A stretch of DNA of 64,000 nt, taken from assembly GCF_000378245.1 (NCBI RefSeq), contig NZ_KB899497.1, positions 248,001 to 312,000 of the forward strand, given 5' to 3'. Position 1 is the stretch's first letter; each line of letters opens with the position of its first letter. A program made the translations under genes and the position numbers. Below, piece after piece: positions 1 through 64,000 of the stretch. The notes below the pieces were generated by a model. The model worked only from the letters and a program-made list of their open reading frames with translations. It did no database searches and was not told the DNA's origin. The stretch is from Aromatoleum toluclasticum ATCC 700605. GTDB taxonomy: Bacteria; Pseudomonadota; Gammaproteobacteria; Burkholderiales; Rhodocyclaceae.

Positions 1-591
1 ACTGCGGACGATCTGAATGCCGTCCTCGAGGCGCGTGGCGAGTGGGTGGACATCAGCAGCGACGACCTCGAGGAGATCATCGTTGCGGCCGAGGCGCGGG
101 CTTACCGTCGTCGTTTGGGGACGATCCGCTGCGGCGACATCATGGCGACCGACGTCGTCACCGTCGCGCCCGATGCGCCGCTGGCGGAGGCATGGAGGCT
201 GCTGGCACGCCATCGGGTGAAGGCGCTTCCGGTGGTCGCGGCGGACCGGCGACTCGCGGGCATCGTGACCCTGCACGATTTCTTCGTGCAGGGCGATGGC
301 ATGCCGCGACCGCTTGCGAACGACGGAGCGGGGCGACGCAGCAGCGTGCGCGACGTGATGGCGGCGCGCGTCGTGACTGCACGTCCCGAGCAATCGATCG
401 ACGAGATGGTCGGACTTTTCTCGGATGCCGGTCTGCATCATTTGCCGGTGGTCAGTGTGGCCGGCACGGTGATCGGCATGGTGACGCAGTCCGATCTCGT
501 CGCCGCGTTGGCACGCATGCAGCTCGACGAACCGGCTGCCAATGCGCCGGCCCGCGAGCGGGCGGACGCGCGCTGGAAGATGTCCGCCTAG
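1..591 (+). CDS. HPP/CBS-domain protein, C-terminal part (5' end outside window)
   Basis: The reading frame is open from base 1, so the gene starts to the left of the window. The first residues (DLNAVLEARGEWVDISSDDL) look like the linker that follows the HPP membrane domain in HPP-family proteins. Two CBS repeats follow, the first beginning near IMATDVVTV and the second near VMAARVVTA. Each has the usual L/HHLPVV and GIVT/GMVTQSDL turns. CBS pairs normally bind adenosyl nucleotides and regulate an attached transporter or enzyme. An internal ATG at 46 could be a start, but the upstream similarity argues against it. The identity of the missing N-terminal part is inferred. Confidence 0.75.
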   Translation, partial: TADDLNAVLEARGEWVDISSDDLEEIIVAAEARAYRRRLGTIRCGDIMATDVVTVAPDAPLAEAWRLLARHRVKALPVVAADRRLAGIVTLHDFFVQGDGMPRPLANDGAGRRSSVRDVMAARVVTARPEQSIDEMVGLFSDAGLHHLPVVSVAGTVIGMVTQSDLVAALARMQLDEPAANAPARERADARWKMSA

Positions 592-611
592 GGGCCCGCA
601 GGTACCGGGTG

Positions 612-1859
612 TCAGGCGGCCGGCGTGAAGGCCGGCGGCTGGGCGACGGGCTGCAGGGTGCGCAGCTGCCAGGCGCACAGGAGGGCCAGCGCGGCGCACA
701 GGATCAGCGCGGCCGTCACGCCGGGCCATGCGGCGAATTCCCACGCGAGGCCGGAGAGCGTGCCGATGATGCTCGCGCCGAGGTAGTAGCTGCACAGGTA
801 GAGCGCGGTCGCGAGGGCGCGCCGTTCGCCGGACCGGCGCCCGACCCAGCCGCTGGCCGTGGTGTGGGCGCCGAAATAGCCGAAGGTGAAGACGGCGACG
901 CCGGCGACGATCGCTGCGAGGTGCTCGACGAGGGCGATCGCGAGGCCCGCGCCGCAGGCGAGGATCATGATCCACAGCAGCGCCCGGCGGCCGATGCGGT
1001 CGACCAGACGCCCGGTCCACGCAGACGACAGGGTGCCGACCATGTACAGCAGGAAAACCGCGCCGATGGCAGTCTGGCCGAGCGAGAAGGGAGCGGCGTG
1101 GAGCCGGAAGCCGAGGTAGTTGTAGAGGCTGGTGAAGGCGCCCATCATCAGGAAGGCGATCGCGAAGAGGCGGCGCAGCCCGCTGTCGGCAAGCAGCGTG
1201 GCGATATCGCCGAATACCCGTGAGGGCAGGGCGGCCCGTGCGCGGAAGCGATGCGAAGGCGGCAGGCAGCGCCAGAAGACGAGGGTCGCGACGAGTCCGA
1301 GCACGCCCAGTGCCGCTGCGGCGATGCGCCACGAGCTCCAGTCCGTGAGACCGGCGACGAGGAAGCGCCCGCTCATGCCGCCCAATGCGTTGCCGGCGAT
1401 GTAGAGGCCCATTGCACGGCCCTGCGCGCTCGGCGCGATTTCCTCGCCCAGCCAGGCCATCGCCGAGGCCGGGAGGCCGGCGAGGACTGCCCCCATCAGC
1501 ATCCGCAGGACGAGCAGCTGGCTGAAGTCGGCCGCGATGGCGGTCGCGAACGCGATCACGGTCGCGAGTGCGAGCGAAACCTTCATCAGGCGCTGGCGGC
1601 CATAGCGGTCGGACAGCACGCTCGCGGGCAGGAGCATCAGCGCCAGCGCGGCGGTGCCCAGCGAGACGGACAGGCTCGCGGTGGTCGGTGCGACGCCGAA
1701 GTCGGCGGCGAGGCGGGGGAGAATCGGTTGCGTCGCATACAGCAGCGCGAAGGTCGTGAAGCCGCCCAGGAACATCGCGAGGTTGGCGCGGCGGAAGGCC
1801 GGGGTGCCGGCTTCGATCGGGGCGGAGGGGGCGGCAGGGAGTGGGGCAGGGGCTGGCAT
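612..1859 (-). CDS. MFS transporter (drug/arabinose-efflux type)
   Basis: This is a protein of about 415 residues with twelve predicted hydrophobic segments. The MFS signature between helices 2 and 3 is visible as LPASVLSDRYGRQRLM, and a second copy, GRLVDRIGRRALLW, sits in the C-terminal half. It resembles YnfM/AraJ-like exporters; no substrate can be read from the sequence. The ATG at 1859 was preferred. An in-frame GTG at 1886 lies inside an inverted repeat and is a possible alternative. The gene is divergent from a LysR regulator at 2004, which is its probable controller by position. Confidence 0.85.
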   Translation of the reverse strand: MPAPAPLPAAPSAPIEAGTPAFRRANLAMFLGGFTTFALLYATQPILPRLAADFGVAPTTASLSVSLGTAALALMLLPASVLSDRYGRQRLMKVSLALATVIAFATAIAADFSQLLVLRMLMGAVLAGLPASAMAWLGEEIAPSAQGRAMGLYIAGNALGGMSGRFLVAGLTDWSSWRIAAAALGVLGLVATLVFWRCLPPSHRFRARAALPSRVFGDIATLLADSGLRRLFAIAFLMMGAFTSLYNYLGFRLHAAPFSLGQTAIGAVFLLYMVGTLSSAWTGRLVDRIGRRALLWIMILACGAGLAIALVEHLAAIVAGVAVFTFGYFGAHTTASGWVGRRSGERRALATALYLCSYYLGASIIGTLSGLAWEFAAWPGVTAALILCAALALLCAWQLRTLQPVAQPPAFTPAA

Positions 1860-1882
1860 CGTCGTGCGGATCGGTGAGCTGA

Positions 1883-1901
1883 TCACTGAGTTGATCAGTG
1901 A
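1883..1901. promoter_or_regulatory. inverted repeat in MFS/LysR divergent promoter
   Basis: TCACTGA-N5-TCAGTGA is a perfect 7-bp inverted repeat located between the MFS gene and the LysR gene. It sits just upstream of, or across, the MFS start region. It could be an operator for the neighbouring LysR protein or another repressor. The role is inferred from position only. Confidence 0.4.
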
Positions 1902-2003
1902 GCGGTCGCTGGCTACGCTGCGGCCCGTGACTGAATGCTAGGTTGCGGGTTATGCATACGTCCAATATATTTGAAGCGATCAATAAATCTATAAAACAGA
2001 TAT

Positions 2004-2903
2004 ATGGAACTGCGTCACCTGCGTTACTTCGTTGCGGTTGCCGAGGAACTCAGCTTCACGCGCGCCGCGGAACGCCTGCACATCGGTCAGCCGCCGCTGT
2101 CGATGCAGATCCGTGACCTCGAGGAGGAGATCGGCACCCGGCTCTTCGAGCGCAGCAAGCGACGGGTTGCGCTGACCGAGGCGGGCCTGCGCTTCCTCGA
2201 GCACGCACGGGAGATTCTTGCGCGTTCGCAGGCTGCGACGGACGAGGCGCGTCGTGCGGGGCGGGGCGAACTCGGCGAATTGCGGGTCGGTTTCACGTCG
2301 TCGCTGCCCTACACGACGACGCTTGCGGACGTGCTGCATACCTACCGTCGCGATTTTCCGCAGGTCGGCCTGCTGTTGCGCGAGATGTTCACGGTCGATC
2401 AGTTCGAGGCGTTGCTGCGTGGGGACATCGACGTCGGTTTCGTGCGCTACCGCGGACTCGACGTGCCGCCCGGGATCGTGACGCGCGAGATCGGACGGGA
2501 CGCGTTGCGCCTCGTCGTCAATTCGTCGCATCCGCTCGCGGTGCGGACCGAGGTCTCGCTTGCGGAGTTGCGCGAAGAGGGCTTCGTCGCCTATCCGCCG
2601 GACGTCGGAACCGGGCTGCCGGCGATCGTCGGCGAGTTGTGCCGCGGAGCGGGTTTCGAGCCTCGCATCGTGCAGCGGGCGCGCGAGGCGACGACGCAGA
2701 TCGGCTTGGTCGCGTCGGGGCTCGGCGTCGCAGTGCTGCCTGCGCCGCTCGAATGCGTGAGGCTGCCGCGTGTGCGCTACCTGGCGATCAGCGACGAGGG
2801 GGCCTACCTGTCGCTCGCCGTCGCGCGCGCGGAGCGGCCGCCCAGCCCGGTTCTGCGCACCTTCCTCGACGTGCTGGTCAGGATTGCGGCGCCGCCGGGC
2901 TGA
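2004..2903 (+). CDS. LysR-family transcriptional regulator
   Basis: A protein of 299 residues, the typical LysR length. The N-terminal winged helix-turn-helix (residues about 1-60) has the family pattern: AAERLHIGQPPLSMQIRDLE in the recognition region and TRLFERS after it. The remainder is the periplasmic-binding-like effector domain. It is divergent from the MFS gene at 612-1859, the usual layout for a LysR regulator and its target. The effector is unknown. Confidence 0.9.
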   Translation: MELRHLRYFVAVAEELSFTRAAERLHIGQPPLSMQIRDLEEEIGTRLFERSKRRVALTEAGLRFLEHAREILARSQAATDEARRAGRGELGELRVGFTSSLPYTTTLADVLHTYRRDFPQVGLLLREMFTVDQFEALLRGDIDVGFVRYRGLDVPPGIVTREIGRDALRLVVNSSHPLAVRTEVSLAELREEGFVAYPPDVGTGLPAIVGELCRGAGFEPRIVQRAREATTQIGLVASGLGVAVLPAPLECVRLPRVRYLAISDEGAYLSLAVARAERPPSPVLRTFLDVLVRIAAPPG

Positions 2904-2940
2904 GACGCGCGGCGCGCCGGCCGGTGTGGGTATCGGGCGT

Positions 2941-3744
2941 CTATCCGGCCACGCCGTCAGCCCAGTCGGCCATGAGTTTCGCGAGCGCAGGCAGGCCCTC
3001 GCGGATCGCGACGGGGCCGGGTGAGAGGATGATCGCGGACTTGATCTCGTGGATCTGAGCGTTGCGCACCGCGGGCACGTCGTCCCATCCGGCACGCGCG
3101 GCGACCTTTTCGGGACGGAAGCGCTTGCCGCACCACGATCCGATGATGATGTCCGGGTCCCGGCGTGCCGCTTCCAGCGGGTCGGCCAGGATGCGGTCGC
3201 GCGCCGCGGTGCGATGGGCGAACTCGGCGAAGACATCGTCGCCACCGGCGATGCCGATCAGTTCGGATACCCAGCGGATGCCGGAGATCGGCGGCTCGTC
3301 CCATTCCTCGAAATACACGCGCGGACGCCGCGGGAGGCGTGCCGCGGCGGTACGGGTCGCCTCGATCACGCCTTCCAGCTCTCCGACCAGCGCGTTCGCG
3401 CGGGCTTCGGCGCCGACGAGGCGACCGACCGTTTCTATCATCGCGAGGATGTCCTCGACGCTGCGCTGGTTGAAGACGTGCACGGCGACGCCGGCCTTGA
3501 CGAGATCGCGGGCGATGTCGGCCTGCAGGTCGCAGAAGCACAACACGAGGTCCGGCTGGACGGCGAGGATGCGGTCGAGGTCGCCGGTGCTGAAGGCGAA
3601 GACCTTGGGCTTTTCCTTGCGGGCCCGCGGCGGGATGACCGTGTAGCCGGAAATGCCGACGATGCGGTCCTGTTCGCCGAGGGCGTAGAGGATCTCCACC
3701 GTTTCGGTGCTGAGGCAGACGATGCGTCGGGGCAGTCGGGACAT
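2941..3744 (-). CDS. BtuF-like cobalamin/metal-chelate binding protein lacking a signal peptide
   Basis: A protein of 267 residues with the fold pattern of class III solute-binding proteins (BtuF/FhuD). Visible segments are RIVCLSTETVEILYALGEQD at the start, QPDLVLCFCDLQADIARDL in the middle and GLPALAKLMADW at the end. No hydrophobic signal sequence precedes the domain, so it is predicted to be cytoplasmic. Members of this cytoplasmic subgroup are commonly annotated as cobalamin-binding proteins, but the ligand is unproven. No ABC permease or ATPase lies nearby. Confidence 0.75.
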   Translation of the reverse strand: MSRLPRRIVCLSTETVEILYALGEQDRIVGISGYTVIPPRARKEKPKVFAFSTGDLDRILAVQPDLVLCFCDLQADIARDLVKAGVAVHVFNQRSVEDILAMIETVGRLVGAEARANALVGELEGVIEATRTAAARLPRRPRVYFEEWDEPPISGIRWVSELIGIAGGDDVFAEFAHRTAARDRILADPLEAARRDPDIIIGSWCGKRFRPEKVAARAGWDDVPAVRNAQIHEIKSAIILSPGPVAIREGLPALAKLMADWADGVAG

Positions 3745-3964
3745 GTGTTTTCGATCCGGTGAGAAGGCGGGTATTTTGCCGCGAAAGGCGACGGATGCCG
3801 AAGATGGTTGCGTGCGCGGGTTTGCCGGCGCGCGGGAATCCTGCTAAAAGGCGGCGTCCGGTGACGGTTGATGGGGGGCGACGGCGTCCGGCCCGGTTTC
3901 CGTTGCGGTCAGCCGCGCATGTTCATTCCTCGTTTGCCGCCATTGCCTCGCGCTTCCTGAAATC

Positions 3965-4609
3965 GTGCCGCATCTCGCTCCTGCCATCGTCTACGCGGAC
4001 GACGCCATCGTCGTCGCCGACAAGCCGTCCGGTCTCCTGTCGCAGCCTGCGCGCGGCGAGGACCGGCAGGATTGCCTCGAGCTGCGCGTGCAGGCGCAGT
4101 ATCCCGACGCGCTGCTGGTGCATCGACTCGACATGGCGACATCGGGACTCATCCTGCTGGCGCGCGGACCCGAGATGCTGCGACGGATGAATCATGCGTT
4201 CGCTCAGCGTACGGTCGGCAAGCGCTATGTTGCGGCGGTGCATGGATTGGTCGCGGGCGACTGCGGGGAAATCGACCTGCCGCTGGCAGCCGATCCGGAC
4301 AACAATCCGCGCCAGCGGGTCGACCGTGAGCGCGGGAGGCGGGCGCTGACGCGATATCGGGTCGTCGAGCGCCGTGGCGAGGGCGACGGGACGGTATCGC
4401 GCGTCGAGCTGGAACCCGTAACGGGGCGCACCCACCAGCTGCGCGTGCACCTGATGTCGCTGGGGCATCCGATCCTGGGTGATGTGCTGTATGCGCCTCC
4501 GCACAGCGCACAGCATCACGCGCGCCTGCACCTGCATGCCGCGGCGATCGCGTTCATCCACCCGGAGCGGCGCGTCCCGCTGAGCTTCGAGAGCGTCGTG
4601 CCGTTCTGA
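3965..4609 (+). CDS. RluA-family RNA pseudouridine synthase
   Basis: A 214-residue single-domain pseudouridine synthase. The catalytic motif HRLDMATSGLILLA contains the conserved Asp, and the later RTHQLRVHL and GHPILGDVLY blocks are characteristic of RluA enzymes. There is no N-terminal S4 domain, as in RluA itself (which modifies 23S rRNA and tRNA). The start is GTG at 3965. The exact RNA target cannot be assigned. Confidence 0.9.
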   Translation: MPHLAPAIVYADDAIVVADKPSGLLSQPARGEDRQDCLELRVQAQYPDALLVHRLDMATSGLILLARGPEMLRRMNHAFAQRTVGKRYVAAVHGLVAGDCGEIDLPLAADPDNNPRQRVDRERGRRALTRYRVVERRGEGDGTVSRVELEPVTGRTHQLRVHLMSLGHPILGDVLYAPPHSAQHHARLHLHAAAIAFIHPERRVPLSFESVVPF

Positions 4610-4629
4610 ACGCTTGCGCCGTGACTGCA

Positions 4630-4662
4630 TTGACGCATGCGGCGGAGTTTCGTTACGATAAT
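4630..4662 (+). promoter_or_regulatory. arsenic operon promoter (sigma-70 type)
   Basis: TTGACG at 4630-4635 and TACGATAAT at 4654-4662 form a plausible -35/-10 pair (about 18 bp to TACGAT). It lies about 30 bp ahead of arsR. The AT-rich stretch directly after it (ATTCAACTATTTTGGAAAT) is a likely ArsR operator overlapping the start of transcription. This is inferred from spacing and base composition. Confidence 0.55.
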
Positions 4663-4688
4663 TCAACTATTTTGGAAATATCGAAGAG

Positions 4689-5060
4689 ATGGACGAAAAA
4701 GCCGCCCTTGCCGTGTTCGAATGCCTCTCGTCGGGTGTCCGGCTCGGTGTATTCCGGCTGCTCGTGAAGGCCGAGCCGGTCGGCGTCGTCGCCGGGGATA
4801 TCGCCGCAGCGCTCGACGTCGCACCGAGCAGCCTGTCCTTCCACCTGCGCACGATGACGCAGGCCGGACTGCTGCGCGTGGAGCAGGAGGGGCGATTCCT
4901 GCGCTACCGGGCGAATCTCGCGCTGATGACCGAGGTCGTCGGTTTTCTCACCGCAAACTGCTGCAGCGGCGTGCCCGGCGGGTGCCGGGACGCGGACGTC
5001 CTGGCCGGGCGGATTTCCGATTGCGGCGCCTCCAACCCCATGCAGGAATCGAAAGCGTGA
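4689..5060 (+). CDS. arsR: ArsR-family arsenite-responsive repressor
   Basis: A 123-residue winged-helix protein. Its helix-turn-helix region (DIAAALDVAPSSLSFHLRTM) is typical of ArsR, followed by the wing VEQEGRFLRYRAN. The metal-sensing cysteines are not in the classic CVCxLC helix. Instead a C-terminal cluster, NCCSGVPGGC, is present, as in ArsR proteins that sense As(III) with C-terminal cysteines. It is the first gene of the ars operon and its stop overlaps the arsC start (GTGA), so it most likely autoregulates the operon. Confidence 0.92.
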   Translation: MDEKAALAVFECLSSGVRLGVFRLLVKAEPVGVVAGDIAAALDVAPSSLSFHLRTMTQAGLLRVEQEGRFLRYRANLALMTEVVGFLTANCCSGVPGGCRDADVLAGRISDCGASNPMQESKA

Positions 5061-5536
5061 ATGTGCTGTTCCTTTGCACCGGCAACTCGTGCCGGTCGAT
5101 CCTCGCCGAGGCGACCTTCAACGCCCTGGCGCCCGCCGGCATGCGCGCGATGAGCGCCGGCAGCCAGCCCGCGGGCTACGTGCATCCGCGCTCGCTGGCG
5201 CTGCTGGCGCGCGAGGGCATCGCGACCGAGGGCGTGCACAGCAAGTCGTGGAACGGTCTGCCGCACACCCCCGATCTCGTCGTGACCGTGTGCGCGAGCG
5301 CGGCGGGCGAGACTTGCCCGGTGTATCTCGGCAAGGTGTCCCGCACGCATTGGGGCGTCGCTGATCCGGCCAGGGCGACCGGCAGCGACGCTGAAATCGA
5401 CGCTGCGTTCGAGCACGCCTATCGGGTGCTGCGGGCGCGCATCGAGGCCTTTCTTGCCTTGCCCGGCGAACTGGCACGACGGGATCCCGTCGCCTTCCAG
5501 TCCGAGGTCGACCGCATCGGCACGTTGCTTCCCTGA
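5057..5536 (+). CDS. arsC: arsenate reductase, low-molecular-weight phosphatase type
   Basis: A 159-residue protein that should reduce arsenate to arsenite in the cytoplasm. The phosphatase P-loop is CTGNSCRS near the N-terminus. The later Cys pair in VCASAAGETCPVY matches the redox cysteines of thioredoxin-coupled ArsC. The start is GTG at 5057, overlapping the arsR stop by four bases, so the two are translationally coupled. Family knowledge implies thioredoxin as the electron donor; a glutaredoxin-dependent variant cannot be excluded. Confidence 0.9.
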   Translation: MNVLFLCTGNSCRSILAEATFNALAPAGMRAMSAGSQPAGYVHPRSLALLAREGIATEGVHSKSWNGLPHTPDLVVTVCASAAGETCPVYLGKVSRTHWGVADPARATGSDAEIDAAFEHAYRVLRARIEAFLALPGELARRDPVAFQSEVDRIGTLLP

Positions 5537-5566
5537 AATTTCTTCTTGTCCTTCGGAGCTTGTCCC

Positions 5567-5926
5567 ATGAAATCCATCCAGGTTTTTGATCCCGCGCTTT
5601 GCTGCAGCTCCGGTGTCTGCGGCGTCGACGTCGACCAGCAGCTCGTCACCTTCGCAGCCGATGTCGAGTGGGCGAAGCAGCAGGGCATCGCGCTCGAGCG
5701 CTTCAACCTCGCCCAGCAGCCGCTGGCGTTCGCGCAGAATGCGGTGGTGAAGGGTTTCCTCGAACGGTCGGGCGCCCAGTCGCTGCCGCTGATCCTGATC
5801 GACGGCGAGTTCGCGTTGGCGGGGCGTTATCCGACGCGCGACGAACTCGCCCGCTGGGCCGGTGTGCAGGCCGAACCGGCCGGCAAGGCCGCCGGCGGGT
5901 GCTGCAGCGGCGGCCGCTGCTGCTGA
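5567..5926 (+). CDS. arsD: arsenite metallochaperone ArsD
   Basis: A 119-residue protein with the ArsD cysteine set Cys12, Cys13 and Cys18 (ALCCSSGVCG), which hands As(III) to the ArsA ATPase. A further vicinal pair sits at the very end (CCSGGRCC), as in the longer ArsD proteins. It lies directly upstream of arsA, 12 bp apart, which matches its role of delivering arsenite to the pump. Confidence 0.95.
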   Translation: MKSIQVFDPALCCSSGVCGVDVDQQLVTFAADVEWAKQQGIALERFNLAQQPLAFAQNAVVKGFLERSGAQSLPLILIDGEFALAGRYPTRDELARWAGVQAEPAGKAAGGCCSGGRCC

Positions 5927-5938
5927 GGGGCTGACGAC

Positions 5939-7714
5939 ATGCGCTTCCTCGATCAGCCGCCGCGTTACCTGTTCTTCACCGGCAAGGGTGGGGTCGGCAA
6001 GACTTCGCTCGCCTGCGCCACGGCAATCCATCTCGCCGGACTGGGCCGCAAGGTGTTGCTGGTGAGCACCGATCCGGCCTCGAACGTGGCACAGGTGTTC
6101 GAGCAGGAGATCGGCAACCGGGTGACGCCGATCGAGGCGGTATCGGGGCTTTCCGCGCTGGAAATCGACCCGCAGGCCGCGGCCCGATCCTATCGCGACC
6201 GCATCGTCGGTCCGGTGCGCGGGATCCTGCCGGATGAGGTCGTGCGCGGCATCGAGGAGCAGCTCTCCGGCGCTTGCACCACCGAGATCGCGGCGTTCGA
6301 CGAGTTCACCGGACTGCTGACCGATACGCAGCTCACGAGCGGCTTCGACCACGTCGTATTCGACACGGCGCCGACCGGCCATACGATCCGCTTGCTGCAG
6401 CTGCCGGCGGCGTGGTCGGGATTTCTCGCGAACAATACCGAAGGGGCGTCCTGCCTCGGCCCCCTGGCCGGGCTGCAGAAGCAGCGTGAGCAGTATTCGT
6501 CCGCCGTTGCGGCGCTCGCGGATGCCGCGCGCACGCGGCTCGTGCTCGTCGCGCGTGCCCAGGCCTCGACGCTGCGCGAAGTGGCCCGCACGCATGCCGA
6601 GCTGGCGGCGATCGGGCTCAGCCGCCAGTTCCTCGTCATCAATGGCGTGCTTGCCGATGATGCCGTCGCGCGCGCCGACGGGCTGGCCGCGGCGGTGCTG
6701 CGTCGCGAACGGGACGCACTCGCCGCGCTCCCCGAGCCGCTGCATGGCCTGCCCACGGACTACGTGCCGCTGATGCCATTCAATCTCGTCGGCTTGCCGG
6801 CGCTCCGCGCCTTGCTCGGCACGGGCGGTTCGCCGTCCTGCGACGTGTCGGGCGATGCGCGTGCGTCGGCGGCGCTCGCGTTGCCGAATCTCGCGGGCCT
6901 GGTCGACGGCATCGCCGCGGACGGCCACGGGCTGGTGATGCTGATGGGGAAGGGTGGGGTCGGAAAGACGACGCTCGCGGCCGCGATCGCGGTGGAGCTC
7001 GCGCGGCGAGGTTTCCCGGTGCATCTGAGTACCTCCGATCCGGCGGCGCACCTCGCAGAGACGCTCGAGGGCTCGCTCGGGAATCTCGCCGTGAGCCGCA
7101 TCGATCCGCAGGTGGAGACGGAACGCTATCGCCAGCATGTACTGGAGACGAGCGGGAAGGATCTGGATGCGCACGGACGCGCGATGCTGGAAGAGGATCT
7201 GCGCTCGCCTTGCACGGAGGAGATCGCCGTCTTCCAAGCCTTCTCGCGCATCATCCGCGAAGCTGGGAAGAAGTTCGTCGTCATGGACACGGCGCCGACG
7301 GGGCACACCTTGCTGCTGCTCGACGCGACCGGCGCGTATCACAAAGAAATCGCGCGCCACATGGACAAGAGCGGCGTCACGCACTTCACGACGCCGATGA
7401 TGCAGCTGCAGGATCCGACGCAGACCAAGGTGCTTGTCGTGACCCTCGCCGAGACCACGCCGGTGCTCGAAGCCGCGAACCTGCAGGCGGATTTGCGTCG
7501 CGCGGGCATCGAGCCGTGGGCGTGGATCATCAACAACAGCCTCGCCGCCGCACGCACCGATGCGCCGGTGTTGCGCCGTCGCGCCGAGCAGGAGTGGCCG
7601 CAGATCGTGGCCGTGCGCGAGCACCACGCCAAGCGGGTCGCACTGGTGCCGGTGCAGGCCGAGGAGCCGGTGGGCGTGGCGCGGCTGCTTGCGTTGGCCG
7701 CAGGAAAGAACTGA
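5939..7714 (+). CDS. arsA: arsenite-stimulated ATPase ArsA (two fused halves)
   Basis: A 591-residue pump ATPase made of two homologous halves. Each half has a deviant Walker A motif, GKGGVGKTS near residue 15 and GKGGVGKTT near residue 335, and a DTAPTGHT signature. The As(III)-binding cysteines fall at residues 113, 172 and 425, almost the same positions as Cys113/172/422 of the plasmid R773 enzyme. It should energise arsenite extrusion with the membrane protein encoded next. The pairing with Acr3 rather than ArsB is known in other bacteria. Confidence 0.96.
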   Translation: MRFLDQPPRYLFFTGKGGVGKTSLACATAIHLAGLGRKVLLVSTDPASNVAQVFEQEIGNRVTPIEAVSGLSALEIDPQAAARSYRDRIVGPVRGILPDEVVRGIEEQLSGACTTEIAAFDEFTGLLTDTQLTSGFDHVVFDTAPTGHTIRLLQLPAAWSGFLANNTEGASCLGPLAGLQKQREQYSSAVAALADAARTRLVLVARAQASTLREVARTHAELAAIGLSRQFLVINGVLADDAVARADGLAAAVLRRERDALAALPEPLHGLPTDYVPLMPFNLVGLPALRALLGTGGSPSCDVSGDARASAALALPNLAGLVDGIAADGHGLVMLMGKGGVGKTTLAAAIAVELARRGFPVHLSTSDPAAHLAETLEGSLGNLAVSRIDPQVETERYRQHVLETSGKDLDAHGRAMLEEDLRSPCTEEIAVFQAFSRIIREAGKKFVVMDTAPTGHTLLLLDATGAYHKEIARHMDKSGVTHFTTPMMQLQDPTQTKVLVVTLAETTPVLEAANLQADLRRAGIEPWAWIINNSLAAARTDAPVLRRRAEQEWPQIVAVREHHAKRVALVPVQAEEPVGVARLLALAAGKN

Positions 7715-7729
7715 AGGAAAACGAGAGAG

Positions 7730-8824
7730 ATGTCCGTTCAATGTGAAATCACCGCCAAGCGCGCCGCCGCGGCGCCGATGAGCGTCTTCGAGCGTTATCT
7801 AACCGTGTGGGTATTCCTGTGCATCGTCGCCGGCATCGCCTTCGGCCAGATGGCGCCCGCGCTGTTCCAGGCCATCGGCCGCATGGAGTTCGCGCAGGTG
7901 AACCTGCCGGTGGGCGTCCTCATCTGGGTGATGATCATCCCGATGCTGATGAAGGTGGATTTCGGCGCGCTGCACGAGATCCGCGGCCATGTGCGCGGCA
8001 TCGGCGTGACGCTGGTCGTGAACTGGCTGGTGAAACCGTTTTCGATGGCGCTGTTGGGCTGGATCTTCATCCGGCACCTGTTCGCGCCGTGGCTGCCGGC
8101 CGAGCAGATCGATAGCTACGTCGCCGGCCTGATCCTGCTCGCCGCGGCCCCCTGCACGGCGATGGTGTTCGTGTGGAGCCGGCTCACCAACGGCGACCCG
8201 ATCTTCACGCTGTCGCAGGTTGCGCTCAACGACACGATCATGGTGGTTGCGTTCGCCCCCATCGTCGGCGTGCTGCTGGGTATTTCCGCGATCACGGTGC
8301 CCTGGGACACGTTGTTCACGTCGGTGGTGCTGTATATCGTGATTCCGGTCGCGCTCGCGCAGGTCGCGCGCAAGGCGCTGCTCGCGCGCGGGCAGGCGGT
8401 GTTCGACGCCGCGATGGAACGCATCGGCCCGTGGTCGATCAGTGCGCTGCTGGTGACGCTGGTGCTGCTCTTCGCCTTCCAGGGCGAGGCGATCCTCGCG
8501 CAGCCGCTGGTGATTGCGCTGCTCGCGGTGCCGATCCTGATCCAGGTGTTCCTCAACTCGACGCTTGCCTACCTGCTCAACCGCATGGTCGGCGAGAAGC
8601 ATAGCGTCGCCTGCCCGTCGGCGCTGATCGGCGCGTCGAACTTCTTCGAACTGGCGGTGGCCGCGGCGATCAGCCTGTTCGGCTTCGAGTCGGGCGCTGC
8701 GCTGGCAACGGTGGTCGGCGTGCTGATCGAGGTGCCGGTGATGCTGCTCGTCGTGCGCGTGGTCAATGCTAGCAAGGGGTGGTACGAGGCCGGGGCGGGT
8801 GCAGCCAGCGAACGCGGCGCATAG
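7730..8824 (+). CDS. acr3: arsenite efflux permease Acr3
   Basis: A 364-residue membrane protein with about ten transmembrane segments and the Acr3 signatures AAAPCTAMVFVWS (with the essential Cys) and ACPSALIGASNFFELAVA. It exports As(III). The gene follows arsA by 15 bp and closes the operon. The last codons have a close match in a decayed copy at about 11.6-11.76 kb, so a second acr3 once existed nearby. Confidence 0.95.
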   Translation: MSVQCEITAKRAAAAPMSVFERYLTVWVFLCIVAGIAFGQMAPALFQAIGRMEFAQVNLPVGVLIWVMIIPMLMKVDFGALHEIRGHVRGIGVTLVVNWLVKPFSMALLGWIFIRHLFAPWLPAEQIDSYVAGLILLAAAPCTAMVFVWSRLTNGDPIFTLSQVALNDTIMVVAFAPIVGVLLGISAITVPWDTLFTSVVLYIVIPVALAQVARKALLARGQAVFDAAMERIGPWSISALLVTLVLLFAFQGEAILAQPLVIALLAVPILIQVFLNSTLAYLLNRMVGEKHSVACPSALIGASNFFELAVAAAISLFGFESGAALATVVGVLIEVPVMLLVVRVVNASKGWYEAGAGAASERGA

Positions 8825-8898
8825 GGCGGTTTAAAGAATCAGGCCGACGGGCGTCGACGGAGGTCGGCGGGGTTGCGGCGCGATGCCGTCAGTAGCGG

Positions 8899-10434
8899 TC
8901 ACACCCGGAAGCGCGCCACCTGTTCGTGCAGGCGCGAGGCCAGCTCGTGCATCGAATCGGCCGACTCGCTGCCGCCGCCAGTCGCCGCGCTGATCTCTTC
9001 CGACATGGAGGCGATGCTCTCCACGTTCTGGGCCATCGATTCGGCGGCAAGGGCCTGTTCGCGCGCGGCCGAGGCGATGTCGCGCACGCGCTCGGTGGTG
9101 CGCGCGACCGCGTCGCCAATGCGCGCCAGAAGGTCGCGCAGGGCATCGGCCGAGGCGACTTCCTCGGTCTCCCGCGCGTTGCTCTCGCGGATGACGGTGA
9201 CGGCGTTGCCGACGTCGGTGCCGATTGCGTCGATCATCTCCGCGATTTCCTTGGTGGCGACCGTCGTGCGCTCGGCCAGCTTGCGCACTTCGTCGGCGAC
9301 GACCGCGAAGCCACGGCCCTGTTCGCCAGCCCGCGCGGCCTCGATCGCGGCATTGAGCGCGAGCAGGTTGGTCTGGTCGGCGATTTCGCGGATCACCGCT
9401 ACGATCGAGCGGATCTGCTCCGAGCGCTGGCTTAGCGCGTCGACGTGCTGCGCCGCGCGGCCGACCGCGTCGGCGGTAGCCTGGATCTGGCGTGTGGCAG
9501 TTTCGGCGGATTTTTGTCCCTGGCGTGCGAGCGTGTTGGCATCCACGGCGAGGCTTTCGGCTTCGGTGGTGTGATCGGCGACCTGCGTGATACTGACCGT
9601 GACTTCCTCCACGGCGGCCGACGTGGCTGCGGCCGATTCGCTCTGGCGCATGGTGGCCTGTGCGGTCTGCGACATCGCCGTGGCAAGCGATTCGGCGGAC
9701 CCGGCGACTTGCTGCGAGGCGTCGCGGACAAAACGCATGATGGTCTGGAGCTTGCCCATCATCGTGTTGAAGGCGTCCGCGATGTCGCGGATTTCGTCAT
9801 GCGTGCCGACCTGCAGCCGTGCGGTGAGGTCGCCTTCACCGTCGGCGATGCCGCGGATGAGCTTGCGCATGTCGGTGATGGGGGCGATCACGGTACGCGT
9901 GACCATCCAGTACATCAACAGCAGGGCAATGACGGCGGCAATCACGACGACGATCTGGAAGCTGCGGGCAAGCGAGCTGATGCGAGCCCGGTCTGCCTCG
10001 ACCTCGGCGAGCTGCGCGCTCACGAGGTTGTCGATCGCCCGGCTTTGTTCACGCAGCTGGTCGAGGCGGCGGGCGCCTTCATCGCTGCGGTTTTCGAGGT
10101 ACACCGAGCTGATCGCAACGACGCCGGCGAAGTAGTCGCGCAGCGGGGCGCGCAGGCGTTCGCCGAGTGGGCCGAGCTGCACCAGGCGCTCATCGGCCGC
10201 GAGTGCGCTGCGGGCGGCCTCGATGGCAAAGCCGTCCTGCCGCGTGAGGATGCCGCTCTTGACGTGGTCGGCAATCTCGCGGGCGCTGTTGAGGGTCGCG
10301 AGCAGCGTTCGTTCCTGGGTGGTGACAGCTTCGCGTCGCGCATCGAACACGAACATGATGGCGACCATCGTCAGCACCAGGATGCCGATCAGGGCGAAGG
10401 GAGCGATGATTTTCTTGGTCAGCGTGATTCGCAT
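8899..10434 (-). CDS. methyl-accepting chemotaxis protein
   Basis: A 511-residue chemoreceptor. Transmembrane helix 1 spans residues about 10-30, a periplasmic domain of about 150 residues follows, helix 2 is at about 176-197, and then come a HAMP domain and the signalling domain. The cytoplasmic tip is clearly recognisable ([20 protein letters not shown] then [18 protein letters not shown]). It lies 9 bp downstream of a phosphate-binding-type protein gene on the same strand, so the two are probably co-expressed. That binding protein may present its ligand to this receptor (inference). Confidence 0.93.
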
Positions 10435-10443
10435 GGCGTGCTC

Positions 10444-11286
10444 CTAGCGCGTGGCGCCGACCGGCAGGAAGCCGAGCGATTTGACGATGTCCTGGCCCTG
10501 TTGTCCGGCTGCCAGGTCGAGGAAGGCTTGCACGGGCGGTGTTGCGTTCGTGTAGACCAGATTGAGCGGCCGCACGATGGGGTAGCTCCCCGCCTTGATG
10601 GCCTCGTCGGTCGGTTGTTGTCCGTCGAGCGGGATGATCTTCACCGGCATGCCGGCTTCGGCCAGCGCGTGGGCGGTGCCGACCGAGACATAGCCGATCG
10701 CACCGGGAATCCCGCCGACCAGGGTCAGCGCCTCGACGTTGGCGCCGACGATGTAGGCCTTGCTGCTGATCAGGGGCTTGTCGCCCTTCTTGCGATCGGG
10801 GCTGAGGAGGCCGGTGTAGTGCTCGAAGAGCTCCAGCGTGCTGCGCCCGACTTCCTTGCTCACGCGCTGTACCGCCAGGTCGGGGCCGCCGAGTGCCTGC
10901 CAGTTGTCGATCTTGCCGCTGTAAAGGTCGACGAGTTGCGCCTTGCTGAGACTACTGACCGGGTTGCCCTTGTTGACGATGATCGCGAGGGCGTCGATGC
11001 CGATCACGGCGTTCTTGAGGGCGGCTTTCTCATCGTCCTTCAGGTCGCGCGAGACCATGCCGATCTGGCTGGTGCCGGCGATGGCGTTCTTGACGCCAGC
11101 GCCGCTGCCACCGCCAGCGAGCGTAACGGCTTCACCGCCACGCTTCGCGTAGAGTGGAACCAGCTTCTCGACCACGGGTTGAACCGTGCTGGAACCGGAA
11201 ATGTCCAGTGCATGGGCGATGGAGCAGGCGCCGAGGCCTGCGATGGCGAGCGCAGCGCGCAGGCGGGTGTGGGTGAATGATCTCAT
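10444..11286 (-). CDS. PstS-like phosphate/oxyanion-binding periplasmic protein
   Basis: A 280-residue protein with a signal peptide ending near SIAHA. The mature part starts with the PstS-type loop ISGSSTVQPVVEKL and continues with the GGGSGAGVKNAIAGTSQIGM block that binds oxyanions. No pstCAB genes accompany it; instead it sits in a two-gene operon with a chemoreceptor. PstS-like proteins are common companions of arsenic loci, where phosphate or arsenate binding is suspected. The ligand here is not proven. Confidence 0.85.
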   Translation of the reverse strand: MRSFTHTRLRAALAIAGLGACSIAHALDISGSSTVQPVVEKLVPLYAKRGGEAVTLAGGGSGAGVKNAIAGTSQIGMVSRDLKDDEKAALKNAVIGIDALAIIVNKGNPVSSLSKAQLVDLYSGKIDNWQALGGPDLAVQRVSKEVGRSTLELFEHYTGLLSPDRKKGDKPLISSKAYIVGANVEALTLVGGIPGAIGYVSVGTAHALAEAGMPVKIIPLDGQQPTDEAIKAGSYPIVRPLNLVYTNATPPVQAFLDLAAGQQGQDIVKSLGFLPVGATR

Positions 11287-11604
11287 AGGAATCTTTTGCA
11301 GCGGTTCGATCGGGACTTGCGTGATTCGCGCGACGGGCGATTGTTACCAAAAGTAATATGCCAATAATAACACCTTCTGTTGCATGGTTTTTGCATTCGG
11401 CGCGCAGTGTCCCCAATTCCGGCAGGCTGTTCAGGCGCGACCGGCAAGCGCGGAAGGCAGTGTGCGCACTCTTTCACATGAGCCGGGCCCAGCCTAGATT
11501 GAGATGGGCGGAGATCAACTCGAGCTGCCGGCATTGCCGTATTACCGCGGATTGTGTCCATCACCCCGATATCGTCTGCTTGCCGCGGGAAGGCCGCGAT
11601 CTCG
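11287..11604. other. non-coding stretch upstream of the PstS-like gene
   Basis: No convincing gene is present. The part next to the PstS-like start (about 11341-11375) is AT-rich compared with its surroundings and probably holds that gene's promoter. The remainder leads into the acr3 remnant and looks like decayed sequence. Confidence 0.5.
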
Positions 11605-11762
11605 CCGGCCGGGCAGATCGACAGCTGCGTCGTAGACGTGATCCTGCTCGCTGCGGCCCTCCCGCGCGACGATGGGATCGCGTATGCACCCATCGTCGGC
11701 GTGATGATCGAAGTGCCGGTGATGCTGCTCGTCGTGCGCGTGGTCAATGCGAGCAAGGGGGT
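11605..11762 (+). pseudogene. acr3 remnant with internal deletions
   Basis: Three short blocks in one frame match the Acr3 protein encoded at 7730-8824, in order but with large pieces missing between them. The blocks are AGQIDSCVVDVILLAAA (cf. AEQIDSYVAGLILLAAA), APIVGVM, and IEVPVMLLVVRVVNASKG (identical to the Acr3 C-terminal region). At the DNA level the last block is nearly identical to 8731-8778. There is no start codon context or membrane domain left, so this is a dead fragment, evidence for a former second arsenite pump or for a duplication that decayed. Confidence 0.8.
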
Positions 11763-11955
11763 ACGACGCGGGCTGGACCGTGGCCGATGCCGCCGCGGGG
11801 CGCCCGCCCCTCGCGCTTACGTTCGGGTCAGCTGTCGGATGCGAACGGGATGGCGATCATTGTTGACTTGGCGTGAGCACTGGCATCCGGAGTCGGCGAA
11901 GTCTGCAGTTGGTCGAATCGGCACCTGCTTCCGGCTCGCCAGGGCGGGGAGTCGT

Positions 11956-12279
11956 TCAGGAAACTTCCTGTTGTACTAAGCGTTCGGTCAGGGCTGCCAG
12001 TTCCCGGCAAAAGGTTGTCTGGGCGCTTGAATCCGTGGCGGCGGCAAACGCACCGACCCATGCCCCGAGGTGTTCGCGCAGGAAGCGTTGATTCAGCGCG
12101 TCGATCGTCTTCGCCGTGCCCATATCGCCGTCGCTCCGGGTTTGCCGCAAGGTGAAGAGCAGGACATACAGGAACTCCAGTTCGACGGCAAGATGATCGG
12201 GCAGGTCGCCGAAGGCGTCGCTGACGTCAAAACCGCCCTGCCGGTACAGGTCGGCCACGGCAAGCGTCGAGTCCTGCAT
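11956..12279 (-). pseudogene. TorD-family molybdoenzyme chaperone, N-terminally truncated
   Basis: The 107 residues match only the C-terminal half of TorD/DmsD-type chaperones. The diagnostic stretch FDVSDAFGDLPDHLAVELEF is followed by a helical tail containing REHLGAWVGAF. The usual N-terminal 90-100 residues are absent; in-frame sequence further upstream shows no such similarity. Full-length family members are about 200 residues. It sits just downstream of the response regulator gene and next to the acr3 remnant, so it is most likely a relic of an earlier arrangement. A short functional protein is possible but less likely. Confidence 0.6.
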
Positions 12280-12358
12280 CAGCGTCGCATCCCCCGAGCA
12301 CCTCCGGCGGGCGGGTGTGCGACCGGTGAATTGCAGTACCGCGGCTTGTCGTCCGGGG

Positions 12359-13714
12359 TCAGTCGCCCTCGGGACCCTCGATACCCAGGCGGCGCATCTT
12401 CTCCCACAGCGTCTTGCGCGTGATGCCCAAGGCTTCGGCGGTATGCGTCATGTGCCAGTGGTGTCGCTCCAGCATCATCGCCAGGTAATCCCGTTCGCAT
12501 GACATCAGATATTCGGCGAGCGATGGCGACAGCGCCTCGTCGCTTTTCCCTGCCTCGAGGCCTTCACCGAAAAAGGCTTCGGCGCCGAGCAGCGGGCCGG
12601 GGGAGAGGATGCAGGCACGCTCGACGGCATGCTTGAGTTCGCGCACGTTTCCCGGCCACGAATAGGACATCAGCGCCTGTTCGGTGCGGGGATCCAGGCG
12701 CCGGCGCTCGTCGGGGTGGGCGCGATTGAAGGACTCGACGAAGTGGCGCACGAACCAGCGGATGTCTTCGGGGCGTTCGCGCAGCGGCGGAATGCGCAGG
12801 TGGATCACATGCACGCGGTAGTAGAGGTCGTCGCGGAAAGTGCCGGCGTCGACCATCGCCTTGAGGTCCTGGTGGGTCGCGCAGACGAGGCGAAAATTCA
12901 CAACCATCGGGGCTTCGCTGCCGAGGCGTCGCAGCTTGCGTTCCTGCAGCACGCGCAGCAGTTTGACCTGCATGTGGAGCGGCATGTCGCCAATCTCGTC
13001 GAGGAACAGCGTGCCGCCCTGCGCCTGCTCGAAATAACCGCGCTTGGCCTTCACGGCGCCGGTGAAGGCGCCTTTTTCGTAGCCGAAGAGTTCGGCTTCC
13101 AGCAGGGATTCGGGAATCGCCGCGCAATTTACGGCGACAAAGGGAGCGTCCGGATTGCCGGCGTGACGGTGAAAGAACTGCGCGACGTGTTCCTTGCCGA
13201 CACCGGATTCGCCGGTGATCAGCAGCGCGCTCGCATTGCGCGCCAGGCGCGGCAGCGTCTCGGCGATGCGACGCATGGCCGGCGAGACGCCGAGCGCATC
13301 GGCATCCACGTCGCTGCCGCCGGCTCCGCCATAGTCCTGTGCCAGTGCGTGCACCCTGGCGACCAGTGCGTCGGGATCGAAGGGCTTGGTCACGTAGTCG
13401 GCCGCGCCGGCCTTGAGCAGCTCCACCGCGCGGTCGATGCTGCCAAAGGCGGTCAGGAAGAGGAACGGCGGCAGCATCGGCAGGCGCGCACCGAGTTCGA
13501 GGAACAGATCGCCGCCATTGCAGTCGGACAGGCGGATGTCGCTGACGACGATCGCATAGCGTCGCTTTTCCAGCGCCTCGGCGGCCTCGGCGCCCCTGCG
13601 CCACCAATCGACATCGAAACCTTCGAGGCGGAAGCGCTCGGCGAGCGATTCACCCATGATCTCGTCGTCTTCAATCAGACAGAGTCGCGGCGTTGCTTCT
13701 TGCTGCCTGGCCAT
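12359..13714 (-). CDS. sigma-54-dependent response regulator (AioR/ArxR-like)
   Basis: A 451-residue NtrC-family protein. The receiver domain (residues about 10-125) has its phosphoacceptor Asp in IVVSDIRL. The AAA+ domain has Walker A GESGVGKE and the sigma-54 contact loop GAFTGA. A Fis-type helix-turn-helix lies at the end (HTAEALGITRKTLWEKMRRL). Start ATG at 13714 overlaps the kinase gene by 44 bp. It should bind the palindromes at 16089-16148 and activate the -24/-12 promoter at 16228. The arrangement binding protein-kinase-NtrC regulator is the one known for the arsenite-sensing AioXSR and ArxXSR systems. Confidence 0.9.
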   Translation of the reverse strand: MARQQEATPRLCLIEDDEIMGESLAERFRLEGFDVDWWRRGAEAAEALEKRRYAIVVSDIRLSDCNGGDLFLELGARLPMLPPFLFLTAFGSIDRAVELLKAGAADYVTKPFDPDALVARVHALAQDYGGAGGSDVDADALGVSPAMRRIAETLPRLARNASALLITGESGVGKEHVAQFFHRHAGNPDAPFVAVNCAAIPESLLEAELFGYEKGAFTGAVKAKRGYFEQAQGGTLFLDEIGDMPLHMQVKLLRVLQERKLRRLGSEAPMVVNFRLVCATHQDLKAMVDAGTFRDDLYYRVHVIHLRIPPLRERPEDIRWFVRHFVESFNRAHPDERRRLDPRTEQALMSYSWPGNVRELKHAVERACILSPGPLLGAEAFFGEGLEAGKSDEALSPSLAEYLMSCERDYLAMMLERHHWHMTHTAEALGITRKTLWEKMRRLGIEGPEGD

Positions 13715-15149
13715 AGGGGATCTCGATGGTGAAGGTGGTGGATCCCGGTTCGCTTTCGACCGAGATTTCGCCGTTGAGCTGCTGCACGATCTGATACACG
13801 ATCCACAGGCCCAGACCGTGACCCGCCTCGTTGTGCGTGGTGAAGGGTTCGAACAGGTAGGGCAGTTCCTCGTGCGGAATGTGCAGGCCGTCGTTGAACA
13901 CCGCGAGCACGAGTCGGTCGTCGGTGGCCTGCGCACGCAGTCGCACCGTGCCGCCATTGCCGGCGGCGGCGACGGCGTTGAGCAGCAGGTTCAGCACGAT
14001 CTGCCGCACGAGCGTCGCGGGAAGGGGGAGGGCGGAGGCGAGATTGTCGTCTACGGCGACCGTTGCCCCGCGGATATGGGCCTCGGTTTCGACGAGGATC
14101 AGCAGGTCTTCGATGTCCTGGGGGGCGAACGGACGGTCTTCGATGCGGCTTTCCACCAGCAGCGCCGCGACGGTGTTGCGGATCTGCGTGAGGCCGCGTT
14201 CGAGCAGCGACAGGGCCTTGGCGGCGAGCGGATCGCCGTCGCCGTGGCGCTTGTAGGTGTTGATCGCGGTCAGCATGCCTGCGAGCGGGTTGTTGATCTC
14301 GTGCGCGATGCCCGCCGTAAGGCGGCCGATCGCGGCGAGGCGCTCCGAGACGAGCATCTGGCGCTCGAGTTCCTGCTTGTTGCGCAGCTCGCCGACCATG
14401 CGGCGGAAGGCTTCGCCCAGCTGGCCGATTTCGTCGCGGCTGTGCGGCAGGTCGGCGAGTCGCGCCGCTTCCAGCTCGAGCGGGACCTGGCGCATCGCCT
14501 GCGCCAGACGCATCAGCGGCTGGCCGGTTCTGCGCGCCCAGACCCACGAAATCGGCAGGATCACGACGAGGACCAGCAGGGTGACCAGCACGGCGCGCCC
14601 GACCAGGCCGAGGAAGCGCGGCAGGAACGGCGTCTTGGAATAGCCGAGAATGACGTGTCCGAGCGCGACGCCGTCGGCGATTAGTGGCGACATCACGAAA
14701 TAGACCGGCGAACCGGGGGGCTCGAGCACGCGCTGTTCGTTTTCGGCTCCGCGCGACAATTCGGCGCGCAGCAGGCCGTATGCGCCGCCGCGGCTGGCCG
14801 CGCTGCTGCCGATCGGAAACTCGCGCGGGCGGGTCGAGACGAACACGCGGTAGTCGGCATCGGTGACCAGCACCACCTCGGCCTGCAGCTCGGGGGCGGC
14901 GGGGTCGCGCTCGTGCGCCGACTGCAGGATTTCGTAGGCGCGCCAGATGTCGTCGTGCAGCACCGGCATCACCAGCGTGTGCGCGAGGACGCGCCCCATG
15001 CTGCGGGCGTGGCCTTCGAGGTTCTGCCGGATCTCGTCGTATTCCCGGGCGACGAGCGCTCCGGCGACTGCGACGGCGGTACCGAGCACGGCCGCCATCA
15101 CCCGCAGTGGAATCTTCCAGCGCAGCGACAGATCGGACAGGGGGCTCAC
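13671..15149 (-). CDS. membrane sensor histidine kinase (AioS/ArxS-like)
   Basis: The protein of about 492 residues begins with GTG at 15149, which overlaps the stop of the upstream binding-protein gene (GTGA). It has a first transmembrane helix (residues about 11-32), a periplasmic region of about 130 residues, and a second helix (VLVTLLVLVVILPISWVW). HAMP, a dimerisation domain with the phosphoacceptor His in GIAHEINNPLAGM, and an ATPase domain with GHGLGLWIVYQIV follow. It most likely senses the ligand-loaded PhnD-like protein and phosphorylates the adjacent regulator. A longer open frame upstream is not coding. Confidence 0.9.
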   Translation of the reverse strand: MSPLSDLSLRWKIPLRVMAAVLGTAVAVAGALVAREYDEIRQNLEGHARSMGRVLAHTLVMPVLHDDIWRAYEILQSAHERDPAAPELQAEVVLVTDADYRVFVSTRPREFPIGSSAASRGGAYGLLRAELSRGAENEQRVLEPPGSPVYFVMSPLIADGVALGHVILGYSKTPFLPRFLGLVGRAVLVTLLVLVVILPISWVWARRTGQPLMRLAQAMRQVPLELEAARLADLPHSRDEIGQLGEAFRRMVGELRNKQELERQMLVSERLAAIGRLTAGIAHEINNPLAGMLTAINTYKRHGDGDPLAAKALSLLERGLTQIRNTVAALLVESRIEDRPFAPQDIEDLLILVETEAHIRGATVAVDDNLASALPLPATLVRQIVLNLLLNAVAAAGNGGTVRLRAQATDDRLVLAVFNDGLHIPHEELPYLFEPFTTHNEAGHGLGLWIVYQIVQQLNGEISVESEPGSTTFTIEIPYGQAARSNAATLSD

Positions 15150-16024
15150 GAGCGCTCCATGCGTGCCGCCATGCGCGCAATGTCGGCAAACAGCGCAGGT
15201 TCTCCGCGCGTGAAGCCGTCGAGATGCAGACGCTTGAGCAGCTCTTCGCCCGCGGGGTCGGCCGCCATGCCGAGCAGCACGGCACGGAAGCGATCGAGTT
15301 CCTCGGGCGGGATGTCGGCCCGTGCGACGAAGGGCGGATGGCCGAGAAGCGGCGAGCGGTCGATGATGCGTGTCGCGCGGGTCAGCTCGGGGCGGACCTC
15401 GGCGAGCGTTTCCCACACATAGCCGTCCACCGCGCCGCCGTCGGCCAGTGTAGCCCCGACCGCCTCGACGACCTTGCGATGGGCCCAGGTGAAGAAGGTG
15501 CGCGAGAAGAAGTTCGCCGGATCCTGCTTGTGCGTGGTCAGGATGTAGCGCGGATACAGGTAGCCGGAATTGGAGTCCGGGTCGGAGTATGCGAAGACCT
15601 TGCCACGCAGGTCCGTGATTGCGTTGGAACGCGTGTCGTCGGCCGGCACGATGATGTAAGAGCGGTAATACGGACCACCCCGCCACAGGGGCACGGCCAC
15701 CAGTTTCAGTTCGCGCTGATGACGCACGTAGGGGTAGCCGCACACCCAGGCGAAATCGAGTTTGCCGGTGCGCACCAGATCGACGACTTCGCGGTAATTG
15801 CCGCGCTGGACGAAGGTCACCGCCCGACCGAGTTTCACCTCCAGCCAACGTCGCCAGTCGCGCAGGAAGTTCATCTGGTCGTCCAGGAACACCGGTGTCA
15901 GGCCGATCCTGACTGCGTCATCGGTGGCACCGGCCGACAGGGCTGGGAGCGCAGCGAGGGCCGCGGCGCAGCGAAGAAAGCGCCGTCGCGACTGCGATCC
16001 GAGACTGTCATTGCCCCTGTCCAT
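15146..16024 (-). CDS. PhnD-like periplasmic binding protein, putative oxyanion sensor (AioX-like)
   Basis: A 292-residue protein with a twin-arginine-like export signal (SRRRFLRCAAALAALPAL). The mature domain belongs to the phosphonate-binding (PhnD/TtrS/AioX) fold; recognisable parts are IGLTPVFLDDQ, the hinge segment KLDFAWVCGYPYV and GKVFAYSDPDSNSGYLYPRY. No ABC transporter genes are present; instead kinase and regulator genes overlap downstream, so a signalling role is likely. Cys95 in the VCGYPYV segment is a candidate ligand residue, since the arsenite sensor AioX depends on a cysteine. That equivalence was not verified by alignment. Confidence 0.85.
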   Translation of the reverse strand: MDRGNDSLGSQSRRRFLRCAAALAALPALSAGATDDAVRIGLTPVFLDDQMNFLRDWRRWLEVKLGRAVTFVQRGNYREVVDLVRTGKLDFAWVCGYPYVRHQRELKLVAVPLWRGGPYYRSYIIVPADDTRSNAITDLRGKVFAYSDPDSNSGYLYPRYILTTHKQDPANFFSRTFFTWAHRKVVEAVGATLADGGAVDGYVWETLAEVRPELTRATRIIDRSPLLGHPPFVARADIPPEELDRFRAVLLGMAADPAGEELLKRLHLDGFTRGEPALFADIARMAARMERS

Positions 16025-16088
16025 GTCGGGGATGATATGCGCCTGCCACCGTGTCTGCCACTGGGCCGAAGGAGCGCGAAACGCCGCC

Positions 16089-16148
16089 GTTACGCTGGCG
16101 TAGCATCTTGCGCCGCAGCAATCGGCACGGGTGTTACGCCGGCGTAAC
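16089..16148. promoter_or_regulatory. two upstream activator palindromes
   Basis: GTTACGCTGGCGTAGC at 16089-16104 and the perfect palindrome GTTACGCCGGCGTAAC at 16133-16148 share the same core. Their centres are 44 bp apart, about four helical turns. They lie 80-140 bp upstream of a sigma-54 promoter, the normal position for NtrC-family enhancers. They are the best candidate binding sites for the regulator encoded at 12359-13714. Confidence 0.8.
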
Positions 16149-16227
16149 AGTCGCTGTCATGCATCGGGAATCAGTATCACGGCAAACCCATTACGGCGAA
16201 CGGGTTATTGCCTCGCGACGCCCGTCC

Positions 16228-16243
16228 TGGCGCGGATGTTGCG
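16228..16243 (+). promoter_or_regulatory. sigma-54 (-24/-12) promoter
   Basis: TGGCGCGGATGTTGCG matches the TGGCACG-N4-TTGCW consensus with the invariant GG-N10-GC spacing. It is about 110 bp ahead of the first gene of the molybdoenzyme operon (ATG 16354) and downstream of paired activator palindromes. It fits the NtrC-type regulator encoded by the divergent operon. Confidence 0.85.
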
Positions 16244-16353
16244 GTCTTCTGTCGTAAAACACGGGCGTCAGGCGCCTTCGCCAACGCGTGTTTGCCAGGC
16301 TCGTCCGAGCCTCGGCCCGGACAAAGGTCGCTTTATCAGAGGAGGCAACGCGC

Positions 16354-17064
16354 ATGAGCGAAGAACTCAGGGTCTCGCCCATCGAGACCAGGGAAATGCC
16401 GGGCAAGCGCCGCTTCGCCATGGTGGTCGATACGCGTCGCTGCATCGGCTGCATGGCCTGCCAGGTCGCCTGCAAGGCGGAGTACGACACGCCGCTCGGC
16501 GTAAACCGCACCTGGGTGCCGTACAAGGTCGTCGGCAAGTACCCCAACGTCAAGAAGCAGTTCCTGCCGCGGCTGTGCAACCACTGCGACGACCCTCCGT
16601 GCGTGCGCAACTGTCCGGTCGGAGCCACCTACAAGCACGAGGACGGGGGCTTCGTGTTGCAGCGCTATGAGCGGTGCATCGGCTGCCGCAGCTGCATGGC
16701 GGCCTGTCCGTACAACGCGCGCTTCATGCTGCCGTCGCACCGGACCTACACGCCGATCACGAATGTGGTCGACAAGTGCACCTTCTGCTTCCACCGCGTG
16801 ACGCAGAACCTGGTGCCGGCCTGCGTGCAGACCTGCATCGGACGTGCGCGGGTGTTCGGCGATCTCAACGACCCGACCAGCGAGGTTTCCTACCTCGTTG
16901 CGAAGAACGCGACGCAAGTGCTGCGCCCTGAGGAGGGGACCAAGCCGCATGTGTTCTACATCGGCGCGGATCGCAACCAGACCGAGTTCGGCCGCGATGC
17001 CTATCGCAAGCCCGAAGTGATGGAGCTCGAACGCTCGGCGTTCAAGCGCCACTTCGACATCTGA
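16354..17064 (+). CDS. four-cluster [4Fe-4S] electron-transfer subunit of a CISM molybdoenzyme
   Basis: A 236-residue polyferredoxin of the DmsB/PsrB/TtrB/NrfC type. Sixteen cysteines form four cluster motifs: residues 30-40 (CIGCMACQVAC), 75-87 (CNHCDDPPCVRNC), 108-118 (CIGCRSCMAAC) and 142-161. There is no signal peptide, so it is probably carried across the membrane with the Tat-exported catalytic subunit. Start ATG 16354 has the ribosome-binding site GAGGAGG. First gene of the operon; the membrane anchor follows 10 bp later. It should pass electrons between the NrfD-type anchor and the molybdenum subunit. Confidence 0.93.
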   Translation: MSEELRVSPIETREMPGKRRFAMVVDTRRCIGCMACQVACKAEYDTPLGVNRTWVPYKVVGKYPNVKKQFLPRLCNHCDDPPCVRNCPVGATYKHEDGGFVLQRYERCIGCRSCMAACPYNARFMLPSHRTYTPITNVVDKCTFCFHRVTQNLVPACVQTCIGRARVFGDLNDPTSEVSYLVAKNATQVLRPEEGTKPHVFYIGADRNQTEFGRDAYRKPEVMELERSAFKRHFDI

Positions 17065-17074
17065 GGAGACAACC

Positions 17075-17932
17075 ATGGGCGATTACGTCTGGTTCCACGA
17101 TGTGTCGTGGCACGCGACCTACGCGATCTACTTCTTCGTCATCGGCATTTGCGCGGGCCTGTCCTTCCTGTCGTACGGCTCGTGGCGCACCGAGGCGCTG
17201 CGATCACTGCGCGAGAAGGCGGCCTACGGTTCGTTCGCACTGCTGGTCGTGGGCGGCCTGCTGCTGATCGGCGATCTGTCGCAGCCGCTGCGCTTCCTCA
17301 ACGTCCTCAATCCCGCCTATCTCAACTTCACCTCGCCGCTGGCCTGGGGGGCGCTCAACATCCTCGCCTTCGGTATCGCGTCTGTCCTGTATCTGGTCGC
17401 ATTGAGGCAGGGGAACGAGGCGCGCGGCAAGCTGCTGGCGACCATCGCTGCGTTGCTGGCATTGGGGCTGCCGATCTATACCGGCTATGACCTGACCGTG
17501 CACCAGTCGCGGCCGGTGTGGAACACGCCGGTGATGCCGGTGCTGTTCGTCGCGCTGGCCGTCGCTTCGGGTTCCGCGGTGGGCGCCATCCTCGCCGGGG
17601 CGAACCAGGCGGCGCAGAAGCTGCTGCGCGAATACATGCTGTGGTCGACCGGCGCCGTGGGCGTGATCCTGATCTCGATTCTCGGCACGACCAGCTACGG
17701 CGGGGCGGCGCAGGAGCTGACTTTCATGATCATGACGACCGGGACGATGGGCCTGATCTTCGTCGGCATCGGCATCGTCGCCGGCACCGCTGCGCCGATC
17801 GCGCTGTTGCTCGCGCCCTTCGGTCGCCAGCAGATGGGGGCCGTGCTGGCCGGCGTGCTCGTCCTCGCCGGTGGTGCCGCGCTGCGCTATGCGCTGCTGA
17901 TGGGGCCCCAGCAATTGCAGACCCTGTACTGA
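17075..17932 (+). CDS. NrfD/PsrC-type membrane anchor subunit
   Basis: A 285-residue integral membrane protein with about eight hydrophobic helices. Typical NrfD features are present: GICAGLSFLSYGSW in the first part, QPLRFLNVLNPAYLNFTSP and the YTGYDLTVHQSRPVWNTPVM region. These proteins exchange electrons with the quinone pool and hold the Fe-S and molybdenum subunits at the periplasmic face. The gene is between the Fe-S subunit (10 bp) and the catalytic subunit (24 bp), giving the order B-C-A known from ttrBCA and srdBCA. Confidence 0.93.
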   Translation: MGDYVWFHDVSWHATYAIYFFVIGICAGLSFLSYGSWRTEALRSLREKAAYGSFALLVVGGLLLIGDLSQPLRFLNVLNPAYLNFTSPLAWGALNILAFGIASVLYLVALRQGNEARGKLLATIAALLALGLPIYTGYDLTVHQSRPVWNTPVMPVLFVALAVASGSAVGAILAGANQAAQKLLREYMLWSTGAVGVILISILGTTSYGGAAQELTFMIMTTGTMGLIFVGIGIVAGTAAPIALLLAPFGRQQMGAVLAGVLVLAGGAALRYALLMGPQQLQTLY

Positions 17933-17956
17933 GCGGACCGGCAAGGAGATCACGTC

Positions 17957-20596
17957 ATGGAATTCCCGAAAATCACACGCCGTACTTTCCTCAAGGTCAG
18001 CGCCGGCACCACCGCGGCAGCGGCCACCGCACCGCGCTTGCTGCACGCGATGGAGAACGAGCTCGGTGGCAAGGATTTCGATCCGGTGAACGCCGCCGAG
18101 CGCAAGGCCATCCCCATCAACTGCCACGTCTGCAACATCCAGGACGGGGCCATCGCCTACGTCGAGAACGACCGGGTGGTGAAGCTCGAAGGCAATCCGG
18201 AACACGTGTCCACCCGCGGCCGGCTGTGCGCCAAGGGTAACTCGGGCATGTGGTACAGCTACGACCCCGACCGCATCCTGTATCCGCTGCGGCGGGTCGG
18301 CGCGCGCGGCGAAGGCAAGTGGAAGCGCATCACGTGGGACGAGGCGCTGGCCGAAGTCGCGGAGAAACTCGACGCCGCGCTGAAGGAGGATCCCAACACG
18401 ATCATGATGAAGTACGGGCGCAACCGTACCGGCGGCACGCTCGATCGCTTCATGCAGACGTTGGGCTCGGCCACGGTGGTGAATCACACCTCGGTGTGCG
18501 AATCCTCGAAGAAGGTCGGCATGGAGCCGACCTGGGGGCCGGACATCGAGACGCCCGACTTCGCGAACGCGAAGTACGTGCTCAACTTCGGCTCGAACGT
18601 GCTGGAGGCCGCGTACTTCCACAACCCCTTGTCGCAGCGCGTGACCGAAGGGCGAATCGACAACCAGATGAAGATCGTCACCTTCGACGTGCGGCTGTCG
18701 AACACGGCAGGTTTCTCGGACGAGTGGATTCCGGTGTTCCCGGCGACCGACGGTGCGGTGGCGCTGGCGATCGGCCACGTCATCCTGCGTGAGGACCTGC
18801 AGGACAGCGATTTCATCAACACCTGGACCAACGTCACGGTCGATGAGCTGAAGGCGCATTACGCGCAATACACGCCGGAATGGGCGTCGAAGATCTCGGG
18901 TGTGCCGGTCGAGACCATCGAGCGCATCGCGCGCGAGTTCGCGACGACCAAGCCCGCGACGCTGTTCACCTATCGCGGTCCGGCCAAGCACCTGTACGGC
19001 TCGTACAACGAGAAGGCGTGCATGATGCTGCCGATCATGACCGGCAACGTCGAGAAGCGTGGCGGCTACTGCCTGCCGCGTGGCATGGGCTGGCCGCAAC
19101 CGGAGCCGCAGCCCGGCAAGCCGGCGAAGGCTTCCTACCTGTCGCGTCCGCCCGACTATCCGCTCGCCGCGCACAAGGTCAGTCACCTGGTGCCGTTCTG
19201 GATCGCCGAAGGGAAGCAGAAGATCAACGTCTACTTCACCTACCAGGACAACGCGGTCTATACGAACCCGGGATCGACGGCGGTGTGGGGCAAGCTCTAC
19301 AAGGACGAAAAGCTGATTCCCTTCCTCGTCTCGATGAGTCCCTTCATGGGAGAGGAAACGGCGCTGGCGGACCTGATCCTGCCCGACTGCCCCTATCTCG
19401 AGCGCTGGGAACCGGAATCGATGCCGAACTCGCTGTGGCCGTGGCTCGGCATCCGTCAGCCGGTGCACAAGTCGCTGGGCGAATCGCGCGAGAACCGCGT
19501 GTTGCTGCGCGACATCATCTGGAAGCTCGACCCCGACGGCTCGCGTGGCATGAAGAAGTTCTGGGACTTCAAGGACGGCGAGGACTACATGCGCCATCAC
19601 TTCGACAACGTGCCCGGGCTCAAGGAGGCCGGCGGTCTCGACTTCCTGAAGAAGCACGGCGTGTGGCCGATCTACGGCAAGCTCGACCCGCGTACCGGCA
19701 AGGTCACCGACAAGACCGGTCGCGAGATCCAGGCCGAATACGGGCTGTTCCGCAAGGAGTTGTCCGTCGCCGACATGGAAGGAACGGTGGTCGATGCCCA
19801 CGGGCTCATCAACAAGAACGGCAAGGCCATCGGCATTCGCCGCAACGGCAAGAACTACGTCGGCTTCCCGACGGGCAATCGCCTGATCAACGTGCGGGTT
19901 GATGAATGGGCCGAGTACGGCTTCAACCCGATGCCGACCTTCAAGCGCATCCCGTGGCATGAGGCGATGCAGGACGACGAGATGATCCTGTCGACCTTCA
20001 AGCTCAACGTGCACAAGCAGTCGCGCACCGCCGCGGTGAAGTGGCTGGCCGAGATCGCGCACAGCAATCCGGCATGGATGAACCCGGAAACGGCGAAGAA
20101 GCTGGGCGTAAAGACCGGCGACCTGGTGCGCATCGAAAGTGCGGTCGGCTACCTCGTGACCAAGGCCTACGTCACCGAGGGCATCCACCCGAAGGTGGTG
20201 TCGATCCCGACCGGATTCGGTCACTGGGAATACGGCCGGCTGGCGACGCTCAGGCTCAAGGACCGCAAAGGCGACGCGAGCCATGGTGCCGACGACCCCG
20301 ACCTCGACAACGTGTGGTGGGACGACAAGGGGGTGCATCCCAACAACATCATCCCGGTGGTCGCCGACCCGATCGGCGGTTCGCAGGGCTGGTTCGACAC
20401 CGTTGTGAAGGTGACGAAGGCGGGGCCCAACGACAAGTACGGTGATACCCAGGGAGACTGGGACAAGCACGTGGCGGCCTTCAAGGAGACCATGCGCTAC
20501 GCCTACACCGGCGACCTGCACCGCAAGATGCATCCGGAGATGGCGTCCTGGGGCGGGCCGGAGAGCGTCAAGGGCAAGGCCCCGGGCGGTCATTGA
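17957..20596 (+). CDS. Tat-exported molybdopterin catalytic subunit (CISM/DMSO-reductase family) with Asp in the Fe-S motif
   Basis: An 879-residue molybdo-bis(MGD) enzyme. The N-terminus carries a twin-arginine signal (TRRTFLKVSAGTTAAAA). The [4Fe-4S] motif reads C56-x2-C59-x3-D63-x27-C91, so the third cysteine is replaced by Asp. The Mo ligand is predicted to be Cys181 in NHTSVCESSKK, placing it among the cysteine-ligated reductases (PsrA, TtrA and ArrA/ArxA relatives). The MoPterin-binding C-terminal domain begins near residue 660 (LNVHKQSRTAAV). The divergent AioXSR-like regulators suggest an oxyanion substrate. ArxA, TtrA, SrdA or phenylacetyl-CoA oxidoreductase-like activities cannot be told apart from sequence reading alone. 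Confidence 0.9.
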   Translation: MEFPKITRRTFLKVSAGTTAAAATAPRLLHAMENELGGKDFDPVNAAERKAIPINCHVCNIQDGAIAYVENDRVVKLEGNPEHVSTRGRLCAKGNSGMWYSYDPDRILYPLRRVGARGEGKWKRITWDEALAEVAEKLDAALKEDPNTIMMKYGRNRTGGTLDRFMQTLGSATVVNHTSVCESSKKVGMEPTWGPDIETPDFANAKYVLNFGSNVLEAAYFHNPLSQRVTEGRIDNQMKIVTFDVRLSNTAGFSDEWIPVFPATDGAVALAIGHVILREDLQDSDFINTWTNVTVDELKAHYAQYTPEWASKISGVPVETIERIAREFATTKPATLFTYRGPAKHLYGSYNEKACMMLPIMTGNVEKRGGYCLPRGMGWPQPEPQPGKPAKASYLSRPPDYPLAAHKVSHLVPFWIAEGKQKINVYFTYQDNAVYTNPGSTAVWGKLYKDEKLIPFLVSMSPFMGEETALADLILPDCPYLERWEPESMPNSLWPWLGIRQPVHKSLGESRENRVLLRDIIWKLDPDGSRGMKKFWDFKDGEDYMRHHFDNVPGLKEAGGLDFLKKHGVWPIYGKLDPRTGKVTDKTGREIQAEYGLFRKELSVADMEGTVVDAHGLINKNGKAIGIRRNGKNYVGFPTGNRLINVRVDEWAEYGFNPMPTFKRIPWHEAMQDDEMILSTFKLNVHKQSRTAAVKWLAEIAHSNPAWMNPETAKKLGVKTGDLVRIESAVGYLVTKAYVTEGIHPKVVSIPTGFGHWEYGRLATLRLKDRKGDASHGADDPDLDNVWWDDKGVHPNNIIPVVADPIGGSQGWFDTVVKVTKAGPNDKYGDTQGDWDKHVAAFKETMRYAYTGDLHRKMHPEMASWGGPESVKGKAPGGH

Positions 20597-20670
20597 CGTG
20601 TCGGCGGCCAGCCTGTTGAAAGGGAAATCCGGCCCGCGGACGACGCGGGCCGGGGGATAGCGGAGGCCCT

Positions 20671-21516
20671 ATGCTGAAGACCATGTTTGCCCTCGACGAA
20701 GAGCCGCACCCGAGTGCTCCACCTCAGCCCATGCAGTCGCCGGAGCAACTGCGAAGCGAGTGCGTTGCGCGAACGGGTGTCTATCGGCTTCTGTCCGCGG
20801 CCTTCATCGAGGAGCCCGGTCGGGAATTCCTCGCCGCGCTGCGACAGCCCGACGCGCTGGCGTCCCTCGCCGAGGCCGGCCTCGCCTTCGATGACGATTT
20901 CGCTGCGAGCGACCTGGACGCACTGGTAGATCGCCTGTCGTGCGAATACACCACGTTGTTCGCAGCGTCAGGCGGCTTTCCGCCGGTCGAATCGGTACGC
21001 CTGACCGGCCGCTACAAGCAGGAGCCGCATTTCCAGGTCGGCCAGATCTACGCACGCTGCGGTTTTGTGCTGGGCAGGGGGCGTTTCGAGATCTTTCCCG
21101 ATCAGCTCGGCGCCGAACTGATGTTCGTCGCGGAACTGCTGGAGCGCAGCGTGCAGGCGCTCGACGCCGCTGAAACGGCCGAATTCGCGCGTCTGGAACG
21201 CGAGATCAAGCGCTTCTGGACGCTGCATTTGGGACGTTGGGTGCGCGGCTACGGGCGCCTGCTCGAACGGGCGGCCGAGCATTCCTTCTATCGCGAGATG
21301 GGGCGTTTTCTGAGCGGCTTCGCCGACGAGGAGATCGCTGCGATGCGCCTGCGCATCGAGGATCTCGACCAGGCCCGCGTGGTCGTGCCGAAACGCGAAA
21401 TCCGGGTCGAGTTCAATCCGGATGAGCCGGTGTGCAATGGCTGCGGGCCGGACCCGGGCGCGGAAGCCGGCACTCGCCCGGTCGCGACGGTTCATCCCCT
21501 GCACGATCTGCGTTGA
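20671..21516 (+). CDS. TorD/NarJ-family molybdoenzyme assembly chaperone
   Basis: The 281-residue all-helical protein has a TorD-like core: RTGVYRLLSAAFIEEPG near residue 35, LSCEYTTLFAASGGFPPVES near 90, and ELMFVAELLERSVQA near 150. A C-terminal extension of some 50 residues contains CNGC (VCNGCGPDPG). Such chaperones bind the Tat signal and insert the cofactor before export. It directly follows the catalytic gene, consistent with dedicated service to that enzyme. The cysteine-containing tail is unusual for the family and may bind a metal. Confidence 0.85.
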   Translation: MLKTMFALDEEPHPSAPPQPMQSPEQLRSECVARTGVYRLLSAAFIEEPGREFLAALRQPDALASLAEAGLAFDDDFAASDLDALVDRLSCEYTTLFAASGGFPPVESVRLTGRYKQEPHFQVGQIYARCGFVLGRGRFEIFPDQLGAELMFVAELLERSVQALDAAETAEFARLEREIKRFWTLHLGRWVRGYGRLLERAAEHSFYREMGRFLSGFADEEIAAMRLRIEDLDQARVVVPKREIRVEFNPDEPVCNGCGPDPGAEAGTRPVATVHPLHDLR

Positions 21517-21535
21517 GCGCACCGGAGACGCCATC

Positions 21536-21985
21536 ATGCTGCTCGACCTGCAATCCCGCCCCATCCTGCCGCCGGATCGTCAGGTGCTGTCGGAACTCGA
21601 CTGGAGCGAAATCGCCGCGCTGTGGAACGGCAACGAGCTGAGCGCGCTGCACGACCTGCTCAACGAGCGCTGGTCGCGGCTGATCCGCAACAGCGTGCTC
21701 GGTACCGCCGACCCCGAAGCGGAGTTCCTGCAGGGGTTGGCTTTTGCGGCGCTGGCATTGTTCTTCACCCAGCACCGCAACCAGGAAGGCGCGCTGATCC
21801 TGCTCGACGACGCAGTGTTTGCCTTGGGCAAGTACCGGCCGCGTTTTCTCGGCGTGCAGGTCGAGCCGATCGTCGGCTGCCTGCAGGAGATGCGCCCGCT
21901 GATCGCGTCGCTGCCGGCTGACGGCGAGAACCCGTCCTTCCCCTTCGTGTACGCGAAGTTCGAGTACGACCGGGCGGCGCCATGA
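21536..21985 (+). CDS. DUF309-like helical protein
   Basis: This 149-residue protein is predicted to be mostly alpha-helical. The central part (EFLQGLAFAALALFFTQHR then GALILLDDAVFALGKYRP) resembles the DUF309 family, whose function is unknown. The overall resemblance was judged by eye. Its start is 19 bp after the chaperone stop, and its end overlaps the next gene by four bases, so it belongs to the operon. A role in maturation or regulation of the molybdoenzyme is inferred only from position. Confidence 0.7.
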   Translation: MLLDLQSRPILPPDRQVLSELDWSEIAALWNGNELSALHDLLNERWSRLIRNSVLGTADPEAEFLQGLAFAALALFFTQHRNQEGALILLDDAVFALGKYRPRFLGVQVEPIVGCLQEMRPLIASLPADGENPSFPFVYAKFEYDRAAP

Positions 21986-22677
21986 ACGTGCAATGGCACT
22001 GCCTCGCCGAGTGCAGCGACGTTCCTCCCGAAGTCGATCCGGCGGACGTCTTCGCCTTCGATGGCGAGGGGGGCGATGGCGAGCGCGGCGCGGTGGCGGG
22101 CGTCGTGCTGCGCACGGAAGGCGAGGCGCGCGCCCAGGCCTTGCTCGTGGCGGGTGCTGCCACGGTGTTCATCGGGGAGGCCGCCCTGCGCGACAGCGCG
22201 ATGGTCGAACGGCTCGCCGCGAAGTTCGGTGCCGGGCGCATCGGACTGTATGTGCCGGCACGGCGGATGGAGATCGGCTGGTCCTTCGACACCACTTCGA
22301 ACGCCGACTTCAGGGTCGTGACCCCCTCGCAGTGCGAGCCCTGCTGGGAGATCCTGCGCGCCGACGGCTCCCGCAGCGGCGTAAGGATGCACTGGTGGCT
22401 GGGCGAGATGATGAAGCGCGGCGCCGCGGCGGCCCTCGTGCAGGTCGACATCCGCGACGACACCGACCTCAACCTGTGCGCCGGGCTCGTGGAGGACTTC
22501 GGCGAGCGTATCTGGCTCGGGCCGCTCGACGACCGCGACCCGGCGTTTGGCGACTGGACGACCTACGGCCGGATCGAGCGGATTGCGCTGGCACCGACGC
22601 TGTTCGCACGCCGGGATAGCCTGCTGCCGGCCGCGGCACCGGAGTGCGAAGTCGCCGCGAGCGGGGAGCCGGCATGA
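21982..22677 (+). CDS. HisA/HisF-like barrel protein of unknown function
   Basis: A 231-residue protein resembling the phosphoribosyl isomerase HisA barrel. The segment AATVFIGEAALRDSAMVERL mirrors the HisA phosphate-binding and helix region, and AAALVQVDIRDDTDLNLCAG mirrors its second catalytic strand (TDIDRDGT in HisA). The catalytic aspartates are only partly kept, and no histidine genes are nearby, so histidine synthesis is unlikely. ATGA overlaps couple it to both neighbours. What it binds is unknown; a sugar-phosphate or cofactor precursor is possible. Confidence 0.65.
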   Translation: MNVQWHCLAECSDVPPEVDPADVFAFDGEGGDGERGAVAGVVLRTEGEARAQALLVAGAATVFIGEAALRDSAMVERLAAKFGAGRIGLYVPARRMEIGWSFDTTSNADFRVVTPSQCEPCWEILRADGSRSGVRMHWWLGEMMKRGAAAALVQVDIRDDTDLNLCAGLVEDFGERIWLGPLDDRDPAFGDWTTYGRIERIALAPTLFARRDSLLPAAAPECEVAASGEPA

Positions 22678-23144
22678 CGCGTGCAGCCGGACGGTTCGTG
22701 CGTGTGTTGTGCGTGATCGCCGCGTTTGGCGTGGCGCCCGCGTGTCATGCCAGCGCATCGCTCAGGAACGAAACGCAACTGCAGTTCGCCCTGAGGTCGA
22801 GTCCGCCGTGCTGCGTCATCGACGGACGTGCGGAGGCGCAACGGAAGGCCCATGCCTTGCCCGATGCGCTGGTCTACCGCAAGGATCTCAAGATCAATCC
22901 GGTGGCGACGGTGGTCGTCGTCGCGGACAGCGATGCACAGGCGCTCGCCATCGCCGAAGCGCTTGCCAGCGCGCATCCCGGCAAGACCGTGCTGGCGGTC
23001 GAAGGCGGCGTCGCGGCATGGGAGGCGGTCGTGCGCGCACTCGCCGCCGATCCGCCCGGCGGGCGGGCGCTCGACTTCGTCATCCCGAGCAACACCTGCG
23101 AGCACGGCGCGCCCTTGCAGCAGTTGCGGACGAGCCCGAAATGA
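22674..23144 (+). CDS. exported rhodanese-like protein lacking the catalytic cysteine
   Basis: The 156-residue protein has a signal peptide ending near ACHASA. The rest follows the rhodanese fold: CCVIDGRAEAQRKAHALPDA at the first strand and ACT-like GVAAWEAVVRAL at the end. The active-site loop, normally CxxGxR, reads ADSDAQA, so the sulfur-transfer cysteine is missing. A vicinal Cys-Cys (strand 1) and a lone C-terminal Cys (NTCEHG) remain. It probably acts in the periplasm as a binding or structural partner of the molybdoenzyme. Start and stop both overlap neighbours. Confidence 0.65.
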   Translation: MTRAAGRFVRVLCVIAAFGVAPACHASASLRNETQLQFALRSSPPCCVIDGRAEAQRKAHALPDALVYRKDLKINPVATVVVVADSDAQALAIAEALASAHPGKTVLAVEGGVAAWEAVVRALAADPPGGRALDFVIPSNTCEHGAPLQQLRTSPK

Positions 23145-24250
23145 GCCTCGCCTATCCGCAATTCCGTTCCAGCCGGTGCACCCGCTACCGCTATCGCTAC
23201 AGCGAATGCAGCCGCTGTGCGGATGCCTGTCCGCACGAGGCGATCACACTGTCCGACGAAGGTGCGGCGCTCGACTCCACCCGCTGCCAGAACTGCGCGC
23301 TGTGCGTCAGCGCGTGCCGCACCGGGGCGTGGGAGAGCGAGGCCTTCAAGCCGATCGAACTGTTGCGGCAGGCGATCAAGCAGGAGACGTTCTCCTTCGC
23401 GTGCGCGCCCTCGGGTCTGTCGGCCGATGCGGTCGTGCCCTGCCTCGGCGCGATCGACGCGGCGACGCTGGCCTATCTCGCCAAACGCCGGATTCCCGTC
23501 AGCCTGCATGGCACCGCCCATTGCGCGGATTGTGCGCATGCCCCGCGCGGGGCAGCGCAACTGGCGCTCGATCTGGACGCCTGTGCGGTCCTGAGCGTGG
23601 CGGCGGAGCCTGCGGAGCGCGGACCTTGGCTCGCCCCGATGCTCGCCGACGATCCCGCGGCCACGGCGCCGGGCGGGAAGGGCGGATTCGCCCCCTCGCG
23701 CCGGCAGCTTTTTCGTCGCCTGCTAGGCCGCGGCATGGACGAGATCGCGAGTGCTGCCGAGCCCGTCGACGCCGCACCGCCGGTGCCGGACAAGGCCATC
23801 CGCGCCGGCGCCTATGCGCTGCCCGAGCAGCGGGAACTACTGCAGATCGTGTGCACGCGCGGTGACGAGCGCCCGTTCGAAGTGCCGATGCACGAAGGGC
23901 TTCCGCTGATGGCGCTGGTGCTGCACCCCGGCTGCACCGTCTGCGAAGCCTGCTTCCGTGCCTGCCCGACCGGCGCCATCCAGATCGAGGAGAGCCCCGC
24001 GGACTGGCAACTCAAGTTCGATGCCGACCGCTGCGTCGCGTGCGAGGTCTGCGTCGAAGTCTGCCAGCCACGCGTGCTCGACGCCGCACCGGTATTCGAT
24101 GCGCGGCCCGAACAGCCGGCCCGCGTGCTGCACGCCCTGGCGAAGCAGCGCTGTGCGCGTTGCGACCGTCATTTCGTCTCCGCCAGGCCTGAAGAAACCT
24201 GTCCGATCTGCCGCGACGACGAAGACGCGTTCGCGGCGATCTTCGGCTGA
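23141..24250 (+). CDS. multi-cluster ferredoxin with zinc-ribbon-like tail
   Basis: A 369-residue soluble protein. Two N-terminal ferredoxin motifs (Cys23/26/30 with Cys13 as possible fourth ligand, and CQNCALCVSAC at 49-59) are followed by a cysteine-bearing middle domain (ACAPSG, VPCLG, HCADC). Two more ferredoxin motifs follow (CTVCEACFRACP, CVACEVCVEVCQ), and a final CARCD...CPICRDD zinc-ribbon pair. The middle domain vaguely recalls MvhD-type subunits. It could be a cytoplasmic electron donor or assembly factor for the molybdoenzyme. Coupled to the upstream gene by an ATGA overlap. Confidence 0.8.
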   Translation: MSLAYPQFRSSRCTRYRYRYSECSRCADACPHEAITLSDEGAALDSTRCQNCALCVSACRTGAWESEAFKPIELLRQAIKQETFSFACAPSGLSADAVVPCLGAIDAATLAYLAKRRIPVSLHGTAHCADCAHAPRGAAQLALDLDACAVLSVAAEPAERGPWLAPMLADDPAATAPGGKGGFAPSRRQLFRRLLGRGMDEIASAAEPVDAAPPVPDKAIRAGAYALPEQRELLQIVCTRGDERPFEVPMHEGLPLMALVLHPGCTVCEACFRACPTGAIQIEESPADWQLKFDADRCVACEVCVEVCQPRVLDAAPVFDARPEQPARVLHALAKQRCARCDRHFVSARPEETCPICRDDEDAFAAIFG

Positions 24251-24272
24251 TCGCCGCGAGGAGAACACGATC

Positions 24273-24665
24273 ATGGAATGGGAATTCACCGCCGAACAAG
24301 TCGTGAAGGGTGACGTCGATTACGGCCTCGAGCAATTCAGGCGCGACCTTGGCGAGGAAGTGCGCATGAACATGGCGTCGGCCGACGAGCTGCAGCAACA
24401 GTGCGCGTACAAGCTCATCTACGACATGTGCTACGCGCTGGCGACCGATCGCAAACTCGATGACGTCCTTGCGACCTATGCCTATGACCCGCCGACCTGC
24501 CAGTTCCTGCGCGAGGTCGAGCCGCTGATGAGCGGCAACGTCGGGATGCTCGGTGCAATCCTCCAGCGCATGATCATGGATGGGGTGGAGGCGGGCATGT
24601 CGCTCGAGCGCGCGATCGACGAGGCTGCCGCGCGACATCAGGTGGCGGTTGACGTCGCTGCCTGA
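24273..24665 (+). CDS. conserved hypothetical protein, last gene of the molybdoenzyme operon
   Basis: A 130-residue soluble, acidic, mainly helical protein that I do not recognise. It has two cysteines in its middle (QQQCAYKLIYDMCYALA) and one in PPTCQFL. A good ribosome-binding site (GAGGAGAA) precedes the ATG at 24273, 22 bp after the ferredoxin gene. Operon position suggests a role with the molybdoenzyme; no function can be assigned. Confidence 0.75.
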   Translation: MEWEFTAEQVVKGDVDYGLEQFRRDLGEEVRMNMASADELQQQCAYKLIYDMCYALATDRKLDDVLATYAYDPPTCQFLREVEPLMSGNVGMLGAILQRMIMDGVEAGMSLERAIDEAAARHQVAVDVAA

Positions 24666-24864
24666 GCGGCACAGACCCAGGCAGCGTTTCGTTAGTTAGT
24701 TGGCATCGAAGGAGACTGATCGGCGCGATAATGAAACCCGCGCTGATGGCTACCTCGTCTCCGACCTGTTGCCGGGCGTTCCGCCTGCCGTCGCGGCCGT
24801 GCCGGAAGGGCTGCAGGCGGTGCTCGTATTGGAGCCGGGGCCACTGCGTGCCAAGGAGCATGTC

Positions 24865-26334
24865 ATGGACTCGTCTTCATCGTGGATCCTGCCCGTCTTC
24901 TACGGCGGGCTCGGCAACCTCGCGGCCTATCTCGCGGCACACGTGCTGTTGTGCCTGCTGCCGGCCTTCTTCATCGCCGGCGCGATGGCAGCGCTGATTC
25001 CCAAGGAAACCGTCACGCGCTTCCTCGGGCGCAATTCCAGCAAGGCGGTGTCCTATCCGGCCGCCGCAGCCGCGGGATCCCTGCTGGCGGTATGTTCGTG
25101 CACCATCGTCCCGCTCTTCGCCGGCATCTACAAGAAAGGCGCCGGGCTGGGGCCGGCGATCACCTTCCTGTTCTTCGCGCCGGCAGCGAACATCCTCGCG
25201 CTCGTCTATACGGGCGGCATCATCGGGCCGGATCTCGCCATTGCGCGGTTCCTGCTGTCGCTGACCTTCGGCATCGGCATAGGCCTGATCATGGCGCTGA
25301 TCTTCCGCGCCGACGACGCCGCGCACGACCTCGCGACCGACAGCCCCTTCGCCGCGCAGGGCGAGGGTATGGGCCGGGCGCCGCTGTTCTTCCTCTTCGT
25401 GTGGGTGGCGCTGTTGCTCGCCGGCACGCTCAAGCTCGGCGTGCTGACTGGCACCTATATGGATTTCGAGCTGCCGCTCGCCGATGCGCAAACCTGGCAG
25501 GGCGCGCTCGATCATCTTGTGCCCTACGACGCGGCGAAAGGCGAGGAGGGGGTGTCGCTGCAGGGCGCGGGGCTGATCGCCCTGCTCGCGGTGATCGGTT
25601 TCAGCGCGTGGCGCGGGCTCGAGAACATCCAGGACGGCGCGAACGCATGGACGTGGACGAGCCTTGCGACGATCGCTCTCACGCTGCTCGTCGCCGCGCT
25701 GTCGGTGCAGGCGGCGCCGGAAGGGCTGCGGATCGGCCTGACCGGCAAGTTCTTCGGGGTCGCGGTCGCCCTGGCTGGGGTCGGGCTGATCGCACGCGCG
25801 CACCTCTCGCCGGACGAACTGCGCGACTGGCTGTGGGAGTCGTGGCGCTTCGTGAAGCAGATATTCCCGCTGCTCGTGATCGGCGTCTTCATCGTCGGCA
25901 TGATCCGCGTGGTGATCCGGCCCGAATGGATCGAGATGCTCGCGGGTACCAACTCCGCGATCGGCAACCTCGCGGGCGTGGCGTTCGGCGTGTTCATGTA
26001 CTTCCCGACGCTGGTCGAAGTGCCGATCGCGAAAATGTTCCTCGATCTCGGCATGCACCGCGGGCCGCTGCTCGCCTACCTGATGTCCGATCCCGAACTC
26101 TCGCTGCAAAGCATCCTGATCATTGCGGCGATCATCGGCCGGCGCAAGACGGCGACCTACGTCGGGCTCGTGGCGCTGTTCAGTGCCGTCGCCGGCTTCG
26201 CCTACGGCGCGTGGGTCGACGGCGTGTCGCTGTTGCGGCTCGCGCTATGGCTGGGCGCCTTCATCGGCGTGCTGGCCGCGCTGCTGTCTGTCGCCAGCCG
26301 ACGCGCCGCATCCTCCCTTGTGAAAGGAGTCTGA
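24865..26334 (+). CDS. DUF318-family (YraQ/ArsP-like) membrane permease
   Basis: A protein of about 489 residues with roughly ten hydrophobic helices. The family core VCSCTIVPLFAGIYKKGAGL and FFAPAANILALVYTGGI is clear, and a second half repeats the FMYFPTLVEVPIAKMFLDLG pattern. ATG 24865 has AAGGAG at 24853-24858; a longer frame upstream (to 24700) lacks similarity. The family includes ArsP, which exports organic arsenicals, but most members have no known substrate. A thioredoxin-like gene follows 2 bp later, a common pairing. Confidence 0.85.
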   Translation: MDSSSSWILPVFYGGLGNLAAYLAAHVLLCLLPAFFIAGAMAALIPKETVTRFLGRNSSKAVSYPAAAAAGSLLAVCSCTIVPLFAGIYKKGAGLGPAITFLFFAPAANILALVYTGGIIGPDLAIARFLLSLTFGIGIGLIMALIFRADDAAHDLATDSPFAAQGEGMGRAPLFFLFVWVALLLAGTLKLGVLTGTYMDFELPLADAQTWQGALDHLVPYDAAKGEEGVSLQGAGLIALLAVIGFSAWRGLENIQDGANAWTWTSLATIALTLLVAALSVQAAPEGLRIGLTGKFFGVAVALAGVGLIARAHLSPDELRDWLWESWRFVKQIFPLLVIGVFIVGMIRVVIRPEWIEMLAGTNSAIGNLAGVAFGVFMYFPTLVEVPIAKMFLDLGMHRGPLLAYLMSDPELSLQSILIIAAIIGRRKTATYVGLVALFSAVAGFAYGAWVDGVSLLRLALWLGAFIGVLAALLSVASRRAASSLVKGV

Positions 26335-26336
26335 AA

Positions 26337-26582
26337 ATGGTGAACATCAAGGTTCTCGGTCCCGGTTGCGCGAACTGCCGCAAGCTCGAGGAAGTCGCAC
26401 GCGAGGCGGTCGCGTCGCTGGGGGTGCAGGCGGAGATCAACAAGGTCACGGACATGAACGAGATCATCGCCTACGACGTCCTGAAGACGCCCGGGCTGGT
26501 GATCAACGGGAAGCTCGTGTCGTCCGGACGCATTCCGACGCCCGCAACCGTTGCGGAGTGGGTGCGGGCGGCAATGTCCTGA
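26337..26582 (+). CDS. small thioredoxin-fold protein (redox-active disulfide protein)
   Basis: An 81-residue thioredoxin-fold protein with the active-site motif GPGCANCRKLEE (CxxC) and the cis-Pro segment TPGLVINGKLV. It follows the permease gene by 2 bp, with the ribosome-binding site GAAAGGAG inside the permease 3' end. Such small disulfide proteins usually accompany DUF318 permeases; a joint role in handling thiol-reactive metals is inferred. Confidence 0.9.
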   Translation: MVNIKVLGPGCANCRKLEEVAREAVASLGVQAEINKVTDMNEIIAYDVLKTPGLVINGKLVSSGRIPTPATVAEWVRAAMS

Positions 26583-26596
26583 ACGGGAGAATCCGG

Positions 26597-29041
26597 TCAG
26601 CGGGCCGGGGGCGTCGTGCGACGCAGCCGCAGTGCGTTCGTGACCACCGACACCGAGCTGGCGCTCATCGCCAGCGCGGCCACCATCGGCGACAGCAGCA
26701 GGCCGGTGAAGGGGTACAGCAGGCCGGCCGCAAGCGGCACGCCGAGCGCGTTGTAGACGAAGGCGAAGGCGAGGTTCTGGTGCATGTTGCGCACCGTCTC
26801 GACCGAGATGCGGCGCGCGGCGGCGATGCCGCGCAGGTCGCCCTTGACCAGTGTGAGCTGCGCGCTGGACATCGCGACGTCGGTGCCGGTGCCCATCGCC
26901 ACGCCCACGTCCGCGCGCGCGAGCGCGGGCGCATCGTTGATGCCGTCGCCCGCCATCGCCACCACGCGTCCTTCGCGTTGCAGCCGGGCGACCAGATCGT
27001 CCTTGTCCTTCGGCTTGACCTCGCCGAGCACTTCCGCGATGCCCAGCCGCGTGCCGACGGCGCGCGCGGTCGTCAGTCCGTCGCCCGTCGCCATGACGAT
27101 GCGGTCGATGCCGTGCGCGCGCAGCTCCGCCAGGGCCTCGGGTGTCGTTGCCTTGACTGGGTCGGCGACGGCGACCAGCCCCGCGGCGACGCCGTCGATG
27201 GCGAGCATCATCACGCTCGCGCCTTCCAGACGCAGGGCTTCCGCCTGGCCTGCGAGCGCGTGCCAATCGACGCCTTCTTCGTCCATCAGCGCGGTGTTGC
27301 CGAGCACCACCTTGCGTCCGTCGACCGTGCCGCGCACGCCGATGCCCGACGACGATTCGAAACTGTCCGGCTTGGACAGCGTCAGCCCGCGGCCCCGTGC
27401 CTCGCCTACGATCGCGTGGGCCAGGGGGTGTTCGCTGCCCTGATCGAGGCTCGCGGCGAGGCGCAGCACCTCGTCGGCCTCCCAGCCGGGGGCGGCGATG
27501 GCGGTGTGGTACGCGGGGTGCCCTTCGGTGAGCGTGCCGGTCTTGTCGACGATCAGGGTGTCGACGCGGCGCAGGTTTTCGATCGCCGCGGCGTCGCGGA
27601 ACAGCACGCCCTGCGTTGCGGCATTGCCGGTCGCGACCATTACGGACATCGGCGTCGCGAGCCCGAGCGCGCACGGGCAGGCGATGATCAGCACCGCGAC
27701 CGCGTTGATGAGGCCATAGGCCCAGGAGGGGGAGGGGCCGAAGAGGCCCCAGCCGAGGAAGGTCAGCGCCGCGATCGCGACGACCACGACGACGAACCAG
27801 CCCGCGACGCGGTCGGCCATGCGCTGCATCGGCGCGCGCGAACGCTGCGCCTGCGCGACCATCTGCACGATCTGCGCGAGCACGGTCTGCGAACCGATCT
27901 TCTCCGCCTGCATCACCAGCGCGCCGCTGGTATTGAGCGTCGCGCCGATCACCTTGTCGCCGGCAGTCTTGGATACCGGCATCGGCTCGCCGGTGAGCAT
28001 CGATTCGTCCACGGCGCTGGCGCCTTCGAGCACGACGCCATCCACCGGCACCTTCTCGCCCGGGCGCACGCGCAGGCGGTCGCCCGGATGCACGTGGGTC
28101 AGGGGGACGTCTTCCTCGCTGCCGTCGGCGTTGATGCGCCGTGCGGTCTTGGGCGCGAGGCCGAGCAACGCCTTGATTGCCGCGCCCGTCTCCGCGCGGG
28201 CGCGCAGTTCCAGCACCTGACCGAGCAGGGTCAGCGAGACGATCACCGCGGCGGCTTCGAAATACACGGCGACGTGCCCGCCAATGCGGAAGGAGTCGGG
28301 AAAGACGCCCGGTGCGACGGTCGCGACGACGCTGTAGCCGTAGGCGGCACCCACGCCGGTACCGATCAGCGTCCACATGTTGGGGCTGCGATTCGTAATA
28401 GATTGCGCCCAGCGCACGAAGAACGGCCATCCGCCCCACAGCACGACGGGCGTCGCGAGCAGCAGCTCGATCCAGGGGCGGGCGCCGCCGAGCAGCGGAT
28501 CGATGATCCGGCCCGACATCGCGATCGCGGTGACGAGGATGGTCGCGGGCAAGGGCCACCAGAAGCGGCGGCGGAAGTCGGCCAGCTCCGGATTTTCGCC
28601 CCCCTCGAGTTCAGGCAGCACCGGTTCCAGCGCCATGCCGCACTTCGGGCAGGTGCCTGGGCCGGGCTGGCGGATCTCGGGGTGCATCGGGCAGGTGTAT
28701 TCGGCGGCGGTCGGCGCTTCCGGGGATGAGGGAGCCTGCGTCGCGGGTTGCAGGTAGCGCTGCGGTTCCGCGTTGAACTTGGCAAGGCACTTCGCGCTGC
28801 AGAAGTGGTACTCGTGGCCGGCGAAGGTGGTGTGGTGGGGTGAATCGGGCTTCACGCTCATGCCGCACACCGGGTCCGTAAACGCGGCCGAGTCCTGCGG
28901 GGCCGCGGGTGAGGGGCGGGTGTGCGCGTGTTCGTGCGTGGGTTCGTGGTGCGCGGCATGTCCTTCATGCCCATGGTGTCCGTCGCCGTGACTTTCATGG
29001 TCGTGATGGACATGTGCGCGCATGGAGCCGTCCTCAGTCAT
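26597..29041 (-). CDS. copA: copper-exporting P1B-type ATPase
   Basis: A protein of about 814 residues. The N-terminus has a His-rich segment, then a YHS domain (DPVCGMSV...[10 protein letters not shown]) and a heavy-metal-binding domain ([10 protein letters not shown]...[10 protein letters not shown]). The ATPase core has CPC in helix 6 ([11 protein letters not shown]), [13 protein letters not shown] and [14 protein letters not shown] identifies a Cu(I)/Ag(I) pump. No HMA CxxC domain is present, as in CopF-like enzymes. ATG 29041 follows AAGGGGGG and overlaps the 57-residue ORF upstream. Confidence 0.93.
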
Positions 29042-29207
29042 GGTCGCCCCCCTTGCCGCGCGGACGACGGGCCGCGTAGATCGCCGACGGCGAGCTGCAA
29101 CAGCCGTCGGGCTTGGCATTGCGGTGCGCGCGCTCGTTCTCCGCCATCCATGCGCGCAGGCGCTGCAGCAGGGTTTTCAGGGATTCGAGCATCGCGCGTT
29201 TCTCCAT
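29034..29207 (-). CDS. 57-residue small protein, upstream of and overlapping copA
   Basis: The predicted peptide starts [20 protein letters not shown] and ends with a Lys/Arg-rich tail ([11 protein letters not shown]). It contains an amphipathic helix and a vicinal Cys-Cys ([10 protein letters not shown]) that could bind copper. Its stop overlaps the copA start codon region, indicating translational coupling. I know of no named family for it. Confidence 0.65.
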
Positions 29208-29225
29208 GTGCTTGCGGGCGGGCCG

Positions 29226-29720
29226 TCACTTCGCCGGGCGCTTGCCCGCCGGGCCGCCCATGCGCTCCATCATCATCTGCATCATGTCCATGCGCCGTTC
29301 CATCTGGTGCATGCGCTGCATCATGGCGTCGGGCGAAGCGCCGGACGGGTCGGCACCCATCATCCCGCCCATCATGCCCATGCCTCCCATCATCCCCTTG
29401 CCGCCCATCATGGCGCAGCCCATCGGCGCCCCATCGCCCGCGGCCATCTGCTGGCCCAGCATCATGTTCTCGCGCATGGTCTGCATGTGCTGCATGAGCA
29501 GCTTCTGGCGTTCTTCGGGCGATTTCGCCGCGGCCAGGGCGTCGAGTTGCGACTGCATTGTCGCGGCGTTGTCGCGCATGCGCTGGACCGTCTTTTCGGG
29601 CGCCGGGGCGGGCGCCGTCGCGGCGGCCGCCTGGTCCGGGTGGTGGGCATCATCGGCCCAGGCCGGCGACAGCGCCGCGAGGGACATGGCGCATGCGGTG
29701 GTGGTCAGCAGCGATTTCAT
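29226..29720 (-). CDS. periplasmic methionine-rich protein, putative copper binder
   Basis: A 164-residue protein with a signal peptide (MKSLLTTTACAMSLAALSPA). The C-terminal half is very rich in methionine (GKGMMGGMGMMGGMMG, MDMMQMMMERM), a pattern typical of Cu(I)-binding periplasmic proteins, with one Cys-Met (GCAMM). The middle is a predicted coiled region (PEERQKLLMQHMQTMRENMM). It sits in the copper operon between a methyltransferase-like gene and copA. The upstream 83 bp, including start and signal sequence, is duplicated. Confidence 0.8.
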   Translation of the reverse strand: MKSLLTTTACAMSLAALSPAWADDAHHPDQAAAATAPAPAPEKTVQRMRDNAATMQSQLDALAAAKSPEERQKLLMQHMQTMRENMMLGQQMAAGDGAPMGCAMMGGKGMMGGMGMMGGMMGADPSGASPDAMMQRMHQMERRMDMMQMMMERMGGPAGKRPAK

Positions 29721-29818
29721 GATTGTTCTCCTGATTCGGCCCAGGCCGGCGACAGCGCCGCGAGGGACATGGCGCATGCGGTGGTGGTCAGCAGCGATTT
29801 CATGATTGTTCTCCTGAT
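29653..29818. repeat. perfect 83-bp tandem duplication
   Basis: Bases 29653-29735 and 29736-29818 are identical in the sequence as given. The unit covers the ribosome-binding site, start codon and signal-peptide codons of the Met-rich gene. Its length is not a multiple of three. The perfect identity suggests either a recent duplication or an assembly artefact; the sequence alone cannot tell. Confidence 0.9.
29717..29803 (-). pseudogene. orphan signal-peptide ORF created by the tandem repeat
   Basis: The distal repeat copy encodes the same 22-residue signal segment as the Met-rich gene, then shifts frame and stops after six more residues (ESGEQS), giving a 28-residue peptide. Its TGA overlaps the ATG of the intact gene (ATGA), and its own ATG overlaps the upstream methyltransferase stop. 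It may act as a leader ORF through coupled translation; a functional product is unlikely. Confidence 0.75.
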
Positions 29819-30492
29819 GAATGTTCGCCGCGGTGATCGGCGATCGGATGGGTGGCGGATTTCGTCCGGCGAGGGAAGAAGGCCGGGGTCTTCCGCGCGT
29901 AGTGCTGCCAGTCGGCACCGAAGCTCGCGGCCGCCTCGCGCTCCTCGCGACGGGCGAGGCGCACGTAGGCGAAGACGAGGACGGGGAACATCGTGAGCGT
30001 GATCAGCGTCGGCCATTGCAGCAGGAAGCCCGCCATGATCACGACGAAGGCCGCGTACTGCGGGTGGCGCAGGCGGGCGTAGGGGCCGGTGGTGGCCAGC
30101 GTGCCGGTGGCCTGCGCCGCGTAGAGCACCTTCCACGCCGAAGCGAGCAGCCAGAAGCCGCCGCCGATCAGGATGCCGGAGAGGATGTGGAAGGGGCCGA
30201 AATGCGGGTTGGCACGCCAGCCGAACATCACTTCGAGCAGGTGTCCGGCGTCGTGGGAGAGGAAGTCGACACCGGGGAATCGGGCCGCGAGCCAGCCCGA
30301 CAGGAGGTAGATCGTCAGCGGGAAGCCATACATCTCGGCGAACAGTGCGACGATGAACGCCGAGAACATGCCCAGCGTGCGCCAGTCGCGCGACGAACGC
30401 GGCTTGAAGAAGCTGGCGGCGAAGAGGATGAATACGGCCGAGTTGATCGCGACCAGCGACCACAGGCCATAGGCAGGGCTCGATTCGGTCAT
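29800..30492 (-). CDS. isoprenylcysteine methyltransferase-like membrane protein
   Basis: A 230-residue membrane protein with about five hydrophobic segments. The C-terminal part has the ICMT/PEMT-type SAM-binding block (GPYARLRHPQYAAFVVIM ... RREEREAAASFGADWQHYA). Its target is unknown; relatives of this type are often found in copper-resistance operons. Start ATG 30492 overlaps the stop of the preceding small gene. The stop codon lies within the repeat at the upstream edge of the Met-rich gene. Confidence 0.8.
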   Translation of the reverse strand: MTESSPAYGLWSLVAINSAVFILFAASFFKPRSSRDWRTLGMFSAFIVALFAEMYGFPLTIYLLSGWLAARFPGVDFLSHDAGHLLEVMFGWRANPHFGPFHILSGILIGGGFWLLASAWKVLYAAQATGTLATTGPYARLRHPQYAAFVVIMAGFLLQWPTLITLTMFPVLVFAYVRLARREEREAAASFGADWQHYARKTPAFFPRRTKSATHPIADHRGEHSSGEQS

Positions 30493-30782
30493 CGCGGGTC
30501 TCCGTTTTTGGCCGCGTCGTGGTGAGTGCCGTGGCCGCCGTGGCCGCCGTGGCCGTGATGCATGAAGAGATGCATCAGCGGGCAGGCCAGCAGGAACAGC
30601 CAGGGGAGAATGCCCAGGAGATGGATCCGGTGTTCGAAGCCCAGCAGGATCGCGGCGATTGCGAAGAAGATGCCGAATACCCAGCGAGCGCGGTTCGGTC
30701 GGGAGGCGTCCCTCATCGGGGCGGGCACGGGAGAGTGTTGCGGGCGCATGGCATCGATCCGCTGTTCCGATGAATTCATCAT
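30489..30782 (-). CDS. DUF2933-family small membrane protein
   Basis: A 97-residue protein with two hydrophobic segments (WVFGIFFAIAAILLGF and HLLGILPWLFLLACPLMHLF) and a His-rich tail (HGHGGHGGHGTHH). This matches DUF2933 proteins, which occur in copper and heavy-metal operons. It appears to be the first gene of the copper operon and overlaps the next by four bases. Start at 30782 is not certain; a second Met follows directly and another lies at residue 12. Confidence 0.75.
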   Translation of the reverse strand: MMNSSEQRIDAMRPQHSPVPAPMRDASRPNRARWVFGIFFAIAAILLGFEHRIHLLGILPWLFLLACPLMHLFMHHGHGGHGGHGTHHDAAKNGDPR

Positions 30783-30817
30783 AGACCCCGGATATCGACT
30801 TCACCCTGACGCGATGA

Positions 30818-30831
30818 TTACATTGCTGTCA
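30818..30831. promoter_or_regulatory. copper-box-like palindrome upstream of copper operon
   Basis: TTACATTGCTGTCA fits a TTACn(5)TGTnA pattern similar to the binding sites of CopR/CusR-type response regulators. It lies 36 bp upstream of the DUF2933 start, and about 250 bp upstream of copK on the other strand. A site with the same pattern is at 31992. Confidence 0.45.
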
Positions 30832-31080
30832 GCATTCGCAAAGGACTCGACGATCCCGGATTTTGTGCCCTTGTTTTGCAGGTGGATCGCCATCGTCGGA
30901 TGACGATCGATCTATGCGAACTGAATATGTATGCTGCGTGCGAAGGATTTCCTGAAAATGACGAAGAGCTGAAAAAAACGTAATTTCGCGGTCATCGTCC
31001 CGTCGGGGGGGCTTTCCTAGCATTCGATCATGGTTGCTCGCATTCGAGCGCCACAACCGGTCACTGCAAGGAGACTCATC

Positions 31081-31476
31081 ATGAAACGCACATCGATCCG
31101 CATCGTCTTCGCATCCATTCTGCTTGTCGCTCCGCTGGCGGCATCGGCGCATACCGATTATTCCGAGGGCGGCTCCGGCCATTGGCTCGATGACGTCAGG
31201 GTGGCGCCGGCCAAGCCGTCGAGTCCTGCATTGCGCGAGAAACTCCGCGATGGGTACGGCGCAGACGCCGTGCAAAAATCCTACGATCTGAAGGACGGCT
31301 CAACGCTGCATGTCTTCGCCGACGGCAAGATGGCCATGGAGGACCGCTACGGCCGTCCGTTCTCGATGGACCAGGGGCACACGATGGAGACGGCGGACGG
31401 CAACAGGATCGCGATGCAGGGGAATGAGGTCTGGCGCCTCGACAGTCTGCTGCATTCCAACCATCGCGGGCGCTGA
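31081..31476 (+). CDS. copK: periplasmic copper-binding protein CopK
   Basis: A 131-residue protein with a signal peptide ending near AASA, then a linker of about 45 residues. The C-terminal domain has the CopK sequence pattern (KSYDLKDGSTLHVFADGKM then GNEVWRLDSLL), known from Cupriavidus metallidurans. The domain keeps several Met residues likely to bind Cu(I). Start ATG 31081 follows AAGGAG. It sits next to the copper export operon on the opposite strand. The longer linker is unlike the compact reference protein. Confidence 0.88.
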   Translation: MKRTSIRIVFASILLVAPLAASAHTDYSEGGSGHWLDDVRVAPAKPSSPALREKLRDGYGADAVQKSYDLKDGSTLHVFADGKMAMEDRYGRPFSMDQGHTMETADGNRIAMQGNEVWRLDSLLHSNHRGR

Positions 31477-31534
31477 ACGCGAGTGAGGGAGGCGGCGCGT
31501 CGTCGCGGCCGTTCTCCCCGAGTACCCAAGGCAA

Positions 31535-31576
31535 GGCCAGCGCGGGCAGATCGTTCCGGATATGCCCGCGCTGGCC
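31535..31576. terminator. 14-bp inverted repeat between convergent genes
   Basis: GGCCAGCGCGGGCA at 31535-31548 pairs perfectly with TGCCCGCGCTGGCC at 31563-31576. It lies between copK and the convergent small exported-protein gene, where a shared terminator is expected. No long T-run follows on either strand. Confidence 0.55.
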
Positions 31577-31609
31577 GGATTGTCGCGAATCGGGTGTGGC
31601 AGCCGTTGC

Positions 31610-31879
31610 TTACTTGAAGTCGCGCTGGTGATTGTGGCGGTTGGCGGCGGTCTTTTCCGGCGTCCGCTTCGCGGCCTCCGACCCGGACGAAGCGGCCTGT
31701 TCAGCACGCACGCCGATCTTTTCGCCCATGTGACTATGCCGAGGTGCGTTTGCCACAGCGGGCGTCTGCACCGCGCTTCCGGTTTGCTCCGCGGCCGGTG
31801 CCTGGGACGCAGCGTTGGTGCTCATTGACAGTCCGAGCGCCGCAACGGTTGCGGCGACGGAAAGAAGGGTGGTTTTCAT
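31610..31879 (-). CDS. small exported protein next to copK
   Basis: The 89-residue product has a signal peptide ending near STNAAS. The mature part is low in complexity, rich in Ala, Gln and Glu, with some His and Met (APRHSHMGEKIGV, NRHNHQRDFK). It is a hypothetical that could bind metal. A copper-box-like palindrome lies about 110 bp upstream of its start. Confidence 0.65.
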   Translation of the reverse strand: MKTTLLSVAATVAALGLSMSTNAASQAPAAEQTGSAVQTPAVANAPRHSHMGEKIGVRAEQAASSGSEAAKRTPEKTAANRHNHQRDFK

Positions 31880-31991
31880 GATGATCTCCGGCACTGTCCG
31901 GCGAATGCTCGTCCGGTGCGGATGCTCCGGAATCCTTCGCACGTGTTCCACAGTGTGCGCCGCTGCGACCGTCCTGCCGATGACGGCGGTA

Positions 31992-32005
31992 TTACGAGTT
32001 TGTAA
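31992..32005. promoter_or_regulatory. copper-box-like palindrome upstream of small exported-protein gene
   Basis: TTACGAGTTTGTAA has a TTAC-N6-GTAA symmetry and the same TTACn(5)TGTnA form as the site at 30818. It precedes the minus-strand gene at 31610-31879 by about 113 bp. The two sites may be read by one regulator (inference). Confidence 0.4.
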
Positions 32006-32190
32006 GGGGCGCTGTGCGTCGCAGCGAACCCGGGTATCGAAGGGCAGGCTGCCGGCTTGCCGTATAAGCTCAGCAGAATTTCATCGTTCACGCCCGTGAG
32101 ATGGTCCCGTAATGTCGAGGTGCGACGATTCGCCGGTTTTCCGCGCACGATGCGTCGCGTTTCACCGTAGTTCACCGATGGGAGCCCGTC

Positions 32191-33072
32191 ATGACCAGTC
32201 CGACTTCGCCGATCGCCGATCGCGTTCGCGATTTTCTCTACCGCCTGCCGCTTGAACGGCAGGCGGGCCGACAACTGCGCCGCCTTGCCGACGGCGGCGT
32301 CGTGGGAGACTGGTTCGGTTGCGAGCTGTCGAGCGTGTTTCAGCCCATCGTGGAGCCGTCTTCGGACCATGTCGTCGGGCATGAGGCTTTCCTGCGCTGC
32401 CTGGGCGGGGGCCGACGCGACCTGTCGCCGTGGATGTTGTTTTCGGCCGATGCCGACGATGACCGCCTGATCGCGCTGGACCGCCTCGCGCGCACCGTCC
32501 ATGCCTTGAACTTCATCGCGTCGGTGGGCGACGACGGCCTGCTCTTCCTGAACGTGCATGGGCGCCTGCTGGCGGCCGTCGCGGGCGACCACGGCGCCGC
32601 ATTCAGCAAGGTGGTCGACGCGCTCGGGTTTCCGCCCGAACGCGTCGTCATCGAGGCGCCCGTCGTCGCGAGCCGGCAGGTGGACCTGTTGAGTTTCGTG
32701 CTGCGTAACTATCGCCAGAACGGATTTCGCGTTGCCGTGAACGTCGAGTCCGTTTCGCAATGGCAAACGCTGGCGGGAAGCGTGCCGGCGGACTTCATCA
32801 AGATCGGCACGGCGGCATTGCAGGCGGAAGGCGACGCCGGGGAGGCGCTCGATGCACTGAGGGCGCGTGCGGGATCGGCACGGGTGATCGTGACGCGGGT
32901 CGAGGACAGGGCATCGGTGAATCTGTCGCAAGGTGTGCTCGCCCAGGGCTTTGCCTACGGCGCTCCGTTCGGCCGCCCGGCGGTGTGTTCGCCGCTGCGC
33001 TTTGCCGTGCGCCGGGAAGAGGGCGTTGGTGGGGGTGTTGGGGCGATCGGTTGGGTTCCGGTCTCCGGCTGA
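32191..33072 (+). CDS. EAL-domain protein, probably catalytically inactive
   Basis: A 293-residue protein with one EAL-type domain. FQPIVEPSSDHVVGHEAFLR corresponds to the domain start, where the EAL signature itself reads HEAFL. Later catalytic blocks are altered: LFLNVHGRLL for the LxxN motif, IEAPVV instead of ExTE, and VAVNVES in place of DDFG. These losses suggest no c-di-GMP hydrolysis, so the protein may bind c-di-GMP or a partner. The Gly-rich C-terminal tail is short. Confidence 0.8.
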   Translation: MTSPTSPIADRVRDFLYRLPLERQAGRQLRRLADGGVVGDWFGCELSSVFQPIVEPSSDHVVGHEAFLRCLGGGRRDLSPWMLFSADADDDRLIALDRLARTVHALNFIASVGDDGLLFLNVHGRLLAAVAGDHGAAFSKVVDALGFPPERVVIEAPVVASRQVDLLSFVLRNYRQNGFRVAVNVESVSQWQTLAGSVPADFIKIGTAALQAEGDAGEALDALRARAGSARVIVTRVEDRASVNLSQGVLAQGFAYGAPFGRPAVCSPLRFAVRREEGVGGGVGAIGWVPVSG

Positions 33073-33262
33073 GCGGAGGCGGTAGCGTCATCGGGAACGA
33101 CATCGCCCCTGTGTTGCGCGTGACTCGATTGGCACTGTGCGGAAGGGGCAGCGGACTGCATACTTCCGCGTTCGCCAGCATCCGCCGGGGCGGGCTCGTC
33201 GCATGGCACGGCGAGCGTCCTCATGTCCCGTCCGCCACCTTCGACGAGGCCACATCGCAACA

Positions 33263-34630
33263 ATGAGCAGTCCCGCACCGACGACCGAAAGGAATGAACA
33301 CGCCACTGCGCCCGCGCCGGTCGGGTTCCGCGAGGCTTTCCTGTTCTGGCTGAAGCTCGGTTTCATCAGCTTCGGCGGGCCGGCGGGGCAGATCGCGATC
33401 ATGCACCAGGAGCTGGTCGAGCGCCGACGCTGGATCTCCGAGCGGCGATTCCTGCATGCCCTCAACTACTGCATGGTGCTGCCCGGGCCCGAGGCGCAGC
33501 AGCTGGCGACCTACATCGGCTGGCTGATGCATCGGGCGCGCGGCGGGATCGTTGCCGGTGCGCTGTTCGTGCTCCCTTCGCTGCTGATCCTGATCGGCCT
33601 GTCGTGGGTCTATGTGGCCTTCGGCGAGACGACGCTGGTGGCGGGGCTCTTCTACGGCATCAAGCCGGCCGTGACGGCCATCGTCGTCCAGGCGGCGCAC
33701 CGCATCGGCTCGCGGGCGCTGAAGAACAGGGTCCTGTGGGCGATCGCTGCGGCGTCCTTCGTCGCGATCGCCGGGTTCAACCTGCCGTTCCCGGCCATCG
33801 TCCTCGGCGCCGCGCTGGTCGGGGCGATCGGCGGGCGGCTCTCGCCGGACCATTTCCGTGCCGGCGGCGGGCATGGCATCGCCGACAAGGCTTTCGGCCC
33901 GGCGCTGATCGACGACGCCACGCCGACGCCCGAGCATGCGCGTTTCGCATGGTCGCGGGTTGCGCGCGTGCTGATCGTCGGCGGTCTGTTGTGGCTGGTG
34001 CCGATGGCCCTGCTCGCGGGCGCCTTGGGCTGGCAGCACACGCTGACTCAGATGAGCTGGTTCTTCACCAAGGCGGCACTGCTGACCTTCGGCGGTGCCT
34101 ACGCGGTGCTGCCCTATGTGTATCAGGGCGCGGTGGCGCACTACGGCTGGCTGACGCCGACGCAGATGATCGACGGCCTCGCGCTGGGGGAAACCACGCC
34201 GGGCCCGCTGATCATGGTCGTGGCCTTCGTCGGTTTCGTCGGCGGCTACGTGAAATCGGTGTTTGGACCCGACAGCCTGTTCCTCGCCGGTGCGGTCGCC
34301 GCGTCGCTGGTGACGTGGTTCACTTTCCTGCCGTCCTTCATCTTCATCCTGCTCGGCGGTCCGCTGGTGGAGACGACTCACAACGACCTGAAGTTCACGG
34401 CGCCGCTCACGGCGATCACGGCCGCCGTGGTGGGGGTGGTGCTGAACCTCGCGCTGTTCTTCGGCTACCACGTGCTGTGGCCGCAGGGGCTGGGTGGCGG
34501 ATTCGACCTCGTGTCGGCGCTCATCGCGCTGGGGGCGGCGCTCGTGCTGTTCCGTTTCAAGGCGAACGTCATCCACGTGATCGCCGCGTGTGCGGTGCTC
34601 GGGTTCGCATTTCGGATATTCATGGCCTGA
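33263..34630 (+). CDS. chrA: chromate ion transporter ChrA
   Basis: A 455-residue protein of the long CHR type, with two homologous halves. The first has FWLKLGFISFGGPAGQIAIM and LNYCMVLPGPEAQQLATYIG; the second has FFTKAALLTFGGAYAVLPYV and ALGETTPGPLIMVVAFVGFV. Members export chromate. ATG 33263 is preferred because the domain starts close after it. No chrB is seen nearby. Confidence 0.93.
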   Translation: MSSPAPTTERNEHATAPAPVGFREAFLFWLKLGFISFGGPAGQIAIMHQELVERRRWISERRFLHALNYCMVLPGPEAQQLATYIGWLMHRARGGIVAGALFVLPSLLILIGLSWVYVAFGETTLVAGLFYGIKPAVTAIVVQAAHRIGSRALKNRVLWAIAAASFVAIAGFNLPFPAIVLGAALVGAIGGRLSPDHFRAGGGHGIADKAFGPALIDDATPTPEHARFAWSRVARVLIVGGLLWLVPMALLAGALGWQHTLTQMSWFFTKAALLTFGGAYAVLPYVYQGAVAHYGWLTPTQMIDGLALGETTPGPLIMVVAFVGFVGGYVKSVFGPDSLFLAGAVAASLVTWFTFLPSFIFILLGGPLVETTHNDLKFTAPLTAITAAVVGVVLNLALFFGYHVLWPQGLGGGFDLVSALIALGAALVLFRFKANVIHVIAACAVLGFAFRIFMA

Positions 34631-34712
34631 CCATCTGAAACACTCCCGTTTCCATTCTTGCTGTATTGTGCAATGCAGCAAAAAGGTGTCCATGCGTGGA
34701 AAGGAGTGGAAC

Positions 34713-35762
34713 ATGCTTCGCAAACGATGGTGGGCGGGCAGCCGCGGGGAGGTGCCCGCGATCAGCCTCGCGCTGCAGGGCGGCGGGGCGCATGGCGCCT
34801 ACACATGGGGTGTGCTGGACCGGCTGCTGGAGGACGGCTGGGCGCTCGACGGCGTCAGCGGTACCAGCGCCGGCGCGATGAACGCCGTGGCCTTGGCGCA
34901 GGGCTGGACGCGCCGCGGCGCGGAGGGCGCGCGCGAGAGCCTGGCAGAGTTCTGGGAGGCGGTTGCGGCCAGCACGCCGCTGGAGCTCGACCTGCTGCAC
35001 AGCATGAACCCGAACGGCAACGGCGCACTGCCCAATCCTCTCGGGATGATGCTGGGGATGACTCGGCTGCTGTCGCCCTACCAGTTCAACCCGCTCGAGC
35101 TGAACCCCTTGCGCGAGGTCGTGCATGCGCAGTTCGATTTCGAGTTCCTGCGCCGCGAGTGCCGCCTGCGCCTGTTCGTCGCCGCGACACGGGTGCAGAC
35201 GGGCAAGGTGCGCCTGTTCCGCACAGCCGAACTTACCGAGGACATGCTGCTGGCGTCCGCATGCCTGCCGACCATCCACCATGCCGTGGAGATCGGCGGC
35301 GAGGCGTACTGGGACGGCGGTTTCAGCGCCAATCCCGCGGTCTACCCGCTGATGTACGAGTGCGAGACGCCCGACATCCTGCTCGTGCTGCTCAATCCGC
35401 TACGCATCGCGGCCGCGCCGCGCAGCGCCGGGGAGATCGCCGACCGTACGGTGGAACTGGGCTTCTCGGCCACTTTCCTGCGCGAGATGCGCATGATCGC
35501 GCATGCCCGCGCCTATCTGGAGGCGGGCAGCGGCTGGGTGCCGCACGGGCGCCTCGAGCGCAAGCTGATGGGGCTGCGCTTCCACATGATCGAGGCGCAG
35601 GAGCTCGCCGAGAGCGGCAGCGGCAGCAAACTCAACGCGGCGCGCGCCTTCCTGCACGAGCTGCGCGACCTGGGGCGCGCGCGGGCTGCGAAGTGGGTCC
35701 GCAACAAGCGGCAGCATGTCGGCAGCCAGGCGACGGTGAATCTCGGCGAGGTGTTCACGTGA
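34713..35762 (+). CDS. patatin-like phospholipase
   Basis: A 349-residue patatin-fold protein. The oxyanion hole is GGGAHGAY, the nucleophile elbow is GTSAG, and the catalytic Asp is in WDGGFSANP. No signal peptide is seen, so it is probably cytoplasmic. ATG 34713 has an AAAGGAG site; an alternative in-frame ATG lies at 34692. It is a likely lipid acyl hydrolase; no neighbour suggests a pathway. Confidence 0.9.
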   Translation: MLRKRWWAGSRGEVPAISLALQGGGAHGAYTWGVLDRLLEDGWALDGVSGTSAGAMNAVALAQGWTRRGAEGARESLAEFWEAVAASTPLELDLLHSMNPNGNGALPNPLGMMLGMTRLLSPYQFNPLELNPLREVVHAQFDFEFLRRECRLRLFVAATRVQTGKVRLFRTAELTEDMLLASACLPTIHHAVEIGGEAYWDGGFSANPAVYPLMYECETPDILLVLLNPLRIAAAPRSAGEIADRTVELGFSATFLREMRMIAHARAYLEAGSGWVPHGRLERKLMGLRFHMIEAQELAESGSGSKLNAARAFLHELRDLGRARAAKWVRNKRQHVGSQATVNLGEVFT

Positions 35763-35771
35763 AATGAAAAA

Positions 35772-35794
35772 GCCGCCCCGGGCGAGGGGGCGGC
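35772..35794 (-). terminator. rho-independent terminator of the MHS transporter gene
   Basis: GCCGCCCC at 35772-35779 pairs with GGGGCGGC at 35787-35794. Read on the minus strand the stem is followed by TTTTTCATTT, the usual T-run. It is shared with the convergent phospholipase gene. Confidence 0.8.
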
Positions 35795-35809
35795 CGGTTT
35801 GCGCGGGTT

Positions 35810-37189
35810 TCAGGCGCGGTTGAGAGCGGTGCGCGGGAGGATGGCGGCGTCCCTGCCGCCCTGTCCGGCCTGCGGTGCCGGGCTGTCCTCATCGACCGAT
35901 GCGAGGTGCGCGATGTGGGTGCGGTCGGTGAGGAAGAGTGCGGAGACGAGGCCCAGGGCGGCCGCGAACATCACGTAGAACACCGGCGCGATGACGATGC
36001 CGGTGTTCTGGATCAGCCAGGTCACGATGAACTGCGCGAAGCCGCCGAACACCATCACCGCGACGTTGTAGGCGAGGGCGAGGCCGGTGGAGCGCACGCC
36101 GGCGGGGAACTGCTCCGCCATCACCGCCGAGATCGGCCCGAAGAAGACCGCGAGCAGGACGCACAGCACGATCTGCATCGTGATGAGCCGTTCGAACGAG
36201 GGCGCCGCATGGACCCAGGAGAGCAGGGGATACGAGGCGACGAGCAGGCCGGCCGCGGCGACGATGACCAGGATCTTGCGGCCCACACGGTCGGACAGCG
36301 CACCGAACACCGGCATCAGGATCGTCATCAGCGCGACCGCGATCACCTGCGCGGTGAAGGCGTCGGATAACGCTATGCCGAGCTGCTTGCTCGCGAAGGT
36401 CGGCATGTAGACCAGGATCACGTAGAAGCCGACCGTGCCGCACACGGTGACGCCCATGACGGCGAACACTTCGCGCAGGTGGTTGCGCAGCATGCGGACG
36501 AGGGACTGCTTTTCGGCGGGGGCCTTGTGCGCTTCGAGGAAGGCTTCGGTTTCCTCGAGGTGGCGGCGGATCCACAGGCCGACCGGGCCGATCAGCAGCC
36601 CGATCATGAACGGGATGCGCCAGCCCCAGGCGTCGAGCGCCTCGGGCGAGAGGTTGCGTGTGACCAGTGCCGTGACGCCGGCGCCGCAGAACACCGCGAG
36701 GCCCTGGCCGAACATCTGCCACGAGCCGTACAGGCCCCGTTTGTTGGGTGGTGCGCTTTCGATCAGGAAGGAGGTCGCGCTGGCGAACTCGCCGCCGGTC
36801 GCGAAGCCCTGCAGCAGGCGCGCAAGCACGATCAGTAGCGGGGCGGCGAGGCCGATCGCAGCGTAGGGCGGGGCGAAGGCGATCAGCGCGATCGACACGG
36901 TCATCATCGCGATGATGAGCTGCAGCGCGGCCTTGCGGCCTTTGCGGTCGGCGTAGATGCCGAGCAGGATGCCGCCCACCGGGCGCATGAAGAATCCTAC
37001 GCCGAAGGTCGCGGTGGTCATTAGCAGCGAGCTGTATTCGCTTTCGGCCGGGAAGAACAGGCGTGAAATCACCACGGCGAGGAAGCCGAAGACGATGAAG
37101 TCGTACCATTCGAGTGCGTTGCCGATGACGGCCGCGATGATCTGCTTTGCGCGCGGGGCGGCCCGCGTTGCGGTGTCGTGACTGCTCAT
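35810..37189 (-). CDS. MHS-family MFS transporter (organic acid/proton symporter type)
   Basis: A 459-residue MFS protein of the metabolite:H+ symporter subgroup (KgtP/ProP). GNALEWYDFIVFGFLAVVI is in helix 1, GVGFFMRPVGGILLGIYADR in helix 2, the loop GRKAAL follows, and FLIESAPPNKRG is in the central part. Its substrate cannot be read, but dicarboxylates are common for the subgroup. ATG 37189 has a GAGGAG site. It is read in the same direction as the M20 amidohydrolase, which lies about 55 bp upstream. Confidence 0.9.
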   Translation of the reverse strand: MSSHDTATRAAPRAKQIIAAVIGNALEWYDFIVFGFLAVVISRLFFPAESEYSSLLMTTATFGVGFFMRPVGGILLGIYADRKGRKAALQLIIAMMTVSIALIAFAPPYAAIGLAAPLLIVLARLLQGFATGGEFASATSFLIESAPPNKRGLYGSWQMFGQGLAVFCGAGVTALVTRNLSPEALDAWGWRIPFMIGLLIGPVGLWIRRHLEETEAFLEAHKAPAEKQSLVRMLRNHLREVFAVMGVTVCGTVGFYVILVYMPTFASKQLGIALSDAFTAQVIAVALMTILMPVFGALSDRVGRKILVIVAAAGLLVASYPLLSWVHAAPSFERLITMQIVLCVLLAVFFGPISAVMAEQFPAGVRSTGLALAYNVAVMVFGGFAQFIVTWLIQNTGIVIAPVFYVMFAAALGLVSALFLTDRTHIAHLASVDEDSPAPQAGQGGRDAAILPRTALNRA

Positions 37190-37245
37190 TCCGTGTGTCT
37201 CCTCTCGTAGATGCATGAGTTGTTGTTTTGTGTGCGGCCTTGCGG

Positions 37246-38466
37246 TCAGCCGCCGAAGAATCGCCTTGCGAGCGCCACCCAGAAGGCGGCGCCGGGCGCG
37301 AGGCAGGCGTCGTTGAAGTCGTAATGGGGGTTGTGCACACTGCATGGGCCGAGGTGCTCGCCCCCGGCGAAGCCGTTGTCGCCGTTGCCGATCAGCAGGT
37401 AGCAGCCGGGCACCTGCTGCAGCATGAAGGCGAAGTCCTCGCTGCCCGAGAGCGGCGGTGCATTGCCGTCCACCTTGTCGTCGCCGACCAGCTCGCGCGC
37501 GACGTCCGTCGCGAAGCGCACCTGCTCGGCGCTGTTGATCAGCACCGGGTAGCCGCGCTCGTAGCGGATGTCGCAGCCGACGCCGTGGGCGGCGGCCTGC
37601 CCGCGCGCCAGTTCGCAGATGCGTTGTTCCAGGCGGTCACGCACTTCGGGGCGCAGCGCGCGCACGCTCAGTTCGAGTTCGGCGGTCGCGGGGATGACGT
37701 TGTAGGTCTTGCCGGCCGACATGCGGCCGACGCTGATCACCGCCATGTCGACCGGATCGACGTTGCGGCCGACGATGCCTTGCAGGGTGAGCACGGTGGC
37801 CGCCGCCGGCAGGGTCGGATCCGCGGCGAGGTGGGGCAGGGCGCCGTGGCCGCCCTTGCCGTCGAAGCGGATCAGCACCTTGTCCGACGAGGCCATGAAG
37901 GGGCCGGGGCGGAAGCGGAAGTGGCCGGTCGGTACGCCGGGAAAGTTGTGCATCGCGAAGATCGCATCGCAGGGAAAGCGCTCGAACAGGCCTTCCTCCA
38001 GCATGCGCTTCGCACCGCCGCCGCCGCCCAGTTCTTCGGCGGGCTGGAAGATCAGGTTCAGCGTGCCGCTGCCGGGCAGGCGGCCTTCGTGATGCAGGCG
38101 TCCGAACACCTGCGCGGCACCGAGCAGGATCGCGGTGTGGCCGTCGTGGCCGCAGGCGTGCATCCGGCCGGGATTGCGGCTCGCCCAGGGCAGGCCGGTC
38201 TCCTCGTGGATCGGCAGCGCGTCCATGTCGGCGCGCAGGCCGAGGCGCGGGCCGCCCTTGCCGCCGTCCTGACCCCAGCTCAGGGTGCCGACGACGCCGG
38301 TTGTGGCGATGCCGGTGTGCACCTCGAAGCCGCATTCGCGGAGCTGGTCGGCCACCAGGCGGCTGGTCTCGAACTCGTCGAAGCCCAGTTCGGGATGCTG
38401 GTGGATGGCACGCCGCCAGGTCTTCATGGCGGCTTCGTCGGGGAGGTGGCGATCAGTTGTGCTCAT
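37246..38466 (-). CDS. M20-family amidohydrolase (hippurate hydrolase type)
   Basis: A 406-residue zinc-peptidase-like enzyme. Metal-ligand motifs are visible: GLRADMDALPI, HACGHDGHTA and the EELGGGG stretch. Its length and order match M20D amidohydrolases (hippurate hydrolase, N-acyl-amino-acid hydrolase). The likely partner is the MHS transporter downstream, which could import the substrate or export the product. A LysR gene is divergent upstream. Confidence 0.9.
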   Translation of the reverse strand: MSTTDRHLPDEAAMKTWRRAIHQHPELGFDEFETSRLVADQLRECGFEVHTGIATTGVVGTLSWGQDGGKGGPRLGLRADMDALPIHEETGLPWASRNPGRMHACGHDGHTAILLGAAQVFGRLHHEGRLPGSGTLNLIFQPAEELGGGGGAKRMLEEGLFERFPCDAIFAMHNFPGVPTGHFRFRPGPFMASSDKVLIRFDGKGGHGALPHLAADPTLPAAATVLTLQGIVGRNVDPVDMAVISVGRMSAGKTYNVIPATAELELSVRALRPEVRDRLEQRICELARGQAAAHGVGCDIRYERGYPVLINSAEQVRFATDVARELVGDDKVDGNAPPLSGSEDFAFMLQQVPGCYLLIGNGDNGFAGGEHLGPCSVHNPHYDFNDACLAPGAAFWVALARRFFGG

Positions 38467-38529
38467 GGATTGATAATAGGATTTGCTAACGATTGCGGAA
38501 GGCGGTACTTTTTCCGGGGTGACAACCAA

Positions 38530-39438
38530 ATGTGTTCACTGACCGCGATGAAGGACCATCAACTGAAGGCGCTCGTGCAGGTGGCCGATGCCGGCTCGAT
38601 CCGGGCGGCGGCGCGGGCGATGCACCTCAGCCAGAGCGCGCTGACGAAGGCGCTGCGCGAGCTGGAGGAGGATGTGGGGGCGGAGCTGCTGACGCGCAGC
38701 TACAAGGGCGTGGTGTTCACACCCGCCGGCCAGGCGCTGCTGGCGCGCGCGCGGCTGGCGCTGGCGACGCTGGAGAAGGCGCGCGAGGAGGTGCGCCTGC
38801 TGCGCGGCGGGGCGGGGGCGCGCATCGCCGTCGCGCTGACCCCGCTCGTCGCGGCGACGGTGCTGCCGCGCGTGCTGGCGGAATTCCGGCGCATCCAGCC
38901 GGACGCCGCGCTGAGCCTGGAGGAGGGGCTGCTGACGAACGTGGTGCCCGGCATCCTCGAAGGGCGCCTTGATTTCGCGGTGGCGCTCGCCAATGCGCAG
39001 GATCTTCCCTACGAAGTGGATTTCGAGCGGCTCGCGGACATTCCGGCCGTGCCCGCAGGCCGCATCGGCCATCCGCTCGGCGGGGCGCGGACCTGGGCGG
39101 AGCTGCGCGGCGCGAGCTGGGTGCTGAACCTGACCGGGGCGAGCCAGGGCAGCCACCTCGTGAACTGGCTGGAGGCCAACGGCATCGACGTGCCGGCGAG
39201 CACGGTGCGCTGCGCGTCGCCGACGCTGATGCTGGAACTCATGCGGCGAACCGACCATATCGGCTTCGGCCCGACCGTGCTGGTGCGCGACCCCATCTTC
39301 GGCGCCGGGCTGCAGGAGTTTGCCGTCGAACCGCTGCCGCCGCCGATGACGCTCGGCATCCTGAGCCTGCGCGGGGTGCCGTTGAGCGTCGCCGCCCGGC
39401 CGCTGGCGGGGCTATTCGCCCGCCACTTGCGCAACTGA
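38530..39438 (+). CDS. LysR-family transcriptional regulator
   Basis: A protein of about 302 residues with the LysR helix-turn-helix (AARAMHLSQSALTKALRELE) and effector domain. ATG 38530 is chosen over ATG 38548, as it has a better ribosome-binding site. It is divergent from the M20 hydrolase, whose expression it probably controls. Its 3' end overlaps a convergent LysR gene by 27 bp. Confidence 0.9.
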   Translation: MCSLTAMKDHQLKALVQVADAGSIRAAARAMHLSQSALTKALRELEEDVGAELLTRSYKGVVFTPAGQALLARARLALATLEKAREEVRLLRGGAGARIAVALTPLVAATVLPRVLAEFRRIQPDAALSLEEGLLTNVVPGILEGRLDFAVALANAQDLPYEVDFERLADIPAVPAGRIGHPLGGARTWAELRGASWVLNLTGASQGSHLVNWLEANGIDVPASTVRCASPTLMLELMRRTDHIGFGPTVLVRDPIFGAGLQEFAVEPLPPPMTLGILSLRGVPLSVAARPLAGLFARHLRN

Positions 39439-40326
39439 CGGCGTGGCCGAAGCGGCGGCCAGGGCGACGTCCGAGTTTGCGAAGCTGCTGGTGATGTAGT
39501 CCGCGAGGCAGCGTACCGCCTCGGTGGCGTTTTCCGGCCGCTCGTACAGACGCACGTCGAGCTCACCCATCGTGGGGAAGCCGTCGCGCTCGGCGAGGAC
39601 CCGCACGCCTTCGGGCACCGTGCTGCCGGCGAGCAGGGTCACGCCCAGCCCCGCGCGCACGGCGGCGATGAGGCCGCTGTAGCTGGAGCTCATGTAGGCG
39701 ATGCGCCAGGCGCGCTGCTGGCGGCTGAGCGTTTGCAGCACGCGGTTGCGGTAGATGCATGGCGGCGGGGCGACCACCAGCGACAGCGGCCGCTGCGTGT
39801 GGCGCTCATGGTCGAGGCTGGTGATCCATGTCAGCGGTTCGGTGAGCACCTTCTTGCCGCCGCGCGCCGCGGGGTCGTCGTGCAGTGCGATGACCAGGTC
39901 GAATTCGCCTTTCTCCTGCCGCGCCAGCAGGTTCTTGCTCAGGTCGCAGGTGACTTCGAGCATCACGCCAGGGTGCGACTGCGCGAACTTGCCGAGGATC
40001 ACCGGCAGCAGCGACGCGGTGTACTCGTGCGGCGCGCCCAGGCGCACGCTGCCGGCCACCTTGGGCCGACGCAGGCTGCTGACCGCCTCGTCGTTCAGCG
40101 CCAGCATGCGCCGCGCATAGCCGGCGAGCGTGGCCCCTTCCTCGGTGAGCTTCACGCGATGCGTGCCGCGCACGAACAGCGACGCGTCCAGCATCTCTTC
40201 CAGGCGCCTGATCTGCAGGCTGACGGCGGACTGGGTGCGGCCGACGATCTCGGCGGCACGGGTGAAGCTGCCCGTATCCACGGCCTTCAGGAAGGTGCGC
40301 AACAGTTCGGTAGGGATGTTCTGCAT
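39412..40326 (-). CDS. LysR-family transcriptional regulator, divergent from gcvH
   Basis: A 304-residue protein with the LysR DNA-binding region (AAEIVGRTQSAVSLQIRRLE). The effector domain shows PHEYTASLLPVILGKF early on. It is divergent from gcvH across 133 bp, so it may regulate the glycine-cleavage cluster. No glycine-binding evidence is visible. Confidence 0.9.
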   Translation of the reverse strand: MQNIPTELLRTFLKAVDTGSFTRAAEIVGRTQSAVSLQIRRLEEMLDASLFVRGTHRVKLTEEGATLAGYARRMLALNDEAVSSLRRPKVAGSVRLGAPHEYTASLLPVILGKFAQSHPGVMLEVTCDLSKNLLARQEKGEFDLVIALHDDPAARGGKKVLTEPLTWITSLDHERHTQRPLSLVVAPPPCIYRNRVLQTLSRQQRAWRIAYMSSSYSGLIAAVRAGLGVTLLAGSTVPEGVRVLAERDGFPTMGELDVRLYERPENATEAVRCLADYITSSFANSDVALAAASATPSVAQVAGE

Positions 40327-40459
40327 GGTGCACCGTGCATTTGAAGAATTAATGATTTCATTTCAACTATCAAATTCGCTCATGTCAACACGTTGATACC
40401 ATCCGTTCCGTTGTTTTGAAGCAGACCCTTGCATCAACCATACGAAACCTGGAGACCTC

Positions 40460-40828
40460 ATGAGCACGATCAAATTCACCGAAGACCACGAGTGGCTGAG
40501 CGTCGAGGGCGACGTCGCCACGGTCGGCATCACCGACTACGCGCAGAACGCGCTGGGCGACATCGTCTTCGTGCAGCTGCCGGATGTCGGCGCGAGCTTT
40601 GCGGCGGGCGACGAAGCTGCGGTCATCGAATCGGTGAAGGCTGCCGGCGAACTGAAGATGCCGCTCGCCGGCACCGTTCTGGAAGTGAACGAAGCGCTGG
40701 CGGATGCGCCCGCCACCGTGAATGAAGATCCGCTGGGCGCCGGCTGGTTCATCCGCGTCCGCCTCGACGATCCGTCCGCGCTCGCCGGGCTGCTCGACCA
40801 GGCCGCCTACGACAAGCTGACTGCCTGA
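40460..40828 (+). CDS. gcvH: glycine cleavage H protein (lipoyl carrier)
   Basis: The 122-residue protein carries the lipoylated Lys60 in IESVKAAGEL, with the flanking GDIVFVQLPDVG and the ending LLDQAAYDKLTA. It shuttles the aminomethyl group between P, T and L proteins. It is the first gene of a large glycine/one-carbon cluster. No glycine riboswitch is visible upstream; the 133 bp leader is AT-rich for the window. Confidence 0.95.
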   Translation: MSTIKFTEDHEWLSVEGDVATVGITDYAQNALGDIVFVQLPDVGASFAAGDEAAVIESVKAAGELKMPLAGTVLEVNEALADAPATVNEDPLGAGWFIRVRLDDPSALAGLLDQAAYDKLTA

Positions 40829-40858
40829 TCGATCCTCTTCCGGAAAACTGCCCACGCC

Positions 40859-43735
<2,877 letters not shown>

Positions 43736-43757
43736 GCCACATAAAGGAGTCGAGGAC

Positions 43758-44288
43758 ATGAACGCATCTCTCGTCATCACCCTGATCGGTAACGATCGTC
43801 CGGGCCTCGTGAATGCGCTGGCGGCCCGTGCCGCGGCGGCCGGTGCGAACTGGCTGGAGAGCAGCATGGCGCAGCTCGCCGGAAAGTTCGCGGGCATCGT
43901 GCGGCTGGAAATCGCCGAGGCGGAGGCCGGCAAGCTCGAGGCAGCACTGCGCGAGCTCGAATCCGAGGGCTTGCGCCTGACGATCGAGCGCGGTGCTGCC
44001 GCGTCGGCCGCAGGTACGCCGCGCACGACGAAGTTCGCGGTGGTCGGCCACGACCGCCCCGGCATCGTGCGCGAGATCTCGGCCGCGCTGGCGCGCCACG
44101 GCGCGAGCATCAGCAAGCTCGAAACCGCGTGCGAGAACGCCTCGTTCAGCGGCGAGCCGCTGTTCCGCGCCAGCATCGAAGTGCAGGTGCCCGCGTCCGT
44201 CCAGCCTGCCAGCCTCAAGGCGGAGCTGGAAACGCTGGCGAATGAACTGATGGTGGATCTCAACCTGGAGGATGAGACCAGCAACTGA
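43758..44288 (+). CDS. GcvR-like double-ACT-domain regulator
   Basis: The 176-residue protein consists of two ACT domains, starting with VITLIGNDRPGLVNALA and VVGHDRPGIVREISAAL. It resembles GcvR, which holds GcvA in check in E. coli. ATG 43758 has AAAGGAG upstream. It is in the gcv cluster directly after gcvP. No GcvA homolog is clearly identified, but the LysR gene at 39412 is a candidate partner. Confidence 0.8.
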   Translation: MNASLVITLIGNDRPGLVNALAARAAAAGANWLESSMAQLAGKFAGIVRLEIAEAEAGKLEAALRELESEGLRLTIERGAAASAAGTPRTTKFAVVGHDRPGIVREISAALARHGASISKLETACENASFSGEPLFRASIEVQVPASVQPASLKAELETLANELMVDLNLEDETSN

Positions 44289-44320
44289 TCCGGCACCGCC
44301 CATCCGGGCGGGCCAATTCC

Positions 44321-44368
44321 GCGGGCCGGACTCATACAAGGAGCACAGAAGCTCCGCTTCCGGCCCGC
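44321..44368 (+). other. nested hairpin in the leader of the AGCS symporter gene
   Basis: GCGGGCCGGA at 44321-44330 pairs perfectly with TCCGGCCCGC at 44359-44368. Inside its loop a second hairpin, GGAGC-ACAGAA-GCTCC, spans 44340-44355. It precedes the symporter by about 30 bp. No T-run follows, so it may be an attenuator, RNA-stability element or weak terminator. Confidence 0.5.
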
Positions 44369-44400
44369 GCAAAAACGAGAAATAGGACGGAGACGCGCCC

Positions 44401-45804
44401 ATGCAGTATCTGAACCAGCTGTTCACGACCCTGAACGACCTCGTCTGGGGCATTCCCATGATCGTCCTGATCCTGGGAACCGGTCTGTATCTTCAGCTGC
44501 GCCTCGGCTTCATGCCGATCTTCAAGATTCCTCACGGCCTTCGCATGATCTGGAAGAGCCGTACCCCCGGTGCCAAGGCCGAAGGCGAGATCTCTCCCTT
44601 TGCTGCGCTGATGACGGCACTGTCCGCCACCGTCGGCACCGGCAACATCGCCGGCGTCGCCTCCGCGATCGCGGTCGGCGGCCCCGGCGCGCTGTTCTGG
44701 ATGTGGATGACCGCGCTCGTCGGCATGGCCACCAAGTACGGCGAAGTCGTGCTCGCGGTGAAATATCGCGAGGTCGACGACAAGGGCGAGCACGCGGGCG
44801 GCCCGATGTTCGCGATCAAGAACGGACTGTCGAAGAACTGGCACTGGCTGGGCACCGCGTTCGCGATCTTCGGCGGTCTGGCGGGCTTCGGCATCGGCAA
44901 CATGGTTCAGGCCAACGGCATCGCCAGCGCCGTGCATAACGCCTTCGGTGTCGAGACCTGGATCACCGGTATCGTGCTGACGGTGCTCACCGGTGCGGTC
45001 GTGATCGGCGGCATCAAGCGCATCGGTGCGGTCGCCGAGTGGCTCGTGCCCTTCATGTGCATCGCCTACATCGTGTGCGTGGCAGTAGTGCTGTTCGTGT
45101 TCGCGGACCGCATCCCCGACGCGCTCGTGACGATCTTCACGCAGGCCTTCAGCCCCACCGCGGCCACCGGCGGCTTCGTCGGCTCGACCGTGATGCTGGC
45201 GATCCAGAAGGGTGTCGCGCGCGGCATCTTCTCGAACGAGGCGGGCCTCGGCACCGCCGGCATCGCGCAGGCCGCCGGCGCCACCAGCAACCCGGTGTTC
45301 TCGGGCCTGATCGGCATGATGGGCACCTTCATCGACACCATCATCGTGTGCACGATGACCGGTCTCGCGATCATGGTCAGCGGCGTGTGGGACTCCGGTG
45401 CCACCGGCGCGGTGCTGAGCTCGCAGGCCTTCGAGGCGGCGATGCCCGGCGTCGGCAAGTACCTGCTTGCCATCTCGCTCGCACTGTTTGCCTTCACCAC
45501 CATCCTCGGTTGGGGCTACTACAGCGAGAAGTGCTGGGAGTACCTCGTCGGCACGATCTGCGAGAAGCCCTTCCGCATCCTGTGGACCGTCGCGGTGTAT
45601 TTCGGCGCGGTGCTGAGCCTCGACTTCGCGTGGCTGGTGGCCGACACGCTCAACGCGCTGATGGCGATTCCCAACCTGATTTCCCTGCTGCTGCTCTCGC
45701 CGGTGATCGTCAAGCTGACGCGCGAGTACTTCGCCGAACAGAACGGCGAAGCGGGGCAGGCAACCGATAACCCGTCGGTGTCCGCCGCGCGCGCGACGCA
45801 CTGA
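44401..45804 (+). CDS. alanine/glycine:cation symporter (AGCS family)
   Basis: The 467-residue membrane protein has about eleven helices and the AGCS signatures (ALMTALSATVGTGNIAGVA near the N-terminus and FSNEAGLGTAGIAQA in the middle). It imports alanine or glycine with Na+ or H+. Its place between gcv genes and glyA points to glycine as substrate. Confidence 0.93.
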   Translation: MQYLNQLFTTLNDLVWGIPMIVLILGTGLYLQLRLGFMPIFKIPHGLRMIWKSRTPGAKAEGEISPFAALMTALSATVGTGNIAGVASAIAVGGPGALFWMWMTALVGMATKYGEVVLAVKYREVDDKGEHAGGPMFAIKNGLSKNWHWLGTAFAIFGGLAGFGIGNMVQANGIASAVHNAFGVETWITGIVLTVLTGAVVIGGIKRIGAVAEWLVPFMCIAYIVCVAVVLFVFADRIPDALVTIFTQAFSPTAATGGFVGSTVMLAIQKGVARGIFSNEAGLGTAGIAQAAGATSNPVFSGLIGMMGTFIDTIIVCTMTGLAIMVSGVWDSGATGAVLSSQAFEAAMPGVGKYLLAISLALFAFTTILGWGYYSEKCWEYLVGTICEKPFRILWTVAVYFGAVLSLDFAWLVADTLNALMAIPNLISLLLLSPVIVKLTREYFAEQNGEAGQATDNPSVSAARATH

Positions 45805-45839
45805 CGTCCCGTTCCGACAACCCAATCCGGAGTACATAG

Positions 45840-47093
45840 ATGTTCGACAAGCAAATGCAGATCGCCGGCTTCGACCCTGACCTGTGGGGTGCGATCGAAT
45901 CCGAGCGCAACCGCCAGGAAGACCACATCGAGCTGATCGCGTCCGAGAACTATGCCAGCCCGCGCGTGATGCAGGCCCAAGGCACGGTGCTCACCAACAA
46001 GTACGCGGAAGGCTATCCGGGCAAGCGCTACTACGGCGGCTGCGAGCATGTGGACGTCGTCGAACAGCTCGCCATCGACCGCGCGAAGCAGTTGTTCGGC
46101 GCGGATTGGGTGAACGTGCAACCGCACTCCGGCTCGCAGGCCAACGCTGCGGTGTATTTCGCGTTGCTGCAGCCGGGTGACACCATCCTCGGCATGAGCC
46201 TTGCGCACGGTGGCCACCTGACGCACGGCGCCAAGGTGAACTTCTCCGGCAAGATCTTCAACGCCGTGCAGTACGGCGTGACCGACGACGGCGTGATCGA
46301 CTACGACGCGCTCGAGGCGCTGGCCGTCGAGTGCAAGCCGAAGATGATCGTCGCCGGCTTCTCGGCCTACGCCCGTCACCTCGACTTCCCGCGCTTCCGT
46401 GCGATCGCGGACAAGGTCGGTGCGCTGCTGTTCGTCGACATGGCGCACGTCGCCGGCCTCGTCGCCGCCGGCCTGTACCCCAGCCCGGTGCCGTTTGCCG
46501 ACATCGTCACCAGCACCACGCACAAGACGCTGCGCGGCCCGCGCGGCGGCATCATCCTTGGCCGCGCCAATGCGGACATCGAGAAGAAGATCGCCTCGAT
46601 GGTCTTCCCCGGCACCCAGGGCGGCCCGCTGATGCACGTCATCGCCGCCAAGGCGGTGGCCTTCAAGGAAGCCCTGGATCCGTCCTTCAAGGACTACCAG
46701 AAGCAGGTGATGGCCAACGCCCGGGCGATGGCCGGCGTGTTCGTCGAGCGCGGCTACAAGATCGTGTCCGGCGGCACCGACGACCACCTGTTCCTGGTCG
46801 ACCTGATCGCCAAGGGCATCACCGGCAAGGCCGCCGATGCGGCGCTCGGCGCGGCCCACATCACCGTCAACAAGAACACCGTGCCCAACGATCCGCAGTC
46901 GCCCTTCGTGACCAGCGGCATCCGCATCGGCACGCCGGCGGCGACCACTCGCGGCTTCGGCATCGCCGAGGTCACGGAGCTCGCCGGCTGGATCTGCGAC
47001 ATCCTCGACGACATCGAGAACCCCGCAGTGATCGAGGCCGTGCGCGCGAAGGTGTCCGCGCTGTGCGCCCGCTTCCCGGTTTACGGGCGCTGA
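45840..47093 (+). CDS. glyA: serine hydroxymethyltransferase
   Basis: A 417-residue PLP enzyme converting serine and tetrahydrofolate into glycine and methylene-THF. The PLP lysine motif is [14 protein letters not shown]. GlyA lies 36 bp after the symporter and 17 bp before sdaA. Confidence 0.97.
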
Positions 47094-47109
47094 TCGGGGG
47101 AACGCAATC

Positions 47110-48489
47110 GTGGCCATCAGCGTTTTCGACCTATTCAAGATCGGCATCGGGCCGTCGTCGTCCCACACTGTGGGGCCGATGCGCGCGGCGCTGGTCTTTG
47201 CGAACGGCCTGAAGGAGTCCGGCCTGCTCGCACGGGTCGGAGGCGTGAAGGCCGAACTGTTCGGTTCCCTCGGTGCGACCGGCAAGGGGCATGGCAGCGA
47301 CAAGGCCGTGCTCCTCGGTCTCGAGGGGGAAGCGCCGGATCTCGTCGATACGGAGCAGGTCGACGGCAAGCTCGCCCGCATCCGCAGCGAGCAGCGCCTG
47401 ATGCTCGCCGGCGAGCATCCGATCCCGTTCATCGAACGCGAGCATCTCGTGATGCACCGGCGCCAGTCGCTGCCCTACCATCCTAATGGCATGCGCATCG
47501 CCGCCTTCGACGCGGCGGGCGAAACCCTCTGCAGCAAGGTGTATTACTCGGTCGGCGGCGGTTTCGTCGTCGATGAGAGCGCTGCCGGCGCCGACCGTAT
47601 CGTCGCGGATTCGACGCCGCTCACGCATCCGTTCCGCAGCGGCGACGAACTGCTTGCGCAGTGCCGCGACAAGAAGCTTTCGATCAGCCAGCTGATGCTG
47701 GAGAACGAGCGCGCATGGCGCACGGACGCGGAGACGCGCGCCGGCCTGCTGCGTATCTGGGACGTGATGCAGCTGTGTGTGCGCCGTGGCTGCGAGAAGG
47801 AAGGCATCATGCCCGGCGGCCTGCAGGTCAGGCGCCGCGCGGCGGAAATGTTCCGCAAGCTCTCCAGCGCGCCCGAGGCGAGCATCCGCGACCCGCTGAC
47901 GACGATGGACTGGGTGAATCTCTATGCGCTCGCCGTCAATGAGGAAAACGCCACCGGCGGGCGCGTGGTCACGGCCCCTACCAACGGCGCCGCCGGCATC
48001 GTGCCCGCGGTGATGCACTACTACAGCCGCTTCATTCCCGGCGCGAGCGAGGAGGGCGTCATCCGCTTCCTGCTCACCGCCGCGGCGATCGGCATCCTCT
48101 ATAAAGAAAACGCGTCGATCTCCGGCGCCGAAGTCGGCTGCCAGGGCGAGGTCGGCGTCGCGTGCTCAATGGCGGCCGGCGGACTCGCCGAAGTGCTGGG
48201 CGGAACGCCCGAGCAGGTGGAGAATGCCGCCGAGATCGGAATGGAGCACAACCTGGGCCTGACCTGCGACCCCGTCGGCGGCCTGGTCCAGGTGCCTTGC
48301 ATCGAGCGCAACGCGATGGGCTCGATCAAGGCGATCAACGCCGCACGCATGGCGCTGCGTGGCGACGGCAAGCATTTCGTCTCGCTCGACAAGGTCATCA
48401 AGACCATGCGCGAAACGGGCGCCGACATGAAATTGAAGTACAAGGAAACTGCCCGCGGCGGCCTCGCCGTGAACGTCATCGAATGTTGA
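47110..48489 (+). CDS. sdaA: L-serine ammonia-lyase (Fe-S)
   Basis: A 459-residue single-chain serine dehydratase that makes pyruvate from serine. The N-terminal [20 protein letters not shown] and the C-terminal cluster cysteines ([26 protein letters not shown]) match the iron-sulfur enzyme. It starts with GTG at 47110. Together with glyA it can turn glycine into pyruvate, fed by the upstream genes. Confidence 0.95.
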
Positions 48490-48521
48490 TGACCCCCGAC
48501 ACTCAGACACAAGGAATCATG

Positions 48522-49652
48522 ATGAGCGATACCCACTCCGACGCACCGCTGCTGCGCACCCCGCTGTACGACCTGCACGTTTCCCTCGGCGCCAAGATGG
48601 TGCCGTTCGCGGGCTACGAGATGCCGGTGCAGTACCCTGCCGGCATCATCAAGGAGCACACCCACACCCGCACCCAGGCCGGGCTGTTCGACGTGTCGCA
48701 CATGGGCCAGGTCTTCCTCGTCGGCCCGGAGGCCGCCGCGGCGCTGGAAACCCTGGTGCCGGTCGACATCATCGACCTGCCGCAGGGCATGCAGCGTTAC
48801 GCGCTGTTCACCAATGAAACCGGTGGCGTGATGGACGACCTGATGGTCGCGAACTTCGGCGACCGCCTGTTCGTGGTCGTGAACGCCGCGTGCAAGGCGC
48901 AGGACATCGCGCACATGCAGAAGCACCTGTCCGGCCGCTGCAAGGTCGAGGTGCTCGAAGACCGCGCGCTGCTGGCGCTGCAAGGCCCGGCCGCCGCGAC
49001 CGTGCTGGCCCGCCTCGCGCCCGAAGTCGGCAAGATGGTCTTCATGAACAGCATCACCGTGAACCTCCTCGGCGTGCCGTGCTACGTGAGCCGTTCGGGC
49101 TACACCGGCGAAGATGGTTACGAGATCTCGGTGCCCGCGGACAAGGCCGAAGCCCTGGCGCGTGAGCTGCTGAGCCACCCCGAAGTGGCCCCGATCGGCT
49201 TGGGCGCGCGCGACTCGCTGCGCCTGGAGGCCGGCCTGTGCCTGTACGGCCACGACCTCGACGTGAACACCTCGCCGGTCGAAAGCAGCCTGCTGTGGGC
49301 GCTGTCCAAGCCCCGCCGCGCCGACGGCGCGCGCGCGGGCGGCTATCCCGGCGCCGACATGGTCCTCGGCCACATCGCCAACGGCGTGTCGCGCAAGCGC
49401 GTCGGCCTGCGTCCGAACGCCCGCGTGCCGGTGCGTGAAGGCGCGGAGATCGTCGACGCCAGCGGCCGCAAGGTCGGCATCGTCACCAGCGGCGGCTTCG
49501 GCCCGACGCTGGAAGCGCCGGTCGCGATGGGCTACGTCGAAACTGCGCTGGCCAAGATCGGCACCCAGCTCTCCGCGATCGTCCGCGGCAAGCCGGTTCC
49601 GGTCGAAGTCGCCAGTACCCCCTTCGTGCCGCAGCGCTACTACCGCGGCTGA
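48522..49652 (+). CDS. gcvT: aminomethyltransferase (glycine cleavage T protein)
   Basis: The 376-residue T protein has the folate-binding signature (AGYEMPVQY early, [13 protein letters not shown] in the middle, and [18 protein letters not shown]). ATG 48522 gives normal spacing to AAGGAA. It is about five kb away from gcvH-gcvP, separated by four genes, rather than next to them. Confidence 0.95.
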
Positions 49653-49702
49653 TGCACCACCGGGCGGCCCGGCACTCGCCGGACCGCCCGCCGGAGTCCC
49701 CC

Positions 49703-50671
49703 ATGCAGAACGCAAGCACCCCCACCCCACAGACCGGAATCAAGCTGCGCGGCGCCGAGAAGACCGCGCGCATCCCGGTCAAGATCGTCCCGATCACGCC
49801 GGCCGAGCAGCTGCGCAAGCCCGAATGGATCCGCGCGGCCTTCCGCGGCACGAAGAGCGTGCGCCAGCTCACCGGCACGCTGCGTGAGAACCGCCTGCAC
49901 ACCGTGTGTGAGGAAGCCAACTGCCCGAACCTGGGCGAATGCTTCAACCACGGCACGGCGACCTTCATGATCATGGGGGCGATCTGCACGCGGCGCTGCC
50001 CGTTCTGCGACGTGGGCCACGGCCGCCCGCTGCCGCTGGACCCGGATGAACCGAAGAACCTTGCGCAGACCGTCAGCGGGATGCGCCTGAAATACGTCGT
50101 GATCACCTCCGTCGACCGCGATGACCTGCGCGACGGCGGCGCCCAGCACTTTGCCGACTGCATCCGCGAGACGCGTGCAGCCAACCCCGGCATCACCGTC
50201 GAAGTGCTGACGCCGGACTTCCGCGGCCGTGTGGACCTCGCGCTCGACGTGCTGACCACCGTGCCGCCCGACGTCTTCAATCACAACATCGAGACCGTGC
50301 CGCGCCTCTATCGTGAGGTGCGCCCCGGCGCCGATTACGAACATTCGCTCGACCTGCTCGCGGCCTTCAAGGCGCGCCACCCGGACGTCGCGACCAAGTC
50401 CGGCCTGATGCTGGGCGTGGGCGAGACGCGCGAGGAGATCGAAGCGACGCTCGCCGACCTGCGCGCGCACAACGTGGACATGGTCACGATCGGGCAATAC
50501 CTGCAGCCCAGCCTGCACCACCTGCCGGTGCGCCGCTACGTGACGCCGGCCGAATTCGACGAGCTGCGCGTCGTCGGCGAGAAGATGGGCTTCCGCCACG
50601 TGGCCTCCGGCCCGATGGTGCGCTCGTCCTACCACGCCGACCTGCAGGCGCGCGGCGTCATCGGAGGCTGA
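49703..50671 (+). CDS. lipA: lipoyl synthase
   Basis: The 322-residue radical SAM enzyme has the auxiliary cluster [12 protein letters not shown] and the radical SAM motif [11 protein letters not shown]. It inserts sulfur into the octanoyl group on GcvH and other lipoyl domains. Its presence in a glycine-cleavage cluster is functionally logical. No lipB neighbours it. Confidence 0.95.
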
Positions 50672-50676
50672 GCGCG

Positions 50677-51108
50677 ATGAATGCGATCTGGAGCGTGAAG
50701 ATCGAACGGCTCGAGACCCGGCTCGCCGTCGGCATCTACGAGGACGAGCGCGAGGCGCAGCCGGTGTGGGTGTCGGTGACCCTGACCGGCCTCGCCCCGG
50801 CGGTGCCGGGCGGGCTTGGCGACTGCCTCGACTACGAGCCGCTGTGCCGCTGGCTCGCGACCGAATGGCCGCAGTCGGCCCACACGCCGCTGCTCGAAAC
50901 GCGCGTCAACGAGGTCTTCGACTTCGCGTTCGGGCTCGACCCGCGCGTGCATGAAGTGTCCGTCGGTCTGTACAAGCAGCGGGTGAGCCGCTATGCCACC
51001 GCGGTCGGCATCGAGCGTACGACGAATCGCGGCGAGCATCAGCGGGCGATGGAGCTGCGGCGGGGCAAGCGGCCGGCGGCGCTCGCCGCGGCGAGCGGGG
51101 CGCTCTGA
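50677..51108 (+). CDS. folB: dihydroneopterin aldolase family protein
   Basis: The 143-residue protein has a FolB-like pattern (RLAVGIYEDEREAQPVWVSV, LDYEPLCRWL, and a C-terminal VSVGLYKQ strand). It starts 5 bp after lipA and 5 bp before pabB. It should supply the pterin branch of folate synthesis. Its tail is Ala-rich and somewhat longer than usual. Confidence 0.8.
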   Translation: MNAIWSVKIERLETRLAVGIYEDEREAQPVWVSVTLTGLAPAVPGGLGDCLDYEPLCRWLATEWPQSAHTPLLETRVNEVFDFAFGLDPRVHEVSVGLYKQRVSRYATAVGIERTTNRGEHQRAMELRRGKRPAALAAASGAL

Positions 51109-51113
51109 ACGTC

Positions 51114-52232
51114 ATGACGAGGCTGCGCTTCGACTTCCCGGCGGATGCCACCGGCGCCACGCCGCTGCACTTCACTGCCCCGCGCGAGCAACTCGTCGCG
51201 CGCGAGCCGCAGGACGTGCGTGCGGTGCTGGCCCGTGCCGACGCGCTGGCACGCGCCGGGGCGTGGGTGGCCGGCCTCGTCTGCTACGAGGCGGGCGCGG
51301 CCTTCGATCCGGCCTTCCGCTTTCGCCAGCGCCCGGCGCTGCCGCTGGCGTGGTTCGGCGTGTTCGACCAGCCCGAGGCCGCGGACGAGCTCCCGCGCGC
51401 CGCCGTGCGCTGCGACGACTGGCAGCCGGGCGTCGAGCGCGACCGCTACGACGCGGACATCGGCCGCATCCTCGACCACATCCATGCCGGCGACGTGTAC
51501 CAGATCAACCACACGATCCGCCTGCACGGCCGCTTCGACGGCGACCATCGCGCGCTCTACGAGCACCTGCGCACCGGCCAGCCGACCGGCTACTGCGCGC
51601 TGCTCGACCTGAGGCGCCACCGCATCCTGTCGCTGTCGCCCGAACTCTTCTTCCGCCGCGATGGCGACCGCCTGATCTCGAAGCCGATGAAGGGCACGCT
51701 CGCGCGCGGCAGCAGCGCGGAGCAGGATGCGCAGCACGCCGAAGTGCTGGCCGCTTCCGAGAAGAACCGCGCCGAGAACCTGATGATCGTGGATCTCATC
51801 CGCAACGACATGTCGCGGGTCGCGCGCCCGCACAGCGTGCGCGTGCCGCATCTCTTCTCCGTCGAGACCTATCCGACCGTGTTCCAGATGACCTCGACGG
51901 TGGCGGCCGAGCTGCGCCCGGACGCGGATCTGGCGGACATCTTCACTGCGCTCTTCCCCTGCGGCTCGATCACCGGCGCGCCGAAGATCAAGGCGATGGA
52001 GATCATCGCCGGCCTCGAAACCGAACCGCGCGGCATCTACTGCGGCGCCATCGGGCTGCTGAAACCGGGCGGCGACGCGATCTTCAACGTTGCGATCCGC
52101 ACGCTGGCGCTGGACGGCCTCACCGGTCGGGCCGAATACGGCGTGGGCGGCGGCATCACGGCCGACTCCGTCGCACACGATGAATACGAGGAGATGCGCG
52201 CCAAGGCCCGCATCCTGCGCTGTGCCGCGTGA
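51114..52232 (+). CDS. pabB: aminodeoxychorismate synthase component I
   Basis: The 372-residue chorismate-binding enzyme has the conserved block CGSITGAPKIKAMEII and a C-terminal GGGITADSVAHDEYEE. It makes aminodeoxychorismate for p-aminobenzoate and thus folate. No pabA or pabC is in the window. It appears to end the glycine/folate cluster. Confidence 0.93.
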   Translation: MTRLRFDFPADATGATPLHFTAPREQLVAREPQDVRAVLARADALARAGAWVAGLVCYEAGAAFDPAFRFRQRPALPLAWFGVFDQPEAADELPRAAVRCDDWQPGVERDRYDADIGRILDHIHAGDVYQINHTIRLHGRFDGDHRALYEHLRTGQPTGYCALLDLRRHRILSLSPELFFRRDGDRLISKPMKGTLARGSSAEQDAQHAEVLAASEKNRAENLMIVDLIRNDMSRVARPHSVRVPHLFSVETYPTVFQMTSTVAAELRPDADLADIFTALFPCGSITGAPKIKAMEIIAGLETEPRGIYCGAIGLLKPGGDAIFNVAIRTLALDGLTGRAEYGVGGGITADSVAHDEYEEMRAKARILRCAA

Positions 52233-52440
52233 GCGGGTTGGGTCAGGTCCGGTGGGAACGGTGTTTGTTCGACCTCAGGCTGAATACTGCAAATACATGT
52301 CGCTTACCGAACATCGCAGTACACGCGGACAGCCGTAAAGTCCCGAAAGGCAGCGGCCCGGACGATGGCCGTGTTTGGCATCCGACTTACTCGCCAGTCA
52401 CTACAATCAGTTAGACATGCCAGAAAGGCAGGGCAGGGAC

Positions 52441-55400
52441 ATGAAACCGATCAAGAGCATCCTCGTCGCCAACCGTGGTGAAATCGCGATCCGCGTCTTC
52501 CGCGCGGCGAGCGAGATGGGCATTCGCACGGTGGCGATCTACGCCAACGAGGACCGCTTCGCACTGCACCGCTTCAAGTCCGACGAATCCTACCTCGTCG
52601 GTAACGGCCAGAAGCCGATCGCCGCCTACCTCGACATCGCCGACATCATCCGCGTCGCCAAGGACGCCGAGGTCGATGCGATCCATCCGGGCTACGGCTT
52701 CCTGTCCGAGAACCCCGAGTTCGCCGAAGCCTGCGCCGCCGCCGGCATCGCCTTCATCGGCCCGCAGCCGCAGGTGATGCGTGACCTCGGCAACAAGGTC
52801 GCGGCGCGCAACCTCGCCATCGCCGCCGGCGTCCCCGTCGTGCCCGCGACCGGCGCGCTGCCGAACGACCTCGACGAGATCAAGCGCCTCGCGCGCGAAG
52901 TCGGCTACCCCCTGATGCTCAAGGCGAGCTGGGGGGGCGGTGGCCGCGGCATGCGCGCGATCGAGAACGAGGAAGAGCTGCCGGGCCTGCTCGACGTCGC
53001 CCGCCGCGAAGCGCTCGCCGCCTTCGGCAACGACGAGGTTTATCTGGAAAAACTGGTGCGCCGCGCGCGCCACGTCGAAGTACAGATCCTGGGCGACACG
53101 CACGGCAACCTCGTGCATCTTTTCGAGCGCGATTGCTCCGTGCAAAGGCGCAACCAGAAAGTCGTCGAACGCGCCCCCGCGCCCTACCTCGAGGACAGCC
53201 GCCGCACCGAACTGTGCGACGCCGCGCTGAAGCTGTGCCGCGCCGCGCACTATACGCATGCCGGCACCGTCGAATTCCTCATGGACGCCGACACCGGCGC
53301 CTTCTACTTCATCGAAGTGAACCCCCGGATTCAGGTCGAGCACACCGTCACCGAACAGGTCACCGGTGTGGACATCGTCAAGGCGCAGATCCGCGTCACC
53401 GAAGGGGGCCGCATCGGCGGCGAAGACGCCCACCTGCCCGCGCAAGCCAGCATCCGCCTGAACGGCCACGCGCTGCAGTGCCGCGTCACCACCGAAGACC
53501 CCGAGAACAGCTTCACTCCCGACTACGGCCGCATCACCGCCTACCGCAGCGCCGCCGGCTTCGGCCTGCGCCTCGATGGCGGCACGGCCTACACCGGCGC
53601 GGTGATCACGCCGTTCTACGATTCCCTGCTCGTGAAGGTCACCGCCTGGGGCCACAGCCCGGACGAAGCGATCGCGCGGATGGACCGGGGCCTGCGCGAA
53701 TTCCGCATCCGCGGCGTGTCGTCGAACCTGCAATTCCTCGAGAACGTCATTGCGCATCCGCTGTTCAAGTCCGGCGAATGCACGACGCGCTTCATCGACA
53801 CCACGCCCGAGCTCTTCCGCTTCCAGAAGCGCCAGGACCGCGCGACGAAACTCCTGAAATTCCTCGGCGAAGTCAGCGTCAACGGCAACCCCGAGATGGC
53901 CGGCCGCCAGGCGCCCAAGGGCCCGCTCGGCAAACCCATCAAGCCGCTCGTCGACCTCGCCGCGCCGCCGCCCGCGGGCACGCGCGACCTCCTGAAGGAG
54001 CTCGGCCCGCAGCGCTTCGCCGAATGGATGAAGGCCGAGCAGCGCGTGCTGCTCACCGACACCACGATGCGCGACGCCCATCAGTCGCTCTTCGCCACCC
54101 GCATGCGCACGCGCGACATGCTCGAGATCGCACCGCACTACGCGCGCCTCGTGCCGCAGCTCTTCTCGCTCGAATGCTGGGGTGGCGCGACCTTCGACGT
54201 CGCGCTGCGCTTCCTCAAGGAAGACCCGTGGGAGCGCCTCGCGCGCCTGCGCCAGGCCGTGCCCAACGTGCTCTTCCAGATGCTGCTGCGCGCCTCGAAC
54301 GCGGTGGGTTACACCAACTACTCCGACAACGTCGTGCGCTACTTTGTGCACCAGGCGGCGAAGGAAGGCATCGACGTCTTCCGCGTGTTCGATTCCCTCA
54401 ACTGGGTCGACAACATGCGCGTCGCGATGGACGCCGTGAATGAAGCCGGCGCGCTGTGCGAAGGCACGATCTGCTACACGGGGGATCTCTTCGACGCGAG
54501 CCGCCCCAAGTACAACCTCAAGTACTACGTGGACCTCGCCAAGCAGTTGGAGAAGGCCGGCGCCCACATCCTCGGTATCAAGGACATGGCCGGCGTGTGC
54601 AAGCCGCGCGCGGCCGGAGCCCTCGTCAAGGCGCTCAAGGAAGAAGTCGGTCTGCCGATCCACTTCCACACCCACGACACCTCGGGCATCGCCGCCGCGA
54701 GCGTACTCGCCGCGATCGAAGCGGGCGTCGATGCCGTCGACGGCGCGATGGACGCGATGAGCGGCCTCACCTCGCAGCCCAACCTCGGCTCCATCGCCGC
54801 GGCCCTGGCCGGCTCGGATCGCGACACCGGGATCGACCTCGACGCCATGCAGTCGCTGTCGCACTACTGGGAAGGCGTGCGCCGCGCCTACACGCCCTTC
54901 GAGGCCGAGATACGCAGCGGCACCTCCGACGTGTACAAGCACGAGATGCCCGGCGGTCAATACACCAACCTGCGCGAGCAGGCCCGCGCGATGGGCCTCG
55001 AGCACCGCTGGCCGGAAGTCTCGCAGGCTTACGCCGACGTGAACCAGCTCTTCGGCGACATCGTCAAGGTCACCCCGACCTCGAAAGTCGTCGGCGACAT
55101 GGCGCTCTTCATGGTCGCTAACGATCTCACGCCGGCCGAAGTGCTCGACCCGGCCAAGGAGATCGCCTTCCCCGAATCGGTGATCTCGCTCTTCAAGGGC
55201 GAACTGGGCTTCCCGCCGGACGGCTTTCCGAAGGATCTCGAACGCAAGGTGCTCAAGGGCGCCGCGCCGCTCGCCGGCCGCGCGGGTGACTTCCTGCCCG
55301 CCGTCGACCTCGACGCCGCGCGCGCCGAAGCGGCTACCGCAACCGGCGGCCAGGTCTCGGACACCGATCTCGCCTCGTGGCTGATGTACCCCAAGGTCTT

Positions 55401-55890
55401 CAAGGACTACGCCGCCCACCACGCCCGCTTCGGCGACGTCTCGTTGCTGCCCACGCCGGTGTTCTTCTACGGCATGAAGGACCGCGAGGAGATCAGCGTC
55501 GACATCGAGAAGGGCAAGAGCCTGATCGTGCGCCAGACCGGCAGCAGCGACACGCCGGACGAGGAGGGCAGGGTCAAGGTCTTCTTCGAACTCAACGGCC
55601 AGCCCCGCCTGCAGCGCATCCCCAAGGCCGGCGCAGCCCCCACCGGGCGCCGCCACCCGAAGATCGACGATGCCAACCCCAACCACATCGGCGCGCCGAT
55701 GCCGGGGGCGGTGGTGACGGTCGCCGTGCACGCCGGGCAGAAGATCGCCAAGGGCACGCCGCTGGTGTCGATCGAAGCGATGAAGATGGAAACCGCGCTC
55801 ACCGCCGACCGTGACGCGGTCGTCAAGGCGGTGTTCGTCAAGCCCGGCGACAAGGTCGCGGCGAAGGATCTGCTGGTCGAGCTGCAGTAG
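52441..55890 (+). CDS. pyc: pyruvate carboxylase
   Basis: A protein of about 1149 residues. The biotin carboxylase domain starts ILVANRGEIAIRVFRAA; the carboxyltransferase domain starts near TDTTMRDAHQSLFATRMRT; and the C-terminal biotinyl motif is EAMKMET. It makes oxaloacetate from pyruvate. ATG 52441 is preferred over an in-frame ATG at 52417. The 208 bp upstream after pabB hold a possible TACAAT -10 box at 52402 but no clear -35. Confidence 0.95.
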   Translation: MKPIKSILVANRGEIAIRVFRAASEMGIRTVAIYANEDRFALHRFKSDESYLVGNGQKPIAAYLDIADIIRVAKDAEVDAIHPGYGFLSENPEFAEACAAAGIAFIGPQPQVMRDLGNKVAARNLAIAAGVPVVPATGALPNDLDEIKRLAREVGYPLMLKASWGGGGRGMRAIENEEELPGLLDVARREALAAFGNDEVYLEKLVRRARHVEVQILGDTHGNLVHLFERDCSVQRRNQKVVERAPAPYLEDSRRTELCDAALKLCRAAHYTHAGTVEFLMDADTGAFYFIEVNPRIQVEHTVTEQVTGVDIVKAQIRVTEGGRIGGEDAHLPAQASIRLNGHALQCRVTTEDPENSFTPDYGRITAYRSAAGFGLRLDGGTAYTGAVITPFYDSLLVKVTAWGHSPDEAIARMDRGLREFRIRGVSSNLQFLENVIAHPLFKSGECTTRFIDTTPELFRFQKRQDRATKLLKFLGEVSVNGNPEMAGRQAPKGPLGKPIKPLVDLAAPPPAGTRDLLKELGPQRFAEWMKAEQRVLLTDTTMRDAHQSLFATRMRTRDMLEIAPHYARLVPQLFSLECWGGATFDVALRFLKEDPWERLARLRQAVPNVLFQMLLRASNAVGYTNYSDNVVRYFVHQAAKEGIDVFRVFDSLNWVDNMRVAMDAVNEAGALCEGTICYTGDLFDASRPKYNLKYYVDLAKQLEKAGAHILGIKDMAGVCKPRAAGALVKALKEEVGLPIHFHTHDTSGIAAASVLAAIEAGVDAVDGAMDAMSGLTSQPNLGSIAAALAGSDRDTGIDLDAMQSLSHYWEGVRRAYTPFEAEIRSGTSDVYKHEMPGGQYTNLREQARAMGLEHRWPEVSQAYADVNQLFGDIVKVTPTSKVVGDMALFMVANDLTPAEVLDPAKEIAFPESVISLFKGELGFPPDGFPKDLERKVLKGAAPLAGRAGDFLPAVDLDAARAEAATATGGQVSDTDLASWLMYPKVFKDYAAHHARFGDVSLLPTPVFFYGMKDREEISVDIEKGKSLIVRQTGSSDTPDEEGRVKVFFELNGQPRLQRIPKAGAAPTGRRHPKIDDANPNHIGAPMPGAVVTVAVHAGQKIAKGTPLVSIEAMKMETALTADRDAVVKAVFVKPGDKVAAKDLLVELQ

Positions 55891-55940
55891 GCGACCGGCA
55901 CAAGGCGTTCTCCCCCTCCCTCTCCAGAGGGGATTTGCAG

Positions 55941-55969
55941 GTCCGGGTCATGGTGCCCGGACTTTTTTT
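55941..55969 (+). terminator. rho-independent terminator of pyc
   Basis: GTCCGGG at 55941-55947 pairs with CCCGGAC at 55956-55962, followed by seven T residues. It is 50 bp after the pyc stop codon. Confidence 0.9.
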
Positions 55970-56003
55970 ATCCGCGCCGCGCGAGGCGTCGGCGAGTTCA
56001 CGA

Positions 56004-56042
56004 ACGTAGGGAGGAAGGCTCTTCGGCTTTTCCTCCCTACGT
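56004..56042. terminator. long hairpin between convergent pyc and kup
   Basis: ACGTAGGGAGGAA at 56004-56016 pairs perfectly with TTCCTCCCTACGT at 56030-56042 around a loop of 13 bases, which itself can add a few pairs. It lies 10 bp past the end of kup and may terminate that gene. The T-run is short, and a repeat-type element is an alternative. Confidence 0.6.
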
Positions 56043-56052
56043 TTCCGGGTGC

Positions 56053-57930
56053 TTACAACAGCACCTGCGTTCCCAGTTCGACGACCTGGTTCGGCGGCAG
56101 GCGGAAATAGGTCGCAGCCCCTTCGGCCTGCCGGGTCATCCACGAAAACAGGGCGCAGCGCCAGCGCGGTAGCCCGCCGGGGCCGTCGACGATCACGGAG
56201 CGCGCGACGAAATAGGTCGTCAGCATCGGCTCGAGGTTCAGGCCCAGCCGGTCCGCTCCCCGGAGCGCTTTGGGCAAGTCAGGCTCCTCGCGGAACCCGA
56301 AATGGACGTCGACCTGGTAGATGTTGGGGCCGAGCGGTTGCAACCGCAGGCGTTCGGCTTCCGGAACGTAGGGCACTTCCTCGCTGATGACATGCAGGAA
56401 CAAGGTCTGTTCGTGCATCACCTTGTAATGCTTCAGGTTGTGGAACAGCGCGCTCGGGACCACGCTGGTGTCCGAGGTGAGGTAGACGGCGGTGCCGGCG
56501 ACCTTGGGCACGTCCGGATGAGGACCGCGCACGAAGCCGTCCATGGGTACGTCGATCTTCCGCCGTTGGTCGGCGACCAGCGCACTGCCATCCTTCCAGC
56601 TTGTGAGGGCGATGAAGATGAGCGCGCCGAGCACCATCGGGAACCACCCTCCGGCTGCAATCTTCGTCAGGTTCGAGCCGAGGAAGGCGCACTCCAGCAA
56701 GGCGAAGAGTCCCAGTCCCGCAATGACCGGCAGCCGGAAGCGGCTCGGGACGGCAATCGTGACGAAGATCGTGAGCACCGTGGTGATGATCATCGTGCCC
56801 GACACCGCGATCCCGTATGCCGCGGCGAGCGCGTTCGACGAGCGGAACTCCAGCACCAGCAGCACGACGGCCACCAGCATGAGCCAATTCACGCTCGGAA
56901 TGTAGATCTGGCCGCGCTCGCTGTCCGAGGTGTGCAGGATGCGCACCCGCGGCAGGTAACCCAGCCGCGAGGCCTGCAGCGTCATCGAGTACGCGCCCGA
57001 GATCGTCGCCTGCGAGGCGATCACCGTTGCCGCCGTCGCAAGGCCGACGAGCGGAAACACGAACCAGTCCGGTGCCAGCAGGTAGAACGGATTCTCTACC
57101 GCCGTCGCGTCGCGCAGGACCAGCGCGCCCTGGCCGAAATAGTTGATCAGCAGGGCGGGGCACACCAGGCCGTACCAGGCGATGCGGACCGCCTTCGCGC
57201 CGAAGTGGCCCATGTCGGCGTACAGGGCCTCGCCGCCGGTCAGCGCGAGGAAGACCGCCGACAGCAGCAGGAAGGCCGCGTGCGGATGTTCCAGCGCGAA
57301 GCGGATGGCGTGTGCCGGGTTGATCGCCGCGAGCACCTGCGGCGTCTGGACGATCGAGTGCAGGCCCAGCACCGCGAGCGTCGCGAACCAGACCAGGGTC
57401 ACGGGGCCGAACAGGGTGCCGACGCGACTCGTGCCGTGCTTCTGGATCAGGAACAGGCTGACCAGGATGCCGATCGTGATCGGCACGACCAGCCGCTCGA
57501 AGTCCGGTGCCGCTACCGAGAGGCCTTCCACGGCCGACAGGACGGAGATCGCCGGCGTGATGATCGCATCGCCGTAAAAGAGCGCCGCCGCGAAAATCCC
57601 GGCGCCGATGACCAGCGCCGCGAGCCGCGGTGCGCCGGCCGCACGCCGATGGGCGAGGGCGGTCAGCGCCAGCACGCCGCCTTCGCCGTCGTTGTCATGG
57701 CTCAGCACGATCCACACGTACTTGACCGAGATGATCAGCATCATCGCCCAGAAGAAAGCCGATAGCGTCGCGAGGACGGTTGCCTCATTCACCGGCAGCG
57801 CATGCGAACCGTGAAACGCTTCCTTGAACGCGTACAGCGGGCTCGTACCGATATCGCCGTACACGATGCCCAGCGCGGCCAGGGCGAGAACCCCCAGGCT
57901 GCTGCGCGAATGATCCTGGTTTGCGGACAT
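56053..57930 (-). CDS. kup: Kup-type potassium uptake transporter
   Basis: A 625-residue Kup/HAK protein with twelve helices and the characteristic start GVLALAALGIVYGDIGTSPL and VIFSVKY-like block SVKYVWIVLSHDNDGEGG. It takes up K+ with protons. It is preceded by a KdpE/KdpD-like pair on the same strand, a less common arrangement than with kdpFABC. Confidence 0.95.
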   Translation of the reverse strand: MSANQDHSRSSLGVLALAALGIVYGDIGTSPLYAFKEAFHGSHALPVNEATVLATLSAFFWAMMLIISVKYVWIVLSHDNDGEGGVLALTALAHRRAAGAPRLAALVIGAGIFAAALFYGDAIITPAISVLSAVEGLSVAAPDFERLVVPITIGILVSLFLIQKHGTSRVGTLFGPVTLVWFATLAVLGLHSIVQTPQVLAAINPAHAIRFALEHPHAAFLLLSAVFLALTGGEALYADMGHFGAKAVRIAWYGLVCPALLINYFGQGALVLRDATAVENPFYLLAPDWFVFPLVGLATAATVIASQATISGAYSMTLQASRLGYLPRVRILHTSDSERGQIYIPSVNWLMLVAVVLLVLEFRSSNALAAAYGIAVSGTMIITTVLTIFVTIAVPSRFRLPVIAGLGLFALLECAFLGSNLTKIAAGGWFPMVLGALIFIALTSWKDGSALVADQRRKIDVPMDGFVRGPHPDVPKVAGTAVYLTSDTSVVPSALFHNLKHYKVMHEQTLFLHVISEEVPYVPEAERLRLQPLGPNIYQVDVHFGFREEPDLPKALRGADRLGLNLEPMLTTYFVARSVIVDGPGGLPRWRCALFSWMTRQAEGAATYFRLPPNQVVELGTQVLL

Positions 57931-57965
57931 GATGATTTCCCGTGAAAGGCGAAGGGAAGGCCGGG

Positions 57966-58655
57966 TCAGGCCTGGAAGCGGTAACCGACACCGATTTCGG
58001 TGCGCAGATGCATTGGCTGGGTGGGGTCCGCCTCCAGCTTCTGGCGCAGGTGGCCGACATAAATGCGCAGGTAATGGGTGCTATCCACGTAGGCCGGCCC
58101 CCACACCTCGCGCAGCAGCTGGCGATGCGTCATGACCTTGCCGGCGTTTCCGAGCAGCACCACAAGCAGGCGATATTCCCGTGCCGTCAGATGCACCGGC
58201 GCCCCCGCGCGCAATACCGTGCGACGCGCGAGATCGACCTCCACGTCACCGAAGCGCACCACCGCCGCACCCGCATCGCCGCCCTCGGCGCGGCGCAGCA
58301 GGGCGCGGACGCGCGCGAGCAGCTCGCCCACCGAGAAGGGTTTCGTGAGGTAGTCGTCCGCGCCCGCATCGAGCGCATTGACCTTTTCATTCTCATCGGA
58401 GCGCGCCGAAAGGATTAGCACCGGCATGCGCGACCAGTCGCGCACCGCACGCACGAAGTCCACGCCGTCGCCGTCGGGCAGCCCCAGGTCGAGGATGACG
58501 AGATCGGGCTTCCCCGATACCGCATCGTCCAGCGCCTGTTGCACGGTCGCCGCCTCGATCACCTGGTATTCCGCGCGTTCAAGCGTCTGGCGAATGAAGT
58601 GGCGGATCTGCAGTTCGTCCTCGACCACGAGGATGCGGACCGGGTGTGCGTTCAT
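57966..58655 (-). CDS. kdpE: KdpE-like response regulator
   Basis: A 229-residue OmpR-family regulator; the phosphoacceptor Asp is in LVILDLGLPDGDG, and the C-terminal winged-helix has REYRLLVVLLGNAGKVMTHR. The tail has VWGPAYVDSTHYLRIYVGHL, as in KdpE. It overlaps the kinase stop by four bases. No kdpFABC genes are nearby; kup is its downstream neighbour. Confidence 0.88.
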   Translation of the reverse strand: MNAHPVRILVVEDELQIRHFIRQTLERAEYQVIEAATVQQALDDAVSGKPDLVILDLGLPDGDGVDFVRAVRDWSRMPVLILSARSDENEKVNALDAGADDYLTKPFSVGELLARVRALLRRAEGGDAGAAVVRFGDVEVDLARRTVLRAGAPVHLTAREYRLLVVLLGNAGKVMTHRQLLREVWGPAYVDSTHYLRIYVGHLRQKLEADPTQPMHLRTEIGVGYRFQA

Positions 58656-60196
58656 GATCCGCCTTCCGTCGGGTCCGCAGGTTCGGGGTCGATCCCCGGC
58701 GGCTCGCCGCCGCAGGGCAGCGCGATGCGGACGCAGGCACCTCCGTCGGCACGGTTCGACGCGTTGATCTGCCCCCCATGGGCATCGATGACGGCCCGGC
58801 AGATCGCCAGCCCCAAACCGACGCCGGGGCTCGGCAACTGAGGCGCACCACGTTCGAACAACTCGAAGATCCGCGCCAGGCTACCCGCCGCAAACCCTTC
58901 GCCCCGGTCGCACACCTCGATCGCGAAGCCCCCCTCATCATCCGTCTTCACGTCGATCGTCACGGGTGAGCCGGCCGGCGAATACTTCGCGGCATTCTCC
59001 AGCAGGTTGCAGAACACGCGCTCCATCAGCACTGCGTCCATCGCGATGAGGGGCAGGTCCGGCTGCAGCGACACCTTGACCGGGTGCTCGCGCAAGGCCT
59101 CGCCCAGCAACTGGATGCTGGCGCCGATCACTTCGTCGATCGCCTGCCATTCCTTGCGCAGGCGCACCTGCCCCGCTTGCAGGCGGGCCATGTCGAGCAG
59201 CTTCTCGACCATCTCATGCAGCCTTCCGGCCTGATCCCGGATCGCGCGCGCGGTGTCGCGCTGTTCGCCGCTCAGGCGGGCGTCGGCCAGCGCCAGCGTA
59301 TCGGCCAGGCCGAAGAGCACCGTCAAGGGTGTGCGGATGTCGTGCGAGATCGACGAAAGGATCGAACTGCGCAGCCGTTCGGCCTCAGTTTCCATGCGGC
59401 TTGCCTGCGCCTGCTCCACGAGGCGCAGCCGTTCGAGGGCGATCGCCGTCACGGAGGCCACGGCTTCGAACATCGGTCGCAACGGGTCGAGCCCGTCGCG
59501 ACTGCAGTCCCGTACCAGCAGCACACCGTGGCGGCGGGTCGCGCCGTCCAGCGGAAAGAGCAGCGTCAGACCGCTCGGGCCGCTGGTACTGCAGGACGGG
59601 TCGCTCGCCTGACTCCGATACACGGCATCGAGCACCAGCGATTCGTCCAGCCCGAGCGTGGCCGTGCCGGCGGGGAACTCGTGCAACTGCCCGTCGGCAT
59701 CGGGCAGGAAGAAGGCGGGTTCTCCATCAGCCTGCTCGCGAACGAATGTCGTCACGCGCTGCACCGCCTGTTCGGGCGATATCGCGCCGGCCAGATTTCG
59801 CGCAAGGGCGTAAAGCGCCAGCGAGTGGGCCTCGCGCGCGCTCGCCTCGCGTGCGCTGGCCTGCAGGCTGGTCGTCAGATGGCTGATGAACAGCGACACG
59901 GCTAGCATCACCGCAAAGGTCACGAGGTACTGTACGTCGCTGACCAGGAAGGAAAGATGCGGCGGTACGAAGAAGAAGTCGAACAGCGCGACGCTGACGA
60001 AGCTGGCCAGGACCGCTTCGGATCGCCCGAGCCGTGCGGCGATGAAGACCACCGTGAGCAGCAGGAGCATCGCGATGTTGGTGAGGTCCAGCACATCGCG
60101 CAGCGGCAGACAGACCGCCACCGCGAGGCCGCAGGCGACCAGTGCGATCGCATGGCTGGAAATCGGGGGCGGATGCCCGCTCGTGTCGTTTCGCAT
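58652..60196 (-). CDS. KdpD-like sensor kinase lacking the N-terminal KdpD/USP domains
   Basis: A protein of about 514 residues, shorter than the roughly 890 of full KdpD. It begins with the four-helix DUF4118 sensor (LTNIAMLLLLTVVFIAARLG and FDFFFVPPHLSF), followed by a GAF-like region, HisKA with SISHDIRTPLTVLFG, and an ATPase domain (GVGLGLAICRAVIDAHGGQI). The N-terminal KdpD and universal-stress domains are absent. ATG 60196 is best supported; a longer frame lacks similarity. Confidence 0.85.
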   Translation of the reverse strand: MRNDTSGHPPPISSHAIALVACGLAVAVCLPLRDVLDLTNIAMLLLLTVVFIAARLGRSEAVLASFVSVALFDFFFVPPHLSFLVSDVQYLVTFAVMLAVSLFISHLTTSLQASAREASAREAHSLALYALARNLAGAISPEQAVQRVTTFVREQADGEPAFFLPDADGQLHEFPAGTATLGLDESLVLDAVYRSQASDPSCSTSGPSGLTLLFPLDGATRRHGVLLVRDCSRDGLDPLRPMFEAVASVTAIALERLRLVEQAQASRMETEAERLRSSILSSISHDIRTPLTVLFGLADTLALADARLSGEQRDTARAIRDQAGRLHEMVEKLLDMARLQAGQVRLRKEWQAIDEVIGASIQLLGEALREHPVKVSLQPDLPLIAMDAVLMERVFCNLLENAAKYSPAGSPVTIDVKTDDEGGFAIEVCDRGEGFAAGSLARIFELFERGAPQLPSPGVGLGLAICRAVIDAHGGQINASNRADGGACVRIALPCGGEPPGIDPEPADPTEGGS

Positions 60197-60421
60197 GTTC
60201 GGCTCGTCAATCCTCGCCCGCGGCACAGGACGTCTGGTGCAGTGGCAGTGGGCCGGAGTTCGTCGTTGCGGTAATTCTGACGGGGCGGAGATAAAAACGG
60301 GGTAAACGCGTAGAGCGGTCGCTTGCATCTCCCCCGCTTCCGCTGCCCGTCCGCTCTGCCGGCGGCATCTCGATCAATTACTATTGCCCGACTGCCAACA
60401 GCATGCTGCGAGGGGATCCCG

Positions 60422-61435
60422 ATGAGAGTGTTTCAGGTCGAGACGGAGTGGACAGACGACAACCTGCGCATCGGCGAACGCCCGGAACCGACCGCCGGCC
60501 CGGGCGAAGTCAGGCTGAAGATGCTCGCCTCCGCGCTCAACTATCGCGATCTGCTGGTGCCGCGGCGCGGCTACGGTTCGCGCATGCAGGCGCTGCCGCT
60601 GATCATGCTCAGCGATGGCGTCGGGCGCATCGACCAGGTCGGTAGCGGCGTGGACGCTTACCGCATCGGCGATCGCGTCTGTCCGCTGTTCTTCTCGACC
60701 TGGCCCGGCGGCGAGCCTAGCGCCGAGCACCTCGGTCGCAGCCTCGGCTGCGAAAGCGACGGCACCATGGCGGAATACATGGTCGTCCCGGCCGCGACGG
60801 TCGCACCCGTTCCTGCCCACCTCGACGACGCCGAGGCCGCCACCCTGCCCACCGCCGCGGTTACCGCGTGGCGCGCGCTCGTTACCGAAGGACGGGTCAA
60901 GGCCGGCGACACCGTCCTCGTCCAGGGCACCGGCGGCGTCTCGCTGTTCGCCCTGCAGTTCGCCAGGATGCTCGGCGCGAGGGTCATCTGCACCTCGTCC
61001 AGCGACGAGAAACTCGAACGCGTCCGCGAGCTCGGGGCCGACGTCACCATCAACTACCGTTCCACGCCCGAATGGGGCCGCGTCGCGCGTGATGCCGCGG
61101 GCAACGGCGGGGTCGACCACATCATCGAAGTCGGCGGGCAGGGCACGCTCGCGCAATCGCTGCGCGCAGTGCGGCCTGGCGGCACGCTCAGCCTGATCGG
61201 CGTGCTCGGCGGCGGCGCCATGGACGCCCCGCTCGGCCTCGTCGTCACGCGCCACGTCCGTCTGCAGGGCATCACCGTCGGCAACCGCGAGGACTTCCTC
61301 GCGATGTCGCGCGCAGTTGCGCACAACGGCATGCGGCCCGTCGTCGACCGCAGCTTCCCGTTCGAGGAACTGCGCGAGGCCATGCAATATCTGGCCAGCG
61401 GCCGCCATTTCGGCAAGATCTGCATCCGGCACTGA
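60422..61435 (+). CDS. zinc-free MDR oxidoreductase (quinone oxidoreductase/alcohol dehydrogenase-like)
   Basis: A 337-residue member of the medium-chain dehydrogenase family. The N-terminal [15 protein letters not shown] lacks the catalytic zinc cysteine, and the Rossmann motif is [17 protein letters not shown]. The zinc-binding lobe of alcohol dehydrogenases is also missing. A NADPH-dependent reductase for enones or quinones is likely, but the substrate is unknown. Confidence 0.88.
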
Positions 61436-61452
61436 GCGACGAGACACCTTCC

Positions 61453-61890
61453 ATGCACATCTGGGTCGATGCCGACGCCTGCCCCGGCGTCATCAAGGAA
61501 ATCCTGTTCCGCGCCGCCGAGCGCACCAAACGCCCGCTCACGCTGGTCGCCAACCAGACCCTGCGCACTCCCGCCTCCCCGCTGATCCGCATGATCCAGG
61601 TTCCGGGCGGCTTCGACGAGGCCGACAAATACATCGCCGCGCACGTGCAGGCCGGGGACCTCGTCATTACCGCCGACATCCCGCTCGCCGCCGCAATCGT
61701 CGAAAAGGACGCCCACGCCCTGTCGCCGCGCGGCGAACTCTACGGCAAGGAAAACATCCGCGAACTGCTCGACATGCGCAACTTTATGGACACCTTGCGC
61801 AGCACCGGCGTGGAGACCGGCGGTCCGCCGGCGTTCAGCGCCGGCGACCGGCAGGCGTTCGCGAATCGACTGGATCGGTTGCTGAGGTAG
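61453..61890 (+). CDS. YaiI/YqxD-family (DUF188) protein
   Basis: The 145-residue protein has the family pattern [20 protein letters not shown] at its start and [20 protein letters not shown] in the middle. It resembles a PIN-like nuclease fold with conserved aspartates, but the function is unproven. It follows the MDR gene by 17 bp. Confidence 0.92.
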
Positions 61891-62119
61891 GGCGGACTGC
61901 GAGAGGGTGCGGTCGTGGTCGGCGGGGATGCGTCCTTGGCGGCTCCATTTTCCTTGATAGTTGTTGGCCTGTCGCTATGCTGAAAGGATCGATTTGCAAC
62001 CGATCTGCTTCTGCATATTCCGGTTGTGTCCCCCGTCTGATCGCCGAAGTCGTAAGGACGCCTCCCGGCTCAAAGGACGAATCAATGCGTAAGACTACTG
62101 GCTGGCCATAGGTGAAAGA

Positions 62120-63169
62120 ATGAAAAACAAATTGGGTACTTGGACGCGTCTCCTGTCTGCTGCACTGGTCCTGGCGCTGCCGGGATTCGCCAGTGCGCAA
62201 CTGGAGTTCAGCAATGTCGTGGTCTTCGGCACGAGCATCTCTGATCCCGGCAACGGGTTTGCGTTGCTGACACATCCGGTAGAAGGCCTGAATCTGGATA
62301 GTACGGTTCCTCAGACCACGCCACCGCATTACGAGGGCCTGGACGAAACGCTCGTGCCCAGTGCGCCCTATGCCAAGGGGGGGCATCATCTCAGCAACGG
62401 CCCCACATGGATCGAACAGTACGCCGTCGGGCATGGGTTTGCCCGCGATGTCGGCCCGGCGTTTCAGGACAGAGGCAAAGCCTCGAACTATGCGGTCGCC
62501 GGCGCCCGTGCGGTGGATTTTCCGGGCCGGGTAAACCTGCCGGATCAGGTGCAGGTATTCCTCCAGGACGTCGGGAACAATGCCCCGGCAGACGCCCTGT
62601 ATGCTGTTGAAATTGGCAGCAATGACGTGCGCGATGCCCTGGTCGCGTTCGCCAGCACGCTTCAGGATACCCACGACCTCGCTCAAGCGACGGAGGCAGC
62701 GCAGGCGGTCATCTCGAATGCTCTGAACAGCATAGCCTCCCACATGCAAACCTTGTACTTCGTCGGTGCGAGGAAGTTCCTCGTCGTGAATGCGCCGCGC
62801 CTGGATCTGGTGCCGGCCGTCAGGTTCGTGGAGCAGTTCGTTCCCGGCACCGCCACCTTGGCCTTCAGTCTGACGCAAGCCTTCAACCAGGCCCTGTCGC
62901 AGAACGTGCTGGACCCGCTTGCCGGCCTGCCGGACATTCAGATCGCACGCATGGACATCGCTACACAGATGACGACCATCGTGACGGCGCCGAGCAGCTT
63001 CGCGCTGACAAACGTGACGGACCCCTGCGTCACGCCGAACGTGCCGCCTTATACGTGCCTGCAGCCGGACAGCTACTTCTTTTGGGATGGTATCCATCCG
63101 ACCAAGGCCGTGCACGGCATCTTTGCGCAGCAGGCAGCAGGCATTCTGACTCGTTATCCGGCCCCCTGA
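62120..63169 (+). CDS. secreted GDSL/SGNH-family esterase
   Basis: A 349-residue protein with a signal peptide ending near FASA. The first block reads VVVFGTSISDPGN, so the usual GDSL Asp is Thr. The later SGNH blocks are present: a Gly in the ASNYAVAGARA stretch, GSND, and the DGIHPTKAVH His-Asp block. It is a likely lipase or esterase. A candidate terminator hairpin follows at 63256. Confidence 0.85.
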   Translation: MKNKLGTWTRLLSAALVLALPGFASAQLEFSNVVVFGTSISDPGNGFALLTHPVEGLNLDSTVPQTTPPHYEGLDETLVPSAPYAKGGHHLSNGPTWIEQYAVGHGFARDVGPAFQDRGKASNYAVAGARAVDFPGRVNLPDQVQVFLQDVGNNAPADALYAVEIGSNDVRDALVAFASTLQDTHDLAQATEAAQAVISNALNSIASHMQTLYFVGARKFLVVNAPRLDLVPAVRFVEQFVPGTATLAFSLTQAFNQALSQNVLDPLAGLPDIQIARMDIATQMTTIVTAPSSFALTNVTDPCVTPNVPPYTCLQPDSYFFWDGIHPTKAVHGIFAQQAAGILTRYPAP

Positions 63170-63255
63170 TGTGCCGGGTGACGGACCGCCAGTAGCGGCT
63201 GTCGTTGCGTAGGCGCACCCGAGGTATCGCGCCTCGATACTCGCGCAGAAGTTCG

Positions 63256-63278
63256 TGCCCGGAATGATTTATCGGGCA
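63256..63278. terminator. hairpin after the GDSL esterase gene
   Basis: TGCCCG at 63256-63261 pairs with CGGGCA at 63273-63278. It is followed by a weak T-rich stretch. A second hairpin (GCAAGCC and GGCTTGC) lies at 63315-63336, before the next gene. Their roles are uncertain. Confidence 0.4.
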
Positions 63279-63365
63279 TCATTGGGTCTTCGTTGTCATA
63301 TGAACCTGGTCCGGGCAAGCCGCCACACGGGCTTGCTCCGGGCAGGATCGGCGGAGCCCCGAGCG

Positions 63366-64000
63366 ATGAAACCCCAAGGAATCGTTGTCCTGGTCGCAGG
63401 CCTGCTCGCCTGCGCTTCCCTCGCCCATGCAGGGACCGGCAGGATGAGCGCGGAGGAGGTGCCCGCGCCGCTCCGCCCCTGGGTCGATTGGGCCCGTCAT
63501 AGTCCGCCCGCGCCGGAATGTCCGCGCACGGGAGCCGAACCGGCGTCCGCGCAATGCATCTGGCCGGCGGGCATCGAGATGCAGCTCTCCGGCCGGCAGG
63601 GCGCCTTCACGCTGACCGTCGACGCCTTCGCCGACGGCACGGTGGAATTGCCCGGCGATGTCGAGGCCTGGCCGCGCGACGTGCGCCTCGACGGCGAGCC
63701 GACGGCGGTCGTGCCGGCGAACGGACGGCCGTCGCTGCGCGTGGGGCCGGGGCATCACGTGGTCGCCGGGAGCTTCGACTGGCAACAACTGCCGCTGAAC
63801 CTGCAGTTGCCGCGGCAGGTCGCGAAGGTTTCGGTCACGATCGACGGCGAACGGTTCGCCGGTCAGCCGGATGCGTCCGGCCAGTTGTGGCTGCGCGCCT
63901 CGCCGGACAAGGAGGGCACGGTGGATGCCCTGTCCACGCGCGTATTCCGGCAGTTCGCCGACGACGTGCCGATGGTGTCGACGGTGCGCTACGAATTCTC
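63366..64000 (+). CDS. exported protein, 5' part (3' end outside window)
   Basis: The frame is open to the end of the window. ATG 63366 starts a signal peptide (residues about 1-22, VVLVAGLLACASLAHA). The mature part has a Cys pair (CPRTGAEPASAQC) and then beta-rich sequence with repeated acidic motifs. I do not recognise the family. The length is unknown because the gene runs off the window. Confidence 0.7.
   Translation, partial: MKPQGIVVLVAGLLACASLAHAGTGRMSAEEVPAPLRPWVDWARHSPPAPECPRTGAEPASAQCIWPAGIEMQLSGRQGAFTLTVDAFADGTVELPGDVEAWPRDVRLDGEPTAVVPANGRPSLRVGPGHHVVAGSFDWQQLPLNLQLPRQVAKVSVTIDGERFAGQPDASGQLWLRASPDKEGTVDALSTRVFRQFADDVPMVSTVRYEF

Follow-up and report, generated by a model that had tools for sequence, protein, structure and literature searches.

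Which substrate does the molybdoenzyme encoded at positions 16354-24665 of the window (the whole 64,000-nucleotide stretch of Aromatoleum toluclasticum ATCC 700605 DNA that was analysed) act on, and in which direction does it move electrons? The nine-gene operon described in the initial annotation is real: all its frames are open at the positions below, and the same gene order is found in dozens of genomes, which speaks against a chance arrangement.

16354..17064, + strand: B, multi-cluster iron-sulfur electron-transfer subunit (PF13247)
17075..17932, + strand: C, NrfD/PsrC-type membrane subunit (PF03916, E 4e-32)
17957..20596, + strand: A, catalytic Mo-bisMGD subunit with Tat signal (PF00384, PF01568, PF04879, PF10518)
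20671..21516, + strand: D, TorD/NarJ-family maturation chaperone (PF02613, E 1e-15)
21536..21985, + strand: DUF309-like protein (PF03745, E 8e-5, below cut-off; conservation n=61)
21982..22677, + strand: HisF/HisA-fold barrel (PF00977, E 1e-4, below cut-off)
22674..23144, + strand: exported rhodanese-like protein (PF00581, E 0.011, weak)
23141..24250, + strand: ArxB2-like polyferredoxin with C-terminal zinc-ribbon-like cysteines (PF00037, E 2e-16)
24273..24665, + strand: orphan helical protein (model pLDDT 94)

The TorD and DUF309-like genes are separated by 19 bases and the ferredoxin and orphan genes by 22, while ATGA overlaps (21982, 22674 and 23141) occupy three of the five accessory junctions. 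These overlaps suggest translational coupling of the accessory genes rather than show the co-translation that had been read from them.

The limits first set for the operon are too narrow, and the flanking genes that define its context were overlooked. Upstream lie a divergent sensor-regulator module, X-S-R (12359-16024), and, at ~4.69-8.82 kb, an ars operon; downstream, at 24.87-26.58 kb, are ArsP and thioredoxin-like genes.

4689-5060, + strand: arsR (ars operon 4689..8824; some ars starts inferred)
5057-5536, + strand: arsC
5567-5926, + strand: arsD
5939-7714, + strand: arsA
7730-8824, + strand: acr3
8899..10434, - strand: methyl-accepting chemotaxis protein (PF00015, PF00672)
10444..11286, - strand: PstS-like periplasmic binding protein (PF12849, E 3e-32)
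11956..12279, - strand: C-terminal remnant of a TorD-family chaperone (PF02613)
12359..13714, - strand: R, sigma-54-dependent response regulator (start inferred; PF00072, PF00158, PF02954)
13671..15149, - strand: S, sensor histidine kinase (start inferred; PF00672, PF00512, PF02518)
15146..16024, - strand: X, AioX-family periplasmic binding protein, predicted arsenite-type sensor (structure 6esv, pocket residues)
16089..16104, no strand: imperfect copy (GTTACGCTGGCGTAGC) of the palindrome below
16133..16148, no strand: palindrome GTTACG-N4-CGTAAC, probable R-binding site
16228..16242, + strand: sigma-54 (-24/-12) promoter element TGGC-N7-TTGC, ahead of B
24865..26334, + strand: ArsP_1-family permease (start inferred; PF03773, E 1e-64)
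26337..26582, + strand: MTH895/ArsE-family thioredoxin-like protein (start inferred; TIGR00412, 98 bits, cut-off 62)

The arsR, arsC, arsD, arsA and acr3 products are 60, 73, 79, 84 and 93% identical to those of Azoarcus sp. KH32C pAZKH, where the ars genes directly precede the same molybdoenzyme operon. The TorD remnant is closest to chaperones adjoining ArrA-like genes: across 104-105 residues it is 49-59% identical to three TorD proteins linked to arr, against 25% for the operon's own.

The sensor is one clue to the substrate. In profile comparison, the best structural relative of X is AioX (6esv, 210 bits), followed by ArrX (135) and PtxB (51). The window's X has the complete pocket (Y88, C106, Y131, S161, S163, H192 and D210) and the loop V56, F57 and L58, so that arsenite binding is predicted from its residues. 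Counting the window, 61 of 63 operon X sequences keep AioX's seven arsenite-pocket residues; the two exceptions are a deletion across C106 (L052) and a sequence cut by a contig edge (L087). The X proteins of 12 operons, mainly from Comamonadaceae, group (100/100) with the AioX adjoining aioBA of Hydrogenophaga sp. BPS33, and one enzyme is therefore served by two kinds of arsenite-type sensor. The best matches of R adjoin the operon, at 54-78% for most carriers and at 43-48% for those of the Comamonadaceae type. Ahead of B, 37 of 58 intergenic regions hold the sigma-54 box (3 on the reverse strand; shuffled mean 0.27) and 24 of 58 the palindrome (shuffled mean 0.01).

The catalytic subunit forms a clade of its own. 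In the tree, A stays separate from the ArxA/ArrA-like, TtrA-like and other Phs/Psr-like rows, and constraining it to join the ArxA and ArrA-like ones lowers the log-likelihood by 107.6 units (AU test, p-AU 4.8e-93). The earlier suggestion that a new respiratory enzyme is possible gains partial support from this separation from every reference row placed, these rows being mostly homologs rather than characterised enzymes and including neither AnrA nor SrdA. A nevertheless keeps the GR, His and Cys found around the Mo ligand (probably Cys181, from the alignment) in ArxA and ArrA-like rows. The motif GHWxxGR is present in 14/14 A rows, 5/5 ArxA, 6/6 ArrA-like, 0/2 TtrA-like and 5/29 labelled Phs/Psr rows, and all five of the latter belong to A's wider clade or group with ArxA. 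The best NCBIfam match of A is PhsA, but at 343 bits against a cut-off of 694, and A was not accepted as PhsA. For B and C the best matches are TtrB (219 bits, cut-off 416) and TtrC.

A gene-neighbourhood search across genomes recovered the set in 64 named loci, with A 74-92% identical. All six accessory genes are present in 45 of the 49 loci with enough downstream DNA, and X in 51 of the 53 with enough upstream DNA. Of the 45 named carrier loci that are 15 kb or longer, 10 hold core ars genes, compared with 0/37 other 20-kb windows of carrier genomes (Fisher p 0.0017); in the other 35 long loci no core ars gene is in view. ArxA is encoded within ~20 kb of the operon in G020, G150, G182, G459, G472 and G473, and an ArrA-like protein in G437, G448 and G449.

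The accessory set is largely as unusual as first proposed. The DUF309-like, HisF-like, rhodanese-like and orphan families are absent from the 17 loci of more distant relatives that were compared, whereas the ferredoxin (27% identical, E 2e-21, to the one adjoining ArxA in G020) is ordinary for arx-like operons, as is TorD, which had been called standard. The modelled barrel (pLDDT 86) has the HisF fold (Foldseek to 1ka9, E 2e-9, TM 0.60). Profile alignment places a non-acidic Pro at the position taken for HisF Asp130, and the N-terminal strand where Asp11 would sit is too variable for alignment. The rhodanese-like family is not cysteine-free, because Cys142 is invariant in an F-x-I-P-x-x-T-C motif and a CC pair is mostly kept (n=57). 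The 120-residue part of the orphan that was scanned gave no Pfam or NCBIfam match, and its model found no known fold in the PDB (best E 1.3). The combination was called undescribed, and no description was found in the open literature searched; this widespread, unnamed gene set probably serves the respiration of a toxic metalloid such as arsenite or antimonite by a route for which that literature gave no description.

Because the operon combines an AioX-family sensor with a location in an arsenic island, the oxyanion is likely to be one of arsenic or antimony. The preferred reading, with a probability of roughly 0.58, is a periplasmic oxidoreductase that links a trivalent metalloid (arsenite and/or antimonite) to quinone and has a maturation set of its own. 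X would bind the metalloid in the periplasm and signal through S and R; R would then bind the GTTACG-N4-CGTAAC palindrome and fire the sigma-54 promoter ahead of B. The membrane-anchored enzyme would draw electrons from arsenite and/or antimonite and pass them through B and the NrfD-type C to the quinone pool. TorD, the DUF309-like and HisF-like proteins, the ArxB2-like ferredoxin and the orphan may mature A in the cytoplasm, and the exported rhodanese-like protein would work in the periplasm. The moaA, moaD and tandem tusA genes near the operon in some relatives would fit a supply of extra molybdenum cofactor and its sulfur. Within this picture the gene content, conservation and linkage, the AioX-type pocket, the promoter elements and A's separate clade are observed, and the substrate, the direction of electrons and each accessory role are inferred.

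The direction of electron flow is suggested by the quinones. Only 14 of 51 carriers have MenD above its cut-off; most may therefore depend on ubiquinone, and this would favour arsenite oxidation, as the arsenite couple lies at 60 mV (PMC10100899, in the part available). The argument is weakened by the six of seven ArrA-like carriers that also have no MenD over the cut-off, in a comparison that covers the MenD rather than the futalosine route. Nor does an AioX-family sensor fix direction, since divergent X-S-R modules also accompany the ArrA-like genes of G433 and G448. Moreover, what the sensor binds need not be what the enzyme converts; in the part of PMC5908839 available, AioX, ArxX and ArrX did not bind antimonite.

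The reverse reaction, with a quinol-fed enzyme reducing pentavalent metalloid (antimonate or arsenate), is an unlikely alternative. It would make the enzyme a relative of AnrA, reportedly the antimonate reductase of Geobacter sp. SVR, whose gene layout matches the operon, and MAGs of SAR324, Deltaproteobacteria and Bacillota encode relatives of A at ~50-56%, in some cases together with X and S genes. On the other hand, 37 of the 51 carriers have no MenD over the cut-off, and the carrier genera are for the most part known aerobes or denitrifiers.

Less probable still is an enzyme acting on a sulfur-bearing metalloid such as monothioarsenate, with the released sulfane sulfur passed to the rhodanese-like protein and TusA. 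Among the 49 loci that reach far enough downstream, 48 have the rhodanese-like gene, tandem TusA lies near the operon in L022, L024 (same genome as L096), L082, L103 and weakly L094, several hosts bear sulfur-oxidiser names, and PhsA is the top NCBIfam match of A; together with MoaA, the rhodanese-like and TusA neighbours would fit a sulfur substrate. However, most of the loci in view gave no TusA, the MoaA/MoaD genes adjoining it in L022 point to cofactor synthesis, and X has the AioX pocket. It is equally improbable that an arsenic-responsive regulator has captured a polysulfide-, thiosulfate- or sulfite-type oxidoreductase: Thermus PsrA (2vpw) is the nearest solved structure to A (195 bits, against 168 for ArrA), but A does not join the Phs/Psr rows that lie beyond its wider clade, bears the GHWxxGR of ArxA and ArrA-like rows, and is recurrently linked to ars, arx and arr.

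Metalloid oxidation, the preferred reading, finds a lead in Hydrogenophaga taeniospiralis CCUG 15921/NBRC 102512, which carries the operon and has no AioA match at E 1e-100. The available part of a review states that strain IDSBO-1 oxidises Sb(III) only with nitrate, by a pathway different from arsenite oxidation (PMC8453088), whereas the corresponding part of another paper states that it could not oxidise Sb(III) with nitrate (PMC11521347); both concern IDSBO-1, not the strain from which the operon is known. If the oxidation is true, the operon is a candidate for the enzyme responsible. A more tentative extension would make it a fourth arsenite/antimonite-respiring molybdoenzyme family beside Aio, Arx and Arr in denitrifying and iron-/sulfur-oxidising Proteobacteria, with dedicated maturation by the pseudo-HisF barrel, DUF309 protein and orphan helical protein, and the missing nitrate-linked antimonite oxidase of H. 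taeniospiralis and its kin.

Arsenic and antimony cycling is usually surveyed by counting aioA, arxA and arrA. Such counts would miss many of these organisms, since 37 of 51 carrier genomes have no ArxA, ArrA-like or AioA match at the thresholds used, though an arsenite-type sensor and matching enzyme are present. Four unstudied families of the accessory set may also inform work on the maturation of such enzymes.

Among known systems, NaoABC of Symbiobacteriaceae resembles the operon as a DMSOR enzyme proposed for nitrate-linked metalloid oxidation, but in the available part of its description NaoA clusters with NapA, and NaoC contains a Rieske domain (PMC11521347). The anaerobic arsenite oxidase Arx is encoded by arxXSR/arxB2ABCD in Azoarcus sp. 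CIB and Sulfuricella pSCD (PMC6683785 and PMC6549141, in the parts available). Arx and the operon share divergent X-S-R with a sigma-54 regulator, Fe-S, NrfD-type and TorD-like proteins, a ferredoxin, a Cys-ligand Mo subunit and betaproteobacterial hosts. They differ in that A is 32% identical to Sulfuricella ArxA and excluded from the ArxA/ArrA-like clade by the AU test, the order is B-C-A-D rather than B2-A-B-C-D, there are four extra accessory genes, and X has V56/S163 where the three ArxX compared have A56/T163. Arr shares the GR, His and Cys of the Mo-ligand region, the GHWxYGR motif and, in some cases, X-S-R; however, A is 29% identical to an ArrA-like row, its ArrA equivalog score is 180 bits against 1600 (NF041714), and here the operon is B-C-A with an NrfD subunit, so that neither ArxA nor ArrA identity was accepted. 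Aio shares the sensor type, but A scores 39 bits against 359 for AioA (TIGR02693) and no Rieske small subunit was matched among the nine proteins (Pfam), and AioAB was rejected. PsrABC/PhsABC and TtrBCA have the same subunit types, and the B-C-A layout is that of ttr and srd. A nevertheless lies in another clade, is 30% identical to the TtrA-like protein of the same genome and, at 135 bits against 1750, was not taken for TtrA. PadBCD, phenylacetyl-CoA oxidoreductase, is a Mo/Fe-S membrane enzyme of related denitrifiers; PadBCD-type identity was rejected because the same genome has two PadI loci, and A is 25% (578 residues) and 23-27% (278-376 residues) identical to the Mo proteins closest to them. 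The anr cluster of Geobacter sp. SVR, like the operon, joins X-S-R to B-C-A-D.

All nine genes listed by the initial annotation are intact at their place in the window. Family matches identify B as a multi-cluster Fe-S subunit, C as an NrfD membrane subunit, and A as a Tat-exported Mo-bisMGD catalytic subunit; past A follow genes for TorD, a DUF309-like protein, a HisF/HisA-fold protein, an exported rhodanese-like protein, a polyferredoxin and an orphan, with ATGA overlaps at three of the five accessory-gene junctions. The unit is larger than first listed, as the genes for a phosphonate-type binding protein (X), a histidine kinase (S), and a sigma-54 response regulator (R) lie directly upstream on the opposite strand. 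The window contains:

4.69-8.82 kb, arsR, arsC, arsD, arsA and acr3
11956-12279, reverse strand, C-terminal fragment of a TorD-family chaperone, closest to TorD adjoining ArrA-like genes
12359-16024, X-S-R, divergent from the operon
16133-16148, palindrome GTTNCG-N4-CGNAAC
16228-16242, TGGC-N7-TTGC
16354-24665, the operon
26597-29119, reverse strand, copper-type P-type ATPase (judged by eye from its translation)

A chemoreceptor and a PstS-like protein come after acr3. Downstream of the operon are an ArsP_1 permease and an ArsE-family thioredoxin, which the P-type ATPase adjoins. The TorD fragment is possibly the relic of a lost arr operon. An Rfam search of the window from 11 to 30 kb gave no match. 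The same X-S-R and operon are carried by plasmid pAZKH of Azoarcus sp. KH32C (A 96.6% identical), where a single small hypothetical gene separates them from a preceding arsR-C-D-A-acr3; for four of the accessory genes the plasmid's annotation has nothing but "hypothetical protein". This operon was not found described in an open-access literature search, to which most subscription papers were closed, and it is rated an arsenotrophic-type CISM operon whose catalytic clade and accessory set are new.

The HisF-like protein was matched in 9 of 250 genomes of the order, eight of them credible, including the window's own; the ninth match is weak (31% identity, two stops). Six of the other seven credible loci have the whole operon, and one is a 3.3-kb contig ending inside TorD. 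Against 398 Pseudomonadota genomes, the HisF-like profile gave two matches, both in genomes having the operon (carriers). A scan of named species genomes, limited to the best 80 of 191 relatives with one of two exact peptide patterns required, yielded 79 loci, with A 74-92% identical in 64; loci L078, L096 and L102 apparently share their genomes with L018, L024 and L020, respectively. Of the 64, 49 extend 4.8 kb or more past A, and 45 of these hold all six accessory genes (the orphan is missing in L081, L095 and L103, the rhodanese-like gene in L112); 53 extend 4 kb or more ahead of A, and 51 of these have X (exceptions L079 and L085). By record title, carriers include Aromatoleum, Thauera, Hydrogenophaga, Rhodoferax, Polaromonas, Sulfuritalea, Thiobacillus, Sulfuricella, Gallionella, Sideroxydans, Herbaspirillum, Hydrogenophilus and Thiohalomonas, many of them MAGs. 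More distant relatives, whose A is about 38-59% identical, were read at 17 loci, some of them short contigs. No DUF309, HisF, rhodanese or orphan gene was found at any of these loci; nine retain X, S or R. The window's own genome has a second divergent X-S-R/B-C-A-TorD operon (G000:C4, about 92-101 kb; 9192-18087 of locus L211), with A 39%, B 55% and X 48% identical to the window's; a 19.9-kb stretch read there showed none of the same four accessory genes.

A structure model of the HisF-like protein (pLDDT 86) matches HisF 1ka9 (TM 0.60). Isomerase or cyclase chemistry would nevertheless be unlikely, because the profile alignment places Pro at the position taken for HisF Asp130. The orphan is modeled as all-helical (pLDDT 94), and a PDB fold search with it gave no match. 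Of 69 loci whose flanking clusters were examined, 19 have moaA near the operon; a few have tandem tusA together with moaA or moaD. In L022 (5670-7907) and L024 (13797-14426), a tandem TusA protein is encoded between the ferredoxin and orphan genes, joined in L022 by moaA and moaD. The accessory genes and their moaA and tusA neighbors would fit a role in cofactor supply and maturation.

Among solved structures, X is closest to AioX (210 bits), ahead of ArrX (135) and phosphite-binding PtxB (51). Badilla et al. (PMC5908839) give the arsenite pocket of AioX as Tyr88, Cys106, Tyr131, Ser161, Ser163, His192 and Asp210, with Val56, Phe57 and Leu58 closing over the ligand. All ten are present in the window's X. 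Of 63 operon X proteins, 61 have the complete set of seven pocket residues and 62 have V56 with F/I57. In one MAG (L052, 561-1454, reverse strand), an in-frame deletion in X removes the arsenite-binding Cys106 region. Most operon X proteins group beside ArxX, at a moderately supported fork in a tree for which the program warns of long branches; 12, most of them from Comamonadaceae, join the AioX adjoining aioBA in Hydrogenophaga sp. BPS33 with 100/100 support. Of 30 plasmid records that carry X homologs, eight were examined besides KH32C, and in six of the eight X lies beside aio genes (NT-26, Agrobacterium, Caballeronia, Paracoccus, Rhodobacter and Hydrogenophaga); it lies beside arx in Sulfuricella, and the Aeromonas record is unannotated at that place.

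Upstream of B, the sigma-54 core TGGC-N7-TTGC occurs in 37 of 58 regions, against controls of a mean of 0.27 and a maximum of 2 in 200 shuffles and 3 of 58 on the reverse strand; this core was picked post hoc, after the window had been viewed. A strict sigma-54 pattern occurs in only 7 of 58. The palindrome, likewise picked after viewing the window, is present in 24 of 58 regions (shuffled mean 0.01) and absent from seven aio/arx promoters examined.

Among the 45 named carrier loci that span 15 kb or more, 10 include core ars genes, compared with 0 of 37 other 20-kb windows placed at round coordinates in 10 carrier genomes (p 0.0017). This stricter count, which has more controls, is preferred to a looser one that includes the ArsP permease (18 of 71 carriers versus 0 of 17 controls). 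ArxA, AioA, ArrA and MenD were sought in the window's own genome and in those belonging to 50 of the 64 named carrier loci, 51 genomes in all, the omitted loci being mainly short contigs. ArxA homologs were found in seven, ArrA-like genes (942-1041 bits; ArrA cut-off 1600) in seven, and AioA in one, which also has ArxA; at the thresholds used, 37 of 51, the window's own included, lack all three, an absence that is weak evidence because many genomes are MAGs. The ArrA-like genes of about 1000 bits in the seven carriers are at L205, L206 and L191-L197, those of L205 and L206 with a divergent X-S-R. Where present, arx often adjoins the operon (genomes G020, G150, G182, G459, G472 and G473). The ArxA proteins of the first three are 61, 62 and 91% identical to that of Sulfuricella pSCD, the reference here, whose cluster is named arx in PMC6549141; RefSeq labels the enzyme only a molybdopterin-dependent oxidoreductase. 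The operon as an accessory to arx was rejected, since 44 of 51 carriers have no ArxA match.

Sensor, promoter, linkage and active-site motif together suggest an oxyanion of arsenic or antimony as the probable substrate. MenD exceeds its cut-off in only 14 of 51 carriers, which would favor ubiquinone and hence oxidation; this is a hint, since six of seven ArrA-like carriers likewise lack MenD over the cut-off. Hydrogenophaga taeniospiralis IDSBO-1 is described in one review as oxidizing Sb(III) with nitrate only, through a pathway that differs from arsenite oxidation (PMC8453088), and in a contrary paper as unable to do so (PMC11521347). Strain CCUG 15921 of this species has the operon (L059). 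With the MenD hint and the evidence on substrate, this favors a predicted trivalent-metalloid:quinone oxidoreductase. The fuller reading, a fourth arsenite- or antimonite-respiring molybdoenzyme family with its own maturation set that would be the missing nitrate-linked antimonite oxidase of H. taeniospiralis and its kin, is tentative, at little better than one chance in three, a figure lowered because the two reports conflict. The main rival to the oxidoreductase reading is an enzyme akin to the antimonate reductase AnrA, whose cluster reportedly has the layout X-S-R-B-C-A-D.

The initial annotation had suggested a possible new respiratory enzyme and a phylogeny of its catalytic subunit; A forms a separate clade. 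Reference searches found no PhsA or TtrA over cut-off, so the Phs/Psr and Ttr sequences in the trees are homologs rather than characterized enzymes. In two trees, this clade lies within a larger one holding relatives from many phyla and another A-type enzyme encoded by the window's own genome. Near the operon in some loci is another uncharacterized Mo enzyme of about 860 aa, in its own clade (L131 11973-16423, L132 2928-7462, L199 7726-16391, L200, and L201 8063-16344); in L199, L200 and L201 a separate divergent X-S-R module of ArxX-like type accompanies it, and in L131 it is followed by a protein that resembles a flavocytochrome, as judged by eye, and by tandem TusA.

Joint placement of A with ArxA and ArrA-like sequences was rejected (p-AU 4.8e-93). 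Membership in Phs/Psr (PhsA family score 343 bits, cut-off 694) and Ttr (TtrA 135 bits, cut-off 1750; TtrA-like sequences separate) was likewise rejected. Aio was dismissed on a TIGR02693 score of 39 bits (cut-off 359) and no Rieske match among nine operon proteins, and Pad because the Mo proteins nearest the genome's two PadI loci are only 23-27% identical. These PadI (phenylglyoxylate dehydrogenase beta) genes, both over cut-off, lie at G000:C7:25005-26330 and G000:C17:49281-50597, each about 10 kb or less from a Mo enzyme.

GHWxxGR is present in 14/14 sequences of A, 5/5 ArxA, 6/6 ArrA-like and 6/15 more distant relatives, compared with 0/2 TtrA-like, 0/5 of a third type and 5/29 labeled Phs/Psr, all five of which group with ArxA or inside A's wider clade. 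The Mo-ligand segment of A, GR...NHTSVCESSKK, shares its GR, His and Cys with the ArrA-like (GRYS...SHSAICAEAEK) and ArxA (GRGW...GHSSMC) sequences.
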